Assembly (NCBI RefSeq): GCF_018598225.1
Contig: NZ_JAHESF010000036.1
Span: 1-64,000 of the forward strand
Direction: 5' to 3'
Source of the DNA: Chryseosolibacter histidinae
GTDB taxonomy: Bacteria > Bacteroidota > Bacteroidia > Cytophagales > Cyclobacteriaceae
Length of the DNA stretch: 64,000 nucleotides
The notes beneath the pieces are model-generated. The model saw only the letters and a list, made by a program, of their open reading frames with translations. It made no database searches and was not told the origin of the DNA. Positions 1 to 64,000 of the stretch are shown here, piece after piece. Numbering within the stretch: position 1 is the first letter of the stretch; every line of letters starts with the position of its first letter. Made by a program: the position numbers and the translations under genes.

Positions 1-705
1 CGGCACTATCCTGCGCGCACGGTTCGAGTCTACCGCGCGATTGTGCGTTACCCAGGCCTCCACGGCTGCGTCGTGCCGCAGCGGCACCGTATCGCTCTGC
101 GTGCGCGAGATGATGGTGGGCAGCAGCTTATCGGCCGCGTTGGTGACCAGGATAAAAAAAGTATGGGGTGCCGGCTCCTCCAGAATTTTGAGGATGCCAT
201 TCGCAGCAGAAGGGTGCATCAGCTCGGGTTGCCAGATGATCATCACCTTGTTCCTGCTTTCAAAAGGTTTGAGCGAAAGGGTTTTGATGATCTCGCGGCT
301 TTCTTCTCTCGAAATGAGCGCGAGTTTGTCTTCGCCGCCGTAGAAGTTTGTCCAGTCGTCAAGTCCGCCGAAAGGCTGCTCTAACAAAAACGATCGCCAC
401 GATTTCAGAATATCGGCTTTGAAACGTTCTTCATCTTTATCGCCCTTCACGTTGCTCAGCGGAAATACGAAGTGTGTGTCAGGGTGAACGAACTTGGCAT
501 TCTTCGAGCAGGCGGAGCAGGTTCCGCACGCGTCGTCACCTTTGTTCTCGCAGTGCAGGTACGTGGCGTAGGCCAGGGCCATCGGCAGGTTCAGGGCTCC
601 CTTGGCGCCTGCAAAAAGTTGCGCGTGGGCGCTGTGGTTGCTTTTAACCGCATCGATAAGAAGTGTTTTAACTTCTGCCAGGCCGGGTATATCCGAAAAT
701 CTCAT
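1..705 (-). CDS. holB: DNA polymerase III delta' subunit (HolB), partial
   Basis: Clamp-loader delta' subunit, an AAA+-fold protein that helps load the sliding clamp. The reverse strand reads MRFSDIPGLAEVKTLLIDAV from an ATG at 705 and stays open to base 1, so the C-terminus lies outside the window. Visible features are a zinc-type cysteine cluster (C-x8-CGTC-x2-C, near residue 55), the region around NGILKILEEPAPHTFFIL and the sensor-like SRTQ. The glycine-rich Walker A of DnaX is absent, as expected for delta'. Its ATG overlaps the stop of the upstream gene (ATGA, 702-705), so translation is probably coupled in an operon with the 266-residue protein and the GlmU-like gene. Confidence 0.9.
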   Translation of the reverse strand, partial: MRFSDIPGLAEVKTLLIDAVKSNHSAHAQLFAGAKGALNLPMALAYATYLHCENKGDDACGTCSACSKNAKFVHPDTHFVFPLSNVKGDKDEERFKADILKSWRSFLLEQPFGGLDDWTNFYGGEDKLALISREESREIIKTLSLKPFESRNKVMIIWQPELMHPSAANGILKILEEPAPHTFFILVTNAADKLLPTIISRTQSDTVPLRHDAAVEAWVTHNRAVDSNRARRIVP

Positions 706-1502
706 TTCACAATAATGCTTTCAATCTTATTCAATGTTTCGTGCAATGACGAAAGCTCCGTTAGTTTACTTTCCTTTATCGCGTACAACGCTAAGAATTC
801 TTTTCGGTGTTCTTCGGGTTCCTTCTCACGCCGCTGGAATTTGATAAGGATCCTGTTTTTATCCAGAAAATAGTAATGCGTGACATCTACGTTTGTAGTG
901 ATCTTTTTCAGGTTGGCCCCGTTAAGGTCAGACAGGTAAAGATCCCGATTGTCGGCTCCGTCAATGGCTCCGTCTTTATTTGAATCTTCAAAGGCGATCA
1001 GATAAGTGATGTGCCGTTGCAGCGTATCCTTTGCTTGCGATTGATAGGGAAGTGCGTCCTCATTGCCAGGGTACTGGAATGAATCGATGAATCCTTTCTT
1101 GTCAAGCAGGATGGTTTGAGGCTCCATTTGCCTGTTGAGGAATACGACATTGATAACGTTGCTATATTCTTGTGTGCTGCTGTAGTACGATCCGCTACCA
1201 AGGCTTAGGTCAAGCTTGCTGCTGCTCTGCCTGGGGTTCTCGTAGGTTCTGATTGAAACGGGAAGCAGGAAATGGTCGGTGTACATAATAGAGCGAGGCT
1301 GTTCATAGGTCAATCCCTGCAATATCAGGCCTTTTGCTTTTGCTTCCTCTAGCGCTTCGCCTACAATGACTTCCGGCGGCGATACATAACTAAAGCTGCT
1401 GATGTATGAAGCCAGCAAGGCAACACCACTGCCAAGTAAAAGAAGAAGGATCAGAATACCGTTAACGGACCAGACTACTTTGAGGAATTTATTCATTTCC
1501 AT
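702..1502 (-). CDS. Membrane-anchored protein with an EF-hand-like loop
   Basis: A 266-residue protein I cannot assign to a named family. Residues 10-35 form one strong membrane segment near the N-terminus; the rest is polar and probably extracytoplasmic. Residues 173-181 (DSNKDGAID) have the D-x-N-x-D-G spacing of a calcium-binding EF-hand or dockerin loop. The remainder looks like a beta-rich domain that reports values (YLSDLNGANLKKIT resembles WD40- or TolB-like strands). It starts 6 bp after the GlmU-like stop and its own stop overlaps holB, so it sits in the middle of a three-gene operon. A second ATG lies two codons in. Confidence 0.75.
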   Translation of the reverse strand: MEMNKFLKVVWSVNGILILLLLLGSGVALLASYISSFSYVSPPEVIVGEALEEAKAKGLILQGLTYEQPRSIMYTDHFLLPVSIRTYENPRQSSSKLDLSLGSGSYYSSTQEYSNVINVVFLNRQMEPQTILLDKKGFIDSFQYPGNEDALPYQSQAKDTLQRHITYLIAFEDSNKDGAIDGADNRDLYLSDLNGANLKKITTNVDVTHYYFLDKNRILIKFQRREKEPEEHRKEFLALYAIKESKLTELSSLHETLNKIESIIVK

Positions 1503-1508
1503 GGATAC

Positions 1509-2687
1509 TTAATTCTTTTCCCAGGTTCTGTGCTGTGACGTCATTTCAAAAACTTTTGCCAGGATGTTCTTCTCCGTTTCATCCAGCGCCACATTCCTTC
1601 GCTCCATGGCGCGGAAGGCAGTTTCAAATGCTTTGTCTGGCCTGTACGTTGTAAATCCACCGGCGCCGCCCCAGGCAAAAGACGGAACGTAGTTGGCTGG
1701 AAATCCTTCGCCATAAACATTCGCCGATACATCCACCACCGTGCCCGTGTTGAACATGGTGTTGATGCCGCATTTACTGTGGTCGCCCATCATCAGGCCG
1801 CAGAATTGTAGCCCGGTGCTCTCGAACTTGCCGGCGAGGTGATTCCATAATTTCACCGGCTCGTAGTTGTTCTTCAGGTTCGAGGTGTTAGTGTCGGCCC
1901 CAAGGTTGCACCATTCACCCAATACTGAGCAGCCCAGGAAACCATCGTGCGCCTTGTTGCTGTATCCGAATATGACAGAAGCGCTTACTTCACCGCCTAC
2001 TTTCGAATAAGGACCCACAGTAATATCGCCCCGCATCTTCGCGCCCATGTTCAGGTGAGAGCCTTCGCACAACGCGAACGCCCCCCGGATCATGGCGCCT
2101 TCCTGGATGATGCTGTTCTTGCCTAAGTATACAGGACCGTTCTCAGCATTGATGATGGCGGCCCGGATGCTTACGCCCTCTTCTACAAACAAATTCTCTT
2201 CTCCGTAAACTATGGTGTGTTTATCCTGGATGCCCGCAGACCGCCGTCCGCCTGTCACGAGCGGGAAATCGAGCCTAAGCTGTCGCCCATTCTCGTAAAA
2301 GATCTTCCACGTTTTATCGATCACCGTTACGTCATCCCCATATTCAATGGTATTGTTGCCGCTCATTTCCTGCTCCGGGCGGTTGGCCGCAATCAGCAAC
2401 GTACCCTTGATCAGGTAATATCCGGGCTGCAACGACTTCACGTGGTCGGCCAGCTTTTGATCCGGGCACACAGCGCCATTCACCAGCAGGTTCTGGTCCG
2501 TTGACTTCACCGGGAATTTCTTTTGAAGATATTCCTCCGTTTTAAAAGAGGCGGTAGTACCCAGCCGCTTTTCCCATTTTTCGGCGATGGTAAGCATACC
2601 TACCCTGACCTTGGCGGTAGGGCGTGTGAAAGTAAATGGCAGGAGGTTGAGACGGATAATCGGATCGTCGAAGAGGATAAGATTCAT
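1509..2687 (-). CDS. Bacteroidota alternative GlmU-like sugar nucleotidyltransferase
   Basis: Putative UDP-GlcNAc diphosphorylase/acetyltransferase-like protein of the type Bacteroidota carry in place of classical GlmU. The N-terminus reads MNLILFDDPIIRLNLLPFTF, followed by TRPTAKVRVG, as in that family. From about residue 180 the protein has hexapeptide repeats of a left-handed beta helix (for example IIQEGAMIRGAF, LNMGAKMRGDITVGP, CNLGADT). Its likely role is supplying activated amino sugar for the cell envelope. I chose the ATG at 2687; a TTG two codons upstream is possible. First gene of a minus-strand operon with the membrane protein and holB. The exact substrate is inferred from the family. 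Confidence 0.85.
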   Translation of the reverse strand: MNLILFDDPIIRLNLLPFTFTRPTAKVRVGMLTIAEKWEKRLGTTASFKTEEYLQKKFPVKSTDQNLLVNGAVCPDQKLADHVKSLQPGYYLIKGTLLIAANRPEQEMSGNNTIEYGDDVTVIDKTWKIFYENGRQLRLDFPLVTGGRRSAGIQDKHTIVYGEENLFVEEGVSIRAAIINAENGPVYLGKNSIIQEGAMIRGAFALCEGSHLNMGAKMRGDITVGPYSKVGGEVSASVIFGYSNKAHDGFLGCSVLGEWCNLGADTNTSNLKNNYEPVKLWNHLAGKFESTGLQFCGLMMGDHSKCGINTMFNTGTVVDVSANVYGEGFPANYVPSFAWGGAGGFTTYRPDKAFETAFRAMERRNVALDETEKNILAKVFEMTSQHRTWEKN

Positions 2688-2693
2688 TTTCAA

Positions 2694-2870
2694 ATATAAC
2701 CAGGATTAAGAGGATTTACAGGATGGACAGGATAAAGGCCAAACCACGATTTAGAGGATTGAAGGATTTAGAGGATAAATTCAGTATCAGGATAACGGCC
2801 GGTACCAGAAGTAGGTAGTCGCGGCAAAATCCTGTAAATCCTGCTAATCCCAAAAATCCTGGTCAATAAA
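2694..2870. repeat. Reiterated-word island, AATCCTGTAAATCC family
   Basis: The gap between the GlmU-like gene and rpmE2. It holds direct copies of GGATT/GGATTTA words; the left arm (2699-2724, ccaggattaagaggattt...) is the approximate reverse complement of the right arm (2829-2862). The same words recur as two tandem units at 11490-11590. No open frame is supported here. Confidence 0.7.
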
Positions 2871-2895
2871 AAAGGTCTTCAGAACGAAGACCTTT
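2871..2895 (-). terminator. Intrinsic terminator of rpmE2
   Basis: A perfect 10-bp stem (AAAGGTCTTC / GAAGACCTTT) with a 5-nt loop. On the minus strand it is followed by a T-rich run, TTTATT. It lies 24 bp past the rpmE2 stop. Confidence 0.85.
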
Positions 2896-2918
2896 CACAG
2901 TGCTTATTTGAAGAAGTA

Positions 2919-3167
2919 TTAAGCTTTCTTTTGGTATTTGTTTTTGAACTTCTCCACGCGGCCTGCTGTATCCACAAACAGTTTTTTACCTGTGAAGAAA
3001 GGGTGCGAAGCTGAGCTAACCTCAACTTTGATCACCGGGTACTCTTTGCCGTCTTCCCACTTAATGGTCTCTTTGGGAGACTGGGTAGAACGGGTTATAA
3101 ACTTATGGTCGCTGGAAGTATCCCAGAAAACCACGTCTTTGTATTCAGGATGAATGCCTTTTTTCAT
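2919..3167 (-). CDS. rpmE2: 50S ribosomal protein L31 type B
   Basis: Component of the large ribosomal subunit. The 82 residues start [19 protein letters not shown] and contain the [21 protein letters not shown] block typical of type B L31. It lacks the CxxC zinc ligands of the zinc-binding form, so it should not depend on zinc. It is monocistronic: a Bacteroidota promoter lies upstream (3200-3229) and a strong hairpin terminator downstream. Confidence 0.97.
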
Positions 3168-3199
3168 ATCAGAATCACTTTTTTCCTTAAAAGGGACTG

Positions 3200-3229
3200 C
3201 AAAGATAGGAGCGGACGATCAAAAAACAA
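3200..3229 (-). promoter_or_regulatory. Bacteroidota-type promoter of rpmE2
   Basis: On the minus strand TATCTTTG (3207-3200) fits the -7 consensus TAnnTTTG, with a TTG -33 element (3229-3227) exactly 19 bp upstream. It gives a leader of about 25-30 nt before the rpmE2 ATG at 3167. Confidence 0.7.
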
Positions 3230-3463
3230 GCTTCAACCCTAAACATTTTACCAGCCTTCTTTAGCGTAAGCCTATCGAAGTCTCAAAATGGGACCATGGA
3301 CAAGCCTGGAACCAGCTTCAATATACTGAAAATTGAAAAATGGCCTGACCAAAAGCATTTTTAAACCTCCAAATCTTACGGTGAAGGAATTGCCCGTGAT
3401 TAATTAGCGATATTGCGGCGTGTTTTGCTGCAGCTTTAACTACCCGAATCCATAACCAGGCAA

Positions 3464-5128
3464 ATGAAACTGTTGTTCTTTCTTCTGTTATTGATCCCTT
3501 CCCTCATTTTTGCCCAAAGCAACTACGCTCCCCTCAATGAGGATTATTATCACTGGATAGACCGTTACGAGGTAAAGTCGGGCCAGATCATCCCGGAAAT
3601 CTTCACGTCAGTGAAACCGTACCGGAGATCGGCCATTGTAGCCTTCATCGATACTGCCGCCAGTTACGAAGTTTTTCAGTCGGCTGCGGATGAGTTTAAC
3701 CGTACGTACCTTCAAAATGACAATTGGGAGTGGTCCCGGGCAGCGAGCAGTGACAGCCGGCGGCCTGTGCTCAGGCATTTCTATAAAAAGAAGTCCGATT
3801 TCTTTCACGTCGATACCGAAGACTTTGACCTGCACATCAACCCGGTGCTCTATGTTGGCGCGGGCAATGACTCTCGCCGCAATGAAAGGTTGTTTGTGAA
3901 TACCCGCGGCATTGAGGTGCGGGGTATGGTCGATAAAAAAGTGGGCTTCTACACTTACCTCACCGACAACCAGGCGCTGCTGCCATCATACGTTTCAGAC
4001 TGGATGACGATCAATCCCGTAGTGCCGCATGAAGGCTTCTGGAAGAGCAACACCAATGGCGACGGTGTGGACTTTCTGCAGGCAAGGGGCTACATCACCT
4101 TCGAAGCCACACGCCATATCAATTTACAGTTAGGGCACGACCGCCTTTTCATCGGCAATGGTTATCGCTCGCTGATCTTCTCCGACTTTGCGCCGCCGGC
4201 ATTTTTTCTGAAAGGCAACGTGAAGGTCTGGAAGCTGAACTACCTTTTTATGGTGAACCAGATGATAGCAGATAATAAGAATGTCAACAACAGCTATCCC
4301 AACAAGTTCAACGCGCTGCATCACCTGAGCATCAACATCGGAAAGAAGCTGAACCTCGGTATCTTCGAGTCGGTTGTGTTCAGTGCCGACGACTCCACCA
4401 GCGCCGATCACTTCAGGATGGAGTACCTCAATCCTATTATTTTTTACCGCGCCATCGAGCAGCAGAACGGCAGCACTGACAATGCGTTATTGGGATTTGA
4501 CTTCAAGTGGAACGCGGTGAAAAAATTATCGTTCTATGGGCAGTTCGTGCTCGATGAGTTTGTGATCTCTCACATCCGCGCGCGCGACGGCTGGTGGGCC
4601 AACAAGTATGGCATCCAGGCAGGCGGCAAATACATAGACGCCTTCGGCGTCGCCAACCTCGATCTGCAGGGAGAGTTCAACATCGTGCGGCCTTATACGT
4701 ATTCACATTTCACCAACTACGGCAGTTATTCCAGCTACCGGCAGCCGATAGCGCATCCGCTGGGTGCCAATTTCAAAGAGATCACGGGAATTTTGCGTTA
4801 TCAGCCACTGCCCCGGCTCAACATCACCGGCAAACTTTCCATGATCGAGGCCGGTCGCGATGTGGTCGGCGTCAACTGGGGAGGCGACATCCTGAAAAAC
4901 AACCAGTCACGGCAACAGGAGCTCAACAATTCAACAGGGCAGGGCATTTCCAACGATATCCTGTTCGGAAGCTTCACGGCCTCATGGCAATTCAAGCACA
5001 ATCTTTTTGTGGATGCCTCCGTTACCATCAGGCAAAGTGAAAGCCCTGAGCCCATTTACAATAACAATACATCTGTAAGTTCATTAGCTTTGCGCTGGAA
5101 TATTCCGCAACGGCTTTACGAGTTTTGA
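3464..5128 (+). CDS. Capsule assembly Wzi-like outer-membrane protein
   Basis: A 554-residue protein with a clear signal peptide (MKLLFFLLLLIPSLIFAQ) and alternating beta-strand pattern, expected to be an outer-membrane beta barrel. Segments such as GHDRLFIGNGYRSLIFSD, YLNPIIFYRAIE and NALLGFDFKWN match the Wzi-like family, whose members bind or assemble surface polysaccharide; gliding-related RemB-like proteins of Bacteroidota look similar. It ends 7 bp before the ABC exporter and is probably co-transcribed with it, which fits a role in moving envelope glycolipid or polysaccharide. The ligand is unknown. Confidence 0.8.
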   Translation: MKLLFFLLLLIPSLIFAQSNYAPLNEDYYHWIDRYEVKSGQIIPEIFTSVKPYRRSAIVAFIDTAASYEVFQSAADEFNRTYLQNDNWEWSRAASSDSRRPVLRHFYKKKSDFFHVDTEDFDLHINPVLYVGAGNDSRRNERLFVNTRGIEVRGMVDKKVGFYTYLTDNQALLPSYVSDWMTINPVVPHEGFWKSNTNGDGVDFLQARGYITFEATRHINLQLGHDRLFIGNGYRSLIFSDFAPPAFFLKGNVKVWKLNYLFMVNQMIADNKNVNNSYPNKFNALHHLSINIGKKLNLGIFESVVFSADDSTSADHFRMEYLNPIIFYRAIEQQNGSTDNALLGFDFKWNAVKKLSFYGQFVLDEFVISHIRARDGWWANKYGIQAGGKYIDAFGVANLDLQGEFNIVRPYTYSHFTNYGSYSSYRQPIAHPLGANFKEITGILRYQPLPRLNITGKLSMIEAGRDVVGVNWGGDILKNNQSRQQELNNSTGQGISNDILFGSFTASWQFKHNLFVDASVTIRQSESPEPIYNNNTSVSSLALRWNIPQRLYEF

Positions 5129-5135
5129 TTTCTGA

Positions 5136-6968
5136 ATGAAAGTTTATCTCCGCATTTTACGTTACGCACCCAACCTGGCGGGCCGTATGATCCAGTTTCT
5201 GATCTATTCAGTGCTGGGTATTATTTTTAGCGTTGCCAACATCGCACTGGTGATCCCCATGCTCAACATGTTGTTCGGCTACACCCAGAACAAAGCGCCG
5301 CAGGTGGCTGCTGCCATGCCCAGGTTTTCGCTTTCGCTGGATTTTGTGCTGGATGTCTTCGACTATTATTTTATGAAGGTAATCCGTGAGCATGGTCCCA
5401 TGAATGCCCTGCTGTTCATCTGCGTTTCCATTATCATCAGTGTGGTGCTCACCAACCTGTTCCGGTACATGGAACGTATGGTTGCTTCGCGTCTCAAGGT
5501 TGATATTGTGAAGAATATCCGCATGCATATTTTCAGAAATGTATCGGAGCTGCACATCGGCTACTTCAACAACCAACGCAAGGGCGATCTGATCTCACGT
5601 TTTACAAACGACGTGGTTGAAGTGGAGAATGCCGTGGTCAACAGCCTGAAATTTGTGATGAAGGAACCGATCACCATCATTGTTTACTTTGGTGTGCTCT
5701 TCTTCATCTCTGTGAAGCTTACACTCTTTACGCTGCTATTGCTGCCCATTACCGGTGGCATACTGGCCGAGATCATCAAACGACTCAAGCGCAAGGCCAA
5801 ACAAAGCCAGGAGTCGCAGGGAAGGATCGTGAATATTCTCGATGAGACGTTCTCAGGCATGCGGGTGATCCTGGCGTTCAATGCCCGGCCTTTCATCCTG
5901 AAGAAGATCGATGATGAGACCAGCTATCACCGTCGTACCAATCTTTCCATTGCCCGCAAGAACGAACTTGCATCACCTGTTTCAGAGACCCTTGGTGTGA
6001 TCATCGTTTCCGGAATTATCTTTTTCGGAGGATCGCTCGTGTTGGGTGAGAACTCGACACTTACACCCGGTGAGTTCCTGGGTTTCCTCGGCATCTTTGC
6101 GCAGATCATTCAACCCGCCAAGAACTTCTCCAACGGTGTTACCTCTGTTCAGAAGGGAACGGTATCGGCACAACGCATTTTCGATGTGATCGACACCACA
6201 CCGGTGATCCGTAACAAGCCCGACGCCAAGCCGCTTCCGGAGTTCAATCACGGCATTGAATTCAGGAACGTGAGCTTTGCCTATGATAAAGACCACGTGC
6301 TGCGCAACATCAACCTGAAGATCGAAAAAGGGAAGACCATTGCACTGGTAGGCCCTTCGGGTGGAGGAAAGTCGACACTGGCAGACCTCATTCCCCGCTT
6401 CTACGATCCCGCAGAGGGTGAAGTAACGCTGGACGGTGTTCCGCTGCCCGATTACGATATTGAATCGCTGCGAAAGCAGATGGGCGTAGTAACGCAGGAA
6501 TCGATTCTGTTCAACGACACCATTTTTAATAACATCGCTTTCGGTATGGAGAACGTGAACGAAGAGGATGTGATCAGGGCCGCGAAAGTAGCCAACGCGC
6601 ACGACTTCATCATGCAGACCCCGCAAGGCTATCAGACCCTGATCGGTGAGCGTGGCTCGAAGCTGTCAGGAGGCCAACGCCAGCGCCTCAGCATCGCCAG
6701 GGCCGTGTTGAAAAATCCGCCGATCCTGATCCTGGACGAAGCTACTTCGGCACTGGATTCAGAATCCGAAAGACTGGTGCAGGATGCGCTCAATAACCTG
6801 ATGAAGAACAGAACGTCTATCGTCATCGCGCACCGCCTGAGCACCATCCAGCATGCGGATGAGATCATTGTGATCCAGAACGGTCAGATCATTGAACGCG
6901 GCCGGCACGATGCGCTGATTTTACAAAGCGGATTGTATCGGAAACTGAATGAAATCCAGAAAGTCTAG
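5136..6968 (+). CDS. ABC exporter, MsbA-like permease/ATPase fusion
   Basis: A half-transporter of 610 residues that would work as a homodimer in the inner membrane. The N-terminal half (to about residue 340) has six membrane segments. The ATPase half carries Walker A GPSGGGKST (406-414), signature LSGGQ (from 510), Walker B ILILDEAT (Asp534) and the H-loop His566. Similarity is closest to the lipid A flippase/multidrug group (MsbA). It follows the Wzi-like gene by 7 bp, so it may export lipid or glycan destined for the outer membrane; substrate is inferred only. Confidence 0.92.
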   Translation: MKVYLRILRYAPNLAGRMIQFLIYSVLGIIFSVANIALVIPMLNMLFGYTQNKAPQVAAAMPRFSLSLDFVLDVFDYYFMKVIREHGPMNALLFICVSIIISVVLTNLFRYMERMVASRLKVDIVKNIRMHIFRNVSELHIGYFNNQRKGDLISRFTNDVVEVENAVVNSLKFVMKEPITIIVYFGVLFFISVKLTLFTLLLLPITGGILAEIIKRLKRKAKQSQESQGRIVNILDETFSGMRVILAFNARPFILKKIDDETSYHRRTNLSIARKNELASPVSETLGVIIVSGIIFFGGSLVLGENSTLTPGEFLGFLGIFAQIIQPAKNFSNGVTSVQKGTVSAQRIFDVIDTTPVIRNKPDAKPLPEFNHGIEFRNVSFAYDKDHVLRNINLKIEKGKTIALVGPSGGGKSTLADLIPRFYDPAEGEVTLDGVPLPDYDIESLRKQMGVVTQESILFNDTIFNNIAFGMENVNEEDVIRAAKVANAHDFIMQTPQGYQTLIGERGSKLSGGQRQRLSIARAVLKNPPILILDEATSALDSESERLVQDALNNLMKNRTSIVIAHRLSTIQHADEIIVIQNGQIIERGRHDALILQSGLYRKLNEIQKV

Positions 6969-7042
6969 GCTATGCGGGCGTTTTGGAGTGTTTTTATTTT
7001 AATTACCTTTAGCAGCCGGTTATGCCGGATAATTTTAATTCC

Positions 7043-7375
7043 ATGAAAAAAAACAGGCTTATCTTCTACGCGGTATTTGGCGCTTTTCACTTGTTCCTCG
7101 TAGTCTTCACCATCTTCATTGAATCCAACAAGAATGATTTTTCATTTCTGACACAAATGCTGAAGTGGATGTCGGTGATGAAATACGGTGCCTTTTTAGG
7201 CCTGGTGCTGCTGATCGCCGATCTCGTCTGGGCGCTGAAAATCAACCGCGACGAAAAGAAAGAAAAGGCTGTGCTGGCGCAGGAGAACAACACCCTGAAA
7301 GCGAAACTTTTCGATCTGCAGGAAGCCGCCAAACAAGCTTCACGTCCCTCCAATCCTAATATCAAATCATCTTAG
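7043..7375 (+). CDS. Small two-helix membrane protein with coiled-coil tail
   Basis: About 110 residues with two membrane segments (IFYAVFGAFHLFLVVFTIFI and YGAFLGLVLLIADLVWAL), then a charged heptad-like C-terminal helix (KKEKAVLAQENNTLKAKLFD) likely to form a coiled coil. Family not recognised. I chose the ATG at 7043 because a -7-like TAccTTTA lies at 7005-7012, which leaves the upstream in-frame ATG (7022) almost leaderless. It sits between the ABC exporter and the comM-like gene. Confidence 0.65.
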   Translation: MKKNRLIFYAVFGAFHLFLVVFTIFIESNKNDFSFLTQMLKWMSVMKYGAFLGLVLLIADLVWALKINRDEKKEKAVLAQENNTLKAKLFDLQEAAKQASRPSNPNIKSS

Positions 7376-7409
7376 CCACATGTAAATTTTCTAAAAGTAC
7401 CCTCTCTCC

Positions 7410-8948
7410 ATGCTTGCAAAAACTTTCGGTAGCGCCGTTCACGGGGTGAACGCGAAGACCATATCCATTGAAGTGGATGTCGCTCAGGGACTCAAGTTCT
7501 TCATGAGCGGCTTACCCGACAGTGCCGTCAAAGAAAGCCAGCACCGCGTTGGCTCCGCCCTGAAAAGCAGCGGCTTCTTCATGCCTCGTAAAAGAACGGT
7601 GGTGAACCTGGCGCCCGCCGACATCCGCAAAGAAGGATCCGCCTATGACCTCCCCATCGCCTTGTGTGTACTGCAGGCTTCCGGGCAGATCAATTCCGGA
7701 AAGCTCGATCAATACCTCATCATGGGGGAGCTTTCGCTGGATGGAAATCTCCGGCCGATCAAAGGCGCGCTTCCCATCGCCATCCAGGCACGCCAGGAAG
7801 GCTTCAAGGGATTTATCCTTCCCGCAGACAATGCCCGCGAAGCCGCCGTGGTGAAAGACCTCCCTGTACTGCCCGTCTCGAATTTAAAAGAAGCTGTAGA
7901 TTTTCTGGAGGAGGCTTCCGTGATCGATCCCGTATGCGTTGATGCCCACGAGATGTTTGCCACGCGGCAGAATGATTACGACAGCGATTTTAAAGATGTT
8001 CAGGGCCAGGAGAACATCAAACGTGCACTGGAGATCGCGGCGGCGGGAGGTCACAATGTGATCATGATCGGCCCACCCGGCGCAGGCAAGACCATGCTGG
8101 CCAAACGTCTTTCCACCATCCTGCCACCCCTCACGCTGAACGAAGCGCTGGAGACCACCAAGATCCATTCGGTGGCCGGAAAGCTGATAAGAGATACGGC
8201 GCTGCTTACCACACGTCCTTTTCGCTCGCCACATCATACCATGTCTAATGTTGCCCTGGTCGGCGGCGGCAGCAATCCGCAGCCCGGTGAGATCTCGCTG
8301 TCGCACAACGGTGTGTTGTTCCTTGACGAGCTTCCGGAATTCAAACGTTCTGTGCTGGAGGTGATGCGTCAGCCCATGGAAGAGCGAAGGGTGACGATCT
8401 CACGCGCCAGGTTTTCCATCGACTATCCTTCCAACTTCATGCTCGTAGCCAGCATGAACCCGTGTCCCTGCGGATACTATAATCACCCTGAGAAAGAATG
8501 CGTCTGCGCCCCAGGCGTGGTGCAGCGTTACCTGAGCAAGATCAGTGGGCCACTGCTGGATCGTATAGACCTGCATGTGGAAGTTGTTCCCGTAAGCTTC
8601 GACGAAATGACCGCCAACAGAAAAGTGGAGACCAGCGAACAGATCCGTGAGCGTGTGGTGAAAGCGCGCGGCATCCAGTCGCACCGTTTTCAGGATCATG
8701 AGAGCGTCTACTGCAACGCCATGATGCCTTCCAACATGGTGAAGCAGCTCTGCGCCGTCGATGATGCTGGCAAGGCATTGCTGAAAACTGCCATGGAGCG
8801 ACTGGGACTCTCCGCGCGGGCCTATGACCGGATCCTGAAAGTATCACGAACAGTGGCTGACCTTGCAGAGTCTGAACACATCAGAGCGGAGCATTTAGCG
8901 GAAGCGATCCAGTACAGGAGTCTCGATAGAGACGGATGGGCGGGGTGA
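7410..8948 (+). CDS. comM: YifB/ComM family Mg-chelatase-like AAA+ ATPase
   Basis: A 512-residue AAA+ protein. The N-terminal domain (residues 20-170) has the Lon-like S5 fold of this family (YDLPIALCVLQASGQI, MGELSLDGNLRPIKGALPIA). Walker A GPPGAGKT is at 221-228, Walker B at VLFLDELPEF, and CPCGYYNHPEKECVC carries the family's cysteines. In transformable bacteria ComM is a hexameric helicase promoting branch migration during uptake of DNA; that function is carried over from the family. Its stop codon abuts the stop of the convergent antiporter gene with no spacer. Confidence 0.93.
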   Translation: MLAKTFGSAVHGVNAKTISIEVDVAQGLKFFMSGLPDSAVKESQHRVGSALKSSGFFMPRKRTVVNLAPADIRKEGSAYDLPIALCVLQASGQINSGKLDQYLIMGELSLDGNLRPIKGALPIAIQARQEGFKGFILPADNAREAAVVKDLPVLPVSNLKEAVDFLEEASVIDPVCVDAHEMFATRQNDYDSDFKDVQGQENIKRALEIAAAGGHNVIMIGPPGAGKTMLAKRLSTILPPLTLNEALETTKIHSVAGKLIRDTALLTTRPFRSPHHTMSNVALVGGGSNPQPGEISLSHNGVLFLDELPEFKRSVLEVMRQPMEERRVTISRARFSIDYPSNFMLVASMNPCPCGYYNHPEKECVCAPGVVQRYLSKISGPLLDRIDLHVEVVPVSFDEMTANRKVETSEQIRERVVKARGIQSHRFQDHESVYCNAMMPSNMVKQLCAVDDAGKALLKTAMERLGLSARAYDRILKVSRTVADLAESEHIRAEHLAEAIQYRSLDRDGWAG

Positions 8949-10589
8949 CTACTCAAACGCCTCAAACTTATGCTTCACCTTCTCTTCCTCTAAGTCAAGC
9001 TGGTTTTCGTGTTTGCGGATGATCTCATCTTCGAAACCTTCCTGGGTGCGGAATTTCATGAGCTCGCGGCGCTGCACCTTGATCAGCTCGGCGAAAACTT
9101 TCCGGAACTCGTCAACGGTTTCTTTTTCAGTTTCGGGTTCGGCCGTGCCGGAGTGGTTGGCGATGAGTCCTGATTCATTTTCATAACGCGTTTTGAGGTT
9201 TGCCACCAGCGCGTTGTCGACTGATTCGCCCGGATATTTTTTGATGAGCTTTTCGAGCGCAACTTTCAGCAGCTGAAGCTGGATCTGCTCGTCCTGTTTT
9301 TTGGCGGGCAGCACATGATCGGGATCCTGGTATTTGATCCAGCGGATGATGAGCGGGAACGACAACCCCTGCACTACCAGTGTGATGAAGATGACCACGA
9401 AGGTGATGAACAGGATCAGGTTCCGGTGCGGGAACGGATCGCCGTTGCTCATCAGTAAGGGAATAGAAAGCGCCGCGGCAAGCGACACCACCCCGCGCAT
9501 GCCGGCCCACCCAATGATCAGCGGGCCTTGCCAGCCTGGTCTGTCGTCGGCTACCGTAATGAAGCGGCTGATGAATACCGTGAACATCGAAGCGAACAAG
9601 GCGAAACCTATACGGGTGATGATGATGGCTACCGCGATGATGAGGCTGTAACCGATAGCTTCCCCCAGGGAATAACCTTCCAATCCTTCCATGATGGTAG
9701 GCAGCTCAAGACCGATGAGCATGAACACAAGTCCATTCAGCACAAAAGTGGTGGTTGACCACATGCTGACGCTCTGCAGCCTGCTGGAGTGGCTGAACAG
9801 CTCGTGGCTGCGGTAGGAGATGAACAACCCTCCGCTTACCACGGCCATCACGCCGGAAACATGAAAATGTTCCGCAGTGAGATACATCAGGTAGGGGGCG
9901 GTAAACGACAATGCGGTATCGATGCTCGGTGTTGTGGGAAGCCAGCGTAATACGGCATACAGCACCAGCGCAATGACCAACCCTACTACAATACCCATAA
10001 AAGTCACCAGCGAAAAGTCGACGATGGCCTGGTGCCAAACAAAAGTTCCGGCAATGACCGCGACCAGCGCAAACCGGAACACGATCAAGCTCGATGCGTC
10101 GTTGATGAGGCTTTCACCTTCAAGGATCGCCACTACCCGTCTTGGAACCTTGATGCCTTTCAGTACGGAGGTAGCGGCCACCGCATCCGGCGGAGAGATG
10201 ATACCTCCCAGCAAAAAGCCGAGCGAGAGTGTAAAGCCGGGAATAAGCGAGCTTGAAACAAACGCCACTACCACAGAGGTAACGATCACCAATCCAAAAG
10301 CCAGCACGCTGATCACCCTGCGCCATCGCCAGAAATCTTTCCAGGAAGTATTCCAGGCGGCGTCATATAAGAGTGGCGGCAGAAAAATGAGAAAGATCAA
10401 TTCCGGGTTGATCTTGATGTTAGGGATGCCCGGGATAAAGCTGATGAGCAGGCCGCCCAGCACCAGGAAGATCGGGTAGGAGATGCGCAGTTTTTGGCCC
10501 AGCATCACCAGCAGCGAGACGGTGATGATCAGCGCGATACAAAGGAACAGGTAGCTGTGGATAGTAGGCGTATTGAGGGCGGATTCCAT
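8949..10589 (-). CDS. CPA1-family Na+/H+ antiporter
   Basis: A 546-residue inner-membrane cation/proton antiporter with about 12 membrane segments over residues 10-410, then a cytoplasmic tail of about 130 charged residues. Signature segments are FLPPLLYDAAWN, GGIISPPDAVAATSVL and EGESLINDASSLIVF; the last includes the conserved Asn-Asp of CPA1 exchangers. Expected to control cytoplasmic pH and sodium. Its last codon touches the end of the comM-like gene. Confidence 0.92.
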   Translation of the reverse strand: MESALNTPTIHSYLFLCIALIITVSLLVMLGQKLRISYPIFLVLGGLLISFIPGIPNIKINPELIFLIFLPPLLYDAAWNTSWKDFWRWRRVISVLAFGLVIVTSVVVAFVSSSLIPGFTLSLGFLLGGIISPPDAVAATSVLKGIKVPRRVVAILEGESLINDASSLIVFRFALVAVIAGTFVWHQAIVDFSLVTFMGIVVGLVIALVLYAVLRWLPTTPSIDTALSFTAPYLMYLTAEHFHVSGVMAVVSGGLFISYRSHELFSHSSRLQSVSMWSTTTFVLNGLVFMLIGLELPTIMEGLEGYSLGEAIGYSLIIAVAIIITRIGFALFASMFTVFISRFITVADDRPGWQGPLIIGWAGMRGVVSLAAALSIPLLMSNGDPFPHRNLILFITFVVIFITLVVQGLSFPLIIRWIKYQDPDHVLPAKKQDEQIQLQLLKVALEKLIKKYPGESVDNALVANLKTRYENESGLIANHSGTAEPETEKETVDEFRKVFAELIKVQRRELMKFRTQEGFEDEIIRKHENQLDLEEEKVKHKFEAFE

Positions 10590-10613
10590 CGGCCAAAAAT
10601 AATATTTTTAAGA

Positions 10614-10949
10614 TCACTTCTTCTTTTTCCTGGCCCCCGACTGCAAGGCATCCTTGTAAGCCGTGTCAAGGGCATCGTGCATAAATCGCTTGGGGATCTT
10701 TTTCAATTCAAAAGTTGTCCAGCCCTGAAGACCCCATTTGTTGGGCACAGGATAAACAATTTTTTTATCGTATTCGCAGAACACAGACTGGTCTACCGCT
10801 GAGAGCTTCAGGTTGGCCGTGCCACTTTCTTCGTGCAGGGTAGCGAAGATCCTTTTGCCCGTGATCTTAAAGGCTGCCCTGTCGAAGTGAGGATTTTCTT
10901 CCGTGGCAGGGAATGACAGCGCCAGAGTCCTGAATTCTGTGATGGTCAT
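10614..10949 (-). CDS. MmcQ/YjbR family protein
   Basis: A 111-residue soluble protein. FRTLALSFPATEENPHFDRA at the start, FKITGKRIFATL in the middle and GWTTFELKKIPKRFMHDALD near the end match the MmcQ/YjbR (CyaY-like fold) family. Members are often labelled DNA-binding, but their biochemical role is poorly known. It ends in a basic KKKK tail. It lies 24 bp upstream of the antiporter on the same strand. Confidence 0.9.
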   Translation of the reverse strand: MTITEFRTLALSFPATEENPHFDRAAFKITGKRIFATLHEESGTANLKLSAVDQSVFCEYDKKIVYPVPNKWGLQGWTTFELKKIPKRFMHDALDTAYKDALQSGARKKKK

Positions 10950-11033
10950 AAACGATGATTGACACTCAATATAAAAATAACACGGAATTTATTCCATCGT
11001 GCTCATGAAGTGATCCAAATGCCGGAGAGTCTA

Positions 11034-11041
11034 TATCTTTG
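11034..11041 (+). promoter_or_regulatory. -7 element before the LuxR-type gene
   Basis: TATCTTTG matches the Bacteroidota -7 consensus and ends 14 bp before the ATG at 11056, implying a very short leader. No good -33 TTG is seen at the usual 19-bp spacing. Confidence 0.5.
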
Positions 11042-11055
11042 GAGCCTATAAATCG

Positions 11056-11487
11056 ATGAAGCGTACAATCCTTATATATGGAGCGGTGCTTGCCGTGCTC
11101 GTGTTCCTGTTAAAGTTTGTGGAGTACCGGTATATTGTCCGGGACCTTTCGCTTGAATTTTACATCGGGCTTGTCGCGATACTGTTCACTGTCATCGGCG
11201 TGTGGGCGGGACTGAAGATCACCCGGAAAAAGACCATCATGGTAATGCAGCCCGCGGCAGACTTCAAAGTAAACGAAGACCAGCTCCGGCAGCTGGGCAT
11301 CAGCCGGCGGGAGTATGAAGTGCTGGAGCTGATGGCGCGTGGCCTGACCAACCAGGAAATTGGCGACCGGCTGTTTGTCTCTCTCAACACGGTAAAGACC
11401 CATTCATCCAATCTCTTTGTCAAGCTCGATGTCAGGCGGCGCACCCAGGCCATCCAAAAGGCCAAAGAGCTCCACCTCCTCCCTTAA
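11056..11487 (+). CDS. Membrane-anchored LuxR-type transcription regulator
   Basis: A 143-residue protein with two membrane helices (about residues 4-20 and 35-52) and a C-terminal LuxR/FixJ helix-turn-helix (80-140: ISRREYEVLELMARGLTNQE, then NTVKTHSSNLFVKLDV). There is no receiver domain, so it would be a DNA-binding domain tethered to the inner membrane. The next gene, a DUF4199 membrane protein, is 169 bp downstream on the same strand and may be its partner or target (inference). Directly after its stop come two tandem repeat units. Confidence 0.88.
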   Translation: MKRTILIYGAVLAVLVFLLKFVEYRYIVRDLSLEFYIGLVAILFTVIGVWAGLKITRKKTIMVMQPAADFKVNEDQLRQLGISRREYEVLELMARGLTNQEIGDRLFVSLNTVKTHSSNLFVKLDVRRRTQAIQKAKELHLLP

Positions 11488-11489
11488 CT

Positions 11490-11590
11490 TTTGCATTTCA
11501 TTCCTGTTAATCCTTAAATCTTATTAAATCCTGGTCAGACTTTTACATTTCAATCCTGTAAATCCTTAAATCTTGTTAAACCTGGTCAGA
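11490..11590. repeat. Two tandem ~50-bp units of AATCCTGTAAATCC words
   Basis: Unit one (11490-11540) and unit two (11541-11590) share ATCCTTAAATCTT and CCTGGTCAGA. They start 3 bp after the LuxR-type stop. The same vocabulary fills the gap at 2694-2870. Confidence 0.8.
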
Positions 11591-11656
11591 ATCACACTTT
11601 CGGGTGAGGGTAGAACGGTGGAGAAAGCGCTGTTTTGACGGAAAAAATAAAACGTT

Positions 11657-12190
11657 ATGAAAAAAGTAATCATCACCTACGGTCTCATCGGCGGCGTTAT
11701 TGTATCGGCCATTATGTTAGGCAGCCATCCCCTGTTAGACAAGGGGATCATCAACTACGACAATGGTATGATCATCGGCTATGGTTCGATGGTCATTGCG
11801 CTATCCATGGTCTTTTTCGGAGTAAAAAGCTACCGCGATCAGCATTCGGGCGGAGCCATTTCTTTCTGGCAGGGCGTGAAGATCGGCATGCTGATCACCC
11901 TGCTGGCCTCGGTCATGTATGCGCTTACCTGGGAAGTATATTACAACACGGCGGCCAGCGATTTTACCGAAAAATACACCCGGTATCATGTCGATAAAAT
12001 GGTCAGCGAGGGCGCCAGCCAGGCGGAGATCGATGAAACGCGTGCGGAAATGGAGAGCTTCAACGAACTGTATGATGAAAGTTTATTGATCCGCTTCGGC
12101 GTCACCCTCATGGAGATCCTGCCCGTAGGTGTGGTCATTACCTTCCTTAGTGCGGCGTTGTTGAGGAAGAGAGAAGTGCTACCGGCTTAA
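11657..12190 (+). CDS. DUF4199 membrane protein
   Basis: A 177-residue inner-membrane protein with four predicted membrane segments (7-25, 38-55, 74-92 and 145-168) and a soluble helical loop between the third and fourth (about residues 95-140). Pattern and length fit the Bacteroidota DUF4199 family, whose function is unknown. It lies downstream of a membrane-anchored LuxR-type gene. Repeat words AGTAGGCAGTAGAC begin 5 bp after its stop. Confidence 0.85.
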   Translation: MKKVIITYGLIGGVIVSAIMLGSHPLLDKGIINYDNGMIIGYGSMVIALSMVFFGVKSYRDQHSGGAISFWQGVKIGMLITLLASVMYALTWEVYYNTAASDFTEKYTRYHVDKMVSEGASQAEIDETRAEMESFNELYDESLLIRFGVTLMEILPVGVVITFLSAALLRKREVLPA

Positions 12191-12194
12191 AATA

Positions 12195-12360
12195 AGTAGG
12201 CAGTAGACAAAGGGCAATAGGCAATGGGCAGGCTCCATACCTCACGTGGCTGTTTCAATTTGAATAGTAAATGACCTGGAATCATTCTCGGTCCTTGGCC
12301 TACTGTTCTCCGATCCATCGGTCCCGATAGCTATCGGGATTGCCTACTGCCTACTATTCA
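12195..12360. repeat. Inverted AGTAGGCAATAGG island with an 18-bp palindrome
   Basis: The gap between two convergent genes. The left arm (12195-12232) carries agtaggcagtag...ggcaataggcaat; the right arm (12341-12357) carries the inverse, tgcctactgcctact. Between them is a perfect 18-bp palindrome, TCCCGATAGCTATCGGGA (12322-12339). The stop codon of the minus-strand gene (12346-12344) lies inside the right arm. GGACTGTGGACCGTGGAC words follow at 12369-12390, inside that gene's 3' end. Confidence 0.85.
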
Positions 12361-14116
12361 CCACGCTGCTGTGGACTGTGGACCGTGGACTTTTTCCACC
12401 TCCCATGCAATAATCAATTTTCAAAATCTGCATCGCGCTGTCACATGGCAACTCGCTAAGTCGGCCAACCTTCACAAAACTCACCCTGTTAGCTTCCAGC
12501 TTCTTTTCATTGGGTGTGAAAATGTCGAAGTAGACGAAGACCGGCGTAGTGCTCCTTCTCAGCGTTTCAAAAACCTGGTTGGCAGACCGGGTGCTGGAAT
12601 ACACTGAATAAAAGTAGACCCCGGCTATGAGCGCCGTGTTGGCAATGAGCAGCAACACGGCTGTTTTGCTGATGAAGCGCAGTATGTTCTTGGTTTGCGC
12701 GAAGAGCAGAAAGACAAATACGATCACCGGCAGAAGCCAGAGCTGGGGTATGAACCTTGCCCACCATGAGGCCGGGTTGATGGCCACAGCACCTGCCACG
12801 CTGGCGACGAGGGCCAGCAGATAGATTCGATTTATACCTTTTAGCTGGATGAAGATGATCACCAGCAACACGAGGGTTACACAGAATATTCCGCTCCACA
12901 ACGGCCCGAGGGCATTCAGGCGGATGCCTTCGCTTTGGAAGATCTTGAGCTCCTGCGCGGTGAATGTAAAGGGTACTTTGTAGGCTACGGCGCGATCGCT
13001 TGTTTCGCCAAAGTTGTCGCAACGCGAAAAATTACTGATCAGAAATTTCCCGAAGGTGTTATGTGCCTTCAGTGGTTTGGGCGTCATGTGAACAATGGCG
13101 TCAACCTTGTTCTCACCTGCCAGCGGATAAAAGGGATGGCCCGCACGAATCGTGTTTGTTACATAAGGATTAAAACCGGCAATAAACACAGCAATCAATC
13201 CTGAGACAGCGGCTGCTGCTACAAAATGCCCAAGCATCTTGAACTGCTTCAGATAAAGCACGAGGCCAAGAAACACCAGGCAGATCCAGGCATGGTAGAT
13301 CAGTCCCGTGAATTTGAGGTTGATGAGAATGACGGAAGTAAAAAAAATGGAGATGTATGTAGGCCATCGCTCTTCCCGGCCGTCTCTGCGCATCAGCATG
13401 ATCAGCTGGCACATCAGGATCAGGATCAGTGAGCCCAGCGCGCCATCGAGGTAATAGCTGAAGAGCTGGTTTATGGCTATCGGGTTAAAAGTGGCTGCAG
13501 CGGCTACCAGCAGGTTCCACCCCATGCCCAGCAGGTTTAGCCTGGTGAGCAGCCAGAACAATGAGCAGAAGGCAGACAATAACATCAGCACGTTGAACAC
13601 TTTGCCGGATTCGATATTGCCGGTGAGGGTCATCATTACTGCGGAGAATGTTTCCAGCGCTTTGCCATAATGGTTGATCCACAGGTTGAGCACTATTTCG
13701 CGGTTGAAGTATTTGCTGTTCTGAGCCTCGTAGGGGAGCTGCTCGTAGAAGGGATTCCAGCCCCGCGACAGCTCAACGATGCCTATCTGGTGATAAGCCA
13801 TGCCGTCCCAGCTTTTGTCATAGACCGCACCCATGGCCAGGGTCAAACCTGCGATGATAAGCACACTGGCGATGTTATAAACGGCCAGCCTGACCGCGCC
13901 AAGCCCGTGGAAAGTTTTGAACTCCCAGAAGAGCAATGGTATCACGGTGAACGATGCAATGAGCATCACCATGCTGTTGTTGTGGATCTCCAGGTTTGCC
14001 AGGAAGAATAATCCCGCTACAATGAGGACCATACCGGTGAAATAAAGGATGGCTTTGGAAAAGAACAGGATAAAGCATAAACGTGGGGAGATGGGTGATG
14101 AGCTCTTTGAGATCAT
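12344..14116 (-). CDS. Polytopic membrane protein, GT-C-like
   Basis: A 590-residue inner-membrane protein with about 11-13 membrane segments. The first extracytoplasmic loop has YDKSWDGMAYHQIGIVEL, an acidic motif placed as in GT-C glycosyltransferases that use lipid-linked sugars; I see no decisive family match. The last roughly 20 residues, ending in SVVNSRQ, are encoded by intergenic repeat words (gtccacagtccac, agtaggcagtag), so the present C-terminus was probably set by repeat invasion or growth. Divergent from the FtsX gene at 14524. Confidence 0.75.
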   Translation of the reverse strand: MISKSSSPISPRLCFILFFSKAILYFTGMVLIVAGLFFLANLEIHNNSMVMLIASFTVIPLLFWEFKTFHGLGAVRLAVYNIASVLIIAGLTLAMGAVYDKSWDGMAYHQIGIVELSRGWNPFYEQLPYEAQNSKYFNREIVLNLWINHYGKALETFSAVMMTLTGNIESGKVFNVLMLLSAFCSLFWLLTRLNLLGMGWNLLVAAAATFNPIAINQLFSYYLDGALGSLILILMCQLIMLMRRDGREERWPTYISIFFTSVILINLKFTGLIYHAWICLVFLGLVLYLKQFKMLGHFVAAAAVSGLIAVFIAGFNPYVTNTIRAGHPFYPLAGENKVDAIVHMTPKPLKAHNTFGKFLISNFSRCDNFGETSDRAVAYKVPFTFTAQELKIFQSEGIRLNALGPLWSGIFCVTLVLLVIIFIQLKGINRIYLLALVASVAGAVAINPASWWARFIPQLWLLPVIVFVFLLFAQTKNILRFISKTAVLLLIANTALIAGVYFYSVYSSTRSANQVFETLRRSTTPVFVYFDIFTPNEKKLEANRVSFVKVGRLSELPCDSAMQILKIDYCMGGGKSPRSTVHSSVVNSRQ

Positions 14117-14523
14117 AGGTGGTTTGGGTCAGTTTTTTGGTGTCATTGAACTTTCACAGGAAAAGCTCAGCGGGATGAAGTACAGGCGAAAAAAATCATC
14201 CCATAGCCTGTTGGCTGTTTACAGAGGATAAATTTCCACGAAGCAACAAGGCTTCCTCCAAACGCCCGGCCCCGGACACCGGAAACTAAAAAACGAACAA
14301 TTCTTTAAGCCCGAACCCCAGTTATTAAACTTCCGGCAATTGGTACGGGAATTGCCAACCGTTTTGCAATTAGATTTTACGGGGTTCAACCATCAAAGAC
14401 TCTTCATAGGTTTAGGTTTAGGTGGTTGAACCCTGCTTTTTTTGTGGCTACGACCATCATAAATGACGGGTACCATAAAACTTTATCTGCACACCAGGCA
14501 TCATGCTGTAAACCAACATCCCT
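14117..14523. other. Divergent intergenic region
   Basis: A 407-bp region between the GT-C-like gene and the FtsX permease. I see no supported ORF. Its one clear structure is the hairpin with a T-run at 14382-14440. A possible promoter is TTG near 14352 followed about 16 bp later by TAGATTTT, just before the hairpin. Confidence 0.5.
14382..14440 (+). terminator. Terminator-like hairpin in the leader of the FtsX gene
   Basis: An 11-bp perfect stem (GGGTTCAACCA at 14382-14392, TGGTTGAACCC at 14423-14433) followed by TGCTTTTTTT. No plus-strand gene precedes it; it stands about 85 bp before the ATG at 14524. It may be a leader attenuator or the end of a small RNA. Confidence 0.5.
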
Positions 14524-16923
14524 ATGCTGAAAAACCTGTTGAAGATCGCCCTCCGCAATATCCTGAAGGATAAAACCTACAGTGCCATCAATATCCTCGG
14601 GCTCACCATCGGTATCACCTGCAGCATGTTCCTGCTTATGTATATCCTCGATGAGCTGAGCTACGATCGCTACCACAAAAATGCGGATAACATCTACCGG
14701 ATCGTCTCCAACATTAAGGAGCCCGATAACGCCTTCACCTGGGCTGTTGCGCAAATTCCGCTGGGAGAAGAGCTGCGCGACAATTACCCTGAAGTCGAAA
14801 ATGTGGTCCGCTTTTTCGGTACGGGGCGCACCCAGTATAAAAATGGCGACAAACAGTTTTACGAAGAAGATCTCTACCTGGTAGACTCCACAGTGTTCGA
14901 TGTCTTCACCTATACGTTCATCGATGGCGATGCCGCTACGGCGCTGGACAACCCGTTTTCAATGGTGGTAACGGAGAAGATGGCAAAAAAATATTTCGGT
15001 GACATGCAGTCTGTTGTAGGGCAATCGTTGCAAAACCTGCAGGGCGAAGAGTTCAAGATCACCGGCCTGATCAAAGACGTTCCGCCCAATTCACACTTCA
15101 GGTTCGATGGGCTCATCTCGCGCAACACACGGCCGCAGTTTCAGGGCAGCTGGGGAAATTTTGGTGTATCCACCTACGTTCAGCTACCGGCTGGGTACGA
15201 TCTCTCCAAAATGTATGCAAGCTTCGACAAGATCATCAAGGAGAAGGTCAATCCCATCTTCGAACAATACAACATCAAGATCCAGTATGAGCTTCAACGC
15301 ATGACTGACATTCACCTCTATTCCAAAATACAGGATGAAGCCGAAGAGGGCGGAGACATCTCCTACATCTATGTTTTCGGAGCCATCGCCGTGTTCATGC
15401 TCATCATCGCCTGCATCAACTACATGAACCTTGCCACAGCACGTTCGGCCAACCGGGCCAAAGAAGTAGGAGTAAGAAAAGTGATGGGATCGCAGCGTTT
15501 ACAGCTTGTTGCACAATTCATCACAGAATCGGTGGTGCTGGCACTGATCGCGTTGGTCACCAGCCTCGTGCTGATCTATGCGCTGCTGCCGGGTTTCAAT
15601 AGCCTGGCCAACAAAGAGCTTCCGTTCACTTACATTCTGCAGTTACCCGTGTTGTTAAGCCTCGTGGGCATCATGCTGTTCGTTGGTGTGGTGGGTGGAA
15701 GTTATCCGGCGTTCTATCTCTCTGGCTTTAATCCGGTGAGCGTACTGAAGGGCAAGCTCGCGGCTAGAGGAGGTACCGTTGTGTTCCGGAAGATCCTGGT
15801 GGTTTTCCAGTTCGCCATTTCGGTCTTTATGCTCATCTCTACCCTTATCGTTTTTGATCAGCTTCAGTACCTCAGAAACAAGGACCTTGGTTTCGACAAG
15901 GAGCGTGTTGTTCGACTGAACCTCAGCGGAAAAGATATTCAGCAGAAAGGGCCGGTGCTGGCAGAGCGCCTGAAGCAATCGCCTGAAGTTGCGGGTGTAG
16001 GCATGGCCTCCAGCTCACCCGGACAAGGCATCGGCAAGTTGCTTTTTAAGGTTGAAGATAATGAGGGCAAAATGACCGACCGTGGTGTAGACCTGTTCAA
16101 CGCAGATTTTGATTTTGTAAAGTCGATGGGCATGGAGATCGTGCAGGGACGTGACTTCTCACGCGATATTGTTTCTGACACCACCTTTGCCGTGCTGGTG
16201 AACGAGGCCATGGTTAAAAGAATGGCCTGGAGCAATCCACTCGGGAAAAAATTTGTGCTGGAGGGCGCAGGACCCAACAACACAAACATCGAAAAGCGGG
16301 TGGTGGGTGTGCTCAAGGATTATCACCAGAACTCATTGTATTCAGTGATCGAACCGCTCATGATCGTGCTCGACAAAAATGGCAGGCTGATGTTTGTAAG
16401 AACAGCAGAGGGCGACGTGAAAAAATCGCTGGCGGCAATTGAGAAAGCGTGGAAGGAGATCTTCCCTAACAACCCCTTCGAGTATAGTTTCCTCGATCAG
16501 GATTTCAACTCACAGTATAAAGCAGACGAAAAGCGAAGCCAGATCTTCACCATCTTTTCAGGCCTCACGGTTACCATCGCGTGCCTTGGCCTGCTGGGAC
16601 TTGCTGCATTCACCACGGAGCAGCGCACTAAAGAGATCGGCGTTCGTAAAGTGATCGGTGCCAGCGTACGGGGACTGGTGGTGCTGGTGTCAAAAGAATT
16701 TTTCCTGCTGGTGGGCATCGGTATGGTGCTGGCATTTCCGGCAGCGTGGTTTGTCACCGACGACTGGTTGCAAAATTTTGCATACCGCATCCAGCTCAGC
16801 GGCGAATGGCTCACCTTCCTGGCATCAGCGTTGCTCGCATTTGTGATCACCCTGGCCACCGTCGGCTACCATGTGATCCGCGCAGCATCTGCTAATCCGG
16901 TGAAGTCATTGAGAGACGAATAA
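14524..16923 (+). CDS. ABC transporter permease, MacB/FtsX type
   Basis: A 799-residue permease with the Bacteroidota stand-alone layout: MacB periplasmic domain plus two FtsX blocks. The N-terminus MLKNLLKIALRNILKDKTYS precedes the first membrane helix. Paired signatures ARSANRAKEVGVRKVMGS (about residue 310) and TTEQRTKEIGVRKVIGAS (about residue 700) mark the two FtsX domains. The matching ATPase is not next to it. Such permeases couple ATP hydrolysis to extrusion of peptides or lipoproteins, or to mechanical signalling in the envelope. A second permease of the same length is at 40084-42483. Confidence 0.92.
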   Translation: MLKNLLKIALRNILKDKTYSAINILGLTIGITCSMFLLMYILDELSYDRYHKNADNIYRIVSNIKEPDNAFTWAVAQIPLGEELRDNYPEVENVVRFFGTGRTQYKNGDKQFYEEDLYLVDSTVFDVFTYTFIDGDAATALDNPFSMVVTEKMAKKYFGDMQSVVGQSLQNLQGEEFKITGLIKDVPPNSHFRFDGLISRNTRPQFQGSWGNFGVSTYVQLPAGYDLSKMYASFDKIIKEKVNPIFEQYNIKIQYELQRMTDIHLYSKIQDEAEEGGDISYIYVFGAIAVFMLIIACINYMNLATARSANRAKEVGVRKVMGSQRLQLVAQFITESVVLALIALVTSLVLIYALLPGFNSLANKELPFTYILQLPVLLSLVGIMLFVGVVGGSYPAFYLSGFNPVSVLKGKLAARGGTVVFRKILVVFQFAISVFMLISTLIVFDQLQYLRNKDLGFDKERVVRLNLSGKDIQQKGPVLAERLKQSPEVAGVGMASSSPGQGIGKLLFKVEDNEGKMTDRGVDLFNADFDFVKSMGMEIVQGRDFSRDIVSDTTFAVLVNEAMVKRMAWSNPLGKKFVLEGAGPNNTNIEKRVVGVLKDYHQNSLYSVIEPLMIVLDKNGRLMFVRTAEGDVKKSLAAIEKAWKEIFPNNPFEYSFLDQDFNSQYKADEKRSQIFTIFSGLTVTIACLGLLGLAAFTTEQRTKEIGVRKVIGASVRGLVVLVSKEFFLLVGIGMVLAFPAAWFVTDDWLQNFAYRIQLSGEWLTFLASALLAFVITLATVGYHVIRAASANPVKSLRDE

Positions 16924-16941
16924 TGCAGTTTACGTGGAATG

Positions 16942-17186
16942 CAGTTTCACGCAAAGACCGCAGAGGTTTTTTGTTTTTCGCCGTCATCCTGAATGGCGAT
17001 TTGAGCGTTGGCATGTGCGAATGAAGGATCCCCATTTGAACAACGTGCTTACGAAAGTGTCACACGCTCGAATTAAGTACGCAGCAAGCGATCCGGGAAT
17101 CCTTTGCTCACACAAGCCAACACAATTGCATTTGTAGGATGATGTGTTCGATAGAGTCTTTGCGCTTCTTAGCGTCTTTGCGTGAA
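16942..17186. repeat. TTTGCGTCTTTGCGTGAA inverted arms around a copy of the GAAGAATCCCC repeat
   Basis: The gap between two convergent genes. Left arm 16942-16966 (cagtttcacgcaaagaccgc) and right arm 17155-17186 (gtctttgcgcttcttagcg, then tctttgcgtgaa) are inverted copies. The interior (16981-17116) is a diverged copy of a MITE-like repeat with gaaggatccccat and ccgggaatcctttgctc near its ends; other copies are at 38321-38434 and 54870-54995. Confidence 0.7.
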
Positions 17187-17193
17187 CCTGTAT

Positions 17194-19149
17194 TTACCCG
17201 AACTGGATAATAAACGTAGTGCCTTTGCCAACCTGGCTTTCGGCGGTGATAGAGCCACCCATGGATTCTATCTGTGTTTTGATGAGGAACAGTCCTACGC
17301 CGCGGGCTTCGTCGTGGTTGTGAAAGGTGCGGTGCAGGCCGAACAGCTTGTCCCCGAATTTTTTCAGGTCTATACCCTGGCCGTTGTCTGTTACACGAAG
17401 CTCCACTGCCTCGTTGCGTACATTGGTCTCGAAGTGGATCTTGGCTTTGCGGTTAGGAGCTCTGTACTTGATGGCATTGCTGAGCAGGTTCTGGAAGATA
17501 CTCTCCAGGTATGCCTTCGGATACCGGATGCTGTGTGCCCGTTCGAAGTTGTGGGTTACACTGGCTTCTGCCAGGATCATCTCACCTTCCAGTGATTGTC
17601 TTACTTTGTCCAGCAGATCCTTGAAATGAACTTCCACACGCTCAACATCGGTTTGGGTTTTCACCTTGAGTGTATCCATCAGGTCGTTCATGGTTCCACC
17701 CAGGTTTTTAGCCACATTCTTGAGCTTGTCGAAGATCAGTCTGTATTCGCGGATGTCGCTGTTCTCATCCAGCAGGTTGATAAGTGCCTGGATATTTCCT
17801 ACCGGCGATCGCAGGTTGTGTGAAATGATGTGCGCGAACTCGTCGAGCTGGCGGTTGCGTTCCTGCAGCTTGACAGCAATGGCTTCGATATTCTTTTTGG
17901 AGTTCAGCAGCTCTTCTTCTGATTTTTTACGCTCCGTGATGTCGATGGCCGAAGCATAAACTACCTGGTGATTCTGGTCGCAGGCGGAGCTCCACAGCAG
18001 CCACCGGTATGAGCCGTCCCTGCAGCGGTAACGGTTCTCGAACGTGAACATGTTGTCTCCGTTCTTGATGGCGGCAAAGGCCTCGTGCGTTGCTTCGATA
18101 TCTTCGTGGTGAACAAAATCGAAAAACGGTCGTGACAGCAGCTCGATCTCGCTCCAGCCTGTGATGGTGGTCCATGAAAGGCTTACGCGTTTAAAGTAGC
18201 CGTCGAAACCGCAGATCACGTTGAGGTTTACGGCGTTGTTGAATACACGGAGGTTCTCTTCAACGATCTTGTGAAGTTTCTCCTCGGCGGTCTTTTGCGC
18301 GGTGATGTCGCTGAGAAAACCCTCTAGCATGCTCAGCTTTCCGTCAACAAAAACACCGATACCGACTTCGTCTACCCAGCGCCATTCACCTGAACGGTGG
18401 CGCAGCCTGTACCGCAGGTGGAACCGCTTTCTATCCTGTACCGCCTTGTTCACCCGGGAGTTGATCATTTCCGCATCCTCGGGATGAAAGAGGTGTGAGA
18501 AGCTGACCTTGCCCGTGAGAAAATCGTTCGCAGGATAACCTGTGATGCGTTCGATATGATCGTTGATGTAGATGACGGAATAGTTCTTGTCGTGGTGGCA
18601 GAGGTAGATGGCTCCGGGAATATTTTCCGCCAGCACGCGGAATTTTTCTTCACTTTCCCGGACGCGGTCATCGAAGACCTTCATGTAGCTGAGGTCTGTG
18701 ATGATGCCCACATAACCGGTGATCACATCCTGGTCATCGCGCAAAGCGGAAACCGAAAGCAACGCCGGAAAACGACTGCCATCCTTGCGGATGAAGGTCC
18801 AGTCTTCGCGGTTGGGCGTTTTTTGGATGCGTGCCTTGATGGTAAATACATCGAATACAGGCTCGATCACCATGTTGAGCGCTTCCGATAACAGTTGCGC
18901 ACGTTTGATCACCTCATCGAGGTCGTGGAAGATCAGGGAGCTGGTTTTGCCGATCACTTCTTCGCCGGAGTATCCCAGCAGGTGTTCTGCAGCCCTGTTG
19001 AAACTTGAAATGATCCCCTCCGGCGTAACCGAAAGAATAGCCAGCTCAGTAGTACTGAGAATAGCCTCCTGAAGCCGGAAAGCTTCTGCTAAGGCATTGA
19101 GAAATTTTTCGTCCTGGATATTTTTTTTGGATAATGAACGCTTCTCCAT
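17194..19149 (-). CDS. PAS-domain sensor histidine kinase
   Basis: A 651-residue soluble kinase with no membrane segment. Three PAS domains: about 30-155 (AILSVTPEGIISSFNRAAEH), 167-290 (GAIYLCHHDKNYSVIYINDH) and 295-415 (NVICGFDGYFKRVSLSWTTI). A HisKA-type dimerisation helix follows, with the phospho-acceptor in IISHNLRSPVGNIQ (about residue 450). The HATPase domain carries the N-box NLLSNAIKYRAPN, G1 DNGQGI and G2 GVGLFLIKTQIE. No response regulator lies beside it, so the partner is elsewhere. The signal is unknown. Confidence 0.93.
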   Translation of the reverse strand: MEKRSLSKKNIQDEKFLNALAEAFRLQEAILSTTELAILSVTPEGIISSFNRAAEHLLGYSGEEVIGKTSSLIFHDLDEVIKRAQLLSEALNMVIEPVFDVFTIKARIQKTPNREDWTFIRKDGSRFPALLSVSALRDDQDVITGYVGIITDLSYMKVFDDRVRESEEKFRVLAENIPGAIYLCHHDKNYSVIYINDHIERITGYPANDFLTGKVSFSHLFHPEDAEMINSRVNKAVQDRKRFHLRYRLRHRSGEWRWVDEVGIGVFVDGKLSMLEGFLSDITAQKTAEEKLHKIVEENLRVFNNAVNLNVICGFDGYFKRVSLSWTTITGWSEIELLSRPFFDFVHHEDIEATHEAFAAIKNGDNMFTFENRYRCRDGSYRWLLWSSACDQNHQVVYASAIDITERKKSEEELLNSKKNIEAIAVKLQERNRQLDEFAHIISHNLRSPVGNIQALINLLDENSDIREYRLIFDKLKNVAKNLGGTMNDLMDTLKVKTQTDVERVEVHFKDLLDKVRQSLEGEMILAEASVTHNFERAHSIRYPKAYLESIFQNLLSNAIKYRAPNRKAKIHFETNVRNEAVELRVTDNGQGIDLKKFGDKLFGLHRTFHNHDEARGVGLFLIKTQIESMGGSITAESQVGKGTTFIIQFG

Positions 19150-19226
19150 GGGGAAGGACCAAGTTCAACACACTAAGGTAAGAAAAATTTATACAGACTT
19201 CTCATTGTTTACAGAAATCAAAATTT

Positions 19227-20018
19227 TTATTTGAATCCCCGCTGGCGCCGGGCTTCAAACACCACAACTGCTGCGGCAGTGGAAACGTTCATTGAATCGA
19301 TAACTCCCTGCATGGGAATAATGATATTGGCGTCAGAGGCCCGTACCCAGGTATCGGAAAGGCCCGTGGATTCAGTGCCCATAACGATCGCGGCCGGCTT
19401 CCGGAAGTCGATCAGGTGATAGGGTTGGGACGCTTTCAGGTAGGTGCAGTAAATGCTGATGTTCCTTTTCCTGAGCCAGGCAATGGTGTCTTCTGAAGAT
19501 GCAGACGCCGTACGGGTTGTGAAGATGCACCCGATGCTGGAGCGGATCACGTTGGGGTTGTAAAAATCGGTTTGCGTATCACAAATGATCACGGCATCAA
19601 CCCCCGATGCATCTGCCGTTCTGAGTATAGCGCCCAGGTTCCCCGGCTTTTCAACAGACTCCAAGATCAGCAGCAGCGGATTGGCAGAGAGCGTTACTTC
19701 CTCCAGCCTGTGCGTTTTCTGCTCCGCCACCGCCAGCACACCACCGGAATTCTCCCTTACGGCGATTTTGTCGAATACTTCTTTTGATACCGGAACGAGC
19801 AGCTTGTCTGATGTGCCCAGCGCTTCGAGCTCCTGTCGCGAGATCAGCTCCTCGCAAAAGAAAAGGTTGCCTATTTTATAACCAGCCTGCAGTGCCATGC
19901 CGATCTCCTTTTTGCCTTCGATCACAAACAGGCATTGCTTTCTCCGCTCCCGTGGTTTTTCAAGCGCTAGCAGGTTTTTGATCTTCGGATTCTGGGTGCT
20001 GGTAATAGTGAAATGCAT
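19227..20018 (-). CDS. TrmH/SpoU-family RNA 2'-O-methyltransferase
   Basis: A 263-residue SPOUT methyltransferase. The N-terminal substrate-binding domain contains EKPRERRKQCLFVIEGKKEI. The C-terminal knotted domain has LILESVEKPGNLGAILRTAD, GTESTGLS and IPMQGVIDSMNVSTAAAVVV, the three SpoU motifs, including the Arg/Asn and Ser/Asn positions used in AdoMet binding. Likely target is rRNA (RlmB-like) or tRNA; the exact nucleotide cannot be read from sequence. Confidence 0.92.
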   Translation of the reverse strand: MHFTITSTQNPKIKNLLALEKPRERRKQCLFVIEGKKEIGMALQAGYKIGNLFFCEELISRQELEALGTSDKLLVPVSKEVFDKIAVRENSGGVLAVAEQKTHRLEEVTLSANPLLLILESVEKPGNLGAILRTADASGVDAVIICDTQTDFYNPNVIRSSIGCIFTTRTASASSEDTIAWLRKRNISIYCTYLKASQPYHLIDFRKPAAIVMGTESTGLSDTWVRASDANIIIPMQGVIDSMNVSTAAAVVVFEARRQRGFK

Positions 20019-20232
20019 CTTTCAGTGCCGCGATAAACATGCCGGCAGGTGCCGGAACCGTGCGCTAAGGTGCAAATTTTTGAGTTAAGCATCATTAAAA
20101 TCTGCACATTTGCACTGCCTGTCCGGGCCTGTTTGCAAAGTCTTGTTGGTGTTCTTCACCAACCAGGCTTTGCGAACATCAACAAGGGCTCCCGGTAACA
20201 GACCGACAGGCGAATTGACCAACAGACCATTC

Positions 20233-21132
20233 ATGAAACTTGTATATCCTTCGTCCTGGAAAGACTATGAGCTCATTGACTCAGGCGATTTTGAGAAGCT
20301 CGAGCGATTCGGAAAATTTATTCTCGTGCGCCCCGAGCCACAGGCCATCTGGAGAAGAGTGCTGGACGACGACCAGTGGAAACAAATGGCGCACGCCAAG
20401 TTTGTGCGCGAGCAGACAGACAAATTCAGGTTCACTGACGATGTAAAAGGCGGCTGGTCAAAAGACCGCAGCATGCCTGAAACGTGGCAGGTGCAATACC
20501 AGTACAACAACCTTAGCCTTACCCTGCGGCTGGCGCTTACCGGCTTCGGACACGTGGGCATCTTCCCTGAGCAGGGCAACAATTGGAACTTCATCTATGA
20601 TACCATCACGGGCTGGCGTGGCGCACAACCACAACCCAGGGTGCTCAACCTCTTTGCCTACACCGGCGCAGCATCGGTGGTGGCGCGGGCAGCAGGCGCT
20701 GAGGTGGTTCACTGTGACGCCTCACGGCCCGGGCTCAACTGGGCCAACCAGAACATGCAGCTCAACAACCTCGACAATATCCGGTGGGTGTACGAAGACG
20801 CTTTCAAGTTTGTAAAACGTGAAGTGAAACGGGGCAACAAATACAACGGCATTATCATGGACCCGCCACCCTATGGAAGAGGCCCGGAAGGAGAGAAGTG
20901 GACCTTACAGGAGCAGCTCGACGAGCTCATATATATGAGCAGCCAGCTGCTGGAGAAGAAGAACTGCTTTTTTATCCTGAGCATGTATGCCATAGGCCTT
21001 TCGGCAGTGGTGGGCATGAATGTGGCGAAAACGTATTTCGATCTGAAGAATGCCGAGTTCGGCGAGTTCTATCTGAAGTCTAAAAACAACCGCGACCTGC
21101 CCATGGGAACATTTCTCCGGTTTTCTGCCTGA
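20233..21132 (+). CDS. RlmI/RlmK-like SAM-dependent methyltransferase
   Basis: A Rossmann-fold methyltransferase of 299 residues counted from the ATG at 20233 (MKLVYPSSWKDYELIDSGDF). The frame extends 41 codons upstream, but that part is not protein-like. Motif I VLNLFAYTGAASVVARAAGA and the acidic VHCDAS bind AdoMet; IIMDPPPYGRGP is the catalytic DPPxY-type motif. Family members methylate rRNA cytosine or guanine. Divergent from the TrmH gene, so two RNA-modification genes are neighbours. Confidence 0.88.
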   Translation: MKLVYPSSWKDYELIDSGDFEKLERFGKFILVRPEPQAIWRRVLDDDQWKQMAHAKFVREQTDKFRFTDDVKGGWSKDRSMPETWQVQYQYNNLSLTLRLALTGFGHVGIFPEQGNNWNFIYDTITGWRGAQPQPRVLNLFAYTGAASVVARAAGAEVVHCDASRPGLNWANQNMQLNNLDNIRWVYEDAFKFVKREVKRGNKYNGIIMDPPPYGRGPEGEKWTLQEQLDELIYMSSQLLEKKNCFFILSMYAIGLSAVVGMNVAKTYFDLKNAEFGEFYLKSKNNRDLPMGTFLRFSA

Positions 21133-21324
21133 GGAAGAGATCGCCCAATAAACAGGCTTACTATCATTCCTGGACCGAACAACCTGCCGGCCTGGATGAA
21201 CATAATGTTATTTTATGTTGCCGTGCTTTTGCTACAACGTTTGAAATGCGGGAGAGCGGGTATCAGATTCTGATCGATTGTGGCAATTTTCGAAAGGGCT
21301 GGCTGCAAATCGCCAAATTAACCG

Positions 21325-21332
21325 TATCTTTG
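21325..21332 (+). promoter_or_regulatory. -7 element of typA
   Basis: TATCTTTG, 38 bp before the typA ATG. At the usual 19-bp spacing the -33 position reads CTG instead of TTG. Confidence 0.6.
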
Positions 21333-21370
21333 CGCCTCGATTATTGAAATTACGAGGATTTTGAGGATTT

Positions 21371-23182
21371 ATGGACAATAACAAGATCAGGAACATCGCT
21401 ATTATCGCTCACGTTGACCACGGTAAAACCACCCTGGTTGACAAACTGCTTATGGCCGGTAAACTTTTTAAAGACCATGAGAACCCCGGTGAGCTGATCA
21501 TGGATAGCAACGACCTGGAACGCGAAAGGGGTATTACCATCCTGGCAAAGAACGTTTCCGTTCGGTATAAAGATTATAAGATCAACGTTATAGATACCCC
21601 TGGTCACAGCGACTTTGGTGGTGAAGTTGAGCGTGTGTTGAACATGGCCGACGGTTGTCTGCTGCTGGTGGATGCCTTTGAAGGTCCCATGCCGCAAACC
21701 CGCTTCGTGCTGCAGAAAGCGCTGCAATTGGGCCTGAAGCCTATTGTGGTGATCAATAAGGTTGACAAGAAGAACTGTACACCTGACGAAGTGCACGAGC
21801 AGGTATTCGACCTGATGTTTCAGCTCGATGCTACGGAAGACCAGCTCGACTTCCCGGCATTCTATGGCTCAGCCAAACAAGGATGGATGAGCACCGACTG
21901 GAAAAATCCTACAACAGACATTACACCGCTGCTGGATGGTATCATTCAGCATATCCCCGCACCCAAGATCGCCGAAGGTGCAACGCAGATGCTGATCACA
22001 TCGCTGGAATACTCTTCTTATATCGGACGGGTAGCCATCGGCCGTGTGCACAGGGGCTCCATCAAAGCCGGACAGAACCTGGCGCTGGTGAAACGCGATT
22101 CCAAAGCAGTGGTGAAAGCAAAGCTCAAAGACCTCTATGTATTCGAGGGATTTGAAAAACAAAAACTTGAAGAAGTAAAAGCTGGCGAGATCTGCGCGCT
22201 GGTAGGACTCGAAGGTTTCGAGATCGGTGATACCGTTACCGATCCTGAGAAGCCCGAAGCGATGAAGTCCATCGCCATCGATGAGCCTACTATGAGCATG
22301 ATGTTCACCATCAACAACTCGCCTTTCTATGGTAAAGAAGGTAAGTTCGTTACGTCACGCCACATCAAGGAAAGGCTCGACAAAGAGCTCGAGAAGAACC
22401 TGGCGTTGCGCGTAGGCGATACCGGTTCTGCCGATTCGTTTATGGTGTTTGGCCGTGGTGTACTGCACTTGTCAGTATTGATCGAGACCATGCGCCGGGA
22501 AGGATACGAGCTTCAGATCGGTCAGCCTCAGGTGATCTTTAAGGAAATTGACGGCGTGAAATCAGAGCCTATCGAAGAGCTCACCATCGACCTTCCGGAG
22601 ACCGACGCCGGAAAGGCCATCGAAACCGTTTCACAGCGCAAAGGTGAGATGCTGAACATGGAACCCAAAGGAGATCGTATGATCCTGAAGTTCCACATCC
22701 CTTCACGCGGTATCATTGGTTTGAGAAACTACCTGCTGAATGTAACTGCCGGTGAAGCGATCGTAACACACCGCTTCAAGGAATATCAGCCTTACAAAGG
22801 TGAGATACCCGGACGTATCAACGGTTCGCTCATTGTGATGGAACAGGGCGAAGCCATTGCCTACAGCTTGCACAACCTGCAGGATCGTGGTAAGTTCTTC
22901 ATCGATCCAGGTGAGCCTGTATACGAAGGTCAGGTGATCGGCGAGCACAGCCGCAGCGGCGACCTGGTGATCAACGTTACCAAAACGAAGAAGCTCACCA
23001 ACATGCGCGCTACCGGAGCTGACGAAAAGATGCGCATCGCTCCTCCGATCAAGTTTTCGCTCGAAGAAGCGCTGGAATACATCCAGTCTGACGAATACGT
23101 GGAAGTGACCCCCAAGTCGATCCGCCTCCGCAAGATCTACCTCAACGAGAACGACAGGAAGCGGTTTTCAAAGAACAACTGA
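21371..23182 (+). CDS. typA: Translational GTPase TypA/BipA
   Basis: A 603-residue ribosome-associated GTPase related to EF-G and LepA, involved in ribosome assembly and stress adaptation. G1 [10 protein letters not shown]2 [12 protein letters not shown]3 [11 protein letters not shown] and G4 NKVDKKN are intact. The C-terminal half has the TypA-specific domain ([20 protein letters not shown]). Full length for the family. A -7 element lies upstream and an intrinsic terminator 27 bp downstream, so it is monocistronic. Confidence 0.98.
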
Positions 23183-23208
23183 TATCTCTATAACATGAGT
23201 ATACAAAG

Positions 23209-23232
23209 AGCCGGGTAACACCGGCTTTTTTG
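23209..23232 (+). terminator. Intrinsic terminator of typA
   Basis: AGCCGG-gtaaca-CCGGCT followed by TTTTTGTTTTT, 27 bp after the typA stop. Confidence 0.85.
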
Positions 23233-23241
23233 TTTTTGAAG

Positions 23242-23374
23242 AGTCCATGGTCCATAGTCGATAGTCCATGGCCCGGATAGTGTTTAATCGAGTACGCTAC
23301 CCACTTTGACTTAGTACTCCTCACTGATTCATGTGGTGCTCTGCCATGGACTATGGACCATCGACTATGGACTT
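23242..23374. repeat. Inverted GGACTATGGACC island
   Basis: Left arm 23242-23272 (gtccatggtccatagtcg, then atagtccatgg) and right arm 23343-23374 (ccatggactatggacca, then tcgactatggac) are inverted copies separated by about 70 bp. The same vocabulary appears at 12369, 32543, 52343, 52434, 55906, 56385 and 56447. Confidence 0.85.
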
Positions 23375-23429
23375 ATTCTCAGAATTTTTTCTTAACTTAC
23401 ATAAGCAGTCTTTTTAACCATCCCCCCAC

Positions 23430-24071
23430 ATGGAGAAAAAGTGCCGTCAAAGGTTGGCTTACTTCGGCGTTCAGCGATCTCCCATCTGCTACCTTATTTT
23501 CTTTTTTTCGATTTGCATCACATCTTTATCGGCACAGCAAAAAACGCACGACGGCCAGACTTACACCTTATATAAGCCGGGTCACTTCAAACCCGGGCAT
23601 GGACTGGTATATTCCATATTTGTGTCACCAGTGCTCACCGTCGACCCGATGGGTTTTGGCGGCAAAAGCACCTATGCCCTTGGCGGAGGCGCAAGGATCA
23701 ACCTGTGGGAATCAAAATCACCCGACAATCTCTTGCAGGGCCTGAAAATAAAAGGACTGTACACGGCATTCGGCTACGAGTATTATCCCCAGCAATACGA
23801 TAAGCTTTACGCGAGTCTGTGGCTGCGCATCAAAACCTTTATGCCCATCGCCGCAAGGGTAGACAAGGTGCTCGACATCGGTGAAACGGTTACGGGCTCA
23901 TCATTGCGCGTCTGCTTCGGATTCGAAGTGAAAAGCGTGACCGTCTTCTTGTGTGGCGTCACCGGCTTCAGCCTGCATCATCCTGACAACATTGAAACAC
24001 ACTATGCGAACTCCGGTGCCGTGATGGTGATCGTCCCTGTTTACAACCATTCAACCCGAAAGAACCAATGA
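23430..24071 (+). CDS. Exported protein, first gene of the caspase operon
   Basis: 213 residues, no family recognised. A long basic n-region and a hydrophobic stretch ICYLIFFFSICITSLSAQQ end in a likely signal-peptidase site near residue 36. The mature part has alternating hydrophobic strands (GLVYSIFVSPVLTV, LKIKGLYTAFGYEY, VTVFLCGVTGFSL), consistent with a small outer-membrane barrel or surface protein. Its stop overlaps the start of the next gene (ATGA, 24068-24071), so it is translationally coupled to the rest of the operon. Confidence 0.75.
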   Translation: MEKKCRQRLAYFGVQRSPICYLIFFFSICITSLSAQQKTHDGQTYTLYKPGHFKPGHGLVYSIFVSPVLTVDPMGFGGKSTYALGGGARINLWESKSPDNLLQGLKIKGLYTAFGYEYYPQQYDKLYASLWLRIKTFMPIAARVDKVLDIGETVTGSSLRVCFGFEVKSVTVFLCGVTGFSLHHPDNIETHYANSGAVMVIVPVYNHSTRKNQ

Positions 24072-24808
24072 CGTATGCTCAGCGATCTTTTTTAGGTTTT
24101 TGCTTGCTGTTACTGTCCTCACATGCAAACGCGCAGAAGCTCAATGTGGGCATCACGTTCCAGTACCACGTGCTCAAACAGGTGAAGGTTGACAGTGACA
24201 TCATCAAAGGAGCCTATTCCTACAGTCAGTACTATGTGAAAGACAATCGCTGGAAGTTTTTTTCAGCGGGGCAGTCCATCGTGATTGGTACTGTGCTGCA
24301 GCTGGACTACAAACGCTTCTATGCAACCATCGAACCTTCTTACAATCTCAATACTTACAATTATGTTGTAGAATATCCAGTGGAGCCGGACAGGAATGAG
24401 CGGATCAACTTTCAGCCATTGCTTTTCCAGGTCGATGTGCCGTTCTACCTCGGATTTCAGTTCAAGTCATCCACCTTTGTGCGATACTCTTTCTTCGCGG
24501 GCGGTGTTGCTGTCATTCCCTACTTCATCAGCTACCAGCTCCGCTCACGGCTCGCGGATAATCCGCAGTACGATTATTTCCACTCGGGTGATATGCGGAA
24601 TATCTTGTACGACACCGAACCCTATTTCAATACGTTGCTCGGCTTCGGCCTCCACTTCGCAAGCCTGGGCAAGATCGACCTGCGTTACCAGCATCGCATT
24701 GGGTCGCCAGGCGATGTGTATGCTGTCACCTTCAATACGGTGGGTGCTGCCGTCACGTATTATCTGCCATTGGATCTGAAAAGGAAAAAGATCTACTATG
24801 AAGACTAA
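24068..24808 (+). CDS. Outer-membrane beta-barrel-like protein in caspase operon
   Basis: 246 residues starting with a signal peptide (LGFCLLLLSSHANAQ). The rest alternates polar and hydrophobic residues (SIVIGTVLQLDYKRFYATIE, LFQVDVPFYLGFQF) and near the end has AVTYYLPLDL, as expected for a barrel of about 10-12 strands. No specific family recognised; it resembles generic Bacteroidota barrels. It overlaps both neighbours: 4 bp upstream and 11 bp downstream (24798-24808). Confidence 0.8.
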   Translation: MTYAQRSFLGFCLLLLSSHANAQKLNVGITFQYHVLKQVKVDSDIIKGAYSYSQYYVKDNRWKFFSAGQSIVIGTVLQLDYKRFYATIEPSYNLNTYNYVVEYPVEPDRNERINFQPLLFQVDVPFYLGFQFKSSTFVRYSFFAGGVAVIPYFISYQLRSRLADNPQYDYFHSGDMRNILYDTEPYFNTLLGFGLHFASLGKIDLRYQHRIGSPGDVYAVTFNTVGAAVTYYLPLDLKRKKIYYED

Positions 24809-25790
24809 AGCGCTCATCGCCTTGCTGCTGTTGATGTTTGCCAGCGCGTGTGAAGTGATCTTTGACAGCGACATGCGTTACCTGCCGGTGCGCGATCCCA
24901 CGGCAGTGGTGCTGAAGAACCGGCTGGTAAGTTATACCAGCACCGAGCTGGTGTATGAGACTGATGTGTTGTTGCTGGAGATCTACGACGGATGGGACAA
25001 TACATTCCTGGAAAAAGAGGATTTTGTGTTTGGCGGAAGTTTCAAAACCACAGTGCTTGATTTTCAGCGCGTGTCTTCCGGCAACACCGGTGCTTCGTCT
25101 TCATTGTTGCTCCTGGATGCCAGTGGATCTTACAAGACAACAGATCCTTACAACGCAAGGTCGCAGGCCATCAACAAGTTCTTTCACGATCATTCGCCAC
25201 CCGAGGACTTTTTATTGGGTGCATTTTCAAAGAACGGATCGCTGACAGGCGATGGTGTTGAATTCTACAGTGAGCACTTCAGCTCCGATCATGAGCAGCC
25301 TACCCGGTATCTGTTCGATCTTGCCAAACGTACGGGAGGCAGCAGCTCGCTTTATGATGCGTTGTATAAAAGCATTGATAAGTTCGATGCCGGGAATCAT
25401 CGCAAGGAGCTGGTCTCGCTCGTGCATGCCCCTGATAACGCAAGCAGTGTTCCGTGGCCGGATGTTGTACAAAAAGCAAAGGCAAACGGCGTACGCATGC
25501 ACATGATCGGCCTGGGAAGTGAGGTGTCGCTTTCATCGTTGGCCGCCATCGCCCAGGAGACAGGTGGTTTCTTTGCCGCTTGCCGCGATGAAAAGGAAAT
25601 GGTATGTGTGTTCAATCAGCTCCACCGGTTATTGAATAGCAACATGGAGGCCTATCGCATCCGGGTGAAAGTAGAGCCACCCGCCGGCACGATCGCGTCG
25701 GGCCTGGAGTGGATGCAGGCAATCTACATCACTGACCCACAGTTCGCTTACGAGTATAATCCGGCCTATGTTTATCTAAAGATACCGTGA
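24798..25790 (+). CDS. VWA-domain lipoprotein in caspase operon
   Basis: A 330-residue protein with a lipoprotein signal (LLLLMFASAC, lipidated Cys18), so anchored in the envelope. A von Willebrand A domain spans about residues 100-285. Its metal-binding MIDAS residues are intact: D107-A-S109-G-S111, a GGSSSLYDAL loop near 181-190, and APDNASS near 211-217. VWA domains bind protein partners through a bound metal ion. Overlap with both neighbours indicates one transcript and coupled synthesis with the caspase. Confidence 0.9.
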   Translation: MKTKALIALLLLMFASACEVIFDSDMRYLPVRDPTAVVLKNRLVSYTSTELVYETDVLLLEIYDGWDNTFLEKEDFVFGGSFKTTVLDFQRVSSGNTGASSSLLLLDASGSYKTTDPYNARSQAINKFFHDHSPPEDFLLGAFSKNGSLTGDGVEFYSEHFSSDHEQPTRYLFDLAKRTGGSSSLYDALYKSIDKFDAGNHRKELVSLVHAPDNASSVPWPDVVQKAKANGVRMHMIGLGSEVSLSSLAAIAQETGGFFAACRDEKEMVCVFNQLHRLLNSNMEAYRIRVKVEPPAGTIASGLEWMQAIYITDPQFAYEYNPAYVYLKIP

Positions 25791-28700
25791 TGAGAACCCC
25801 GTTATTTTTTGTACTCATGCTGCTATGCCTGCGCTCGTATGCGCAGCAGATCGAAGTTGCTGCACAGAAGGGACATTCCGGCGACATCATTGCATGCTCG
25901 TTCAATCATGACGGAAGACTGTTGGCCAGCGCAGGTGCCGATAACCTGATCAAGCTGTGGCATATCCCCACCGGCAAAGAAATGGCCAGCTTCATCAGCG
26001 CTTCAACAACACCGGTGAAAGCGCTTCAATTCAGTAGTGAAGATGATTTCCTGCTGGTGAAATACGCCGATGGCAGTGTGCACTCCTGGGATATTGTAAG
26101 CTCCGGTCTTCGGTCATCTACGGAGCCGTCGCGTGTTGTTACCAAAGACCCGTTGAACTATTACACTCGTGACTCATTGTTCCAGGTCTTTGTTGACCGT
26201 TTCTACCTGCGCAAAAAAGACCGGCGCACCGGCAGGATCACGTTTTCAAAAGTGCCCGTAGATATTTCCAAAAACTTCAGGGCCGTGGCTGTGTCAGAAG
26301 AACATCGCACCATCGTGGCTGCGAATGAAGACGGCAAAGCTTATGTCTATGATCTCGACAAAGGCAGGAGCGTGACGGTGCTCGATGGCCATTACGCTGC
26401 CGTGAACAGTGTTTGTTTTGCGCCTGACGGAAAAATGTTTGCTACGGCCGGCGCAGACCGCTCGATCATTATCTGGAACACGCAGGGCTTTCAGCAGGTG
26501 CGGAGATTGTTTGGTCGCTCGTTCCGCTTCGAAGCGTTGGCTTTCAACCATGCCGGTACGCAGCTGGCAGTGGGCGATGAGCTGGGGCGTGGTAGGCTCA
26601 TTGACCTCGAGTCGAGTCGTGTAAGGGTATCGGTTGCACCGTGGCATGAGCAGAAGGTGTCCGCCCTTGCCTTTGCTGCGAACGATAGTGTCATCTTCAG
26701 CGGTGGTTATGACAACAGGCTTGTGTCTTTTGACGTGCGCAGTGGAAAAATCATTCACAAAGAGGTATATAAGCATTATGTGAGTACCGGCGATCTCGTG
26801 TTGAAAAAATTGAAAGCTTACCGCGAGCCGTATGCATGGATCAATACTGTTGCCGTAAGCCCTGGCGGCACCTGGACTGCCTGCGGTGGTGGCTGGCGCG
26901 AATCGGAGGTACGGGAGCAACCCCAGGCATTGCAGGTGAGAAATTTAATAAATGGTGAGTCATATAAACTTTTAGCGCATCAGGGCGCCGTCAACGACAT
27001 CTGCTTTTTGAATGACCTTCAGTTTCTCAGTGCCGGCGCGGATGGCCTGTTACAGTGGCATTACGATGCAGCTTTGCATCAATTCTATTTCAGAAAGAAA
27101 CCAACGGTATTGGCAGGTATTGAAAAAATACTTCCAGGCAAAGGTGATACGGTGCTGCTTCAGCGTGGCAATGCCCTTGTGCTGTATGACCTGCGCAAAG
27201 AACAGATGCTCGATTCCATTCACGCACCCGCGGCCATCGCGTCTGTAAGTTTCGAAAGGAACACAGGCAGGCTGATCTATGCCGTGTTCAACAAACTCGT
27301 GTTCACAGACATTTCCGGCTGGCACAACGCGCGGCCTGTTAACAAAGAAGCGCATACGGACAAGATCACGGGCATCGCATTCAATGCTGCAAAAAGAATG
27401 ATCGCCACCTCCAGCTGGGACGCCACCGTAAAACTCTGGAATGCCGACAGTGGAGAGCTGCTTGCCACCATCATTTCCATCGGCAGCGACGATCACCTCA
27501 TCATCACACCGGATAATTATTACTATGGTACCCGAAACTCGCTGCGTGGCATCGGGTTCAAGTATGGAAAACAGTTTATCTCGCCGGAACAGTACGACCT
27601 GCGATTCAACCGCCCTGATATTGTGCTGGCGCGGCTGGGATTTGTGCCTAAGGAAGTGGTGCGTTCATTTCATCGCGCTTATCAGAAACGACTTCAGAAA
27701 ATGAACTTCACAGAGCAGATGTTAGGTGAAGAGATCCATTTGCCGGAGACCAGGGCCAACACAGACAAGCTGCCGTTGCATACTGCGGAGGCGCAGGTGG
27801 CTTTTGATGTGGTTGCGTCCGATTCGAAATATGACCTTGACAGGATCAATGTGTTTGTTAACAACATTCCCCTTTATGGCATCCAGGGCATTGACCTGAG
27901 AGGGAAAGGCATGAAGCAGATCACGCAATCCGTGAGTGTTGCGCTGTCGGCAGGCAAGAACAAGATCCAGGTCTCGTGCCTGAATGAGAAGGGTGTAGAG
28001 TCGCTGCTGCAAACTTTTGAAATTGATCACAGACCAGCAAAAGTTACACGTCCCCGTTTGCACGTGGCGGTTGTTTCTGTATCAAATTACGCCAACGCTA
28101 CCATGAATTTGAAATACGCCCGCAAAGACGGCCAGGACCTGGTGAACATGTTCAGGCGCTCGGGGTGGTTCGACAAGATCACCGTCGATACGTTATTCGA
28201 TGCCCGTGCTACCCGCGACAACATCCTGAAGCTTCGTGAAAAATTCATGCAAACGGGTGTAGACGACCAGGTGATCTTTTTCGTCTCCGGTCACGGCCTG
28301 CTGGACGATAACCTCGACTTTTATTTCGCCACGCACAATGTGGATTTCAAGAACCCCGCTTCCGGTGGACTGCGTTACGAAGAGCTTGAAGGTTTGCTCG
28401 ACGGCATTCCTGCACGAAAAAAACTATTGCTGATGGATGCCTGCCATTCGGGCGAAGTGGATAAGTCGCGCATTACCGTATCGCAGTCGTCAACGGTGCT
28501 GAGTAAAAACCAGAAAGGCACCATTACCGAATACACTTACCCCGCAGACATTCAGCAGGAGCACTATGAAATAGGCATCACCACTTCGTTCGAGCTTATG
28601 CAGGAGCTGTTCTCCAATCTCAGCAAAGGTTCAGGTGCGGTGGTGATCTCCGCGGCAGCCGGCAACAGCTTCGCCCTGGAGTCTGACGAGTGGCGCAACG

Positions 28701-28885
28701 GCGTGTTTACCTATGCGTTGATCAACGGCGTGAAAAGCCGCAGCGCCGACCAGAACAGAAACGGCGAGATCACCGTCAGCGAGCTGAAAGATTTCATCAG
28801 CGAAGAAGTACAGAAGCTCACCAACGGTGCCCAGAAACCTACCTCACGAAGAGAGAACCTGGAGTTCGATTTCAGGGTGTGGTGA
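25790..28885 (+). CDS. Exported WD40-repeat caspase-family (C14) protein
   Basis: About 1031 residues. The signal peptide (FFVLMLLCLRSYAQQ) predicts export. Residues 25 to about 600 are WD40-like blades (GHSGDIIACSFNHDGRLLAS, DGKMFATAGADRSIIIWN, NAAKRMIATSSWDATVKLWN). A linker follows, then a caspase-fold domain (about 755-1025) with the catalytic pair intact: His835 in VSGHG and Cys885 in MDACHSGE. The start is ATG in TGATG, overlapping the VWA stop; a GTG one codon earlier is possible. Caspase homologues cleave after Arg/Lys or Asp; the target here is unknown. Last gene of the operon. Confidence 0.93.
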   Translation: MRTPLFFVLMLLCLRSYAQQIEVAAQKGHSGDIIACSFNHDGRLLASAGADNLIKLWHIPTGKEMASFISASTTPVKALQFSSEDDFLLVKYADGSVHSWDIVSSGLRSSTEPSRVVTKDPLNYYTRDSLFQVFVDRFYLRKKDRRTGRITFSKVPVDISKNFRAVAVSEEHRTIVAANEDGKAYVYDLDKGRSVTVLDGHYAAVNSVCFAPDGKMFATAGADRSIIIWNTQGFQQVRRLFGRSFRFEALAFNHAGTQLAVGDELGRGRLIDLESSRVRVSVAPWHEQKVSALAFAANDSVIFSGGYDNRLVSFDVRSGKIIHKEVYKHYVSTGDLVLKKLKAYREPYAWINTVAVSPGGTWTACGGGWRESEVREQPQALQVRNLINGESYKLLAHQGAVNDICFLNDLQFLSAGADGLLQWHYDAALHQFYFRKKPTVLAGIEKILPGKGDTVLLQRGNALVLYDLRKEQMLDSIHAPAAIASVSFERNTGRLIYAVFNKLVFTDISGWHNARPVNKEAHTDKITGIAFNAAKRMIATSSWDATVKLWNADSGELLATIISIGSDDHLIITPDNYYYGTRNSLRGIGFKYGKQFISPEQYDLRFNRPDIVLARLGFVPKEVVRSFHRAYQKRLQKMNFTEQMLGEEIHLPETRANTDKLPLHTAEAQVAFDVVASDSKYDLDRINVFVNNIPLYGIQGIDLRGKGMKQITQSVSVALSAGKNKIQVSCLNEKGVESLLQTFEIDHRPAKVTRPRLHVAVVSVSNYANATMNLKYARKDGQDLVNMFRRSGWFDKITVDTLFDARATRDNILKLREKFMQTGVDDQVIFFVSGHGLLDDNLDFYFATHNVDFKNPASGGLRYEELEGLLDGIPARKKLLLMDACHSGEVDKSRITVSQSSTVLSKNQKGTITEYTYPADIQQEHYEIGITTSFELMQELFSNLSKGSGAVVISAAAGNSFALESDEWRNGVFTYALINGVKSRSADQNRNGEITVSELKDFISEEVQKLTNGAQKPTSRRENLEFDFRVW

Positions 28886-28887
28886 AA

Positions 28888-28964
28888 ATGTCCCGCAGAT
28901 TTCGCAGATGAACGCAGATTAAATTCTGTATTATCTGCGCTAATCAGCGTGATCTGCGGGACAT
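28888..28964. repeat. Inverted GCAGATTTCGCAGATT hairpin between convergent genes
   Basis: Perfect 13-bp outer arms ATGTCCCGCAGAT (28888-28900) and ATCTGCGGGACAT (28952-28964), with further GCAGATT words inside. It fills almost the whole 84-bp gap between the caspase gene and icmF and could end transcription from both sides. A related hairpin is at 42561-42640. Confidence 0.85.
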
Positions 28965-28969
28965 GCATT

Positions 28970-31900
28970 TTACATATTCCTCCTGTACTGTCCCCCCACT
29001 TCAAACAACGCCTTGGTGATCTGCCCCAGGGAGCAAACTTTAGTGGCTTCCATCAGCTCGGCGAAGATGTTCTTGTTCTGGACGGCGGCCTGCTGGATGC
29101 GTTCGAGCATTGCTCCGGCCTTGTCGCGCTGGAAGGTTTGAAGGTGACGCAGCATCTTGATCTGGTATTCCTTTTCTTCTGTGGTGGCGCGGATCACTTC
29201 TTGTGGTATGATCGTGGGCGATCCCTTCGAGCTCAGGAAAGTATTTACACCAATGATCGGGTATTCACCTGTGTGTTTTAGTGTTTCGTAGTAGAGGCTT
29301 TCTTCCTGGATTTTGCCACGCTGATACATCGTTTCCATGGCACCGAGCACGCCGCCACGTTCGGTGATGCGGTCAAACTCGGCAAGCACTGCTTCTTCTA
29401 CGAGGTCTGTAAGCTCTTCGATGATGAACGATCCCTGCGTGGGGTTTTCATTCTTCGCCAGCCCAAGCTCTTTGTTGATGATCAGCTGAATGGCCATGGC
29501 CCGCCGCACCGATTCCTCTGTAGGCGTTGTGATGGCCTCATCGTAAGCGTTAGTGTGAAGCGAGTTGCAGTTGTCATAAATAGCATACAACGCCTGCAGT
29601 GTGGTGCGGATGTCGTTGAAGTCTATCTCCTGCGCGTGCAGTGAGCGGCCCGAAGTCTGGATGTGGTATTTCAGCATCTGGCTGCGGGCATTGGCGCCGT
29701 ATTTATTCTTCATGGCCTTGGCCCACAATCTTCTCGCCACTCGTCCTATCACAGCATACTCAGGGTCTATTCCGTTGCTGAAGAAGAATGAAAGGTTCGG
29801 CGCAAAGTCGTTAATGTCCATGCCGCGGCTCAGGTAATATTCCACGTAAGTGAAGCCGTTGGCCAGTGTGAAGGCCAGCTGCGTGATGGGGTTGGCGCCC
29901 GCTTCGGCAATGTGATAACCCGAGATGGATACAGAATAGAAATTTCTAATGTCCTTGTCGATAAAGTACTGCTGCACATCACCCATCAGGCGCAGCGCGA
30001 ATTCCGTGGAGAAGATGCAGGTGTTCTGAGCCTGGTCTTCTTTGAGAATGTCGGCCTGCACGGTGCCGCGTACTTGTGATAGTGTTTCAGTTTTGATCTT
30101 TTCATAAACATCCTTCGGCAGCACCTGGTCGCCGGTAACACCCAGAAGCATCAGGCCAAGGCCATCGTTACCTTTTGGCAAATTGCCCTGGTAGGAGGGA
30201 TGCTCGCCTTCATGGTCTTTGTAGATCTCGGCGATCTTTTTCTTTACTTCCGCTTCGAGGCCGTTCTTCTTGATGTAGAGCTCGCATTGCTGATCGATGG
30301 CCGCGTTCATGAAGTATCCCAGCAGCATGGGCGCAGGGCCGTTGATGGTCATGGATACAGAAGTTTTCGGGTCGGCCAGGTTGAAGCCGCTGTACAACTT
30401 CTTGGCATCGTCGAGGCAGCAGATGCTCACACCCGAGTTGCCGATCTTGCCATAGATATCCGGGCGATAATCAGGATCGTTGCCGTATAACGTTACCGAA
30501 TCGAAAGCGGTAGACAATCGTTTGGCCGGCATGGCCAGGCTCACATAATGGAAACGCCTGTTGGTTCTTTCAGGACCACCTTCACCCGCAAACATACGGG
30601 TAGGGTCTTCGCCTTCACGTTTAAAGGGATAGATTCCTGCCGTGTATGGGAACTCGCCGGGCACATTCTCTTGCAGACTCCACTGCAGCAGGTCACCCCA
30701 CGCTTCGTATTTCGGAAGCGCTACTTTGGGTATCTGGAGGTGCGAGAGTGACTCCGTATGTGTTTTGATGCCGATCTCCTTATCGCGTACCTTGAATTTG
30801 AATAATGGTTCCTTGTATTTCTTTACTGTCAACACCCATTCTTCTATCAGCTTCCAGTTTTTCGGGTCGAGGTTGAGCTTCACTTTTTCGTATTGTTCTT
30901 GCAGGCCTTTGATAAGCCGGTCCTTGTCTTCAATCGAAGAGGCTTTCAATGAAGCGATCGATTTTTCTAGGGCATAAAGCTGCTGCGCTATCTCTTTCTG
31001 CTCGGTTGTCCAGGTGTCATATTTTCTGTTGTTCTCCGAGATCTCGCTCAGGTAGCGGGTGCGGTGTGGAGGGATCACAAAAATTTTCTCCGACATCTCG
31101 CGCGTGATCTCGAAGGTCGAGCGCAGGTTGGCGCCAGTCTTCTCTGCAACTTTGTCGATCACCTGCTTGTAGAGCTGGTTGGTGCCGGGGTCGTTGAACT
31201 GCGAGGCAATGGTTCCAAATACCGGCATATCTTCAACCTTGCTGGTCCAGAGCTGGTGGTTGCGCTGAAATTGTTTTTTTACATCACGCAGGGCATCGAG
31301 GGCGCCTCGCTTGTCGAACTTGTTCAGCGCTATCACGTCGGCAAAGTCGAGCATGTCGATCTTTTCCAGTTGCGTGGCGGCGCCATATTCCGGGGTCATC
31401 ACATACAGCGATACGTTGCTGTGGTCCAGGATCTCGGTGTCGCTCTGTCCGATGCCCGAGGTTTCCAGTATGATGAGGTCGAAGCCTGCAGCCTTCAGGA
31501 TCATCACCGCTTCTTTCACATAGGCCGACAGCGCCAGGTTGCTTTGTCTGGTGGCCAGTGAACGCATGTACACCCTGGGATTGTTAATGGCATTCATCCG
31601 GATGCGGTCACCCAGCAATGCGCCACCCGTTTTGCGTTTGGAAGGATCAACGGAGATGATGCCGATCTTTTTGTCTTTGAAGTCAATGAGAAAACGTCTC
31701 ACCATCTCATCCACAATAGAAGATTTTCCTGCGCCACCTGTACCTGTAATACCCAGCACAGGTGTTTGAGAGGCTTCCGCTTTTTTCTTTACAGCTTCGA
31801 AGATCTTTTGATGTTTGTCGTAATAGTTCTCTGCTGCGGAGATCAGCTGTGCAATGGCCAGGGGATTGTCAGTGGTCAGCGCATTGATGTCAGCAATCAC

Positions 31901-32407
31901 TTCTTCGCCGGTAGGCACATCACTTTTTTCTACCAGGTCGTTGATCATACCCTGCAGACCCAAGGCCCTGCCATCGTCAGGCGAGTAAATGCGGGTGATG
32001 CCGTAGTCCATCAGCTCTCTGATCTCTTCAGGCAATATCACACCGCCACCGCCGCCAAAGATCTTGATGTGGCCTGCGCCTTTCTCCTGCAGCAGGTCAT
32101 ACATATATTTAAAGTACTCGTTATGCCCGCCCTGGTAGCTGGTCATGGCAATGGCTTGCGCATCTTCCTGGATGGCCGTGTTCACCACCTCTTCCACGCT
32201 GCGGTCATGCCCCAGGTGTATCACCTCGCAGCCGGTAGCCTGGATGATCCTTCGCATGATGTTGATCGCTGCATCGTGCCCATCAAAAAGGCTGGCGGCC
32301 GTCACGATCCGCACCTTGTTTTTCGGCTTATAGGGTGCCGGAGCCTTATGCCCACTCAGGTCAGGCTGTTTTTCCTTCTTTTCTGCGCTAACGGTCTGTG
32401 TACTCAT
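28970..32407 (-). CDS. icmF: Fused isobutyryl-CoA mutase (IcmF)
   Basis: A 1145-residue adenosylcobalamin enzyme that interconverts isobutyryl-CoA and butyryl-CoA and carries its own G-protein chaperone. Order: B12-binding domain (about 30-160, DGH at 42-44, [11 protein letters not shown]), MeaB-like GTPase (Walker [13 protein letters not shown], 219-230; [14 protein letters not shown] for base recognition), then the mutase barrel (about 570-1145, [20 protein letters not shown]). The fused order is that of IcmF, not of MutA/MutB. Some fused mutases prefer isovaleryl- or pivalyl-CoA, which I cannot decide here. Confidence 0.95.
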
Positions 32408-32712
32408 ATTTTGATCTTAAAAACCCATCCATTTTATGGACGAAAGCCCAAAATTACTCATCCGAAACCGATTAAGCTAACACTTATTAGGATGAATGTG
32501 TCCATCGCTCCCATTACCATTCCCTTCCCACTCCTGCGCGCAAGTCCACAGTCCACGGTCCACAGTCCACTGCCGTGCAGCGTGGTGCAACTAATCGTAC
32601 TTCGTATCCCGACAACCCTCCCGACGTACCTCGTACTTCGTACCCCGTACCTTTACACTTCTCCCTTCGCCCGCCGTAGCTTTAGCGAAGGAGGGTTCTT
32701 ATCTTGCTCCCC
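32408..32712. repeat. Intergenic region with two repeat vocabularies
   Basis: The 305-bp gap between the divergent icmF and ceramidase-like genes. It holds GTCCACAGTCCACGGTCC words (32543-32570), then CGTACTTCGTACCCCGTACC words (about 32595-32655), then a short stretch before the ATG at 32713. No ORF is supported. Confidence 0.65.
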
Positions 32713-34071
32713 ATGTTCCTTAAAAAACTCGCCCGCTTTATTCTCATCACCCTCGTGGCATTGATTGCAACGCTTGTCATCTTCCTCGCTTTCTCGCTCG
32801 CGCCTGTTGACCGCACTCCGGCCCAGGAAGAGGAATATTATCGTGTAATGAAGCAGGACCTTGATTCACTTCGTAATGTGGTGATACCAAAAGCCACTGA
32901 AGGTTTTTCAGTAGGTTATGCCAAAGTGAACCTGACCCCTTCGTCGCCGGTGCCGCTGGCGGGTTACGGAAACCGGAGGGGCAAGCCGTTCACCGAAGTG
33001 CATGATTCCATTTATGTACGCGCCATGGTCATCGGCAATGGCGCACAGCGCGTAGCCGTTGTCAGCGCTGACCTGCTGCTGATCCCGCCCGCGGTAAATG
33101 AACAATTGAAGAACAGACTCGCCGTGGTAGGTTTCAGTCCCGATCAGGTTTACCTCGGTGCCACGCATACGCACAACAGCATCGGCAGCTGGGGCAAGGG
33201 AGCAGCGCGTTTTATCTATGGACCTTACCAGGATGAGATTGTCAATTTTATCACCGATAAGATCGTGGCCTGTGTTGAGAAGGCATCAGAAAATATAGTG
33301 GCGGCATCGTTACGCACAGGGGCAATACCCGTAGCCCAGGCGGTGAGCAATCGCCTGCTGAAGGGCGGTCCAGAAGATTCATTGCTCCGGGTGATGGAAG
33401 TACGCCGCAACGATAGCAGCAAACTTCTGCTCATGAGCTACACAGCACACGCCACATGCCTGTACTCGAAAGACCTCGCGCTCTCCCGCGATTACCCCGG
33501 CCCGCTGGTAGATACCCTCGAAGCGCAGGGTTACGACTTCGCTATGTTCATGGCCGGCGCGGTGGGAAGTCACAAGTGTACACCACCCGAGTACGGATGG
33601 AATTGTATGGACTGGATGGCCGGTGAGCTGTCGCAGGCATTTCTGTCGCAGCGCCATCAGCTGAAAGCGGTACACGATTCAACCCTTTTCATGCTGCGTG
33701 TACCCTTGCTGTTGAGCGATCCGCAAGTGAAGATCACACCCGATTGGAAGATCCGCCCGTGGTTATTCCGCGCTGCCCTCGGAGAATATCCTGTGTCGCT
33801 CACCGCCCTTCGCATCGGCGACATCATGATGCTGGGCACACCCTGCGATTTTTCCGGTGAGTTCAACTTTGCGCTGGACCCCATCGCCTCCAAAAGAGGT
33901 TTACAGATCATGGTGACAAGTTTCAACGGAGGTTATATTGGTTATGTCACGCCCGGCAAATACTATGACCGTAAATATTTCGAAACGCAGCTGATGAACT
34001 GGTACGCTCCGGGTACGGGAGAGTATATGGAAGAGTGTATGGAGCAATTGGTGGAGATTGTCGATAAATAA
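32713..34071 (+). CDS. Neutral/alkaline ceramidase-like protein
   Basis: About 452 residues from the ATG at 32713. An N-terminal membrane helix (ILITLVALIATLVIFLAF) could be a signal anchor. GYAKVNLTPSSPVPLAGYGN, VVSADLLLIPP and LGATHTHNSIGSWG match the N-terminal catalytic domain of neutral/alkaline non-lysosomal ceramidases, with histidines placed as in the zinc site (THTHNS). It is shorter than full ceramidases of about 650-700 residues and lacks their C-terminal domain, so the substrate may be another amide. A role on the host's own sphingolipids is only a guess. Confidence 0.85.
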   Translation: MFLKKLARFILITLVALIATLVIFLAFSLAPVDRTPAQEEEYYRVMKQDLDSLRNVVIPKATEGFSVGYAKVNLTPSSPVPLAGYGNRRGKPFTEVHDSIYVRAMVIGNGAQRVAVVSADLLLIPPAVNEQLKNRLAVVGFSPDQVYLGATHTHNSIGSWGKGAARFIYGPYQDEIVNFITDKIVACVEKASENIVAASLRTGAIPVAQAVSNRLLKGGPEDSLLRVMEVRRNDSSKLLLMSYTAHATCLYSKDLALSRDYPGPLVDTLEAQGYDFAMFMAGAVGSHKCTPPEYGWNCMDWMAGELSQAFLSQRHQLKAVHDSTLFMLRVPLLLSDPQVKITPDWKIRPWLFRAALGEYPVSLTALRIGDIMMLGTPCDFSGEFNFALDPIASKRGLQIMVTSFNGGYIGYVTPGKYYDRKYFETQLMNWYAPGTGEYMEECMEQLVEIVDK

Positions 34072-34083
34072 GAATGGAATGAT

Positions 34084-34122
34084 GGCGTTGCCTCGTGCCT
34101 CGGCCGGGCTATCCGCTGCAAG
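34084..34122 (+). repeat. 39-bp exact repeat, copy 1
   Basis: Begins ggcgttgcctcgtgcctcgg and ends ctatccgctgcaag. It is identical to 37410-37448. It lies 12 bp after the ceramidase-like stop; the second copy lies 20 bp after the VOC gene stop. Confidence 0.85.
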
Positions 34123-34230
34123 GGAATCACGTGCGGGACGCGAGGGGCTCACACCCCACGCTAATGTATTCCGCCCTTCCAGGGCTGCGCTTGGTTTATG
34201 ATCCAGTACATAATCGTAGCTCCTCGCCCC

Positions 34231-34306
34231 AACTAGTGCGGAAGTTTCTTCCGGCGCTTTTTAAAAATCTATTTCGTAGTATGACCTCTCCGGGAACTTA
34301 GTTCCC
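34231..34306 (+). repeat. Two-hairpin repeat, copy 1
   Basis: Hairpin 1 is GCGGAAG-ttt-CTTCCGGCGC; hairpin 2 is GGGAAC-tta-GTTCCC, about 35 bp later. Between them lies an A/T-rich stretch. One of five copies, all on this strand. Confidence 0.85.
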
Positions 34307-34381
34307 CGACCGTTTTCACGTAAATTCACTACCTTCATCTCGTCTGAGATCATCTTGACCCCACTCAAAAAAAAAGGCCCC

Positions 34382-35806
34382 ATGAACCGGAACTTCTATC
34401 GCTTAAGCATCTTCGTTACCGCGCTCTACATTGCCATCACTTTTTTTCAGGCCATCATTCAATCGCGGCAAGGCCTGAAAATGTTATACCTCAAGGCATT
34501 TGTGCCGTGGTTCTTTCTAGCGGTCATTATGAATTTTGCTGGCTCGGTCATTCTTGCGCGCTATTACCAGCACAAAAAATACAAAGCTGCTTTTTCAACG
34601 GTGGTGGCTGTAGCCATCATATCCATTTTTTATTTTATCGTTGCATATCATGTAGTCACTGGCAATGCGCTGGCCGCCCATTATACTGCAGCCTACCAGT
34701 TGATGCTGCTCGCGGCCATGGCCCATGCGATAGTTCTTGTATTTTCAAAGGCCAGGGAAAGAATCTGGTTAAAAGCAGCCGGTATGTTCGGGCTTATTCT
34801 CGCAGTGACCCAACTTTCATTTTTTTGGGCCATTATGAGCTCGCAATCGTTTCAGCTTAGGCATACGTTGGGAGAAGTGCAACAATGGGTAGCGGTGGTG
34901 GGTAGTTTGGGCCTGGTGCTATACATCAAGAATTTCCGGGACGAACTCAATGCCATGGAAACGGAAAAAAGCGAGGTTACCCCGTACCTGCTTTCCAACA
35001 CGGTAACGGTCTTCACCATGATGGTGGTTTTTGCAGCAACCCTTTTTCTTAGCTTCAATCTGGCAACCGATAAGCGCAAGGCCAGGCTGGCGCAGAACAG
35101 GCCTGCCTCTCCCGAAGCCGAGCGGTTAGCGCTACGGTTTGAAGCCAGGGTCTATGTAAATGCCCAGGGCGATACATTACCTTACCGGCTGATGAAGCCA
35201 TTGAATTATGATCCCCTGCAAAAATATCCGCTCATGGTGTGCCTGCATCACGGTGGAGCACATGGAACAGATAATGTCATCCAGGTCGAAGGCGGCGGCT
35301 ATGCGCAGGTATTGTCAGACGACGCATACAGAGCAAAGTATCCCGCATTTATATTTGTTCCGCAATGCCCGGTAGGCTCCTCGTGGGGTGGTATAACCCA
35401 GCTTCCGGAAATAATGCCGTTGGTAATTGAAGCCATGGCAACGCTGGAGAAAGAATTTTCCATCGATGAAAAACGGCGTTATGTTGCGGGCATTTCCGGT
35501 GGTGGTTTCGGATCATGGCATTTTATCGCAAAGCACCCTGAGATGTTTGCCGCGGCCATACCTATCTGCGGTGGTGCTGATCCTTCACTTGCCAAAAATG
35601 TTGTTAACGTGCCGGTGTGGGCATTTCACGGTGACCAGGATCAAAATGTGCCGGTAGGGTTTTCACGTGATATGATCAATGCAATGAGGGATGCCGGCGG
35701 CAATCCAAAATACACGGAATTTCCAGGCGAAGGTCATAACATATGGGAAAGCGTCATCCAAACACCAGGTGTACTGGACTGGCTTTTTGAGCAGAAGCGT
35801 AAGTAA
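34382..35806 (+). CDS. Membrane domain fused to an alpha/beta hydrolase
   Basis: About 474 residues. Residues 1-230 hold six or seven membrane helices; the rest is an extracytoplasmic alpha/beta hydrolase of the esterase/PHB-depolymerase type. It has the oxyanion-side segment PLMVCLHHGGAHGTDN, nucleophile Ser372 in AGISGGGFG, acid in HGDQDQNVPVG and His in FPGEGHNIWES. ATG at 34382 chosen; a TTG nine codons upstream is open. The substrate is unknown. The fusion to a polytopic domain is uncommon for this hydrolase type as far as I know. Confidence 0.85.
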   Translation: MNRNFYRLSIFVTALYIAITFFQAIIQSRQGLKMLYLKAFVPWFFLAVIMNFAGSVILARYYQHKKYKAAFSTVVAVAIISIFYFIVAYHVVTGNALAAHYTAAYQLMLLAAMAHAIVLVFSKARERIWLKAAGMFGLILAVTQLSFFWAIMSSQSFQLRHTLGEVQQWVAVVGSLGLVLYIKNFRDELNAMETEKSEVTPYLLSNTVTVFTMMVVFAATLFLSFNLATDKRKARLAQNRPASPEAERLALRFEARVYVNAQGDTLPYRLMKPLNYDPLQKYPLMVCLHHGGAHGTDNVIQVEGGGYAQVLSDDAYRAKYPAFIFVPQCPVGSSWGGITQLPEIMPLVIEAMATLEKEFSIDEKRRYVAGISGGGFGSWHFIAKHPEMFAAAIPICGGADPSLAKNVVNVPVWAFHGDQDQNVPVGFSRDMINAMRDAGGNPKYTEFPGEGHNIWESVIQTPGVLDWLFEQKRK

Positions 35807-35830
35807 CAGAGCCATCAAATACGGCGCCTC

Positions 35831-35922
35831 AACTAGCGCGGAAGTTCCCTAGCGCGGGAGTTTCTTCCGGCGCTTTTAAAAACTACTCGGCAGCATGACC
35901 TCTCCGGGAACTTAGTTTCCCC
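35831..35922 (+). repeat. Two-hairpin repeat, copy 2
   Basis: As copy 1, with a partly doubled first hairpin (ctagcgcggaagttcc, then ctagcgcgggagtttcttcc). Together with copy 3 it forms a tandem duplication of about 140 bp that includes the shared TTTTTCTTATATTTATTGAC before the AraC gene. Confidence 0.85.
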
Positions 35923-35976
35923 ACACGCCGCTTCTACATGTAAAGCATGCATTTTTCTTATATTTATTGACTCCGC

Positions 35977-36053
35977 AACTAGCGCGGAAGTTTCTTCCGG
36001 GCGCTTAAAAAAAACTAATTCGTAGCATAACCTCGCCGGGGAACTTAGTTCCC
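35977..36053 (+). repeat. Two-hairpin repeat, copy 3
   Basis: Second member of the tandem pair upstream of the AraC gene. Ends ggggaacttagttccc. Confidence 0.85.
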
Positions 36054-36114
36054 TCACACAAAGCTTCTACCTGCGCGTGTGTTTTTCTTATATTTATTGA
36101 CCCATAGCAATGCC

Positions 36115-36924
36115 ATGAAATACTTCACCATCAAACCACCCGAACACCTCGCAGCCTATGTGCGATTTTTCTGGGTGCTTGAAGGTGAAGCGTCTTTTGC
36201 GCAGCCCTACATCCACCGTTCTATGGCCGACGGTTGTGCCGAGCTCATTTTTCACTACACAGGAATTTTTGACGAGCTGGTAGATGAACGCTCTACTGAA
36301 AGATCTTTTTCATCAGGACTTGCCGGACAGTCGCAGCAATTCAGGCGGTTCCTCATCAAACAAAACTTCGGCATCTTTGGCGTCTACTTGTACCCGTTTG
36401 CTGTTTCACAACTTTTTTCTGTCCCGGGGGTGGAAGCAAAAAACCAGATGATCGACCTGAAGACATTACTGGGAACTGGCGCAAACGAGCTCGAAGAAAA
36501 AATGATGCTGGCCATCGACAACAAGCTGCGCATAAAAATTATAACTGAGTTCCTGACGCGGAGATTGTTCAGGGTAAAGAAACAACCGCCCGGAGTTTTT
36601 GAAGCGATCAAATACATCATTCAGACCAACGGAACCACGCGGGTTGAAGATCTTGCAAACCAGAACTTTCAATCTACAAGACAGTTCGAAAGAAACTTCA
36701 AGCAGTTCTCAGGCTTCAGTCCGAAGTTGTTCTCGAGAATCATTCGTTTTCAAACGGCGCTGGGTGAATACAATAACAAAGGTAAATCGCTGACCGAGAT
36801 TGCCTACGCATGCGGGTATTACGATCAGTCACATTTCATACAGGATTTTAAAGAATTCTCTGGTCTCAACCCTAAAGCCTATTTTTCAGGAAAGACCGAA
36901 GGCACCGAATGGCGCGACAGTTAA
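36115..36924 (+). CDS. AraC-family transcription regulator
   Basis: 269 residues from the ATG at 36115 (MKYFTIKPPEHLAAYVRFFW). The N-terminal domain resembles the DUF6597 type found before AraC helix-turn-helix domains; the C-terminal two-helix-turn-helix spans about 165-260 (TNGTTRVEDLANQNFQSTRQ, GKSLTEIAYACGYYDQSHF). The upstream 140 bp is a tandem duplication with a repeated A/T-rich promoter-like segment. Targets are unknown; the VOC gene 78 bp downstream is the nearest candidate. Confidence 0.9.
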   Translation: MKYFTIKPPEHLAAYVRFFWVLEGEASFAQPYIHRSMADGCAELIFHYTGIFDELVDERSTERSFSSGLAGQSQQFRRFLIKQNFGIFGVYLYPFAVSQLFSVPGVEAKNQMIDLKTLLGTGANELEEKMMLAIDNKLRIKIITEFLTRRLFRVKKQPPGVFEAIKYIIQTNGTTRVEDLANQNFQSTRQFERNFKQFSGFSPKLFSRIIRFQTALGEYNNKGKSLTEIAYACGYYDQSHFIQDFKEFSGLNPKAYFSGKTEGTEWRDS

Positions 36925-37002
36925 AGATGTCGGGTTTTTCCAATTTTCTGATTTCGTCGCATTACACTTTTGTGCATCGTTAACATTTAACTCCAAAGAA
37001 AG

Positions 37003-37389
37003 ATGAAACTGCCAAAAGCACATCAAGTAGTAATGCCGTATCTCATGCTCAACGGTGCATTGAAATTTATCGACTTTGTAAAAACCGTGTTCAATGCCGA
37101 GCTCACCACCAACATGCACAGGCTGCGTGAAGATGGCGCAACTGTAATGCACTCGGAAGTGACTATCGGCGGAAGCACCATCATGTTCTCCGATGCCTCA
37201 GCGCAATGGCCCGAGCAGACCGCTAACCTGTTTGTATATGTTGAGAGTGCCGACGACACCTATAAAAAAGCGATCGCTTCCGGCGCCATCACCACCATGG
37301 AGCTGAGCAACCAGAGCTACGGACGCACCTGTGGTGTAACCGATCCGTTTGGAAATGTGTGGTGGATCACGTCGATCAACAAAGCATAG
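37003..37389 (+). CDS. VOC-family protein, PhnB-like
   Basis: 128 residues of the vicinal-oxygen-chelate/glyoxalase fold: PYLMLNGALKFIDFVKTVFN at the start, HSEVTIGGSTIMFSDA in the middle, TCGVTDPFGNVWWITS at the end. These segments are typical of PhnB-like proteins of unknown reaction. Several metal-ligand positions of true glyoxalases are not evident. Follows the AraC gene on the same strand. Confidence 0.9.
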   Translation: MKLPKAHQVVMPYLMLNGALKFIDFVKTVFNAELTTNMHRLREDGATVMHSEVTIGGSTIMFSDASAQWPEQTANLFVYVESADDTYKKAIASGAITTMELSNQSYGRTCGVTDPFGNVWWITSINKA

Positions 37390-37912
37390 TGACACAACAC
37401 AAATGCCTGGGCGTTGCCTCGTGCCTCGGCCGGGCTATCCGCTGCAAGTCCTCCCCCGCGCACAACCCCCGCGGTCCGGGCTTTCCGCTGCTATCCCTAA
37501 CGCTGGGGGCTTCGATTTGCGACGAACCACCCTTTGAGGGTTTAAAACCCTCAAAGGGTTGAGATGCGTAGGGTGGACCTTGGAACTGTACACCTTTTTT
37601 AAAATTTTCATTTTTGGTGTACAAACTATTGCGAAATCCCCGGTCTCATTTGGGGAATAATACCGGTATTAATGCTTCATAATACTGACAATACAGCTAC
37701 GATACAGCTACCATATACCTACTGGCAGAAAAATCAGGTGTGCCGTAAATTTGTCAGCGGCAAAACGAGGCCGTTTTCGCATATTTTATTTCAGGGCAAG
37801 ACCGCTTCTCAACTCCAGAAAGGAGAATTGCCAAATTAGATAATCAACCCTTTGAGGGGTTCTAAACCCTCAAAGGGTTGTTGAGAACTCCGACACAAAA
37901 CGCTTCCGCGGG
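37390..37912. repeat. 523-bp gap with several repeats
   Basis: Contains the second copy of the 39-bp repeat (37410-37448). A 15-bp-arm palindrome, ACCCTTTGAGGGTTT-a-AAACCCTCAAAGGGT, lies at 37529-37559 and its diverged copy at 37846-37879. The inverted pair TGTACACC (37587-37594) and GGTGTACA (37616-37623) is A/T-rich in between. A half-copy of the palindrome (taaaccctcaaagggttt) recurs at 39408-39424. No gene is supported upstream of 37913. Confidence 0.75.
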
Positions 37913-38290
37913 ATGATGGGCATCAAACAGGAAGCCCTCGCCGAGCTGCTGGGTGAAGGCTGGTCGCAGAAGAAGATCTCAACCATAGAAACACGCGAAG
38001 TGATAGAACCCGAGCTGCTCGAAGAGCTTGCCCACGCCCTCAAAGTACCCGCCGAAGCCATTAAGAACTTTGATGAGGATAAGGCGATCTATAATATTCA
38101 GAATAACTACGAAGGCTCGAATAACCAGGGAGCCAATAACGGAATCAATCACTATCAGTGTACCTTCAATCCCCTCGATGAAATCAAACGGCTGAATGAT
38201 GAGAACCGGAAGTTGTATGAGGCGCTGCTGAAAGAGAAGGATGAGAAGATAGCGTTGATGCAAAGGATGTTGGAGGGGAAGGGCGCTTAG
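37913..38290 (+). CDS. XRE-like regulator, 5'-truncated
   Basis: 125 residues, starting inside a helix-turn-helix: MMGIKQEALAELLGEGWSQK, then KISTIETREVIEPELLEELA. Bacteroidota relatives have about 20 further residues before this point, ending in a KRFREM-like helix. Here codons for TKRFRG still precede the ATG in frame, but further upstream the frame meets a TGA at 37853-37855 inside a palindromic repeat, and no start codon is available. The first helix is therefore lost or altered. The C-terminus is a coiled coil (LNDENRKLYEALLKEKDEKI). Possibly a decaying gene. Confidence 0.65.
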   Translation: MMGIKQEALAELLGEGWSQKKISTIETREVIEPELLEELAHALKVPAEAIKNFDEDKAIYNIQNNYEGSNNQGANNGINHYQCTFNPLDEIKRLNDENRKLYEALLKEKDEKIALMQRMLEGKGA

Positions 38291-38320
38291 TTTTCTTTAT
38301 TCGAAGTCATCTCCACGAGG

Positions 38321-38434
38321 TTCCGTCACTCAGAGCGGGCATGTGTGTCGGGTTGTGGGTAGCGAAGAATCCCCGGCTAACGGAGTGCATAACAAGATAA
38401 CAGGCTTTCAAATAACTTACGCAGTAATCCCCCC
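38321..38434. repeat. MITE-like GAAGAATCCCC repeat, copy 2
   Basis: Shares tgtgtcgggttgtgggtagc and gaagaatccccgg with the copy at 54870-54995 and is related to 16981-17116. Directly followed by two-hairpin copy 4. The rest of this 404-bp gap (38511-38694) shows nothing I can name. Confidence 0.6.
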
Positions 38435-38510
38435 AACCAGCGCGGAAGTTTCTTCCGGCGCTTTCTAAAAACTAATTCGATAGCAGATCCTCTCCGGGAA
38501 CTTAGTTCCC
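38435..38510 (+). repeat. Two-hairpin repeat, copy 4
   Basis: AACCAGCGCGGAAG-ttt-CTTCCGGCGC, then CCGGGAAC-tta-GTTCCC. Same strand as the other copies. Confidence 0.85.
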
Positions 38511-38694
38511 AAACTCACTGCAATGCCATTTCCTACACTTTCACAATCTCACCAGAATTTCTATATTGATTCGCATTCAAGTAAAGTAATACTCCTTTGT
38601 GACTAAGGCCCCGATCTCCATGAACCCAACAGCCTCTTTGGTGCACTTAGTCTGTCAAACCGCATCCCACAAAAAAAAATAACAATTAGATAAA

Positions 38695-39396
38695 ATGAGT
38701 TTCCTCAGCAAGCTATTTGGTAAAAGCCAGCCTGACAATAAAGGCCTGGATACCTCCATGGAAGAAGTTAAAAAAAGCAGGGAAGGTTACGTCAATGTCG
38801 GGCAGAGCATTTTTCCTGTCATTAAATCCGAAGACGATCCCAGGATCAAGTTGTCGATGGCTAACAATCCCGTCATGACAGAGAAAATTTCGGATGGAAT
38901 TGTTTTGTGTTATTTACTCGATATGGGCAATAACTACGAGATGATCTCGAAGAAGCACCTGACGGAATTTGGGTTGACCATTGAAGACATCAAGAAAGTT
39001 GCTATCCGTAACCTGGTTAACAAGGTCAACGCCAACTGCAAGATCCAGGTGATGGACTTTTCTGAACAGAACCCCGCGATCAAACCCTTCTATAGTATCC
39101 AGATGGATAATAACCTCAATCCGTCCATGATGCTGCTGGATGAGTTCTGGGAGACCAATGCGAAGAACATCGTAAAATCAGATACCATTGCCGTGTCCAT
39201 ACCTGCCAAGAACATCATCTTCTTTTCAGACATGAAGCTGATGGAAAGTTTCAGAACCATGCGGCCCGTTGCCAGTCAGATGTACGACGCGTCGGTTCCT
39301 GACGGGATCCAGCTCACCAAGAATACCTACATCAGGAAGAACGGCAAATGGATCCTGTTCCTGGATACCCCTGAGCAGATGGAAGAGCTGTGGTAG
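38695..39396 (+). CDS. DUF1444 (YtpQ-like) protein
   Basis: 233 residues, soluble, no signal peptide. LLDMGNNYEMISKKHLTEFG and LTIEDIKKVAIRNLVNKV resemble the DUF1444/YtpQ family, whose function is not established. It is followed 56 bp later by a small membrane protein. Confidence 0.75.
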   Translation: MSFLSKLFGKSQPDNKGLDTSMEEVKKSREGYVNVGQSIFPVIKSEDDPRIKLSMANNPVMTEKISDGIVLCYLLDMGNNYEMISKKHLTEFGLTIEDIKKVAIRNLVNKVNANCKIQVMDFSEQNPAIKPFYSIQMDNNLNPSMMLLDEFWETNAKNIVKSDTIAVSIPAKNIIFFSDMKLMESFRTMRPVASQMYDASVPDGIQLTKNTYIRKNGKWILFLDTPEQMEELW

Positions 39397-39452
39397 CATC
39401 GCAATCCTAAACCCTCAAAGGGTTTGGTGCATTATCAAGTATATTTGACGTG

Positions 39453-39974
39453 ATGAAGAAAAGTTTAGTCGTTCCATATTTTCCGGTCGTACTGGTGTTT
39501 CTTTCACCATGCCTCCTGATCTTTGGCGTTTACCTGATCTTTAGCGCAATTATATTATGGGGATTCGTTGTGATCCTGGCGGGAAGCATTTTTTTGACAA
39601 CCAGGTATGTCACCGAAATAAACCTGCGCAATAAAACTATTAAGGAGTACTTCGCTTTTTTGGGTTTTGCTTTTGGAGTTAAAGTAAGGCGATTTAAAAT
39701 GATCGACAGGATTGTCATCACCAAGGACCGTAGTGAATATGTTTCGCGGCGCGGCCCCGCCACGCTTCCTGGCGGTATACCACACAGATATGGATTGTGG
39801 GATTTTACGGCTAACCTGGTTTATGATGAAAATATTGAGTTGGAATTGATGACAAACAGAAATAAAAGAAAGCTTATAAGGGGCGTAAAAGAATTGGCTC
39901 TTTTTTTAAGAATCAAAATAGAGGATCAATCCGTGACACAACCTTACATACTAGATCCTGTTGATGTGCTCTAG
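39453..39974 (+). CDS. Small membrane protein, unknown
   Basis: About 173 residues. Two closely spaced membrane helices (PYFPVVLVFLSPCLLIFGVY and AIILWGFVVILAGSIFLTT), then a soluble domain with beta-rich pattern (VTEINLRNKTIKEYFAFLGF). This resembles bacterial PH-like or YdbT-like proteins, but I cannot assign it. ATG at 39453; a GTG one codon earlier is open. Confidence 0.65.
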   Translation: MKKSLVVPYFPVVLVFLSPCLLIFGVYLIFSAIILWGFVVILAGSIFLTTRYVTEINLRNKTIKEYFAFLGFAFGVKVRRFKMIDRIVITKDRSEYVSRRGPATLPGGIPHRYGLWDFTANLVYDENIELELMTNRNKRKLIRGVKELALFLRIKIEDQSVTQPYILDPVDVL

Positions 39975-39992
39975 TAAACAGTTAAACCCTCC

Positions 39993-40070
39993 AACTAGCG
40001 CGGAAGTTTCTTCCGGCGCTTCTAAAAAAACTGGTTCGGTAGCAAAGCCTCCACCGGGAACTTAGTTCCC
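39993..40070 (+). repeat. Two-hairpin repeat, copy 5
   Basis: AACTAGCGCGGAAG-ttt-CTTCCGGCGC and CCGGGAAC-tta-GTTCCC. It fills the 109-bp gap between two convergent genes. Confidence 0.85.
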
Positions 40071-40083
40071 TAACCACCTTCCA

Positions 40084-42483
40084 TCATTCGTACCGCAACG
40101 CCTTCACCGGGTTCGCCCGCGCAGATCTCAGTGTATGATAACTGATCGTCACCAACGCTATGATCAACGCCACAACACCACCCAGTAAAAAGAGTAGCGG
40201 ATTGATCTCCACCCGGTAAGCAAAGCTCTCCAGCCATTGCGTTAGCAGCAAATAAGTCAAGGGACTCGCCAACACAAATGACACCACAATCAGCATTGTA
40301 AAATTCTTCGACAGCAACACCGTGATCTGTGTCTCGCTTGCACCCAGCACTTTGCGGATGCCGATCTCTTTCGTTTTGCGTTCGGTGGTGATGGCGGCGA
40401 GGCCGAACAATCCCATACAGGAGATGAGAATCGCCAGGGCTGCCATGATCGTTACCACGGAGCTCATTTGCTGGTCGGAGCGATACAATACTTCAAAATG
40501 TTCGTCAAGGAACGAATGATTGAAGGGAAAACTGGTTACCTGTTGTTCCCAGATCTTCTTCACGTCAGCTACGGCTTCCTGAACGTTGGCGCCGTCGATC
40601 TTTACCGAAAGCTCGTCGTAGCCCCAATCGGGGTGCACTACCATGCTCAGCGTGTTGATCTTGTGGTGAAGCGAGTTGAAATTGAAGTCTTCCGTTACGC
40701 CAATGATGGTGCCGAGTGAATCGTTGTGATACCATGCATGACCTGCGCGTGTGCCTACGGTCTCTTTCATACCCAGTTCTTTGGCAAGCGATTCGTTAAT
40801 GACGAAAGCGAAGCCATTATCGGTAACGTTGTCTTTCGAAAAACCACGGCCCTCCTTCACTTTGATGCCATACACTTTCAGGTAATCGTAATCAACATTC
40901 ACGTTGCTGGGGGTGATGTTCATCACACCGGTGTCAGCCTTTACCTTGAAGCCCCACTGGTGAAAATTATTTCCGAGGCGCTGGCCCGAGGCGGTGACAC
41001 CGAGCACATGCCTGCTTTTTAGCAATTCATTCTTTAGCGTTTCAAACTTTTGGTTGGCTTCCTGGTTCATATCTACCAGCAACATCTGATCTTTGTCGAA
41101 GCCGATGTCTTTGTTCTTCATGTATGAAAGCTGCTGCACCACAATGAACGTGCTCACGATCATGGCCAGCGCCAGCCCGAACTGCACCACCACGAGGCTG
41201 CTCCGGAAGATGGACCTTCCTTCGCCCTTACCGCCTCCTTTCAGTACACGCGCCATGTTAAAGGATGTCATATACAACGAAGGATAGATCCCCGTAAGGA
41301 AACCAAGGCCTGCTGTGATCAGCAGCATGAGGCCGATGTTAGCCGGAGCGGAGAATAACCCCATCATCGAAAGCTGGCGACCGATCAGTCCGTTGAGCAA
41401 CGGAACGAAGAGCAGGTCCAGCACAACGGCCAGCACCAGCGCAAACAACGCCAGCAGTGTTGACTCGAAGATGAACTGTATGAACAGCTGCAGTTTTTTA
41501 GCACCCACAGATTTCCTTACGCCGATCTCCTTCCAGCGATGGGAGGCGCGGGCGGTGGTCAGGTTCATAAAGTTCACGGCCGCGATCAGCAGGATGAAGA
41601 TTCCTACAACAGTAAACACGTCCAGATACTTACCGTTGAACTTGCGGTAGTTGTTGTAATCATGTTCTATATCGGTGGAGGCAAGGTGAACCTCGTCGAG
41701 GCGCTGCAGGAACAACACGTAACGTTTGTTGATCTCGGGGTCATCCATATGCCGGCGCAGGAAGGCGGGAAACTTCTCTTCCAGAGCCTTGATGTTGACG
41801 TTGGGCTGAAGTACAAAATAGGTGTTGAGAAAATTCGATCCCCAGCGGTCGTTGAAGTCCGGCCTTTCGCGGATGCGGCTGGCCATCGACCTCAGAATGT
41901 CGAACTGCAGGTGGGAGGTTTCCGGAACATTTTTCAAGATGCCCGTGATCTTGTGGTCCTGGCCTTCGAGCCTCAGCGTATTGTTCATGGCTTCGTTCGT
42001 ATCCTTGAAGAACTTCAGCGCGGTTTCTTCTGTGATGGCGATGCAGTAGGGCTCATCCAGCAGCGTATTGCGGTCTCCCTGGAGAAGGGCAAAGTCAAAA
42101 ACGTCGAGAAAGGTGCTGTCGACCGTGGCTACGTTGTCGATCAGGAAGCGGTCTTCATTTTTTTCAACAAGCTGCTTGCTGCCGTTCCAGAAGCGTGTAT
42201 ACGTCTCCACCTCAGGAAATTCCGCTTTGATGTTTGGGCCCATGCCCGGCATGGAGAGCGCAACCTTCTGAAGGTTGGTGCCCGTGAAATTCTGCACTTC
42301 ATCCAGCCGGTAGATGTTCTGACTCTTACTATGGAAGGCGTCAAAGCTCCGTTCATCGGCAATGAACAGGTAGATGGCCATGCAGCACGCCAGCCCGATG
42401 GCAAGGCTGAAGATGTTGATGAAGGCGTACAGCGGACTTTGCCGGATATTGCGCCACGCGATGGAGAAATAGTTTTTGATCAT
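40084..42483 (-). CDS. ABC transporter permease, MacB/FtsX type
   Basis: A 799-residue permease with the same architecture as the one at 14524: N-terminal MIKNYFSIAWRNIRQSPLYA, a MacB periplasmic domain, and FtsX blocks at ARASHRWKEIGVRKSVGAKK and TTERKTKEIGIRKVLGASET. The two differ clearly in sequence, so this is an old duplication. No ATPase gene is adjacent. A large GCAGATT hairpin (42561-42640) separates it from the divergent GH88 gene. Confidence 0.92.
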   Translation of the reverse strand: MIKNYFSIAWRNIRQSPLYAFINIFSLAIGLACCMAIYLFIADERSFDAFHSKSQNIYRLDEVQNFTGTNLQKVALSMPGMGPNIKAEFPEVETYTRFWNGSKQLVEKNEDRFLIDNVATVDSTFLDVFDFALLQGDRNTLLDEPYCIAITEETALKFFKDTNEAMNNTLRLEGQDHKITGILKNVPETSHLQFDILRSMASRIRERPDFNDRWGSNFLNTYFVLQPNVNIKALEEKFPAFLRRHMDDPEINKRYVLFLQRLDEVHLASTDIEHDYNNYRKFNGKYLDVFTVVGIFILLIAAVNFMNLTTARASHRWKEIGVRKSVGAKKLQLFIQFIFESTLLALFALVLAVVLDLLFVPLLNGLIGRQLSMMGLFSAPANIGLMLLITAGLGFLTGIYPSLYMTSFNMARVLKGGGKGEGRSIFRSSLVVVQFGLALAMIVSTFIVVQQLSYMKNKDIGFDKDQMLLVDMNQEANQKFETLKNELLKSRHVLGVTASGQRLGNNFHQWGFKVKADTGVMNITPSNVNVDYDYLKVYGIKVKEGRGFSKDNVTDNGFAFVINESLAKELGMKETVGTRAGHAWYHNDSLGTIIGVTEDFNFNSLHHKINTLSMVVHPDWGYDELSVKIDGANVQEAVADVKKIWEQQVTSFPFNHSFLDEHFEVLYRSDQQMSSVVTIMAALAILISCMGLFGLAAITTERKTKEIGIRKVLGASETQITVLLSKNFTMLIVVSFVLASPLTYLLLTQWLESFAYRVEINPLLFLLGGVVALIIALVTISYHTLRSARANPVKALRYE

Positions 42484-42560
42484 AGGAGAGACGTTGATTG
42501 AGGGAATACTTACTATCGAACCGATGGTTACCCTAATTTACATAATATTAGCCTCCGTAT

Positions 42561-42640
42561 TGTTTCCCGCAGATTCCGCAGATTATCGCAGAAGCCTTGG
42601 CGTTAAAAATCTGCGCAAATCTGCGAGATCAGCGGGAACA
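42561..42640. repeat. Inverted GCAGATTCCGCAGATT hairpin
   Basis: Left arm tgtttcccgcagattccg (42561-42578) continuing to 42592; right arm 42606-42640 ends gatcagcgggaaca. Same vocabulary as 28888-28964, but here between divergent genes, so it is not only a terminator. Confidence 0.8.
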
Positions 42641-42734
42641 AATGCTGCTTCGTATTAGGGGACACTGCTCCATTTAGAGTCTATTGAAAAAATAACTTGG
42701 ATATGCCGGAAATTTCCGGTTTTTTAATGATTCG

Positions 42735-44159
42735 TTGAATCAAAACCAACCTTGGAACGAAGCTAAATCCATACAGAAATACATGAAGATAGACGCTCAG
42801 GTTACACCGGAATCGCTCCGGCAGCAGATTGATCAGTTCTGGAAGGTATCAGGACAAAAAATACTGGCCATAGAGAAAAATTTTGATACGAAGCAGGGCG
42901 CCCCTGTCTTCACCGTCAACGGCAGGTACACCACCCGGGGATGGACGGAATGGACCCAAGGGTTTCAGTATGGATCGGCCATCCTTCAGTTCGATGCCAC
43001 GGGCGATACGCAGTTCCTGGAGATCGGCCGGAAGAACACCGTTGAAAAAATGGCGCCGCATATCACCCACGAAGGCGTTCACGACCATGGATTCAACAAC
43101 GCAAGCACCTATGGCAACCTGCTGAGGCTGATCCGTGAAGGCAAAGTGCAGGCCGATGAATGGGAAAAGAATTTTTACGAGCTCGCCCTGAAGAGCAGTG
43201 GCGCCGTGCAGGCCATGCGCTGGACCCCGATCAAAGACGGTGGCTATATCTATTCATTCAACGGCCCGCATTCATTGTTTGTCGATACCGTTCGGTCGTG
43301 CCGCATCGTTATGCTGAGTCATGCGCTCGGTCACATGTTGGGTGGCGAGAACGATGTGAAGATCAGCCTGCTGGAGCGTGCTGTGAAACACCTGATAGCC
43401 ACCGCGCGCTATTCCGTGTTCTATGGCGAGGGCCGCGACCATTACGACATCTCCGGCAGAACAGCCCACGAATGTATCTTCAATATCAACGATGGCAACT
43501 ACCGCTGTCCCAATTCACAGCAGGGTTTCAGTGGCTTCACCACCTGGACCCGTGGACTCGCCTGGGCCATGTGCGGTTTTGCCGAAGAGCTCGAGTTCCT
43601 CGAAACCATCAGCGCTGATGAGCTGAAGCCCCTGATCGGCAAAGACGAGCTGGTAAAAATATTGCTGAAGGCTGCCAGGGCAACGTCAGACTTTTACATC
43701 AGGAACACGGCCACCGATGGCATACCTTACTGGGATACCGGTGCCCCGGGATTGGTGAACCTCGGCGACTACCTCAACAAGACTTCAGATCCCTACAACG
43801 AACATGAGCCGGTCGATAGCTCCGCCGCTGCCATCGCCGCGCAAGGATTGCTCCGCCTCGGAAATTATTTACAGAAGAAGAACGACGCCAGTGCAGCCCA
43901 ATATACCCAGGCCGGCCTGAACGTGGCCAAGACCCTCCTAACCGAACCGTATTTATCAACCCGGACAGACCATGAAGGTTTGCTCCTCCATTCTGTCTAT
44001 CATCGTCCGAACGGCTGGGACAACATCCCCAAAGGCCGCAAAGTACCCTGCGACGAATCAAGCATGTGGGGGGATTACCATGTGCGGGAATTGATGTTGT
44101 ATATTTTGCGATTGATTAAGAAGGAGAAGTATTATACGTTCTTTAATTGTTCGAGGTAA
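42735..44159 (+). CDS. GH88-like unsaturated glucuronyl hydrolase
   Basis: 474 residues of an (alpha/alpha)6-barrel. VHDHGFNNASTYGNLLRL, QGFSGFTTWTRGLAWAMCGF and DSSAAAIAAQGLLRL match GH88, which hydrates and splits unsaturated uronic acid from oligosaccharides made by polysaccharide lyases. No signal peptide is visible, so it is probably cytoplasmic. The start is uncertain: TTG at 42735 keeps WNEAKSIQKYMKID; ATG at 42783 is the alternative. First of three genes with an Old Yellow Enzyme and an SDR. Confidence 0.85.
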   Translation: MNQNQPWNEAKSIQKYMKIDAQVTPESLRQQIDQFWKVSGQKILAIEKNFDTKQGAPVFTVNGRYTTRGWTEWTQGFQYGSAILQFDATGDTQFLEIGRKNTVEKMAPHITHEGVHDHGFNNASTYGNLLRLIREGKVQADEWEKNFYELALKSSGAVQAMRWTPIKDGGYIYSFNGPHSLFVDTVRSCRIVMLSHALGHMLGGENDVKISLLERAVKHLIATARYSVFYGEGRDHYDISGRTAHECIFNINDGNYRCPNSQQGFSGFTTWTRGLAWAMCGFAEELEFLETISADELKPLIGKDELVKILLKAARATSDFYIRNTATDGIPYWDTGAPGLVNLGDYLNKTSDPYNEHEPVDSSAAAIAAQGLLRLGNYLQKKNDASAAQYTQAGLNVAKTLLTEPYLSTRTDHEGLLLHSVYHRPNGWDNIPKGRKVPCDESSMWGDYHVRELMLYILRLIKKEKYYTFFNCSR

Positions 44160-44163
44160 AAAA

Positions 44164-44305
44164 GAAGCCAGAAGTCAGGAGCCAGGAGTCAGAAGAGTAG
44201 GAGTAATCTCGAGAGAGACTGCTACGGAAAAATAGAATTGGAATGAGGTACGCTACAAATATACTTTGCGTCCTTTGCGCTCTCTTGGCGCCCTTTGCGT
44301 GAAAT
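44164..44305. repeat. Two short word islands
   Basis: AGCCAGAAGTCAGGAGCCAGGAGTCAG-type words (44164-44195) begin 5 bp after the GH88 stop. TTTGCGTCCTTTGCGC-type words (44263-44305) end 12 bp before the next ATG; they share vocabulary with 16942-17186. Confidence 0.75.
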
Positions 44306-44317
44306 GCATTTTAACCC

Positions 44318-45769
44318 ATGAGCACCAAACATAAACCTAAATACAAACGTGTTGCCCAGCTGAAAACGGCGGGTGATCTGAAGGCCTATCTTCAATCGCT
44401 GAATGTAGACCTGCCCCTGGATGAAACGCTTATGGCACCGGAGCAATCACCGTTTCATAAAACATTTAAGCTTAACTCGGGCAGAGTTGTCGGGAACCGT
44501 TTCAGCATCCTGCCGATGGAAGGCTGGGATGGCACTGCTGACGGCCGGCCCACTGACTTTACAAAAAGGCGATGGAAAAATTTTGCCATCAGCGGTGCAA
44601 AATTATTGTGGGGATGTGAAGCAGTGGCCGTGGCCCATGAAGGACGGGCGAATCCCAACCAGTTGCTCATTCATAAGAACAACCTCGACGAATACAAGAA
44701 GCTCCTTGACCTTCTTTATGTCAATCACCAGGAGCGGTTCGGCAAAACCGACGATCTCGTGATAGGCCTTCAGCTGACTCACTCGGGCCGGTTCTGCAAG
44801 CCCAACGACAAGAAGAAAATGGAGCCGATGATCCTGTACAAGCATCCGTTTCTGAATAAAAAATTCGGACTGGGTGACGACTATCCCGTCATGACAGACG
44901 AGTACATCGACAGGCTCATCGAAAGTTTTATCAACGCCTCGGTGATGGCGCAGCAGGCGGGTTATCACTTTGTGGATATCAAACACTGCCATGGATATCT
45001 GGGTCACGAGTTCCTGAGCGCCCGCACACGCGAGGGCAGATACGGTGGCAGCTTCGAGAACCGTACGCGTTTTCTTACTTCCATCGTCGATGGTATTAAG
45101 AGCGCAGCACCGGGCCTCGAGATCTCGGTACGGCTAAGCGCTTTCGATTGGGTGCCTTTCAAAAAAGGTGACGATAGCATGGGGGTGCCGGAACAATCCA
45201 ACGGTACCGCTTACAATTATGGTTTTGGCTGCGATAGCTCAGGCACGCATCACGACCTGAGTGAGACCTTCAGGTTCCTGAAGCTTCTCGAATCGCTGGG
45301 CATTCAGCTTGTCTGCATCACAGCAGGAAGCCCTTATTACAATCCACACATTCAGCGGCCTGCACTGTTCCCGCCCTCTGACGGATATCAGCCGCCCGAA
45401 GATCCGTTTGCAGGTGTGGCGCGACAGCTCCAGGTAACCGCTGAGATCAAAAAGGCATTCCCCGGCCTGGCCATTGTGGGCTCGGCTTACTCATATTTGC
45501 AGGAGTGGCTTCCTTACGTTGGGCAAAATGTGCTCAATAATGATATGGCGGATTTTGTTGGTCTTGGCCGCATGGTGTTATCTTACCCCGAGATGCCGGA
45601 TGATATTCTGCAGGGGCGCACATTGAAACGTGATCAGATCTGCCGCACTTTCTCTGACTGTACCACGGCGCCGAGGAATGGCATGCTGTCGGGATGTTTT
45701 CCGCTGGACGACTTTTATAAAGCCCTTCCCGAAGCAGCGCAGTTGAAAGAAATTAAAGCCGAAAAATAA
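44318..45769 (+). CDS. NADH:flavin oxidoreductase, Old Yellow Enzyme family
   Basis: 483 residues of an FMN-dependent TIM barrel. [18 protein letters not shown] (N-terminal phosphate/flavin side), LQLTHSGRF and [15 protein letters not shown] with [18 protein letters not shown] are the OYE signatures, including the substrate-binding His pair. It lacks the extra C-terminal dinucleotide domains of 2,4-dienoyl-CoA reductase. One base before the SDR gene, so co-translated. With GH88 next door it may act on a keto-uronate product (inference). Confidence 0.92.
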
Positions 45770-45770
45770 T

Positions 45771-46544
45771 ATGAAGAAGGCCGCACTCATCACCGGGGGA
45801 AGCAGGGGCATCGGTTACGGCATTGCCGAAGCGCTGGCGAAAGAAGGTTTTAACCTTGCCATCAATGGCGTGAGAGAGGAGAAAGAAGCAACCGCGGCGC
45901 TCGACAATCTTAGACAACGGTACAACGCAGAGGTTATCTACTGCCAGGGAAATATCGGTGAGGCCGAAGATCGTACGCGGATCGTTGAAAAAGCTTACGC
46001 TCATTTTAGAACGATCAATGTGCTCGTCAACAATGCGGGCATTGCTCCGAAGGTTCGGAACGACATTCTCGCGCTCACCGAAGACGCGTATGACTATCTC
46101 ATGAACATCAACCTGAAAGGAACGTTCTTCCTCACGCAGGAGGTGGCCAGGCGCATGCGTGCAACCAAACAGGCCGATCCGCATGCCGAAGCGTGTATCA
46201 TCAGCATTACGTCCATTTCGGCTGAGGTAGCTTCGATCAACCGCGCTGAATATTGCCTGTCGAAAGCAGGCTTGGGTATGATGACCAAGCTGTTTGCTAC
46301 CGCACTGGGTGAGGTCAATATCCCCGTGTATGAAGTGAGGCCGGGCATCATCGAGACCGACATGACCTCGGGTGTTAAAGAAAAATACGACAAACTTATC
46401 GGCGAAGGCCTTACCCTCGAAAAACGGTGGGGGAGACCCGAAGACATCGGCCGGATCGTAGCCGCCCTCGCCCGCGGTGACATACCCTATGCCACTGGCC
46501 AGGTGATCTCACCGGATGGTGGAATGGGGGTGCGCAGGCTTTGA
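45771..46544 (+). CDS. Short-chain dehydrogenase/reductase
   Basis: 257 residues of a classical SDR: cofactor motif TGGSRGIGYGIA, NNAG in VLVNNAGIAP, catalytic Ser-Tyr-Lys in SITSISAEVASINRAEYCLS followed by KAG, and a C-terminal GQVISPDGGMGVRRL. Likely NAD(P)-dependent sugar or keto-acid reductase; its tight link to the OYE and GH88 genes suggests a uronic-acid route. GGTTGCC repeat words start 2 bp after the stop. Confidence 0.92.
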   Translation: MKKAALITGGSRGIGYGIAEALAKEGFNLAINGVREEKEATAALDNLRQRYNAEVIYCQGNIGEAEDRTRIVEKAYAHFRTINVLVNNAGIAPKVRNDILALTEDAYDYLMNINLKGTFFLTQEVARRMRATKQADPHAEACIISITSISAEVASINRAEYCLSKAGLGMMTKLFATALGEVNIPVYEVRPGIIETDMTSGVKEKYDKLIGEGLTLEKRWGRPEDIGRIVAALARGDIPYATGQVISPDGGMGVRRL

Positions 46545-46545
46545 A

Positions 46546-46713
46546 CGGTTGCCAGTTACCGGTTGCCAGGTGGCCGGTTGGGGCGCCCCAAGTGTGCCAG
46601 GAGTTGTGTTAATATTCTCTTATCCGAGACTAATTCATTAATTAGCTTCGATAGTACGCCCGTTGTCCCGTCACCTTCCTGAACTGGCAACCGGAAACTG
46701 GCAACCGGTAACC
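46546..46713. repeat. Inverted GGCAACCGGTAACTGG island
   Basis: Left arm 46546-46583 (cggttgccagttaccggttg, ccaggtggccgg) and right arm 46682-46713 (ggcaaccggaaactggcaac, cggtaacc) are inverted copies. A lone copy of the same words is at 50890-50921. Confidence 0.85.
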
Positions 46714-46791
46714 ATTTTTCCGTGTTTTTCATTCGGGGATTCGTTACCTTCCCTGCGTCTATTGATGTAGTCTAATTAAACCATCATCGTC

Positions 46792-47262
46792 ATGGCACAA
46801 TACAATCTCCAGGTCAATGGAAAAAAAGTTCAGGTGGAGGTATCTCCGGATACGCCCCTGTTGTGGGTATTGCGTGATACCCTCGGAATGACAGGAACGA
46901 AGTTCGGATGTGGCATTGCGCAGTGTGGTGCCTGTACCGTTCATCTCAACGATAATGCGGTGCGGTCATGCAGCCTCCCCGTGTCATCGGTGGGAAATAA
47001 CAAGATCACCACCATCGAAGGCTTGTCTGAGAAAGGAGACCATCCCGTACAGCTTGCCTGGGATGAAGCTGACGTTCCCCAGTGTGGCTATTGCCAGGCT
47101 GGCCAGATCATGTCTGCAGCCGCGTTGCTGAAACGCAAACCTCAGCCTACCGACCAGGATATCGATACAGCCATGGCAGGCAACATCTGCCGTTGTGGAA
47201 CCTATAAACGCATCCGTACTGCCATCCATGCAGCGGCGGCAAAGAAAGGAGGTAAATCATGA
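46792..47262 (+). CDS. (2Fe-2S) subunit of a molybdenum hydroxylase (IorA-like)
   Basis: 156 residues carrying two [2Fe-2S] clusters. Plant-ferredoxin cluster ligands are C40, C45, C48 and C60 ([14 protein letters not shown]); the second cluster uses C98, C101, C133 and C135 ([18 protein letters not shown]). It passes electrons from the molybdenum subunit to an external acceptor. The stop overlaps the next start (ATGA), and a strong Shine-Dalgarno AAAGGAGGT lies in its own last codons. Confidence 0.96.
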
Positions 47263-49403
47263 GCGCTTCAATCGTTTCAAGAAGATCATTCCTCAAGGTC
47301 AGCACACTGGCTGGCGGAGGACTTATGCTGGCCTTCAACGGCCTTGACAAAGTGCTGGCAGGTACAGTAGCAGAAGATGTGTTGTTTGCGCCAAATGCTT
47401 ATATCAAGATCGCTTCCAATGGCATTGTCACATTGATGGCGACCAACCCGGAGATCGGCCAGGGCGTTAAGACTTCGCTGCCGATGCTGGTGGCCGAAGA
47501 GCTCGATGTAGATTGGCAAAAGGTAGTGATCGAACAAGCTCCGCTGGACACCGTGAAGTTCAGCCGGCAGTCGGCGGGCGGCAGTGGCTCGGTCAGAAGT
47601 AGTTGGGAACCGTTCCGCAAAGCAGGAGCCGCCGCCAGAAAAATGCTGGTGGATGCAGCAGCCCAGACGTGGAATGTAAGTCCCGATGAATGCGTCACCG
47701 AAAACGGTTGGGTGATCCATAAGCCCTCCGGTAAAAAGCTTGAGTATGGCGCGCTCGCCTCGAAGGCATCCGGCATGACAGTTCCCACAGAAGTAACACT
47801 CAAGGATCCGAAAGACTACAAGCTCATCGGCAAACGCATCCCCAACGTAGACAATAAAAAGATCGCCACAGGCAAGCAGCCTTTCGGCATTGATACAAAG
47901 AGAGAAGGCATGCTGTATGTGATGGTGGCACGTCCCGCGGCGTTTGGCAAAAAGCTGAAGTCGTTCGATGATACAGCAGCCAGGGCGTTGCCGGGTGTGA
48001 AGAACGTTGTCAGCTTCGATAACAAGATCGCGGTGCTGGCCACCTCCACTTGGGAAGCGAAGAAAGGTCGCGATGCGTTGAAGATCGAATGGGAAGATGA
48101 AGTTGCCCTCGAAAGCACGGCTGAGCACCAGGAAAATCTGAAGAAGCTTACCCAGCAAAAGCATGAGATACCCAAACGTACCGATGGCGATGCAGAGCAG
48201 GCGCTGGCAGGTGCAAAGAAAGTGCTGGAGAGCGTTTTCGAAGCGCCCTTCCTGCCGCACGCACCCCTGGAACCGATGAACTTTTTTGCTGACGTACGCG
48301 ACGACAAGGTGGAGCTGTATGGTTCTACCCAGGTGCCGGCGCGGGTCAGGGCAGAAGTGGCAAAAGCATTGAACATTGGTGAAGATAAGATCAGTGTGGG
48401 TGTGTCGCGCATCGGTGGAGGCTTTGGTCGGCGCCTTCAGGCCGATTACGCCATCGAAGCCGCGAAGATCTCACAACTTGCAAAATCGCCCGTGCAGGTG
48501 ATGTGGACCCGTGAAGATGATATGCAGGGTGGATATTACCGTCCTGCGGGCATGTACCGATATCGCGCGGCCATTGATCAGAACAATGAGCTTTCCGCAT
48601 GGTATCTCGTGGCGTCGTCAGTGAACCAGGACAACGCATCGCGACAGGATAATTTCCCCGCCGGTGCCATTCCTAACTTCAGGGTTGACAGTCACAGGCT
48701 GAACTCTGCTATATCAACAGGGCCGTGGCGTGCGCCCAATCATAACTTCCTCGCATTCTCCGAAGAAAGCTTCTTGGACGAGATCGCCACCGAGCTGAAG
48801 AAAGATACCGTGGCGTTCAGGCTCGAGCTGCTGGATCGCGCCAAGAGCAATCCTGCCGGCAAGCTTACTTATGATGTAGACCGTTATAAAGCTGTGATCA
48901 AACTGGCTGCAGAAATGGGCAAGTGGGGCACACCAGCAGGCAAAGGTATCTTTAAAGGTTTTGCTTCACACTTTTCATTCGGGAGTTATGCTGCCCAGGT
49001 GGCGGAGATCTCCATCACGGGTGGAAAGCTGAAAGTGCACAAGATCTATTGTGCCATCGATTGTGGAAGGGTGATCAACCTCAGCGGTGCAGAAACGCAG
49101 GTGGAAGGAGGTATCATCGATGGCCTGGGCCACGCATTATACGGTGAGCTGCTCTTCGAAAAAGGAGCTACCGTTCAGAAGAACTTCAATACTTACAAGC
49201 TGATCCGCATGCCCGATGCTCCGGCCATTGAAGTGAGGTTTATCGACAGCAATGAAAATCCGCAAGGTCTTGGAGAGCCAGGACTTCCACCGGTAGCTGC
49301 TGCTGTGAACAACGCTATTTTCAATGCTACGGGTCAACGCATCAGAAGACTGCCCTTGTCACTGGCAACGCTGCTCAGCGATCAGGTAGACAGGAACAGG
49401 TAA
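47259..49403 (+). CDS. Molybdopterin-binding subunit, Tat-exported (IorB-like)
   Basis: 714 residues of the xanthine dehydrogenase/aldehyde oxidase family. The N-terminus has a twin-arginine signal ([18 protein letters not shown]), so the heterodimer is likely moved folded to the periplasm. [16 protein letters not shown] and [10 protein letters not shown] lie at the cofactor site; [19 protein letters not shown] contains the conserved catalytic Glu. Closest type is isoquinoline 1-oxidoreductase beta; the real substrate (an aldehyde or N-heterocycle) is not known. No cytochrome c subunit gene follows. Confidence 0.95.
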
Positions 49404-49406
49404 GTT

Positions 49407-49802
49407 CTAGTAGATCGTGTTCCGGGTACGTGGGAGACCTTCGAAATTCCGTGAAAGGAATTCGTGGTATTTTCTTACGTATCCGGCCCATGCAAAATAT
49501 CCGCGGGTTTTCAGATAATTCACGTCATGCTCGTTGTCATACGCTTCGATCTCGAACGGATTGTAGCGGTAGGCAACGTAATGTCCGTGACCCTTGGCGC
49601 GTGATACAATGTAGAAGTAAGCATACAACAGCCAATGGAAAATGAAAAGCATCTCTACCTGTTGTAAAAAATGGATCTTCTCGTGGCGCACCAGGCGCGT
49701 TTCGTCTTTCGTCAGCTTCGAGATCCAGATGAAAATGAAGAATGATAATCCCGTATAATAATTGAATATCCTTTTACGGGTATAGATCTTTAACGGTAAC
49801 AT
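49407..49802 (-). CDS. Small membrane protein with HExxH motif
   Basis: 131 residues with two membrane helices (IFNYYTGLSFFIFIWISKL and MLFIFHWLLYAYFYIVSRA). Between them lies RHEKIHFLQQVE, giving His40-Glu41-x2-His44, and after the second helix NPFEIEAYDNEHD (81-93), where a glutamate could be a third metal ligand. The arrangement resembles minimal zinc metallopeptidases, yet the protein is very small and I know no characterised member. Convergent with the IorB-like gene, 3 bp apart. Confidence 0.8.
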   Translation of the reverse strand: MLPLKIYTRKRIFNYYTGLSFFIFIWISKLTKDETRLVRHEKIHFLQQVEMLFIFHWLLYAYFYIVSRAKGHGHYVAYRYNPFEIEAYDNEHDVNYLKTRGYFAWAGYVRKYHEFLSRNFEGLPRTRNTIY

Positions 49803-49878
49803 GACTTATCTAACAAGGTTTGTATCTCTCTCAGTTCAATCTTTATACCAAATTGTTGTTCATGGTCACCCGGCCGGC

Positions 49879-50217
49879 CTAACTCCTGTACCTTTTTCGC
49901 TTATATTTTATTCCTAAGATGATCATCGCGGTGTTTACCAGCAGCGAAAAGGCATTGGTTGCAATGATCGGGATGTCACTACGTAGAAACCCGTACCAGA
50001 CCCAGAGACCAAGACCGCAAAACAAAATGATCAGGAAAAAAAGTGAGATGTCCTCCGCCTTTTTATTACGCACAAGCCTGATCAGTTGCGGGAGCAATGA
50101 CGCAGCGGTAAAAATTCCAGCAATAACACCAACCCATTCTGTTGTACTATGATCCTGGTTCAAAAGGCTCGCATATAAACGCAATAGCTGCTTAAAAAAT
50201 GATGCCAGAGCCGACAA
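49879..50217 (-). CDS. SemiSWEET sugar transporter
   Basis: A three-helix half-transporter that works as a dimer. WVGVIAGIFTAASLLPQLIR holds the PQ motif of the MtN3/SWEET family, and three membrane segments follow the normal spacing. The frame has no ATG start: TTG at 50217 (112 residues) is followed by further in-frame TTG codons, and the one before NQDHSTTEW would give about 94 residues, nearer the family size. An in-frame TAA lies just upstream of the first TTG. Confidence 0.88.
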   Translation of the reverse strand: MSALASFFKQLLRLYASLLNQDHSTTEWVGVIAGIFTAASLLPQLIRLVRNKKAEDISLFFLIILFCGLGLWVWYGFLRSDIPIIATNAFSLLVNTAMIILGIKYKRKRYRS

Positions 50218-50286
50218 AAATTACCAGGACAGTACAAGTTGAGGTTATCGGTAAACCTTAGGTATAGAAAATATCTCGAGAAAAAA

Positions 50287-50493
50287 TTACCGTCCGAACT
50301 TGCGCGCGTTTGCCCTTCTTATTCTTTCTTTCATCCATTTATTAATGTCGATTGAAAGACCTGTAGCCGTACAGGCGGCAAGGAAGATAAAGAAAGGTCC
50401 GTAAGAATGGTTGCGCATCATGCCATTGATTCCGGCATACAACATCACCCCCACTAAAACGATGGCGAGGCCCAGAACAGTGAAGTTTTTCAT
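50287..50493 (-). CDS. Small two-helix membrane protein
   Basis: 68 residues from the ATG at 50493: helix one FTVLGLAIVLVGVMLYAGI, helix two GPFFIFLAACTATGLSI, then a basic tail (WMKERIRRANARKFGR). Family not recognised. Follows upstream of the SemiSWEET gene on the same strand. Confidence 0.6.
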   Translation of the reverse strand: MKNFTVLGLAIVLVGVMLYAGINGMMRNHSYGPFFIFLAACTATGLSIDINKWMKERIRRANARKFGR

Positions 50494-50963
50494 AGGGAAC
50501 AAAAATTTGAGTAGAACAATGAATCGGTTTTCAAAAATACTACTTGATCACCTGCCTTCGCCACATAGGTTTATTTTAAAACATACGTTGTAAGCGGTAA
50601 TCCCAATCGATCTGTTTCACGTTACCGGCAGGCGACCGTATGCCATATACCGGTGCTCTCCGCAAGGCTTCTTAACTCATTTGGCCGGATGTAGATTTTA
50701 CTACGGAAAAAATTTATGATCAAATATTGACGAATTATGCATTTACTTACAAACAAAAACAGTAAGCGCTGCTTCGTGCTCACTGGGTGGGCTTCAAGTT
50801 TAAAGTTTAAAGTTTAAAGTTGATGGAGTGATCACCTTGACTGGGACGTTCCTGCATCGGAGCTTACCCGTGACGACTACACCGGTCGAACCGGCAACTT
50901 GCAACCGGCAACTGGCAACCAGTGTTCGAAGCGGGCATATCCCGGTAAACTTGCTTATATTGA
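50494..50963. other. 470-bp gap
   Basis: Mostly featureless and A/T-rich. Tandem GTTTAAA words (aagtttaaagtttaaagttt, 50796-50822) and GGCAACTTGCAACCGGCAAC words (50890-50921) lie near its right end, before the epimerase gene. No ORF supported. Confidence 0.6.
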
Positions 50964-52310
50964 ATGAGTAAACCTCAACTCATGCGCCTGATACGCCCCG
51001 CCGTTATACTGATCCTATTGTCGTCTTGTAAGGCTGTTCCGGAGGCCACCGAACGGCTTGCCCTGGCGGATGCCATGGAGCATTCGGCAAAGAACGAGCT
51101 GTTGAACAAATGGTATCCGGCAGTGATCGACCAGGAGTACGGCGGTTACATCACTACTTTCGATGCAACGTTCAAGCCAACCGGGCCGCAGGATAAGATG
51201 ATCGTGACCCAGGCGAGGCATGTGTGGACAAGCTCAAAAGCATTTACTGACTATCCGGGCACGGAAGACTACCGGCGAAGCGCAGCGCATGGACTGAAGT
51301 TTCTCAAAGAGGTGATGTGGGACCAAACGTATGGAGGTTTTTACACGCTGGTCGACCGTACGGGAAAAGTGAAGGATGAACAAAAAACGGCATACGGAAA
51401 TGCATTTGGTATCTATGCGCTGTCGGCTTATTACCTGGCCTTCCAGGATACATCGGCGCTGGCGCTGGCGAAGGAAACCTTTCGCTGGCTTGAGAAGCAC
51501 AGCCACGATGCGAAGCTGAAAGGTTATTTTCAGCACCTGAACAGGGATGGCACCATCGTGAAGCGCGATGACACCACACCTTCTGCCGCAGAGCTGGGAT
51601 ACAAAGATCAGAACAGCTCCATTCACCTGCTGGAGGCTTTTACAGAGCTTTACCAGGCGTGGCCTGACCCGCTGGTGAAAGAACGGCTCCTGGAAATGCT
51701 CACGCTGATCAGGGATACGATCACCACAGAAAAAGGATACCTCGTACTTTTCTTTCAGCCCGATTGGACCCCGGTAACATTCAGGGATTCGTCAGAAGCT
51801 ACTGTGCTGCGGCACCGGGGCCTCGATCATGTCTCTTTCGGGCACGATGTGGAAACCGCCTTTCTCATGCTGGAAGCGTCTCACGTTGCGGGTTTGGAAA
51901 ATGATACCGCCACACTCACGGTTGCTAAACGAATGGTCGATCATGCTTTGCAGAATGGATGGGATCAAACGGCAGGAGGGTTCTATGACGAAGGCTACTA
52001 CTTCAGGGATAAGCCGGGCATCACCATTATAAAGGATACAAAGAACTGGTGGGCGCAAGCCGAAGGACTGAATACGTTGCTGATGATGGCCGACCTGTTC
52101 CCAAACGATGAGCGGAAGTATTTTGAAAAGTTCACGATGCTCTGGCGCTACGTCGATAACAACCTGATCGATCACGAGAATGGGGAGTGGTACCAGGGCG
52201 GGCTTGACAAAGAGCCGGAGCAAAAAAAAGCACTGAAAGGCCACATCTGGAAAGCTTCCTATCACCAGTACAGGGCGCTTTCAAATTGCGTGAAACGACT
52301 GAGGAGCAGT

Positions 52311-52319
<9 letters not shown>
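50964..52319 (+). CDS. AGE-family epimerase-like lipoprotein
   Basis: 451 residues. The N-terminal PAVILILLSSC is a lipobox, so it is anchored in the envelope. The body is an (alpha/alpha)6-barrel of the N-acylglucosamine/cellobiose 2-epimerase family: NKWYPAVIDQEYGGYITTFD, MIVTQARHVWTSSKAF, HVSFGHDVETAFLMLEAS and KNWWAQAEGLNTLLMM carry the conserved His and Arg residues. Likely epimerises a disaccharide or acts on a related sugar in the periplasm. The last codons (SSRQ-stop) come from repeat words AGTAGGCAATAGGC. Confidence 0.9.
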
Positions 52320-52521
<202 letters not shown>

Positions 52522-52563
52522 TGATACATGTATGTATTGTGAAACCATGACACCTAATAACCT

Positions 52564-53448
52564 ATGATCCGAAGAACCCTTATTCACGCGCTGATCTGTT
52601 TCGCCGTATTTTCCGGAGCTCAGCTCTCAGCGCAAACTTCGCCCGTGCGCATCATCATGATCGGTGCCCACCCCGATGATTGTGATCAGAAAGGAGGCGG
52701 TACAGCGATCTTGCTGGCTTCCATGGGCTATGCTGTAAAATTTGTGTCGGTCACCAATGGAGACGCCGGCCACCAGTCAGAGGGTGGTGGCATGCTGGCG
52801 AAACGAAGACTGGCCGAAGCCAAAGAAGCGGGAAAACGGTTCGGTGTTGAGTACGATGTGCTTGCCAACCACGACGGTGAATTGCTGCCCACACTTGACG
52901 TTCGTCTTCAGATCATCCGCAAGATCAGGGAATGGAACGCGGATGTTGTGATAGCGCCCAGGCCCAATGATTATCATCCCGATCATCGCTATACAGGCGT
53001 TCTGGTACAAGATGCTGCCTACATGGTGGCCGTGCCCAATGTGGCTGCCGATACACCGCCCCTGAAAAAGAACCCGGTGTTCCTCTACTTCCAGGACTTC
53101 TTTTAACGCCCCAATCCTTTCAGGCCTGACATTGCCATTGACATCAGCGCCGTGTTCGATAAAAAGATCCACGCGATGGATGCACATGAGTCGCAGTTTT
53201 ATGAATGGCTTCCCTGGATCGGCGGCTATCTCGATAAAGTGCCGGCGGATAAAGTGGAACGTAAGAAGTGGCTTGCTACCAACCGCGCCGTGAGAATCAC
53301 ACCGGAAGTGCGGGCAAAGCTCGAAGCTGCTTACGGAAAGGAGAGAGCCGCGCAGGTGCAACATGCCGAAGCGTTCGAGATCTGTGAATACGGTGTGCAG
53401 CCCGGCGAAAAAGACATTCAACGATTGTTCCCCATGCTCAAAAAATGA
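52564..53448 (+). pseudogene. PIG-L family deacetylase interrupted by an in-frame stop
   Basis: The reading frame runs 294 codons but meets TAA at 53104-53106, in VFLYFQDFF-stop-RPNPFRPD; the same frame then continues without a shift to 53448 (VFDKKIHAMDAHESQFYEWL). Zinc-site motifs AHPDDCDQKGGG and HPDHRYTG are intact in the first part, after a signal peptide (LICFAVFSGAQLSAQ). Family members remove acetyl groups from N-acetylglucosaminyl compounds. A Lys codon (AAA) changed to TAA would explain it. A sequencing error cannot be excluded. If real, the product would be a 180-residue fragment. Confidence 0.85.
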
Positions 53449-54047
53449 TGATGCTCTTTTTCAATACGGTCAGGAGATGGCCCCGCACCTGGCTGTGGCT
53501 TGCGATCGTATTGATGGTGCTCACAGGGTTTCTCGTAAGCTGGTCAGGACGTTGCCTGAAAACTACCTCAGCTCCCTTTGCCATCGTTTCCCTTGAGCTC
53601 GCATGGGACCAACGCGATGCCGATACGATCAGGAATGAATGGCAGCGCGCTTCCTGCAGCCATGGGAATATCATATCGGATCCAACAGTCGCCGCGCCCG
53701 GTGACATTTCTGTCATTCACACGGCCCAAAAGAACATCCTGGATGACCTGTGGTTTTTAATGGCCTATACGCTGTTCTTCATCGTGTGTGTGGTGAGGAT
53801 CGACCCGTTCAAGCTCCCGGATCAGCCCGTGACCAGGACAACATTTGTGTTTGTTCAGCTCGCACTGGTGGCGGGCCTGCTCGATGCCATCGAAAACTTT
53901 TTTATGTGGAGGTTTATCTCGGGAGAAGATATCCCCAGTGATGCTTTTGCATTTCCGGCAACGGTTAAATTCCTTCTCGTCATTACACTGACCGGTTATA
54001 TTCTATTATATCTGTTGAGGAGGCTCAGATCGCTGGTGAAAAGCTAG
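53445..54047 (+). CDS. Four-helix membrane protein
   Basis: 200 residues, family not recognised. Membrane helices: near 14-32, 103-120, 132-150 and 170-190; the loop between the first two (about 70 residues) is extracytoplasmic, with one Cys pair (C37, C71). Starts within the end of the PIG-L frame (ATGATGATG at 53445), so it was translationally coupled to it. Confidence 0.7.
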   Translation: MMMLFFNTVRRWPRTWLWLAIVLMVLTGFLVSWSGRCLKTTSAPFAIVSLELAWDQRDADTIRNEWQRASCSHGNIISDPTVAAPGDISVIHTAQKNILDDLWFLMAYTLFFIVCVVRIDPFKLPDQPVTRTTFVFVQLALVAGLLDAIENFFMWRFISGEDIPSDAFAFPATVKFLLVITLTGYILLYLLRRLRSLVKS

Positions 54048-54195
54048 AAGAGCACTACTACAAAAATCATTCCCGCCAAAACAACGAGTTACCGATACTG
54101 CCGTTGAACGGTTTTTACAGTCTTTACAGCTGGTATAGTTTTGTTGCCTGATGAGACCGGTATCCGTTTAAGAATTAAAACAAATCAAACGATCT

Positions 54196-54789
54196 ATGAA
54201 ACTATTGTTTAAGGTGGTAATGATCTGCACACTGGTTATGGGCGCTGAGCTGGCATCGGCACAGGCAGCCTTCGGTCTCAAGGGCGGTGTTAACCTCACT
54301 TCGCTGAAGCTCGATGACCCCGATGCATCATACGATTCACGCACGGGATTTCACGCCGGGATCTTCATGCGGGGCAGGGTAGACAAGGTAGCCATCCAGC
54401 CCGAAGTTTTATTATTTACCCAACGCGGCGAAGGTACTTTCTCGCTGGGAAAAGTGGAGGAAAGTTTTACCTACCTGAGCATTCCCGTGATCTTGAAGTT
54501 CTACCCGATCGGCGGACTGAATATTCAGGCTGGACCACAATTCGGGTTCTTGCTCGACGGTGAAAGAAAGTACCAGAACGCCTTCGGTAGCATCAAAGAA
54601 GATATCAAAGACTCCTACAAGAGCAGCGACGTCTCCATTTCCCTGGGCGGCGGTTATGATTTCGGCTTCGGACTGGGCCTCGACGTACGTTATAACATCG
54701 GGGTAAAAGACATCAACGATGAAGTGAATGGCGACCCTGCCAAAAGCAGGATCTTCCTCATCTCACTCGGATGGAATTTTTTGCAGTAG
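54196..54789 (+). CDS. Porin-like outer-membrane beta-barrel protein
   Basis: 197 residues: signal peptide (VVMICTLVMGAELASAQ), then AAFGLKGGVNLTSLKLDD, a hallmark of the PorT-like/OMP_b-brl_2 family of small barrels, and strands to the final FLISLGWNFLQ, whose aromatic C-terminus suits outer-membrane insertion. Function not known. Followed by a strong terminator. Confidence 0.88.
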   Translation: MKLLFKVVMICTLVMGAELASAQAAFGLKGGVNLTSLKLDDPDASYDSRTGFHAGIFMRGRVDKVAIQPEVLLFTQRGEGTFSLGKVEESFTYLSIPVILKFYPIGGLNIQAGPQFGFLLDGERKYQNAFGSIKEDIKDSYKSSDVSISLGGGYDFGFGLGLDVRYNIGVKDINDEVNGDPAKSRIFLISLGWNFLQ

Positions 54790-54812
54790 CTTATATCTGT
54801 ATTTTTTGCTGG

Positions 54813-54846
54813 ACCTCCTGTGTGTATGCACGGGAGGTTTTTTTAT
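54813..54846 (+). terminator. Intrinsic terminator of the porin-like gene
   Basis: ACCTCCTGTG-tgtatg-CACGGGAGGT (one G-T pair) followed by TTTTTTTATT. Confidence 0.85.
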
Positions 54847-54869
54847 TGATGGCCGTTCCCGCCCCGTTC

Positions 54870-54995
54870 CGTTATTCTGAACGAAGCATGTGTGGCCGGC
54901 TGTGGGCGTGAAGAATCCCCTGATGACGGAGCGCACTTTATGAAACATGCGCTCGAATCAGGTACGCGGTAAGTTTCCGGGGATCCTTCGCTCCC
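54870..54995. repeat. MITE-like GAAGAATCCCC repeat, copy 3
   Basis: Runs from GTTATTCTGAACGAAGC through GTGAAGAATCCCC to GGGGATCCTTCGCTCCC; the two ends of the inner part are imperfect inverted repeats. Related copies: 16981-17116 and 38321-38434. Confidence 0.65.
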
Positions 54996-55076
54996 ACGGG
55001 CCATCACACCAGCACCGCTCTGGAGGACGGTCTCCGAAGAAGGCTATGGACAATGCCCGTCAATCAGGGCGACCCG

Positions 55077-55125
55077 TTGTCAACTGCCCCGGCGAATGCC
55101 GGTTGTCAATTGTCAACTGATTCAA
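55077..55125. repeat. GTCAATTGTCAACTG words, copy 1
   Basis: Ends in a 23-bp stretch (ttgtcaattgtcaactga, then ttcaa) identical to 56031-56053. The stop codon of the next minus-strand gene lies inside it. Confidence 0.8.
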
Positions 55126-55343
55126 TAATGTGCTTCAATCCCAAACACCTCACTGAAATACGTTTCCAGCGAAGCGGTTTTGATCTTGGGAAAACCGGGT
55201 TCTTCTACCGTTACCCAGAATTGTTCTGCTTCCCGTGCGCGGGTAATGATATACGTTTTATCGTTTGTATAGGCTTTGACCGATCGCGCCCCTTCGCTGA
55301 AGTGGGTTTTGGTCTCTTCCAGTAGATTTAGCCACGGTTCCAT
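55122..55343 (-). CDS. Small soluble protein, unknown
   Basis: 73 residues from the ATG at 55343 (MEPWLNLLEETKTHFSEGAR). Mixed alpha/beta, no signal peptide, acidic. Family not recognised. Its TGA stop lies within the GTCAATTGTCAACTG repeat. Confidence 0.6.
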   Translation of the reverse strand: MEPWLNLLEETKTHFSEGARSVKAYTNDKTYIITRAREAEQFWVTVEEPGFPKIKTASLETYFSEVFGIEAHY

Positions 55344-55430
55344 AAGCAAAGATAATCATTGCTGCGCCAGCGAGCGATGGTGTGGAACGCAAAAGATTGA
55401 GTTGCAGTCAAAAAGCGTTTAATTTGGCAC

Positions 55431-55904
55431 ATGAAAGCTGCTTCACTGAACGAGATCAGGAAAGACCTTCAGGCTGCCGATGAGGATACGGTGCGGAAGA
55501 TTTGCATACGCCTGGCCCGGTATAAAAAAGAGAACACCGAGTTGCTCACCTACCTGCTCTATGAGGCGGACAATGAGCAGGCTTATATCGAGAATGTGAA
55601 GGAAGATATCACGGAGCTGTTCACAACGCTGCCCAAAGGCGGCAATACCTATTTTATCAAAAAAACGCTGCGCAAGATCCTGAGGTTCGCCGACAGGCAG
55701 ATCAGATATTCAGGAATAAAACAGACCGAGCTTGAGATACGCATCTTTTTTTGCACCAAAGTGAAGGAGGCACGTGTCCCGCTGCAACCCGGAACGGTAC
55801 TGTACAACCTTTATCAGCAGCAGCTGAAGAAGATCAATGCTATTTTTGAAAAGTTGCCCGAAGACCTTCAGGCGGATTATGAACGTGAGGTGAAGGTACT
55901 TTAA
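55431..55904 (+). CDS. Helical cytoplasmic protein, unknown
   Basis: 157 residues, almost entirely helical and highly charged (DEDTVRKICIRLARYKKENT, YFIKKTLRKILRFADRQIR). No signal peptide, membrane segment or recognised motif. TAATTTG-type -7 sequence lies just before the ATG. GTCCACAGACGACGG repeat words follow 1 bp after the stop. Confidence 0.7.
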   Translation: MKAASLNEIRKDLQAADEDTVRKICIRLARYKKENTELLTYLLYEADNEQAYIENVKEDITELFTTLPKGGNTYFIKKTLRKILRFADRQIRYSGIKQTELEIRIFFCTKVKEARVPLQPGTVLYNLYQQQLKKINAIFEKLPEDLQADYEREVKVL

Positions 55905-55905
55905 G

Positions 55906-56053
55906 AGTCCACAGACGACGGCCCACTTTCCACGGCAGGTTAGTAGGCAGTTGACAAATAGCAGTTGACAAAGGTCGGTTACTTGAATCCGAGTACTTTC
56001 TCTATTATTTGATAGTTGTCAATTGTATGTTTGTCAATTGTCAACTGATTCAA
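55906..56053. repeat. GTCCAC and GTCAATTG islands between convergent genes
   Basis: GTCCACAGACGACGGCCC words (55906-55940), then the inverted pair 55947-55972 (cagttgacaaatagcagttg) and 56015-56053 (gttgtcaattgtatgtttg, tcaattgtcaactga). The right arm contains the stop of the Lys-rich gene. Confidence 0.85.
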
Positions 56054-56328
56054 GCCTTCTGCTTGTCTTTATTCTTGTTTTTATTTTTATTCTTATTCTT
56101 ATTCTTCTCTTTGCTCATCTTCTCCGGCTTGTTCTTCTCCTTGTCCATCTTCTCCGGCTTATTCTTTTCCTTGTCCATTTTATCCTTGTCCTTGTCTTTC
56201 TGTTTCTCCTGATTGAAGGCAAGCTGTTCTCTGGCCACGGCAGGTTCATTACTTTGAGCAACCGTATTGAAGGCGATCCCCGCAACCAGTATTCCGGTGA
56301 TGAGGAGTATGATCTGTAAAGTTTTCAT
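56050..56328 (-). CDS. Exported lysine-rich repeat protein
   Basis: 92 residues: a signal peptide (LQIILLITGILVAGIAFNTVA) followed by a low-complexity, strongly basic tail. Two 10-residue repeats (KMDKEKNKPE) and five KN dipeptides are encoded by a 30-bp repeat and a 6-bp TTCTTA/TTTTTA run (about 56068-56110), so length may vary by slippage. Function unknown; such tails may bind polyanions in the envelope. Its stop lies in the repeat arm. Confidence 0.75.
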   Translation of the reverse strand: MKTLQIILLITGILVAGIAFNTVAQSNEPAVAREQLAFNQEKQKDKDKDKMDKEKNKPEKMDKEKNKPEKMSKEKNKNKNKNKNKNKDKQKA

Positions 56329-56384
56329 AAAATCCCGATTTTTGACAGTATTACCCCCATTCCTGGAAAAGGTTACAAAAAATC

Positions 56385-56473
56385 AGTCCACAGACGATGG
56401 TCCACCGTCCACGGCAGGAAGAGTCAACCTCGACAATAGACGATACTGCCGTGGTCTGTCGACCGTGGACTCT
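56385..56473. repeat. Inverted GTCCACAGACGATGG island
   Basis: Left arm 56385-56419 and right arm 56447-56473 (tgccgtggtctgtcgaccg, tggactc) are inverted copies, with a 27-bp loop, 34 bp before ligD. Same vocabulary as 55906. Confidence 0.85.
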
Positions 56474-56507
56474 AAATCCCTGGCATTAAATTATTTCATA
56501 GGAAGGC

Positions 56508-59267
56508 ATGGGACTGACAGAATACAAACGAAAACGATCCTTCAAAAAGACGCCGGAGCCGGCAGGGGGGAAGTCTTCAAAAAAGCAGCAATTGCACTTT
56601 GTGGTCCAGAAACATGCTGCCTCGCGACTGCATTATGATTTTCGCCTCGAAATGGAGGGGGTGCTGAAAAGCTGGGCGGTACCGAAAGGACCATCGCTGA
56701 ATCCGGCAGACAAGCGGCTGGCCATGATGGTGGAAGATCACCCTTATGATTATAAAGATTTCGAGGGCACCATTCCCCCGGGCAACTATGGCGCCGGCAC
56801 CGTGATCATCTGGGATGAAGGCACCTATGAACCACTGGAAGCCACCGGTACCAGGGCGGAGCAGGAAAAGATCCTGCTGAAACAGCTTGAGGCAGGCTCG
56901 CTGAAATTCAGGATGAACGGCGAAAAGCTGAAAGGTGAGTTTGCCCTGGTGCGCATGAAAGGAAAAGATGCCAACGCATGGCTGCTCATCAAACACCGCG
57001 ATGCCTTTGCCGGTGATGAAGATGTTACTTTACAGGATAAGTCCGTTGTTTCCGGTAAGACCATCGAAGAGCTGGCGGAAGACGATGAGGCGAAGACGTG
57101 GAAAAGTAATCGCACCTCCACCCGCGCCGCTAAAAAAACAACACCCCAAAAAACAGCAAAGAAAGCGACGGCGAAAAAATCCGCCCGCAAAACCATCACG
57201 CCCTCTACTGCAAGATCCTCTCCTAAAAAAGATCCTGGCACCGCCGTAAAAGATGTGCTGGCATCCATCAGCAAAAAGAAAAAATCTGCCATGCCGAAAG
57301 ACGTGATGCCGATGCTGGCTACGTTGGTAGATAAACCTTTTGACCAGGAGGGATGGCTCTATGAAGTGAAGTGGGATGGTTTTCGCGCCATCAGTTATCT
57401 GCAAAAAGGCGATGCGGAGATCAGGTCACGGAACAACAAAGACATGAGCGCCAAATTTTACCCCGTGCTCGATGCTCTGAAGCAGTGGCCCGTAAATGCA
57501 GTGGTAGATGGTGAGATCATTGTGGTAAATGAAAAAGGTATTCCTGATTTCAATGCGCTGCAGGAATGGCGCAGCGAGGCCGATGGACAGCTCATCTATT
57601 ACATGTTCGATATCCTCTGGCTCGACGGTTATGACCTGATGAAAGTGCCACTCGCCGAGCGAAAGGAGACCCTGAAACAGATCCTGCCACAGCACGATAT
57701 GCTTCGCCTGAGTGAGAGCTTCGCGATCAACGGAACGGAATTCTTTCAGATGGCCAACAGGATGGACCTCGAGGGCATGCTGGCCAAAAAAGCCGATAGT
57801 GTCTATACACCCGATGCACGTTCCAAAAACTGGCTGAAGATCAAAACAGAAAAGCACCAGGAAGCGGTCATCGGAGGATACACACGCAACGAGAACACCT
57901 CCAAACTTTTCAGCGCCTTGCTGATGGGTGTTTATGAGCAGGGTAAGCTGGTCTCCATCGGTCCCGTGGGCACGGGCTTCACCACCGCCATGCAGAAAGA
58001 GTTGCTGGAGAAGATGAAGCCACTGGAGACCTCTGTTTGCCCTTTTGCTGTTACACCCGATTATAACAAACCTTCGCGCTTCCGTCCCAATCCGCCGAAA
58101 GCAGAAGTAACGTGGCTGAAGCCGAAGCTCGTGGCGGAAGTAGCGTACCGGTCAACGGGTGCAGATGGAAGCATGCGCCACCCTTCGTTCAGAGGACTGC
58201 GTGAAGATAAAAACGTCAAAGATGTGAAGCGGGAACAGCCGGTGCCAGCAGAAGAGATTGTACAAGAGAACGGAGGCGCTCCGCAGATCATCACCGCTGT
58301 GGGCAAGCGCGAGCGAAAAACATTGCTGAATCCCACGGACGAAACGCAGGTGCGTAACATCAATGGCCATGAGCTGAAATTCACCAACCTGAGCAAGGTC
58401 TTCTGGCCCGAGATCGGCATCACCAAACGCGACATGCTGAATTATTATTACCAGGTTGCGCCGTACATGCTCCCGTATATGAAAGACAGGCCGCAAACGC
58501 TGAACCGTTTTCCCAACGGCATCCACGGCGAAAGCTTTTATCAAAAAGACGTCACCGGGAAGGTGCCGGGTTGGATCGAAACGTACAAGTACTTCAGTGA
58601 AGGCGATCAGCGCCAGAAACATTTTATGGTTTGTACAGACGAGGCGAGCCTGTTATACATTGCCTCGCTGGGTTGCATCGAGATGAACCCGTGGAGCAGC
58701 CGCGTGCAAAGCCCTGATCACCCGGACTGGTGTATCATCGATCTTGATCCCGACAAACGCAATACGTTCGACCAGGTGATCGAAGCTGCGCAGGTAACGA
58801 AACAGGTACTGGATGCGTTGGAGATTCCCTCGTGGTGCAAGACTTCCGGATCAACGGGACTGCACATCTTTATTCCCCTGGGCGCAAAATACACCTATGA
58901 AGATTCAAAGGAATTTGCCCGCGCGCTGGTGAAGATCGTGCACAGTCAGATCCCGTCATTCACAAGCATCGAGCGAAAGGTGTCAGACCGGAAGGGAAAC
59001 ATGTATCTTGATTTTCTTCAGAACCGTCCGCAGGCAACCCTGGCAGGGCCTTATTCCCTGCGCCCGAAACCAGGCGCACCGGTGTCGATGCCCCTGCATT
59101 GGGATGAAGTGAAGAAGGGGCTTAACATCCTGGACTTCACCATCAAAAATGCGATGTCGAGACTGAAAGAGACGGGTGATCTGTTTGAAGGTGTGCTGGG
59201 TGAGGGTGTTAACATGAAAACGGCCCTCAAAGCCATGCACCAGGCTTTTAAAGATGCAGGTGTTTAG
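56508..59267 (+). CDS. ligD: ATP-dependent DNA ligase D (LigD)
   Basis: A 919-residue multifunction enzyme of bacterial non-homologous end joining. Order: 3'-phosphoesterase domain (about 1-190; FVVQKHAASRLHYDFRLEME, HPYDYKDFEGTIPPGNYGAG), a Lys/Thr/Ala-rich linker (200-265), ATP-dependent ligase (270-600; adenylated Lys288 in YEVKWDGFR), and the polymerase/primase domain (620-919; NRFPNGIHGESFYQKD, CIIDLDPD, KTSGSTGLHIFIPL). Domain order PE-Lig-Pol. The partner gene ku is not in this window. Intrinsic terminator downstream. Confidence 0.97.
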   Translation: MGLTEYKRKRSFKKTPEPAGGKSSKKQQLHFVVQKHAASRLHYDFRLEMEGVLKSWAVPKGPSLNPADKRLAMMVEDHPYDYKDFEGTIPPGNYGAGTVIIWDEGTYEPLEATGTRAEQEKILLKQLEAGSLKFRMNGEKLKGEFALVRMKGKDANAWLLIKHRDAFAGDEDVTLQDKSVVSGKTIEELAEDDEAKTWKSNRTSTRAAKKTTPQKTAKKATAKKSARKTITPSTARSSPKKDPGTAVKDVLASISKKKKSAMPKDVMPMLATLVDKPFDQEGWLYEVKWDGFRAISYLQKGDAEIRSRNNKDMSAKFYPVLDALKQWPVNAVVDGEIIVVNEKGIPDFNALQEWRSEADGQLIYYMFDILWLDGYDLMKVPLAERKETLKQILPQHDMLRLSESFAINGTEFFQMANRMDLEGMLAKKADSVYTPDARSKNWLKIKTEKHQEAVIGGYTRNENTSKLFSALLMGVYEQGKLVSIGPVGTGFTTAMQKELLEKMKPLETSVCPFAVTPDYNKPSRFRPNPPKAEVTWLKPKLVAEVAYRSTGADGSMRHPSFRGLREDKNVKDVKREQPVPAEEIVQENGGAPQIITAVGKRERKTLLNPTDETQVRNINGHELKFTNLSKVFWPEIGITKRDMLNYYYQVAPYMLPYMKDRPQTLNRFPNGIHGESFYQKDVTGKVPGWIETYKYFSEGDQRQKHFMVCTDEASLLYIASLGCIEMNPWSSRVQSPDHPDWCIIDLDPDKRNTFDQVIEAAQVTKQVLDALEIPSWCKTSGSTGLHIFIPLGAKYTYEDSKEFARALVKIVHSQIPSFTSIERKVSDRKGNMYLDFLQNRPQATLAGPYSLRPKPGAPVSMPLHWDEVKKGLNILDFTIKNAMSRLKETGDLFEGVLGEGVNMKTALKAMHQAFKDAGV

Positions 59268-59365
59268 ACATCGAATTTCTTTTCACCTCGAAGCGTAACT
59301 TGCGTGTTTCCATAACGGCCCTTGCATTTGCCGCGGCGTTTCGATACATTCGGATATAAGAGAAG

Positions 59366-59406
59366 CCCATCCCGTTTTTCGCGTGCCGGAAGACGGGATG
59401 GGTTTT
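59366..59406 (+). terminator. Intrinsic terminator of ligD
   Basis: CCCATCCCGT (59366-59375) pairs with ACGGGATGGG (59393-59402), followed by TTTTATG; about 100 bp after the ligD stop. Confidence 0.75.
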
Positions 59407-59445
59407 ATGTTCATGTATCTTTCCCTTCAAAATCATTAGACCAAC

Positions 59446-61200
59446 ATGAGCCAGAACCAACCCTTCTATGTAGGCCTGTGCATGGCAGGCGCAGTTTCCG
59501 CCGGCGCCTATACGGCCGGTGTGATGGATTTTCTCATCGAAGCGCTTGACGACTGGGAGTCGAAAAGAGATCAGCCCGGCATTCCACAGCACCGGGTGAA
59601 GATCCCTGTGATCGGCGGCGCCTCTGCGGGAGGAATGACGGGCATCATCACCGCCAGTGCCATCAACAATCCGATCAAACCGGTGTCACGGATCGATCCC
59701 ACGCGTTTCTTTCAGGAACATAACGATAACAAGCTCTGGCACTCATGGGTGGATATGATCCATCGCGATATGTTCCCCTTCCTGCTGAATACAGACGACA
59801 TCAGCGCCGGCAACATCCTGTCGCTGTTCAACTCGTCTTTTATCGATGCCATCGCAGACCGCGCCCTGCGTGTTGATACCAGCCAGTGGATAGACCGCCC
59901 GTATTTTGATCACAACCTGAAAGTGTTCAACACGCTCACCAGCCTGCGCGGCATCTCTTACAACATCGATTTTCTGGGTGTGAACCAGGAGCCCGACAAG
60001 TACTGCGTGACCCGCCACAACGACTATGTGAACTTCCAGCTGAATACAACCCGGTATGCCGGCGACGGATGGATCCCGCTCGATTTCAAAACAGGACTGA
60101 ACGCTGAACTTGCCGCCGACGCTGCCATGGCTACTGGCGCTTTTCCCGTGGGACTTCGCGCACGTGCTGTGAGCCGGCCGAAAGTGTTCATGAACGATAA
60201 CGAATGGATGAAGGATGTGACCAGTGTGAGTCCCGTTGTGCACGACCCGTATGAAGCGCTCAACGTCGATGGCGGAATCATCAACAATGAACCTTTTGAA
60301 AAAGTACGCAAGGTGCTCGTTTCCATCACTGGTCAGGGACCGCTGGAGTACAACGATTACAACCGTTTTACCAGCACCGTGCTGATGGTGGATCCGTTTC
60401 CCAGCAAGCCACCGGTGTATAACGACAGCAACAAGCTCTTTCACGTGATCGGCAGCACGCTCACAGCGCTCGTCAACCAGGTTCGCGTGAAACCCCAGCA
60501 CCTTGAAGACGCCATGGCCTCTGGCAAGGCAGGACAGTTTCTTATCACACCCGTGCGCAGGATCCCACTCGTTGACGGTGGAAAAAGAGACGAGGCCGGT
60601 GCCGGCGCCATTGCCTGTGGTGCCTTCGGAGGATTCAGCGGTTTCTTTCACAAGGAGTTCCGCATCCATGATTATTTTTTGGGACGCGCCAACTGCGAAA
60701 AATTTCTGCGCGACCACTTCACCGTTCCCGCCAGCAGCTCCAATATCATCACGCAGGGATATGCGGATCTCACGGACGACGAGAAGAAACGTTTTTACTC
60801 GCGTACAGACCGTGAAGCAAGCCTGCCCATTATCCCCGTGCTTTCGCCGCGGAAAGAACGGAAGTACATGCCCATATTCTCGTCGGGCTCAGACTGGCCT
60901 GTGCGTATAGAGCCTGAGATCGAGCGCTTCAGGGGAGAGATCAAAGCACGCGCCCATGCCCTCATCATGAACCTGGCGCCCTACAACTTCATGACCAAAC
61001 TGCTGATCAGGATCGGGAGCCACGTGGTGCTCAGGCGCAAGCTTGCCGGCGTGATGATGGATATGATCAAACAATCGCTGGCAGATCATCACCTGTTGAA
61101 CGCCAGGGGTTTCTCACCGGTGAAAAAAGTTGATCCGCCGGTTGATGCAGGTAAGCGCGCTGCCATGGAAAATGGTGAATTAGTAATCGGTAATCTGTAA
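59446..61200 (+). CDS. Patatin-like phospholipase
   Basis: 584 residues. Oxyanion segment GAVSAGAYTAGVMDFL (from residue 14), nucleophile Ser60 in GGASAGG, and catalytic Asp275 in NVDGGIINNE form the patatin Ser-Asp dyad. No signal peptide. The insert between Ser and Asp is long (over 200 residues). Likely a lipid acyl hydrolase. The final residues, NGELVIGNL-stop, are written by repeat words GTAATCGGTAATC. Confidence 0.88.
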   Translation: MSQNQPFYVGLCMAGAVSAGAYTAGVMDFLIEALDDWESKRDQPGIPQHRVKIPVIGGASAGGMTGIITASAINNPIKPVSRIDPTRFFQEHNDNKLWHSWVDMIHRDMFPFLLNTDDISAGNILSLFNSSFIDAIADRALRVDTSQWIDRPYFDHNLKVFNTLTSLRGISYNIDFLGVNQEPDKYCVTRHNDYVNFQLNTTRYAGDGWIPLDFKTGLNAELAADAAMATGAFPVGLRARAVSRPKVFMNDNEWMKDVTSVSPVVHDPYEALNVDGGIINNEPFEKVRKVLVSITGQGPLEYNDYNRFTSTVLMVDPFPSKPPVYNDSNKLFHVIGSTLTALVNQVRVKPQHLEDAMASGKAGQFLITPVRRIPLVDGGKRDEAGAGAIACGAFGGFSGFFHKEFRIHDYFLGRANCEKFLRDHFTVPASSSNIITQGYADLTDDEKKRFYSRTDREASLPIIPVLSPRKERKYMPIFSSGSDWPVRIEPEIERFRGEIKARAHALIMNLAPYNFMTKLLIRIGSHVVLRRKLAGVMMDMIKQSLADHHLLNARGFSPVKKVDPPVDAGKRAAMENGELVIGNL

Positions 61201-61283
61201 TCAGTAATCGGGTAATCAGGTAATCAGTGATCAGTAAGCGTTAGTGTAACTCAAAAACCGATTACCGGTTACCGATTACCGTT
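61179..61283. repeat. Inverted GTAATCGGTAATC island holding both neighbours' stops
   Basis: Left arm 61179-61237 (ttagtaatcggtaatctg, taatcagtaatcgggtaatc); right arm 61257-61283 (accgattaccggttaccgat, taccg). The TAA of the patatin gene (61198-61200) and the TAA of the convergent ThuA gene (61278-61276) both lie in the words. Confidence 0.9.
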
Positions 61284-62097
61284 TACTGCTCCCCAGCCAC
61301 AGTAGGCAATTTATGATCAGTCTATTCTGAGGCTCACTGCCAAACGTGGACGACAGCTGTTTGTTGGTTTTGTTCTCGTAGTCTATGTCGTTGTGGCCCA
61401 TGTTCACATAGACCATCCGGTAGTTCTTGTTGGTCCACACTACGGGGTAGTAGCCGCTGTGCCAGATCTCGTGAGGTTTGGGACCGGTACCGAGGGGAAA
61501 GCTCGTGGAGTCGATCGATAAAAGGATCTGGATATCGGGATTGTCCCTCAGGTCATTTTTCCAGCAATACCATTCGTTGGGAGAAGACTTGAATGTTTCG
61601 GATAGCCGTTTCGTGGCAGGATGTCTTTTGTCTTCCACACGCAGCACTGCCGATGTGGGCCTCCAGGTGTTGCTTTTATACTCACCTGATCCCAGGAACT
61701 GGTTGTGATACCAGTCCCAGTTCTGCGGGTAGGTGGAGGGCGTCAACGCAAAACCTGCAAAATGAAATCCCATCCAGGCGCCGCCACCTTCCATGTATCG
61801 CTGAAAGGCCTCTCTTTGCTCAACGGCTTCGGGGCGCGTATCCAGAAAAAGCACCACCTGGTAACGCAACGATGCCGTGGTAAGCTCATTCCAGTTTGAG
61901 GTTGCATAATAGGTGAAGTGATACTTATCTGCCATGGACGCAAACCACGTGTTGGCTTCGTTCACAAAGCTGATGTGTGCCTGGTCGTTTTTAGCCGTGT
62001 AGAAAGCGATCACATTGAACTTCGGTGTCTTGCTTTTTTGTGCGATGGCAGCTATCGAAATGCACAGTGCGCAAAAGATGATAACGCTTCGCTTCAT
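61276..62097 (-). CDS. ThuA-domain exported protein
   Basis: About 273 residues from the ATG at 62097; a GTG at 62112 would overlap the next gene's stop (GTGA). Signal peptide (SVIIFCALCISIAAIAQ). FNVIAFYTAKNDQAHISFVN, VVLFLDTRPEAVEQREAFQR, YMEGGGAWMGFHFAG and HEIWHSGYYPVVWTNKN match ThuA/TIGR-like proteins of the class I glutamine amidotransferase fold, tied to trehalose and other sugar use. Its real substrate is unknown. Operon with the small lipoprotein upstream. Confidence 0.88.
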   Translation of the reverse strand: MKRSVIIFCALCISIAAIAQKSKTPKFNVIAFYTAKNDQAHISFVNEANTWFASMADKYHFTYYATSNWNELTTASLRYQVVLFLDTRPEAVEQREAFQRYMEGGGAWMGFHFAGFALTPSTYPQNWDWYHNQFLGSGEYKSNTWRPTSAVLRVEDKRHPATKRLSETFKSSPNEWYCWKNDLRDNPDIQILLSIDSTSFPLGTGPKPHEIWHSGYYPVVWTNKNYRMVYVNMGHNDIDYENKTNKQLSSTFGSEPQNRLIINCLLWLGSSKR

Positions 62098-62108
62098 GGA
62101 TATGGCGC

Positions 62109-62471
62109 TCACTCGATGGTTGATCTGAAGATCAGGTTTGATTTGTTCATGCCTGACAGGAGCTTTTGTCTATCTACGGCAGTATATTCGATCAGGTTGC
62201 CCTCGCAATCATATACATAGCAGCCAAGGCAGCTCATGATCACCGGCTGATGTATAAAGAAAGTGTTTCCGTCATAAGGCACAGCGTAGATGTCGCCCAT
62301 CTGGCCTGCGTTGGTTTTGGCATTTTCGATAAGTGTTCCCAGCCACTCCATTTCGGCTTGTGATTTTCCGCATTTGTCACAGGCGGTGGCCATGGGGTCG
62401 GGCAGAAGTTTGTGATCGGTGCAGGAGAGCAGTACAATGAAACAAGCGAGCTGAAGTAAGGTCCGTGTCAT
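62109..62471 (-). CDS. Small lipoprotein
   Basis: 120 residues from the ATG at 62471 (MTRTLLQLACFIVLLSCTDH); VLLSC is the lipobox. The mature part contains two cysteine pairs (CDKC and CLGCYVYDC), which could bind metal or form disulfides. Family not recognised. 11 bp before the ThuA start. Confidence 0.75.
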   Translation of the reverse strand: MTRTLLQLACFIVLLSCTDHKLLPDPMATACDKCGKSQAEMEWLGTLIENAKTNAGQMGDIYAVPYDGNTFFIHQPVIMSCLGCYVYDCEGNLIEYTAVDRQKLLSGMNKSNLIFRSTIE

Positions 62472-62541
62472 AGGTAGAAAAAGGTTAATGCAATATAGAC
62501 ACCGCCCATGATGATCTGGTTGTGATGCCTGCGTTTTTTTG

Positions 62542-64000
62542 TCATCGCTGTCCCGCCAGGTTGGGGATCTCCACCACAAATTCAGTTCCCTGTCCGTATT
62601 CGGACCTCACCTGGACATTCCCGCCGATCTTTTGAATGGCTTCTTTCACAATGTACAACCCAAGGCCGGAGCCAGAGCCCCTGCCGGAAGCGCGGAAGAA
62701 CATGTCGAAGATCTTGGGCAGTGACTCTGCGGGAATACCCTCTCCGTTGTCGCGCACGCGGATCTCGGCACCTGCTTGATTGAGGCTTACTGTGATCTCC
62801 AAAAACGGATCCTCCTTGCGCAGGTCGGCATACTTGATGGCGTTCGAGATCAGGTTGTTGAAAATGATGTCGAGCCGGGTGGGGGAGGTGTAGAATTTTA
62901 CAGCCTGCTTGATGTTGATGACCTTGCGCAGGCGGTTCACGTTGTCCATGAACTGGAGCTGCTCAAAGGTGGCGTGCACGATGTGCTCGAAGTTCACCGC
63001 TTCGGGCTCCACGCTCAGGCGCATGTTGCGGGAGTGGTCTACGATATCGCGGATGAACCTGTCGAGGCGCAGCAGACTCGTTTTCTGCATGTTGAGCAGG
63101 TTCTCAATGTTGTCGAGGCTTTTCTCCAGGCGCGCCACTTCAATAAGGCCCAGCAGCGAAGCAATGGGTGCGCGCAGGTCGTGAGAGGCGGAGTAAACAA
63201 ACCGGTCGAGCTCGGCGTTGATCTTCACCAGCTCCTCGTTGCGTTCCAGCAGCGCGTGCTGCGTAGCCTTGCGTTCCGTGATATCGCTCTGGATGGCGAT
63301 GAACTGGGTCACCTGCCCGGCACGGTCGTAAATGGGCTGCACTTCAATGGATACCCAATACGGTTTGCCGTCCTTGTTGTAGTTGATGATCTCAACGTCT
63401 TTGAAACCTGTTCCCTTGCTGAGCTTCTCGCGCATCAGCGCTATTATGGCGCCATCGGTGGCAGGCCCCTGTAAAAAGCTTCCCGGTTTTTTGCCCTTCA
63501 CCTCCTCGAGGCTGTATCCTGTGATGCGTGTAAACGCAGGGTTGACCCACGCGATCTTTCCTTCGCCATCGGCCAGCACCACCATGTTGGTTGTGGTGTT
63601 GGCAACCATCGCCAGCCGCCGGTTCTCCTCTTCCGCCTTCTTGCGCTCGCTTACATCGCGTACAATGGCCTGGATGAAGATCTCATCCTCTAGGTCGAGC
63701 CTGTTCAGTGAAACTTCCGCATCGAAGGGTGTGCCATCGTAGCGGATGTGCCGCCATTCGAAGAACTGTGGTTTGCCACTGAGGGCCGCGTTGATCTTCT
63801 CCATGGCAGCTTCTTCTGAGGGCCGTCCATCCGGCTGCTGGGGTGGAGAAAAACGGTAAGGTGTCTGCCCCACGATCTGGTCTTTCGAGCACTGAAAGAT
63901 CCGCAAGGTTGCCTCGTTACAGTCGATGAAAGTTTTGTTATCCATCGTAAAGATGGCATCGTTGGCTGAGTTGAAGAGCATCCACAGCTTGAATTCGCTC
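62542..64000 (-). CDS. PAS-domain sensor histidine kinase, partial
   Basis: At least 485 residues; the frame is still open at base 64000, so the N-terminus is outside. PAS one begins at LFNSANDAIFTMDNKTFID, PAS two near VVLADGEGKIAWVNPAFTRI, with a PAC-type end FIAIQSDITERKATQ. HisKA acceptor is in YSASHDLRAPIASLLGL; ATP domain has NLISNAIKYADL, DNGEGIPAESLPKIF and GSGLGLYIVKEAIQKIGG. No response regulator in view. Input signal unknown. Confidence 0.93.
   Translation of the reverse strand, partial: SEFKLWMLFNSANDAIFTMDNKTFIDCNEATLRIFQCSKDQIVGQTPYRFSPPQQPDGRPSEEAAMEKINAALSGKPQFFEWRHIRYDGTPFDAEVSLNRLDLEDEIFIQAIVRDVSERKKAEEENRRLAMVANTTTNMVVLADGEGKIAWVNPAFTRITGYSLEEVKGKKPGSFLQGPATDGAIIALMREKLSKGTGFKDVEIINYNKDGKPYWVSIEVQPIYDRAGQVTQFIAIQSDITERKATQHALLERNEELVKINAELDRFVYSASHDLRAPIASLLGLIEVARLEKSLDNIENLLNMQKTSLLRLDRFIRDIVDHSRNMRLSVEPEAVNFEHIVHATFEQLQFMDNVNRLRKVINIKQAVKFYTSPTRLDIIFNNLISNAIKYADLRKEDPFLEITVSLNQAGAEIRVRDNGEGIPAESLPKIFDMFFRASGRGSGSGLGLYIVKEAIQKIGGNVQVRSEYGQGTEFVVEIPNLAGQR

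What the first reader, a model, noticed from the sequence alone, without database searches (positions are those of the whole stretch)
23430..28885. Four-gene envelope operon ending in an exported WD40-caspase and a VWA lipoprotein
All four proteins carry export signals and neighbouring genes overlap (4, 11 and 1 bp). The VWA domain keeps its MIDAS residues (Asp107, Ser109, Ser111) and the caspase keeps His835 and Cys885. A caspase placed outside the cytoplasm, next to a metal-dependent adhesion domain and two presumed barrels, suggests a surface sensing-and-cleavage device: WD40 and VWA as binding platforms, caspase as effector. Most described bacterial caspase systems act inside the cell.
Basis: partly seen in the sequence, partly recalled or inferred. 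Interest (0 to 1): 0.72.

Follow-up and report, generated by a model that had tools for sequence, protein, structure and literature searches.

The report
Exported caspase operon in bacterial envelope
This is a four-gene unit, found in scattered Bacteroidota, that sends a caspase-type protease out of the cell's interior together with a lipoprotein and at least one outer-membrane barrel, so it may be an undescribed sensing-and-cutting device of the cell envelope whose trigger and target are unknown.

Summary
The operon is real and is more than a chance neighbourhood. Four genes (23430-28885) overlap by 4, 11 and 1 bp. They encode B1, an exported beta-rich protein of unsure fold; B2, an 8-strand outer-membrane barrel; a VWA lipoprotein; and an exported WD40-caspase with intact His835/Cys885. 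The same VWA-caspase unit, mostly in the same order, occurs at 15 further loci in Bacteroidota at 14-31% identity for the VWA protein. In an unbiased survey of 395 genomes, 4 of 6 full-length matches to this VWA family lie immediately upstream of this caspase. A same-genus genome has only ~170 bp at the site, so the unit is a discrete accessory module. The VWA-linked caspases are not one clade (AU p = 8e-6), so partners were swapped, gained or lost repeatedly. Related exported caspases sit beside other barrel or lipoprotein genes.

The five positions read D-S-S-S-H, and no caspase-linked VWA examined has the canonical set, so metal-dependent adhesion is unsupported. Best reading: an outer-membrane-tethered periplasmic caspase gated by barrel and lipoprotein. 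Architecture is supported; trigger, substrate and outcome are inferred. No description of the cassette was found in the searched library.

The parts
23205..23230 (+). Intrinsic-terminator-like hairpin after typA; suggests the operon is transcribed separately from typA
   Evidence: 10-pair stem with T-run, (consensus match only)
23430..24071 (+). B1: exported protein of 213 aa, beta-rich; barrel possible but not shown
   Evidence: ORF; signal ...CYLIFFFSICITSLSAQQ; no Pfam family; AF2 model pLDDT 47; 50% identical homologue in the same place in L084, size and place kept elsewhere, cross-group homology unproven
24068..24808 (+). B2: 8-strand outer-membrane beta-barrel protein of 246 aa with Sec signal
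   Evidence: 6 of 13 family members match OMP_b-brl_2 PF13568, best 6.7e-5; AF2 pLDDT 82; Foldseek OmpA/Ail/NspA-type barrels, best E 4.4e-6
24798..25790 (+). VWA lipoprotein of 330 aa (lipobox SAC at Cys18); VWA about residues 104-267; incomplete MIDAS D107-S109-S111-S183-H210
25790..28885 (+). Exported WD40-caspase of 1031 aa (GTG alternative start at 25787): Sec signal, WD40 repeats about residues 19-330 and 510-555, conserved linker (YNRPDIVL in relatives) and Ig-like region about 560-745, C14 caspase 760-1028
   Evidence: Pfam, alignments; no further transmembrane segment by hydropathy
28292..28294 (+). Catalytic His835 codon (SGHG)
   Evidence: sequence; invariant in 97 of 97 subfamily members
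28442..28444 (+). Catalytic Cys885 codon (DACHSG)
   Evidence: sequence; 97 of 97 (most of these were retrieved with a pattern that includes this Cys)
23183..28972 (.). Accessory segment between typA (21371-23182) and a methylmalonyl-CoA-mutase-like gene (28970-32407); reduced to about 170 bp in a same-genus genome

Best explanation
The operon encodes an outer-membrane-associated periplasmic caspase module. B2 (and possibly B1) is a small barrel in the outer membrane; the VWA lipoprotein is tethered beside it; the exported protease docks to this complex through its WD40 propellers and is held inactive. When the barrel/lipoprotein part meets its trigger (envelope damage, a bound ligand, phage or competitor contact), the C14 domain is released or activated and cleaves envelope proteins, probably after basic residues. 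Shown: gene order, export signals, one barrel (by prediction), intact dyad, conserved linkage. Inferred: complex, inhibition, trigger, basic P1 specificity, substrate and outcome.
For: Linkage: 16 distinct VWA-linked caspases including the window's, most in the order B1-B2-VWA-caspase with touching genes; a tandem duplication keeps the set together (L090). Unbiased survey of 395 genomes: 4 of 6 full-length VWA-family matches lie directly upstream of the caspase. Export: 16 of 17 cassette caspases and 15 of 16 VWA proteins carry Sec or lipoprotein signals by a simple rule, against 38% any signal and 7% lipobox in background genes. Barrel. Active protease: His and Cys kept while partners diverge to about 20% identity. 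Same theme with other parts: barrel-like gene plus caspase in Bacteroidales, YCF48-type lipoprotein plus barrel-like gene (L112), barrel plus PepSY-like lipoprotein (L136).
Against: No complex, activity, localisation or phenotype is shown. Signal calls are rule-based, not SignalP. B1's fold and homology across cassettes are unproven. Some relatives of this caspase have no barrel or lipoprotein neighbour. The clear MIDAS loss removes one simple binding mechanism for the VWA.
Confidence: 0.45

Rival explanations
1. Envelope housekeeping: the caspase is a processing or quality-control protease for surface proteins, and barrel and lipoprotein present substrates to it; no death or defence outcome.
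For: Secreted clan-CD proteases of Bacteroidota such as gingipains do processing work (established knowledge). Flanks are ordinary genes, no consistent defence genes.
Against: Rare and patchy distribution, empty site in a genus-mate and scattered partnership on the tree are unlike housekeeping.
Confidence: 0.25
2. Defence or self-destruction system: phage, predator or competitor contact at the outer membrane triggers periplasmic proteolysis that lyses or arrests the cell.
For: Caspases are recurrent effectors of bacterial conflict systems (PMC7159879, PMC8195603). The module is accessory and fast-diverging, with varying partners. CHAT-TPR genes adjoin two cassettes.
Against: No defence-island signal in the flanks, no relative in phage records, no experiment.
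Confidence: 0.2
3. Chance or merely conserved neighbourhood without joint function.
For: Genes in compact genomes often sit together.
Against: The set recurs with different flanks, in different families, with overlapping ends, and on distant branches of the caspase tree.
Confidence: 0.03

Closest known systems
WD40-containing prokaryotic caspase homologues / metacaspases (Asplund-Samuelsson 2012, PMC3501461)
   Same: WD40 plus Peptidase_C14 with intact His-Cys; signal-like N-terminal helices noted in part of the family
   Different: The four-gene envelope operon with VWA lipoprotein and barrel did not appear in the passages read; localisation could be assigned for only a fraction of those proteins
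EACC1-caspase two-gene system (PMC7159879; NCBIfam NF047832)
   Same: Caspase gene paired with a membrane-related constant partner
   Different: NF047832 score 82.1 is below its 140 cut-off; caspase is C-terminal here; no single-TM EACC1 partner
vWA-MoxR-VMAP ternary conflict systems (PMC7159879)
   Same: A VWA protein and a caspase in one system
   Different: No MoxR AAA+ gene; VWA here is an exported lipoprotein and the caspase carries WD40, not VMAP domains
NACHT-WD40-caspase proteins and Apaf-1-like sensors
   Same: WD40 propeller used together with a caspase
   Different: No NTPase domain seen, and the protein is exported, so ATP-driven assembly is unlikely
Small 8-strand outer-membrane proteins (OmpA, Ail, NspA; PF13568)
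   Same: Fold of B2
   Different: Function unknown; sequence identity about 10%

Membership tests
Peptidase C14 (caspase) | Domain match over curated cut-off | tested here: met
   PF00656 56.0 bits, cut-off 21.4
Peptidase C14 (caspase) | Catalytic His-Cys dyad | tested here: met
   His835, Cys885; 97 of 97 members (Cys partly biased by retrieval pattern)
Peptidase C14 (caspase) | Proteolytic activity | not testable with these tools
   needs assay
VWA domain with functional MIDAS | D-x-S-x-S plus Thr plus Asp | tested here: not met
   D107 S109 S111 S183 H210; the canonical DSSTD set is found only in caspase-free relatives (two of three; the third has DTSTD)
Outer-membrane 8-strand barrel (B2) | Family profile and fold | tested here: met
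   6 of 13 family members match PF13568 at E < 0.1, best 6.7e-5, the window member itself not; pLDDT 82 and Foldseek E 4.4e-6 to OmpA
Outer-membrane barrel (B1) | Family profile and fold | tested here: inconclusive
   No OMP match; model pLDDT 47
EACC1-caspase system | NF047832 over cut-off and EACC1 partner gene | tested here: not met
   82.1 against 140 bits; no such partner in the operon
vWA-MoxR-VMAP system | MoxR AAA+ ATPase gene adjacent | tested here: not met
   Operon has no AAA+ gene; flanks of the window operon are typA and a mutase-like gene
NACHT-WD40-caspase | NTPase domain | tested here: not met
   None among the 25 best Pfam matches shown
Known anti-phage defence system | PADLOC profile match and defence neighbourhood | tested here: not met
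   Only generic repeat and caspase profiles in the operon; no recurrent defence gene in flanks

The most novel reading that the evidence does not exclude
Bacteroidota carry a family of extracytoplasmic caspase systems in which one exported WD40-caspase effector is paired with interchangeable outer-membrane barrel and lipoprotein sensors (VWA, YCF48-like, PepSY-like, CHASE2/FecR-like), an envelope counterpart of cytoplasmic sensor-caspase death systems; this operon is its VWA type.
Probability: 0.3. Interest if true: 0.85.

Novelty: new variant of a known kind. Interest (0 to 1): 0.58.

Why it matters
Caspases in bacteria are discussed mainly as intracellular effectors. A conserved, accessory operon that places an intact caspase in the periplasm with outer-membrane partners would mean that proteolytic decision systems also work in the envelope, and it gives a defined four-gene unit with clear point mutants on which this can be tested.

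Tried and rejected
Metal-dependent adhesion by the VWA: rejected on MIDAS comparison. B1 as a proven barrel: not supported. One clade of VWA-linked caspases in this subfamily: rejected by the AU test. An apparent VWA hit near the L152 caspase was a marginal false label and was removed before the final counts. Defence-island context: no signal. Phage carriage: no relative in phage records; plasmids hold only partial VWA matches. A solved structure close to the caspase half: none by profile; the whole protein matches only WD40 chains among those shown.

Full report
What is there. The last protein holds WD40 repeats and a Peptidase_C14 domain over the curated cut-off. The third is a lipoprotein with a VWA domain: the window protein alone scores just under the Pfam cut-off, but the family profile finds CLCA1 and integrin alpha-M I-domains. 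The first two have no credible Pfam match in the window.

Is it more than chance? The caspase and the VWA protein were searched in relatives. Genes around the best hits showed the same set, B1-B2-VWA-caspase with overlapping ends, in a different genus of the same family (L040, the same contig as L100) and in another family of the class (L077, the same unit as L140), and B2-VWA-caspase in L075. A scan of about 85,000 genomes with the caspase half and gene calling around the hits gave 16 distinct VWA-linked caspases including the window's: window, L084, L100, L140 (L145 is a near-copy), L154, L075, L085, L092, two in tandem in L090, L091, L094, L095, L130, L105, L139. L085 and L139 are cut by contig ends; L105 has VWA before B2. 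Profile comparison supports homology of VWA and of B2 across the groups through linked high-scoring pairs, but not of B1. The survey of 395 genomes drawn evenly from the class is not biased by the cassette: 6 full-length VWA-family matches, 4 of them directly upstream of the caspase (G000, G198, G385, G417); the other two are in a genome without this caspase at the threshold used. The caspase subfamily itself is in 23 of the 395.

Accessory module. In a same-genus genome, typA and the mutase-like gene that flank the operon are about 170 bp apart. In another same-genus genome the gap holds unrelated genes, and a third genome of the family has others. Flanks differ between cassettes. I saw no recurrent mobile gene in the flanks, so the mode of gain or loss is open.

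History. On a tree of 97 caspase halves (quick IQ-TREE) the VWA-linked members fall in several places. At least 8 changes of label are needed, and holding them together as one clade is rejected (AU p 8e-6). So the partnership was either ancestral and lost often, or rebuilt repeatedly; either way it points to joint function. Other members of the subfamily sit next to other exported genes: a barrel-like 251-262 aa gene in Bacteroidales (only weak profile support for the barrel), a YCF48-type lipoprotein plus barrel-like gene (L112), a barrel plus PepSY-like lipoprotein (L136), FecR-like and CHASE2 genes in a few loci. 'FecR-like' is my label from the look of the sequence; Pfam gives no match. 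Many members have none of these.

Parts. B2: 6 of 13 members reach PF13568 at E < 0.1, best 6.7e-5; the AF2 model has pLDDT 82 and about eight long strands after a signal helix; Foldseek gives OmpA, Ail, NspA and OmpW type barrels. B1: no match and a poor model, though strands dominate. VWA: the five MIDAS positions are D107, S109, S111, S183, H210. The three relatives without the caspase show D-S-S-T-D (two) or D-T-S-T-D (one). The caspase-linked members vary from D-S-S-S-H to complete loss, so the domain is better seen as a scaffold or peptide-binding fold than as a metal-dependent adhesin. A C-x-K-(D/E)2 surface-export signal of the Capnocytophaga type (PMC5080379) is matched or nearly matched in some relatives, not in the window (CEVIFDSD), so which side of the outer membrane it faces is open. 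Caspase: dyad invariant; Asp883, two before the catalytic Cys, is kept in 97 of 97 (this site too was in the retrieval pattern for most), which by analogy with metacaspases (own knowledge) suggests cleavage after Arg or Lys. Prokaryotic orthocaspases are described as cutting after positively charged residues (PMC6426788 abstract).

Export. With one simple rule applied to all genes, 16 of 17 cassette caspases (L140 and its near-copy L145 both counted) and 53 of 73 other subfamily members have a signal, against 161 of 421 background genes. 15 of 16 VWA proteins have a lipobox signal against 29 of 421. There is no second hydrophobic segment in the window caspase. Periplasm is the default location; surface exposure is not shown.

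Known work. The searches of the open library found prokaryotic caspases with WD40 and with signal-like helices, and caspase-bearing conflict systems with vWA-MoxR or EACC1, all different in parts from this one. No description of this cassette was found; subscription papers are not covered.

Verdict. A conserved, accessory envelope operon with an exported, apparently catalytically intact WD40-caspase. The sensing-and-cleavage idea is plausible in outline; the adhesion part is not supported. What triggers it and what it cuts are unknown.

Noticed in passing
23250-23372 and 52339-52521: A dispersed repeat built of 7-bp units (GTCCATAGTCGATGGTCCATGG and variants), often as inverted pairs about 80-130 bp apart; 128 matches to one pattern in the genome, none to the reversed control. 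One inverted pair lies just upstream of the operon.
   Followed up: partly
G000:C60 (L049 6868-10101); also L082, L051, L083: A second exported WD40-caspase of the same genome, distant in the tree and, in L049, L082 and L051, in the same gene neighbourhood across genera; apparently vertically inherited.
   Followed up: partly
L090 4952-16029: Two copies of the cassette in tandem in one Bacteroidetes genome.
   Followed up: partly
L075 10720-11544, L130 9419-10288, L105 3292-4074, L099 4012-4812, L044 6540-7322: An exported 260-290 aa family without Pfam match recurs near these caspases; in L044 it lies by a CHASE2-like gene.
   Followed up: partly
L084 578-3982 and L091 9573-13022: TPR-CHAT proteins with a signal-like N-terminus adjoin the cassette: another caspase-fold protein in the neighbourhood.
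   Followed up: no
L050 7271-8278, L076 9231-10265, L078 9437-10501: Relatives of the VWA lipoprotein without a caspase, beside other exported genes, with canonical or near-canonical MIDAS.
   Followed up: partly
L118 (Nannocystis pusilla, Myxococcota): A member of the caspase subfamily outside Bacteroidota.
   Followed up: no

Follow-up and report, generated by a model that had tools for sequence, protein, structure and literature searches.

RAYTs have REP types of their own. REPINs, or BIMEs, are extragenic repeats with two palindromes per replicating unit that form clusters adjoining a RAYT, some of them tandem clusters including the flanks, or clusters in a single orientation (Bertels and Rainey 2011, PMC3116915). 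The TnpAREP proteins of subclass 2.6 belong to Bacteroidetes, and their REPs were reported to occur without a GTAG foot (PMC6006769). The IS200/IS605 elements and their miniature derivatives have hairpins at both ends and are moved strand-specifically by a single-strand HuH enzyme (PMC8266576). Here, we analyzed a window of 64,000 nucleotides from Chryseosolibacter histidinae, in which an earlier note had reported five same-strand copies of a two-hairpin repeat within 6 kb. We conclude, with a probability of around 80%, that these copies are units of a non-autonomous mobile repeat of the REP type, i.e., a known kind in an unusual form, which would be mobilized by a RAYT.

The repeat has all the above features of REPINs. 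It differs from them in that its two palindromes are unlike in sequence and each folds alone, no exact single palindrome lies outside the units, CT[AGC]G takes the place of GT[AG]G at the foot, and there are around 50 copies rather than hundreds (PMC3116915). As in REPs, the palindromes fold into hairpins, are multicopy, and are extragenic, whereas the 49 units fall short of the usual >100 copies per genome and the canonical GT[AG]G foot is missing. The likeness to IS200/IS605 covers the hairpins at both ends, the type of enzyme, and the strand specificity (PMC8266576), but the ~85-bp units have no transposase gene inside and the RAYT of the host genome, on contig C63, has no matching unit on both sides.

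Anatomy of the unit and its copies in the window

The unit is ~85 bp long. It comprises a 5' foot (the four bases before hairpin 1), hairpin 1 with the core CGGAAGTTTCTTCCG and an outer GCGC stem, a linker of ~40 bp that separates the two hairpins, and hairpin 2, which is GGGAACTTAGTTCCC in the subfamily of the window. Of 46 extracted copies, 34 had CT[AGC]G as the foot and none had GT[AG]G. An alignment of 51 sequences (49 units from the genome and two from JAOUDZ010000044) revealed 78 two-sided changes in the hairpin stems, against 27 in shuffles and at most 8 in slid versions. These compensatory changes support both hairpins. The stems of natural variants of hairpin 2 exchange G-C, C-G, and A-T pairs. 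All 50 exact matches of the core palindrome in the genome lie inside a unit and on the same strand. Hence, the pair of hairpins is the unit. No Rfam family covered it with a score reaching the gathering threshold.

All five full units reported in the window are present, and all are on the + strand (Table 1). Among the start positions previously given, 35831 turned out to be that of a truncated piece, the full neighboring unit beginning at 35845, but the five copies themselves are real. Hairpin 1 (up to 3 mismatches) had 5 matches in the window, where 0.06 are expected in shuffles, and hairpin 2 had 5 matches, only at the five unit sites, for 1.31 expected. A covariance model run on the window found the five units and a single extra match at E 0.78. 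Copies 2 and 3 form a tandem pair with similar 3' flanks.

Table 1. Positions of the repeat units and of the surrounding features in the window.
Feature	Position	Strand	Remarks
Left flanking gene, neutral ceramidase-like	32704..34071	+	conserved in G002 and G001
6.0-kb stretch with all window copies and six + strand genes	34072..40083	.	missing in the comparison with G002 and G001
Two-hairpin unit, copy 1	34229..34311	+	hairpin 1 core 34239-34253, hairpin 2 34292-34306
Truncated 5' unit piece, directly 5' of copy 2	35830..35846	+	weak blastn match, E 3.8; also read directly
Two-hairpin unit, copy 2	35845..35925	+	hairpin 1 35854-35871 (1 mismatch), hairpin 2 35906-35920 (1 mismatch)
Two-hairpin unit, copy 3	35975..36058	+	hairpin 1 core 35985-35999, hairpin 2 36039-36053
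Two-hairpin unit, copy 4	38433..38515	+	hairpin 1 core 38443-38457, hairpin 2 38496-38510
Two-hairpin unit, copy 5	39991..40075	+	hairpin 1 core 40001-40015, hairpin 2 40056-40070
Right flanking gene, MacB/FtsX-type permease	40084..42483	-	conserved adjoining the ceramidase gene in G002

Distribution and relatedness of the units in the genome

The host genome, a draft of 8.04 Mb in 122 contigs, has 49 full-length units on 20 contigs. These are the matches with E <1e-7 among the 53 listed, the other four having been dropped for their weak E values of 6e-4 to 0.42; the blastn listing had 58 pieces, several per unit. The repeat had not been seen elsewhere in the window, and this does not extend to the genome, where the family goes far beyond the cluster. 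No unit was found in plasmid records. The units are extragenic: their only overlaps are with short mechanical ORFs (81-156 aa) and with the RAYT frame where it extends upstream (259 aa). We counted 23 pairs of neighbors at most 10 kb apart for 2.8 expected, i.e., the clustering is far beyond chance. The units of a cluster often point the same way.

With contigs oriented arbitrarily, 31 units are on the + strand and 18 on the - strand. The claim that orientation is independent of gene strand is not shown by the window alone, where all five copies are 3' of a + gene and only copy 5 faces a - gene, but it does hold genome-wide: four + copies lie among - genes on contig C68, and in 26 of the 49 cases, the gene on the 5' side points toward the copy's 5' end. 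Units of other contigs alternate in orientation, spaced by 5-41 bp with no gene between them, and copies of the same contig more than 10 kb apart have mixed orientations. Regarding a possible explanation of the uniform orientation by replication strand, GC skew around the copies has an absolute value below 0.035, and its sign has no clear relation to copy orientation.

The proposed recent local spread is supported in part as far as "local" is concerned. Copies of the same contig are more alike than copies of different contigs (0.79 vs 0.745; 10 of 2000 shuffles were as high), and the nearest neighbor of each of the five window copies is another window copy. The word "recent" is not supported, given that local identity is only ~80% and the flanks are unrelated save for one tandem pair. 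Outside this pair, the window copies have no detectable flank similarity at E 1e-3. With flanks unrelated at four of the five window positions, it seems that the ~85-bp unit moved by itself. Tandem pairs similar to copies 2 and 3 are also found on contigs C51 and C56. The tree comprised 46 of the 49 units, three being outside the stretches it covered, and only 9 of its 43 inner branches were supported.

A RAYT gene and its neighboring units

The RAYT on contig C63 matched NF047646, the model of REP-associated tyrosine transposases, with 105 bits (cut-off of 80) and PF01797 above its cut-off, while its match to the IS200 model was below the cut-off. It also has a profile match to the E. coli TnpAREP 4er8 (E 1e-5). 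Its catalytic residues H60, H62, and Y145, as well as W124, are invariant in 14 homologues. Judging from its sequence, the protein fits subclass 2.6 of TnpAREP (Bacteroidetes; atypical REPs without GTAG). Its motifs NHIH (H60, H62), W124-Q, and Y145-V-H-N-N-P match the NH[LIV]H, W-Q, and Y-x-H-[QN]-N-P given for the subclass, except that the second residue of the last is V instead of I; the distance from HuH to Y is 83-85 residues for a median of 82, and the protein size is 183 for a mean of 179 (PMC6006769). Bacteroidetes host, flanking structures without GTAG, and further genomic copies are also shared with the subclass as described there, and the sections compared have no paired-hairpin unit or genome map (Quentin et al. 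2018, PMC6006769).

Three related units lie upstream of this gene, on its 5' side only, the nearest at 82 bp from the start codon. They alternate in orientation and belong to sister subfamilies of the one in the window; no unit with the hairpin 2 of the window, GGGAACTTAGTTCCC, adjoins a RAYT in the host genome. Similar units adjoin homologues of the C63 RAYT in two other Cyclobacteriaceae genomes, making three with the host: in JAOUDZ010000044, a unit is 44 bp upstream of a RAYT 68% identical to that of C63, and in JAEUUG010000004, one is 13 bp 3' of a broken RAYT copy. The suspected RAYT-like control is thus borne out as an association. Even spread in both orientations with no RAYT had been named as the pattern that would speak against it; instead, the copies are clustered and a RAYT is present.

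Within the set of relatives, RAYT homologues were identified in 23 of the 39 genomes (host included) and the unit in 2 of the 39. Hence, the presence of a RAYT alone does not predict that of the unit. The hairpin-1 pattern was found in four contigs outside the host, including JAOUDZ010000044 and JAEUUG010000004. In an Anaerolineae MAG (L203) and a Bacteroidales MAG (L204, with a single hairpin), the best model E values were 3.7e-5 and 1.4e-4, and no RAYT was found within 8 kb around the pattern. The single IS200-type gene of the host genome, on contig C36, adjoins hairpins that differ from the units.

Alternative explanations

The position of the window copies downstream of + genes, together with the match of copy 1 to a terminator pattern at 34239, is what one would expect if the units were transcription terminators or mRNA-stability hairpins selected at gene ends. 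However, the required T run follows hairpin 1 in only one of the five copies, and the idea that copies end transcripts is not supported. Over the genome, the contexts of the 49 copies (29 co-directional, 10 convergent, 10 divergent) are near the background (160, 54, 64), with unit orientation untied to the upstream gene, and we regard such a role as highly improbable. Spread of the cluster solely by tandem or segmental duplication and homologous recombination, with no transposase active today, agrees with the tandem arrangement and similar flanks of copies 2 and 3, with the like pairs of C51 and C56, and with the greater likeness of local copies. We consider it unlikely, because no similarity is detectable at E 1e-3 among the flanks of the remaining window copies and duplication alone leaves the dispersal over 20 contigs unexplained.

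The direct orientation of the copies, the + strand genes between them, and the lineage-specific 6-kb stretch between the outermost ones recall an integron-like cassette array, where the units would serve as attC-like recombination sites, all in the same orientation and each separated from the next by a single gene. We find this extremely improbable: none of the 7 genome matches to the integron integrase TIGR02249 was above the family cut-off, units have two separate hairpins instead of one long attC hairpin, and the alternating units of other contigs have geneless gaps. Furthermore, the host genome has no second large copy of the stretches between window copies, which also counts against the composite element considered below.

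A lineage-specific stretch holding the cluster

We compared the locus with both same-genus genomes examined, G001 and G002, whose genes are about 65-77% identical to those of the host. The 6.0-kb stretch is absent between the same two flanking genes in G002, and the corresponding site of G001 does not have it. No phage record matched it. Only 8 bp separate the end of copy 5 from the FtsX gene, and the start of copy 1 is 158 bp past the ceramidase gene. Because the edges are near units, the block is missing in both genomes, and the units are co-oriented, one might see the direct-orientation units as ends of a single-stranded composite element, excised by the RAYT from hairpin 1 to hairpin 2, such that the repeats carried the 6-kb block. 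This seems very unlikely, as a second species-specific stretch (42.7-49.4 kb) has no units. At the C51 cluster (43.5-52.8 kb), the stretch holding both units contains a break in gene order, its two sides being separated by ~100 kb in G002; on C68, the G002 homologue of a small gene lying between units is next door in the opposite orientation. Since these are not clean insertions, we did not generalize the case of the window.

Discussion

For a REP-type repeat moved by a RAYT, the following scenario can be proposed. The RAYT gene that adjoins related units, i.e., a domesticated transposase, probably spreads the repeat. The enzyme would belong to the Y1/HuH single-strand nucleases, in their Bacteroidetes type (subclass 2.6); it would recognize the hairpins when the DNA is single-stranded, cut the unit out at its edges, and pass it to new extragenic sites. 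Short-range moves and tandem duplication could then produce the local clusters, whose uniform orientation may result from duplication or from an insertion that is strand-specific and targets exposed single-stranded DNA. We observed neither the excision or insertion of a single unit nor a site empty of one, and the two other genomes of the genus are too distant for intergenic alignment.

These results define a repeat-transposase pair in a group of RAYTs that has been little described, i.e., the Bacteroidetes type with no GTAG foot. The natural variants of hairpin 2 can be used to work out how the RAYT recognizes its target, and the window offers a locus for asking whether such repeats can carry genes.

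Copies and Structure of the Repeat

The earlier note had described a same-strand cluster of five copies of a two-hairpin repeat, and the cluster held up: the window has five full copies, all in the same orientation, and shuffled window sequence does not yield a comparable set. With a covariance model trained on 26 copies, we identified 49 full-length units (E < 1e-7) in the host genome, an 8.04 Mb draft of 122 contigs.

Copies of the two-hairpin unit in the window
Feature	Start	Strand	Length
Two-hairpin unit, full copy	34229	+	~85 bp
Two-hairpin unit, full copy	35845	+	~85 bp
Two-hairpin unit, full copy	35975	+	~85 bp
Two-hairpin unit, full copy	38433	+	~85 bp
Two-hairpin unit, full copy	39991	+	~85 bp
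Truncated unit piece	35830		

The unit consists, in order, of a foot, hairpin 1, around 40 bp, and hairpin 2. The 5' foot reads CT[AGC]G in 34 of the 46 copies examined and GT[AG]G in none. Hairpin 1 is CGGAAG-TTT-CTTCCG within a GCGC outer stem. Hairpin 2 varies: it is GGGAACTTAGTTCCC in the variant found in the window (the window subfamily), and other subfamilies have the core CGGAAGTTACTTCCG or GTGGAACTTAGTTCCAC. Paired changes preserve the stems: cells changed on both sides number 78, compared with 27 for shuffled and no more than 8 for slid versions, in an alignment that was fitted to the structure and is thus biased in favour of the stems. CGGAAGTTNCTTCCG has 50 exact matches in the genome, every one of them within one of the 49 units and on that unit's strand. 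Hence, it is the two-hairpin unit, not a single palindrome, that multiplies. The degraded exceptions outside full units are the truncated piece in the window and a hairpin-1 piece just 5' of the unit at 14184 of contig C68.

Distribution and Spread of the Units

The units are extragenic, spread over 20 contigs, and clustered: 23 pairs of neighbours are at most 10 kb apart (random mean 2.8), and none of 2000 random placements put five units into 6 kb. Fifteen of these pairs have the same orientation and eight the opposite one, seven of the latter being in tight alternating arrays on contigs C63, C78, C21, and C72. The earlier note had also raised the possibility that copies end transcripts. A role as transcription terminators is disfavoured, since the gene context of the units is like the background and their orientation is independent of the upstream gene (26 of 49); a terminator-like tail is found in only one of the five window copies.

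The idea of a recent local spread is partly supported as to the place but not as to the time. Among 21 window-type copies, similarity is 0.79 within contigs versus 0.745 between them, a value as high in 10 of 2000 shuffles (34 of 2000 when three tandem copies are removed), and the nearest relative of every window copy is another window copy. Yet, identity is only around 80%, which argues that the spread was not recent. Apart from the tandem pair at 35845 and 35975, the window copies have unrelated flanks, a picture that fits independent movement of the ~85-bp unit combined with tandem duplication.

A RAYT Gene Adjoins Related Units

Contig C63 encodes a protein of 183 residues that passes the NCBIfam model for REP-associated tyrosine transposases (RAYT, or TnpAREP). 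Across 14 homologues, the HuH, W, and Y residues of this protein do not vary, and the profile of these homologues matches E. coli TnpAREP 4er8 (E 1e-5). Upstream of the gene lie three units in the order +, -, +, starting 82 bp from the start codon; they belong to sister subfamilies rather than to the window subfamily. A scan for the hairpin-1 pattern in 84,980 species (one genome each) matched four contigs, two of them from Cyclobacteriaceae. One of these carries a RAYT that shares 68% identity with the C63 protein and is preceded by two units, the closer one 44 bp upstream; the other (JAEUUG010000004) has a unit 13 bp past the end of a broken RAYT (pieces 71–73% identical). The remaining two contigs have no RAYT within the 8 kb examined. 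Units thus neighbour RAYT genes in three genomes, and the best matches in relatives adjoin the lineage of the C63 gene.

Among the genomes sampled from the family, four of 196 (including this one) contain a match with E no higher than 1e-5, and neither of the other two genomes of the genus has one at that threshold. Hence, the unit is nearly confined to one species. Around each of the weaker matches in three genomes (G007, G168, G171), no RAYT was found within ~2–3 kb. The earlier note's proposal of RAYT-like control is therefore supported as far as the presence of a RAYT with related units, here and in two relatives, is concerned. We infer that this RAYT would recognise, cut, and move the units; strand-specific insertion or duplication would account for their uniform orientation.

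Probable Gain of the 6-kb Stretch

The ceramidase gene (window 32704–34071) and the FtsX gene (40084–42483) are separated by 6.0 kb that contain six genes and all five of the units. The same gap is ~233 bp in one genome of the genus (G002), and in the other (G001) a homologue of the gene at 49407–49802 directly follows the ceramidase gene. The simpler history is therefore that C. histidinae gained the stretch. Next to it lies another species-specific stretch (42735–49403), with five genes and no units, which is absent at the matching place in both genomes; an insertion hotspot thus extends from the ceramidase gene to the one at 49407. As this second stretch lacks units, gene gain at the locus does not need them. 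It is very improbable that the units carried the genes into the 6-kb stretch; they may simply have colonised newly gained intergenic space.

Other Repeats in the Window and in the Genome

The 6-kb stretch also contains a perfect 39-bp direct repeat (GGCGTTGCCTCGTGCC..., window 34084–34122 and 37410–37448). Short palindromic repeats (AACCCTTTGAGGGTT...AACCCTCAAAGGGTT) occur near 37536, 37850, and 39410, with more copies elsewhere in the genome, and a low-complexity repeat of ATGGACTATGGACCATGG units at 23346–23376 and 52437–52525. The Rfam Acido-Lenti-1 RNA (RF01687) matches above its cut-off at 34141–34186. Two further matches score below that cut-off (34.5 and 30.4 bits against 37). Located at 2936–2982 and 3592–3637 of stretch L041, they lie in opposite orientation on either side of the IS200-type Y1 transposase gene of the genome; hence, this 'RNA' may in fact be a DNA palindrome linked to a transposase.

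RAYTs are usually single copy. Contig C45 has two near-identical copies of a second RAYT type ~6 kb apart (4145–4696 and 10323–10874 of stretch L040), adjoined by other palindromes, TCAGTCTTCAGACTGA and CAAGTCTGAAGACTTG. All five units of contig C51 and the one at 13773 of C98 are shortly preceded, on the same strand, by a copy of this other RAYT's repeat, whose end is GCAGTCTTCAGACTGC or degraded. It looks as though these families formed composites or shared insertion sites. In JAEUUG010000004, the broken RAYT (~444–1395 of stretch L207) is interrupted by an insert with a small ORF, bounded on either side by a ~130-bp direct repeat with GTTGGTGTTCTTCACCAAC or a near form. In 766,638 bases of the host genome, hairpins of this kind occur 8 times.

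Comparison with Known REP Systems

The C63 protein fits the description of TnpAREP subclass 2.6 in Quentin et al. 2018 (PMC6006769): mostly in Bacteroidetes, with a HuH-to-Y spacing of ~82 residues, and genes bordered by atypical structures that lack GT[AG]G and have copies elsewhere in the genome. Bertels and Rainey 2011 (PMC3116915) define REPINs as paired palindromes; they also report tandem clusters adjoining RAYTs and single-orientation arrays. Other TnpAREP proteins cut REPs strand-specifically in vitro, and replacing GTAG by CTAG weakens, without abolishing, cutting by one of them (PMC8266576). Among the open-licence papers retrieved on RAYTs, REPINs, Cytophagales, and Bacteroidetes, none names the unit in its title or opening abstract lines. 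To these systems the present analysis adds a member in which two unlike hairpins, both covarying, form a fixed unit with a CT[AGC]G foot.
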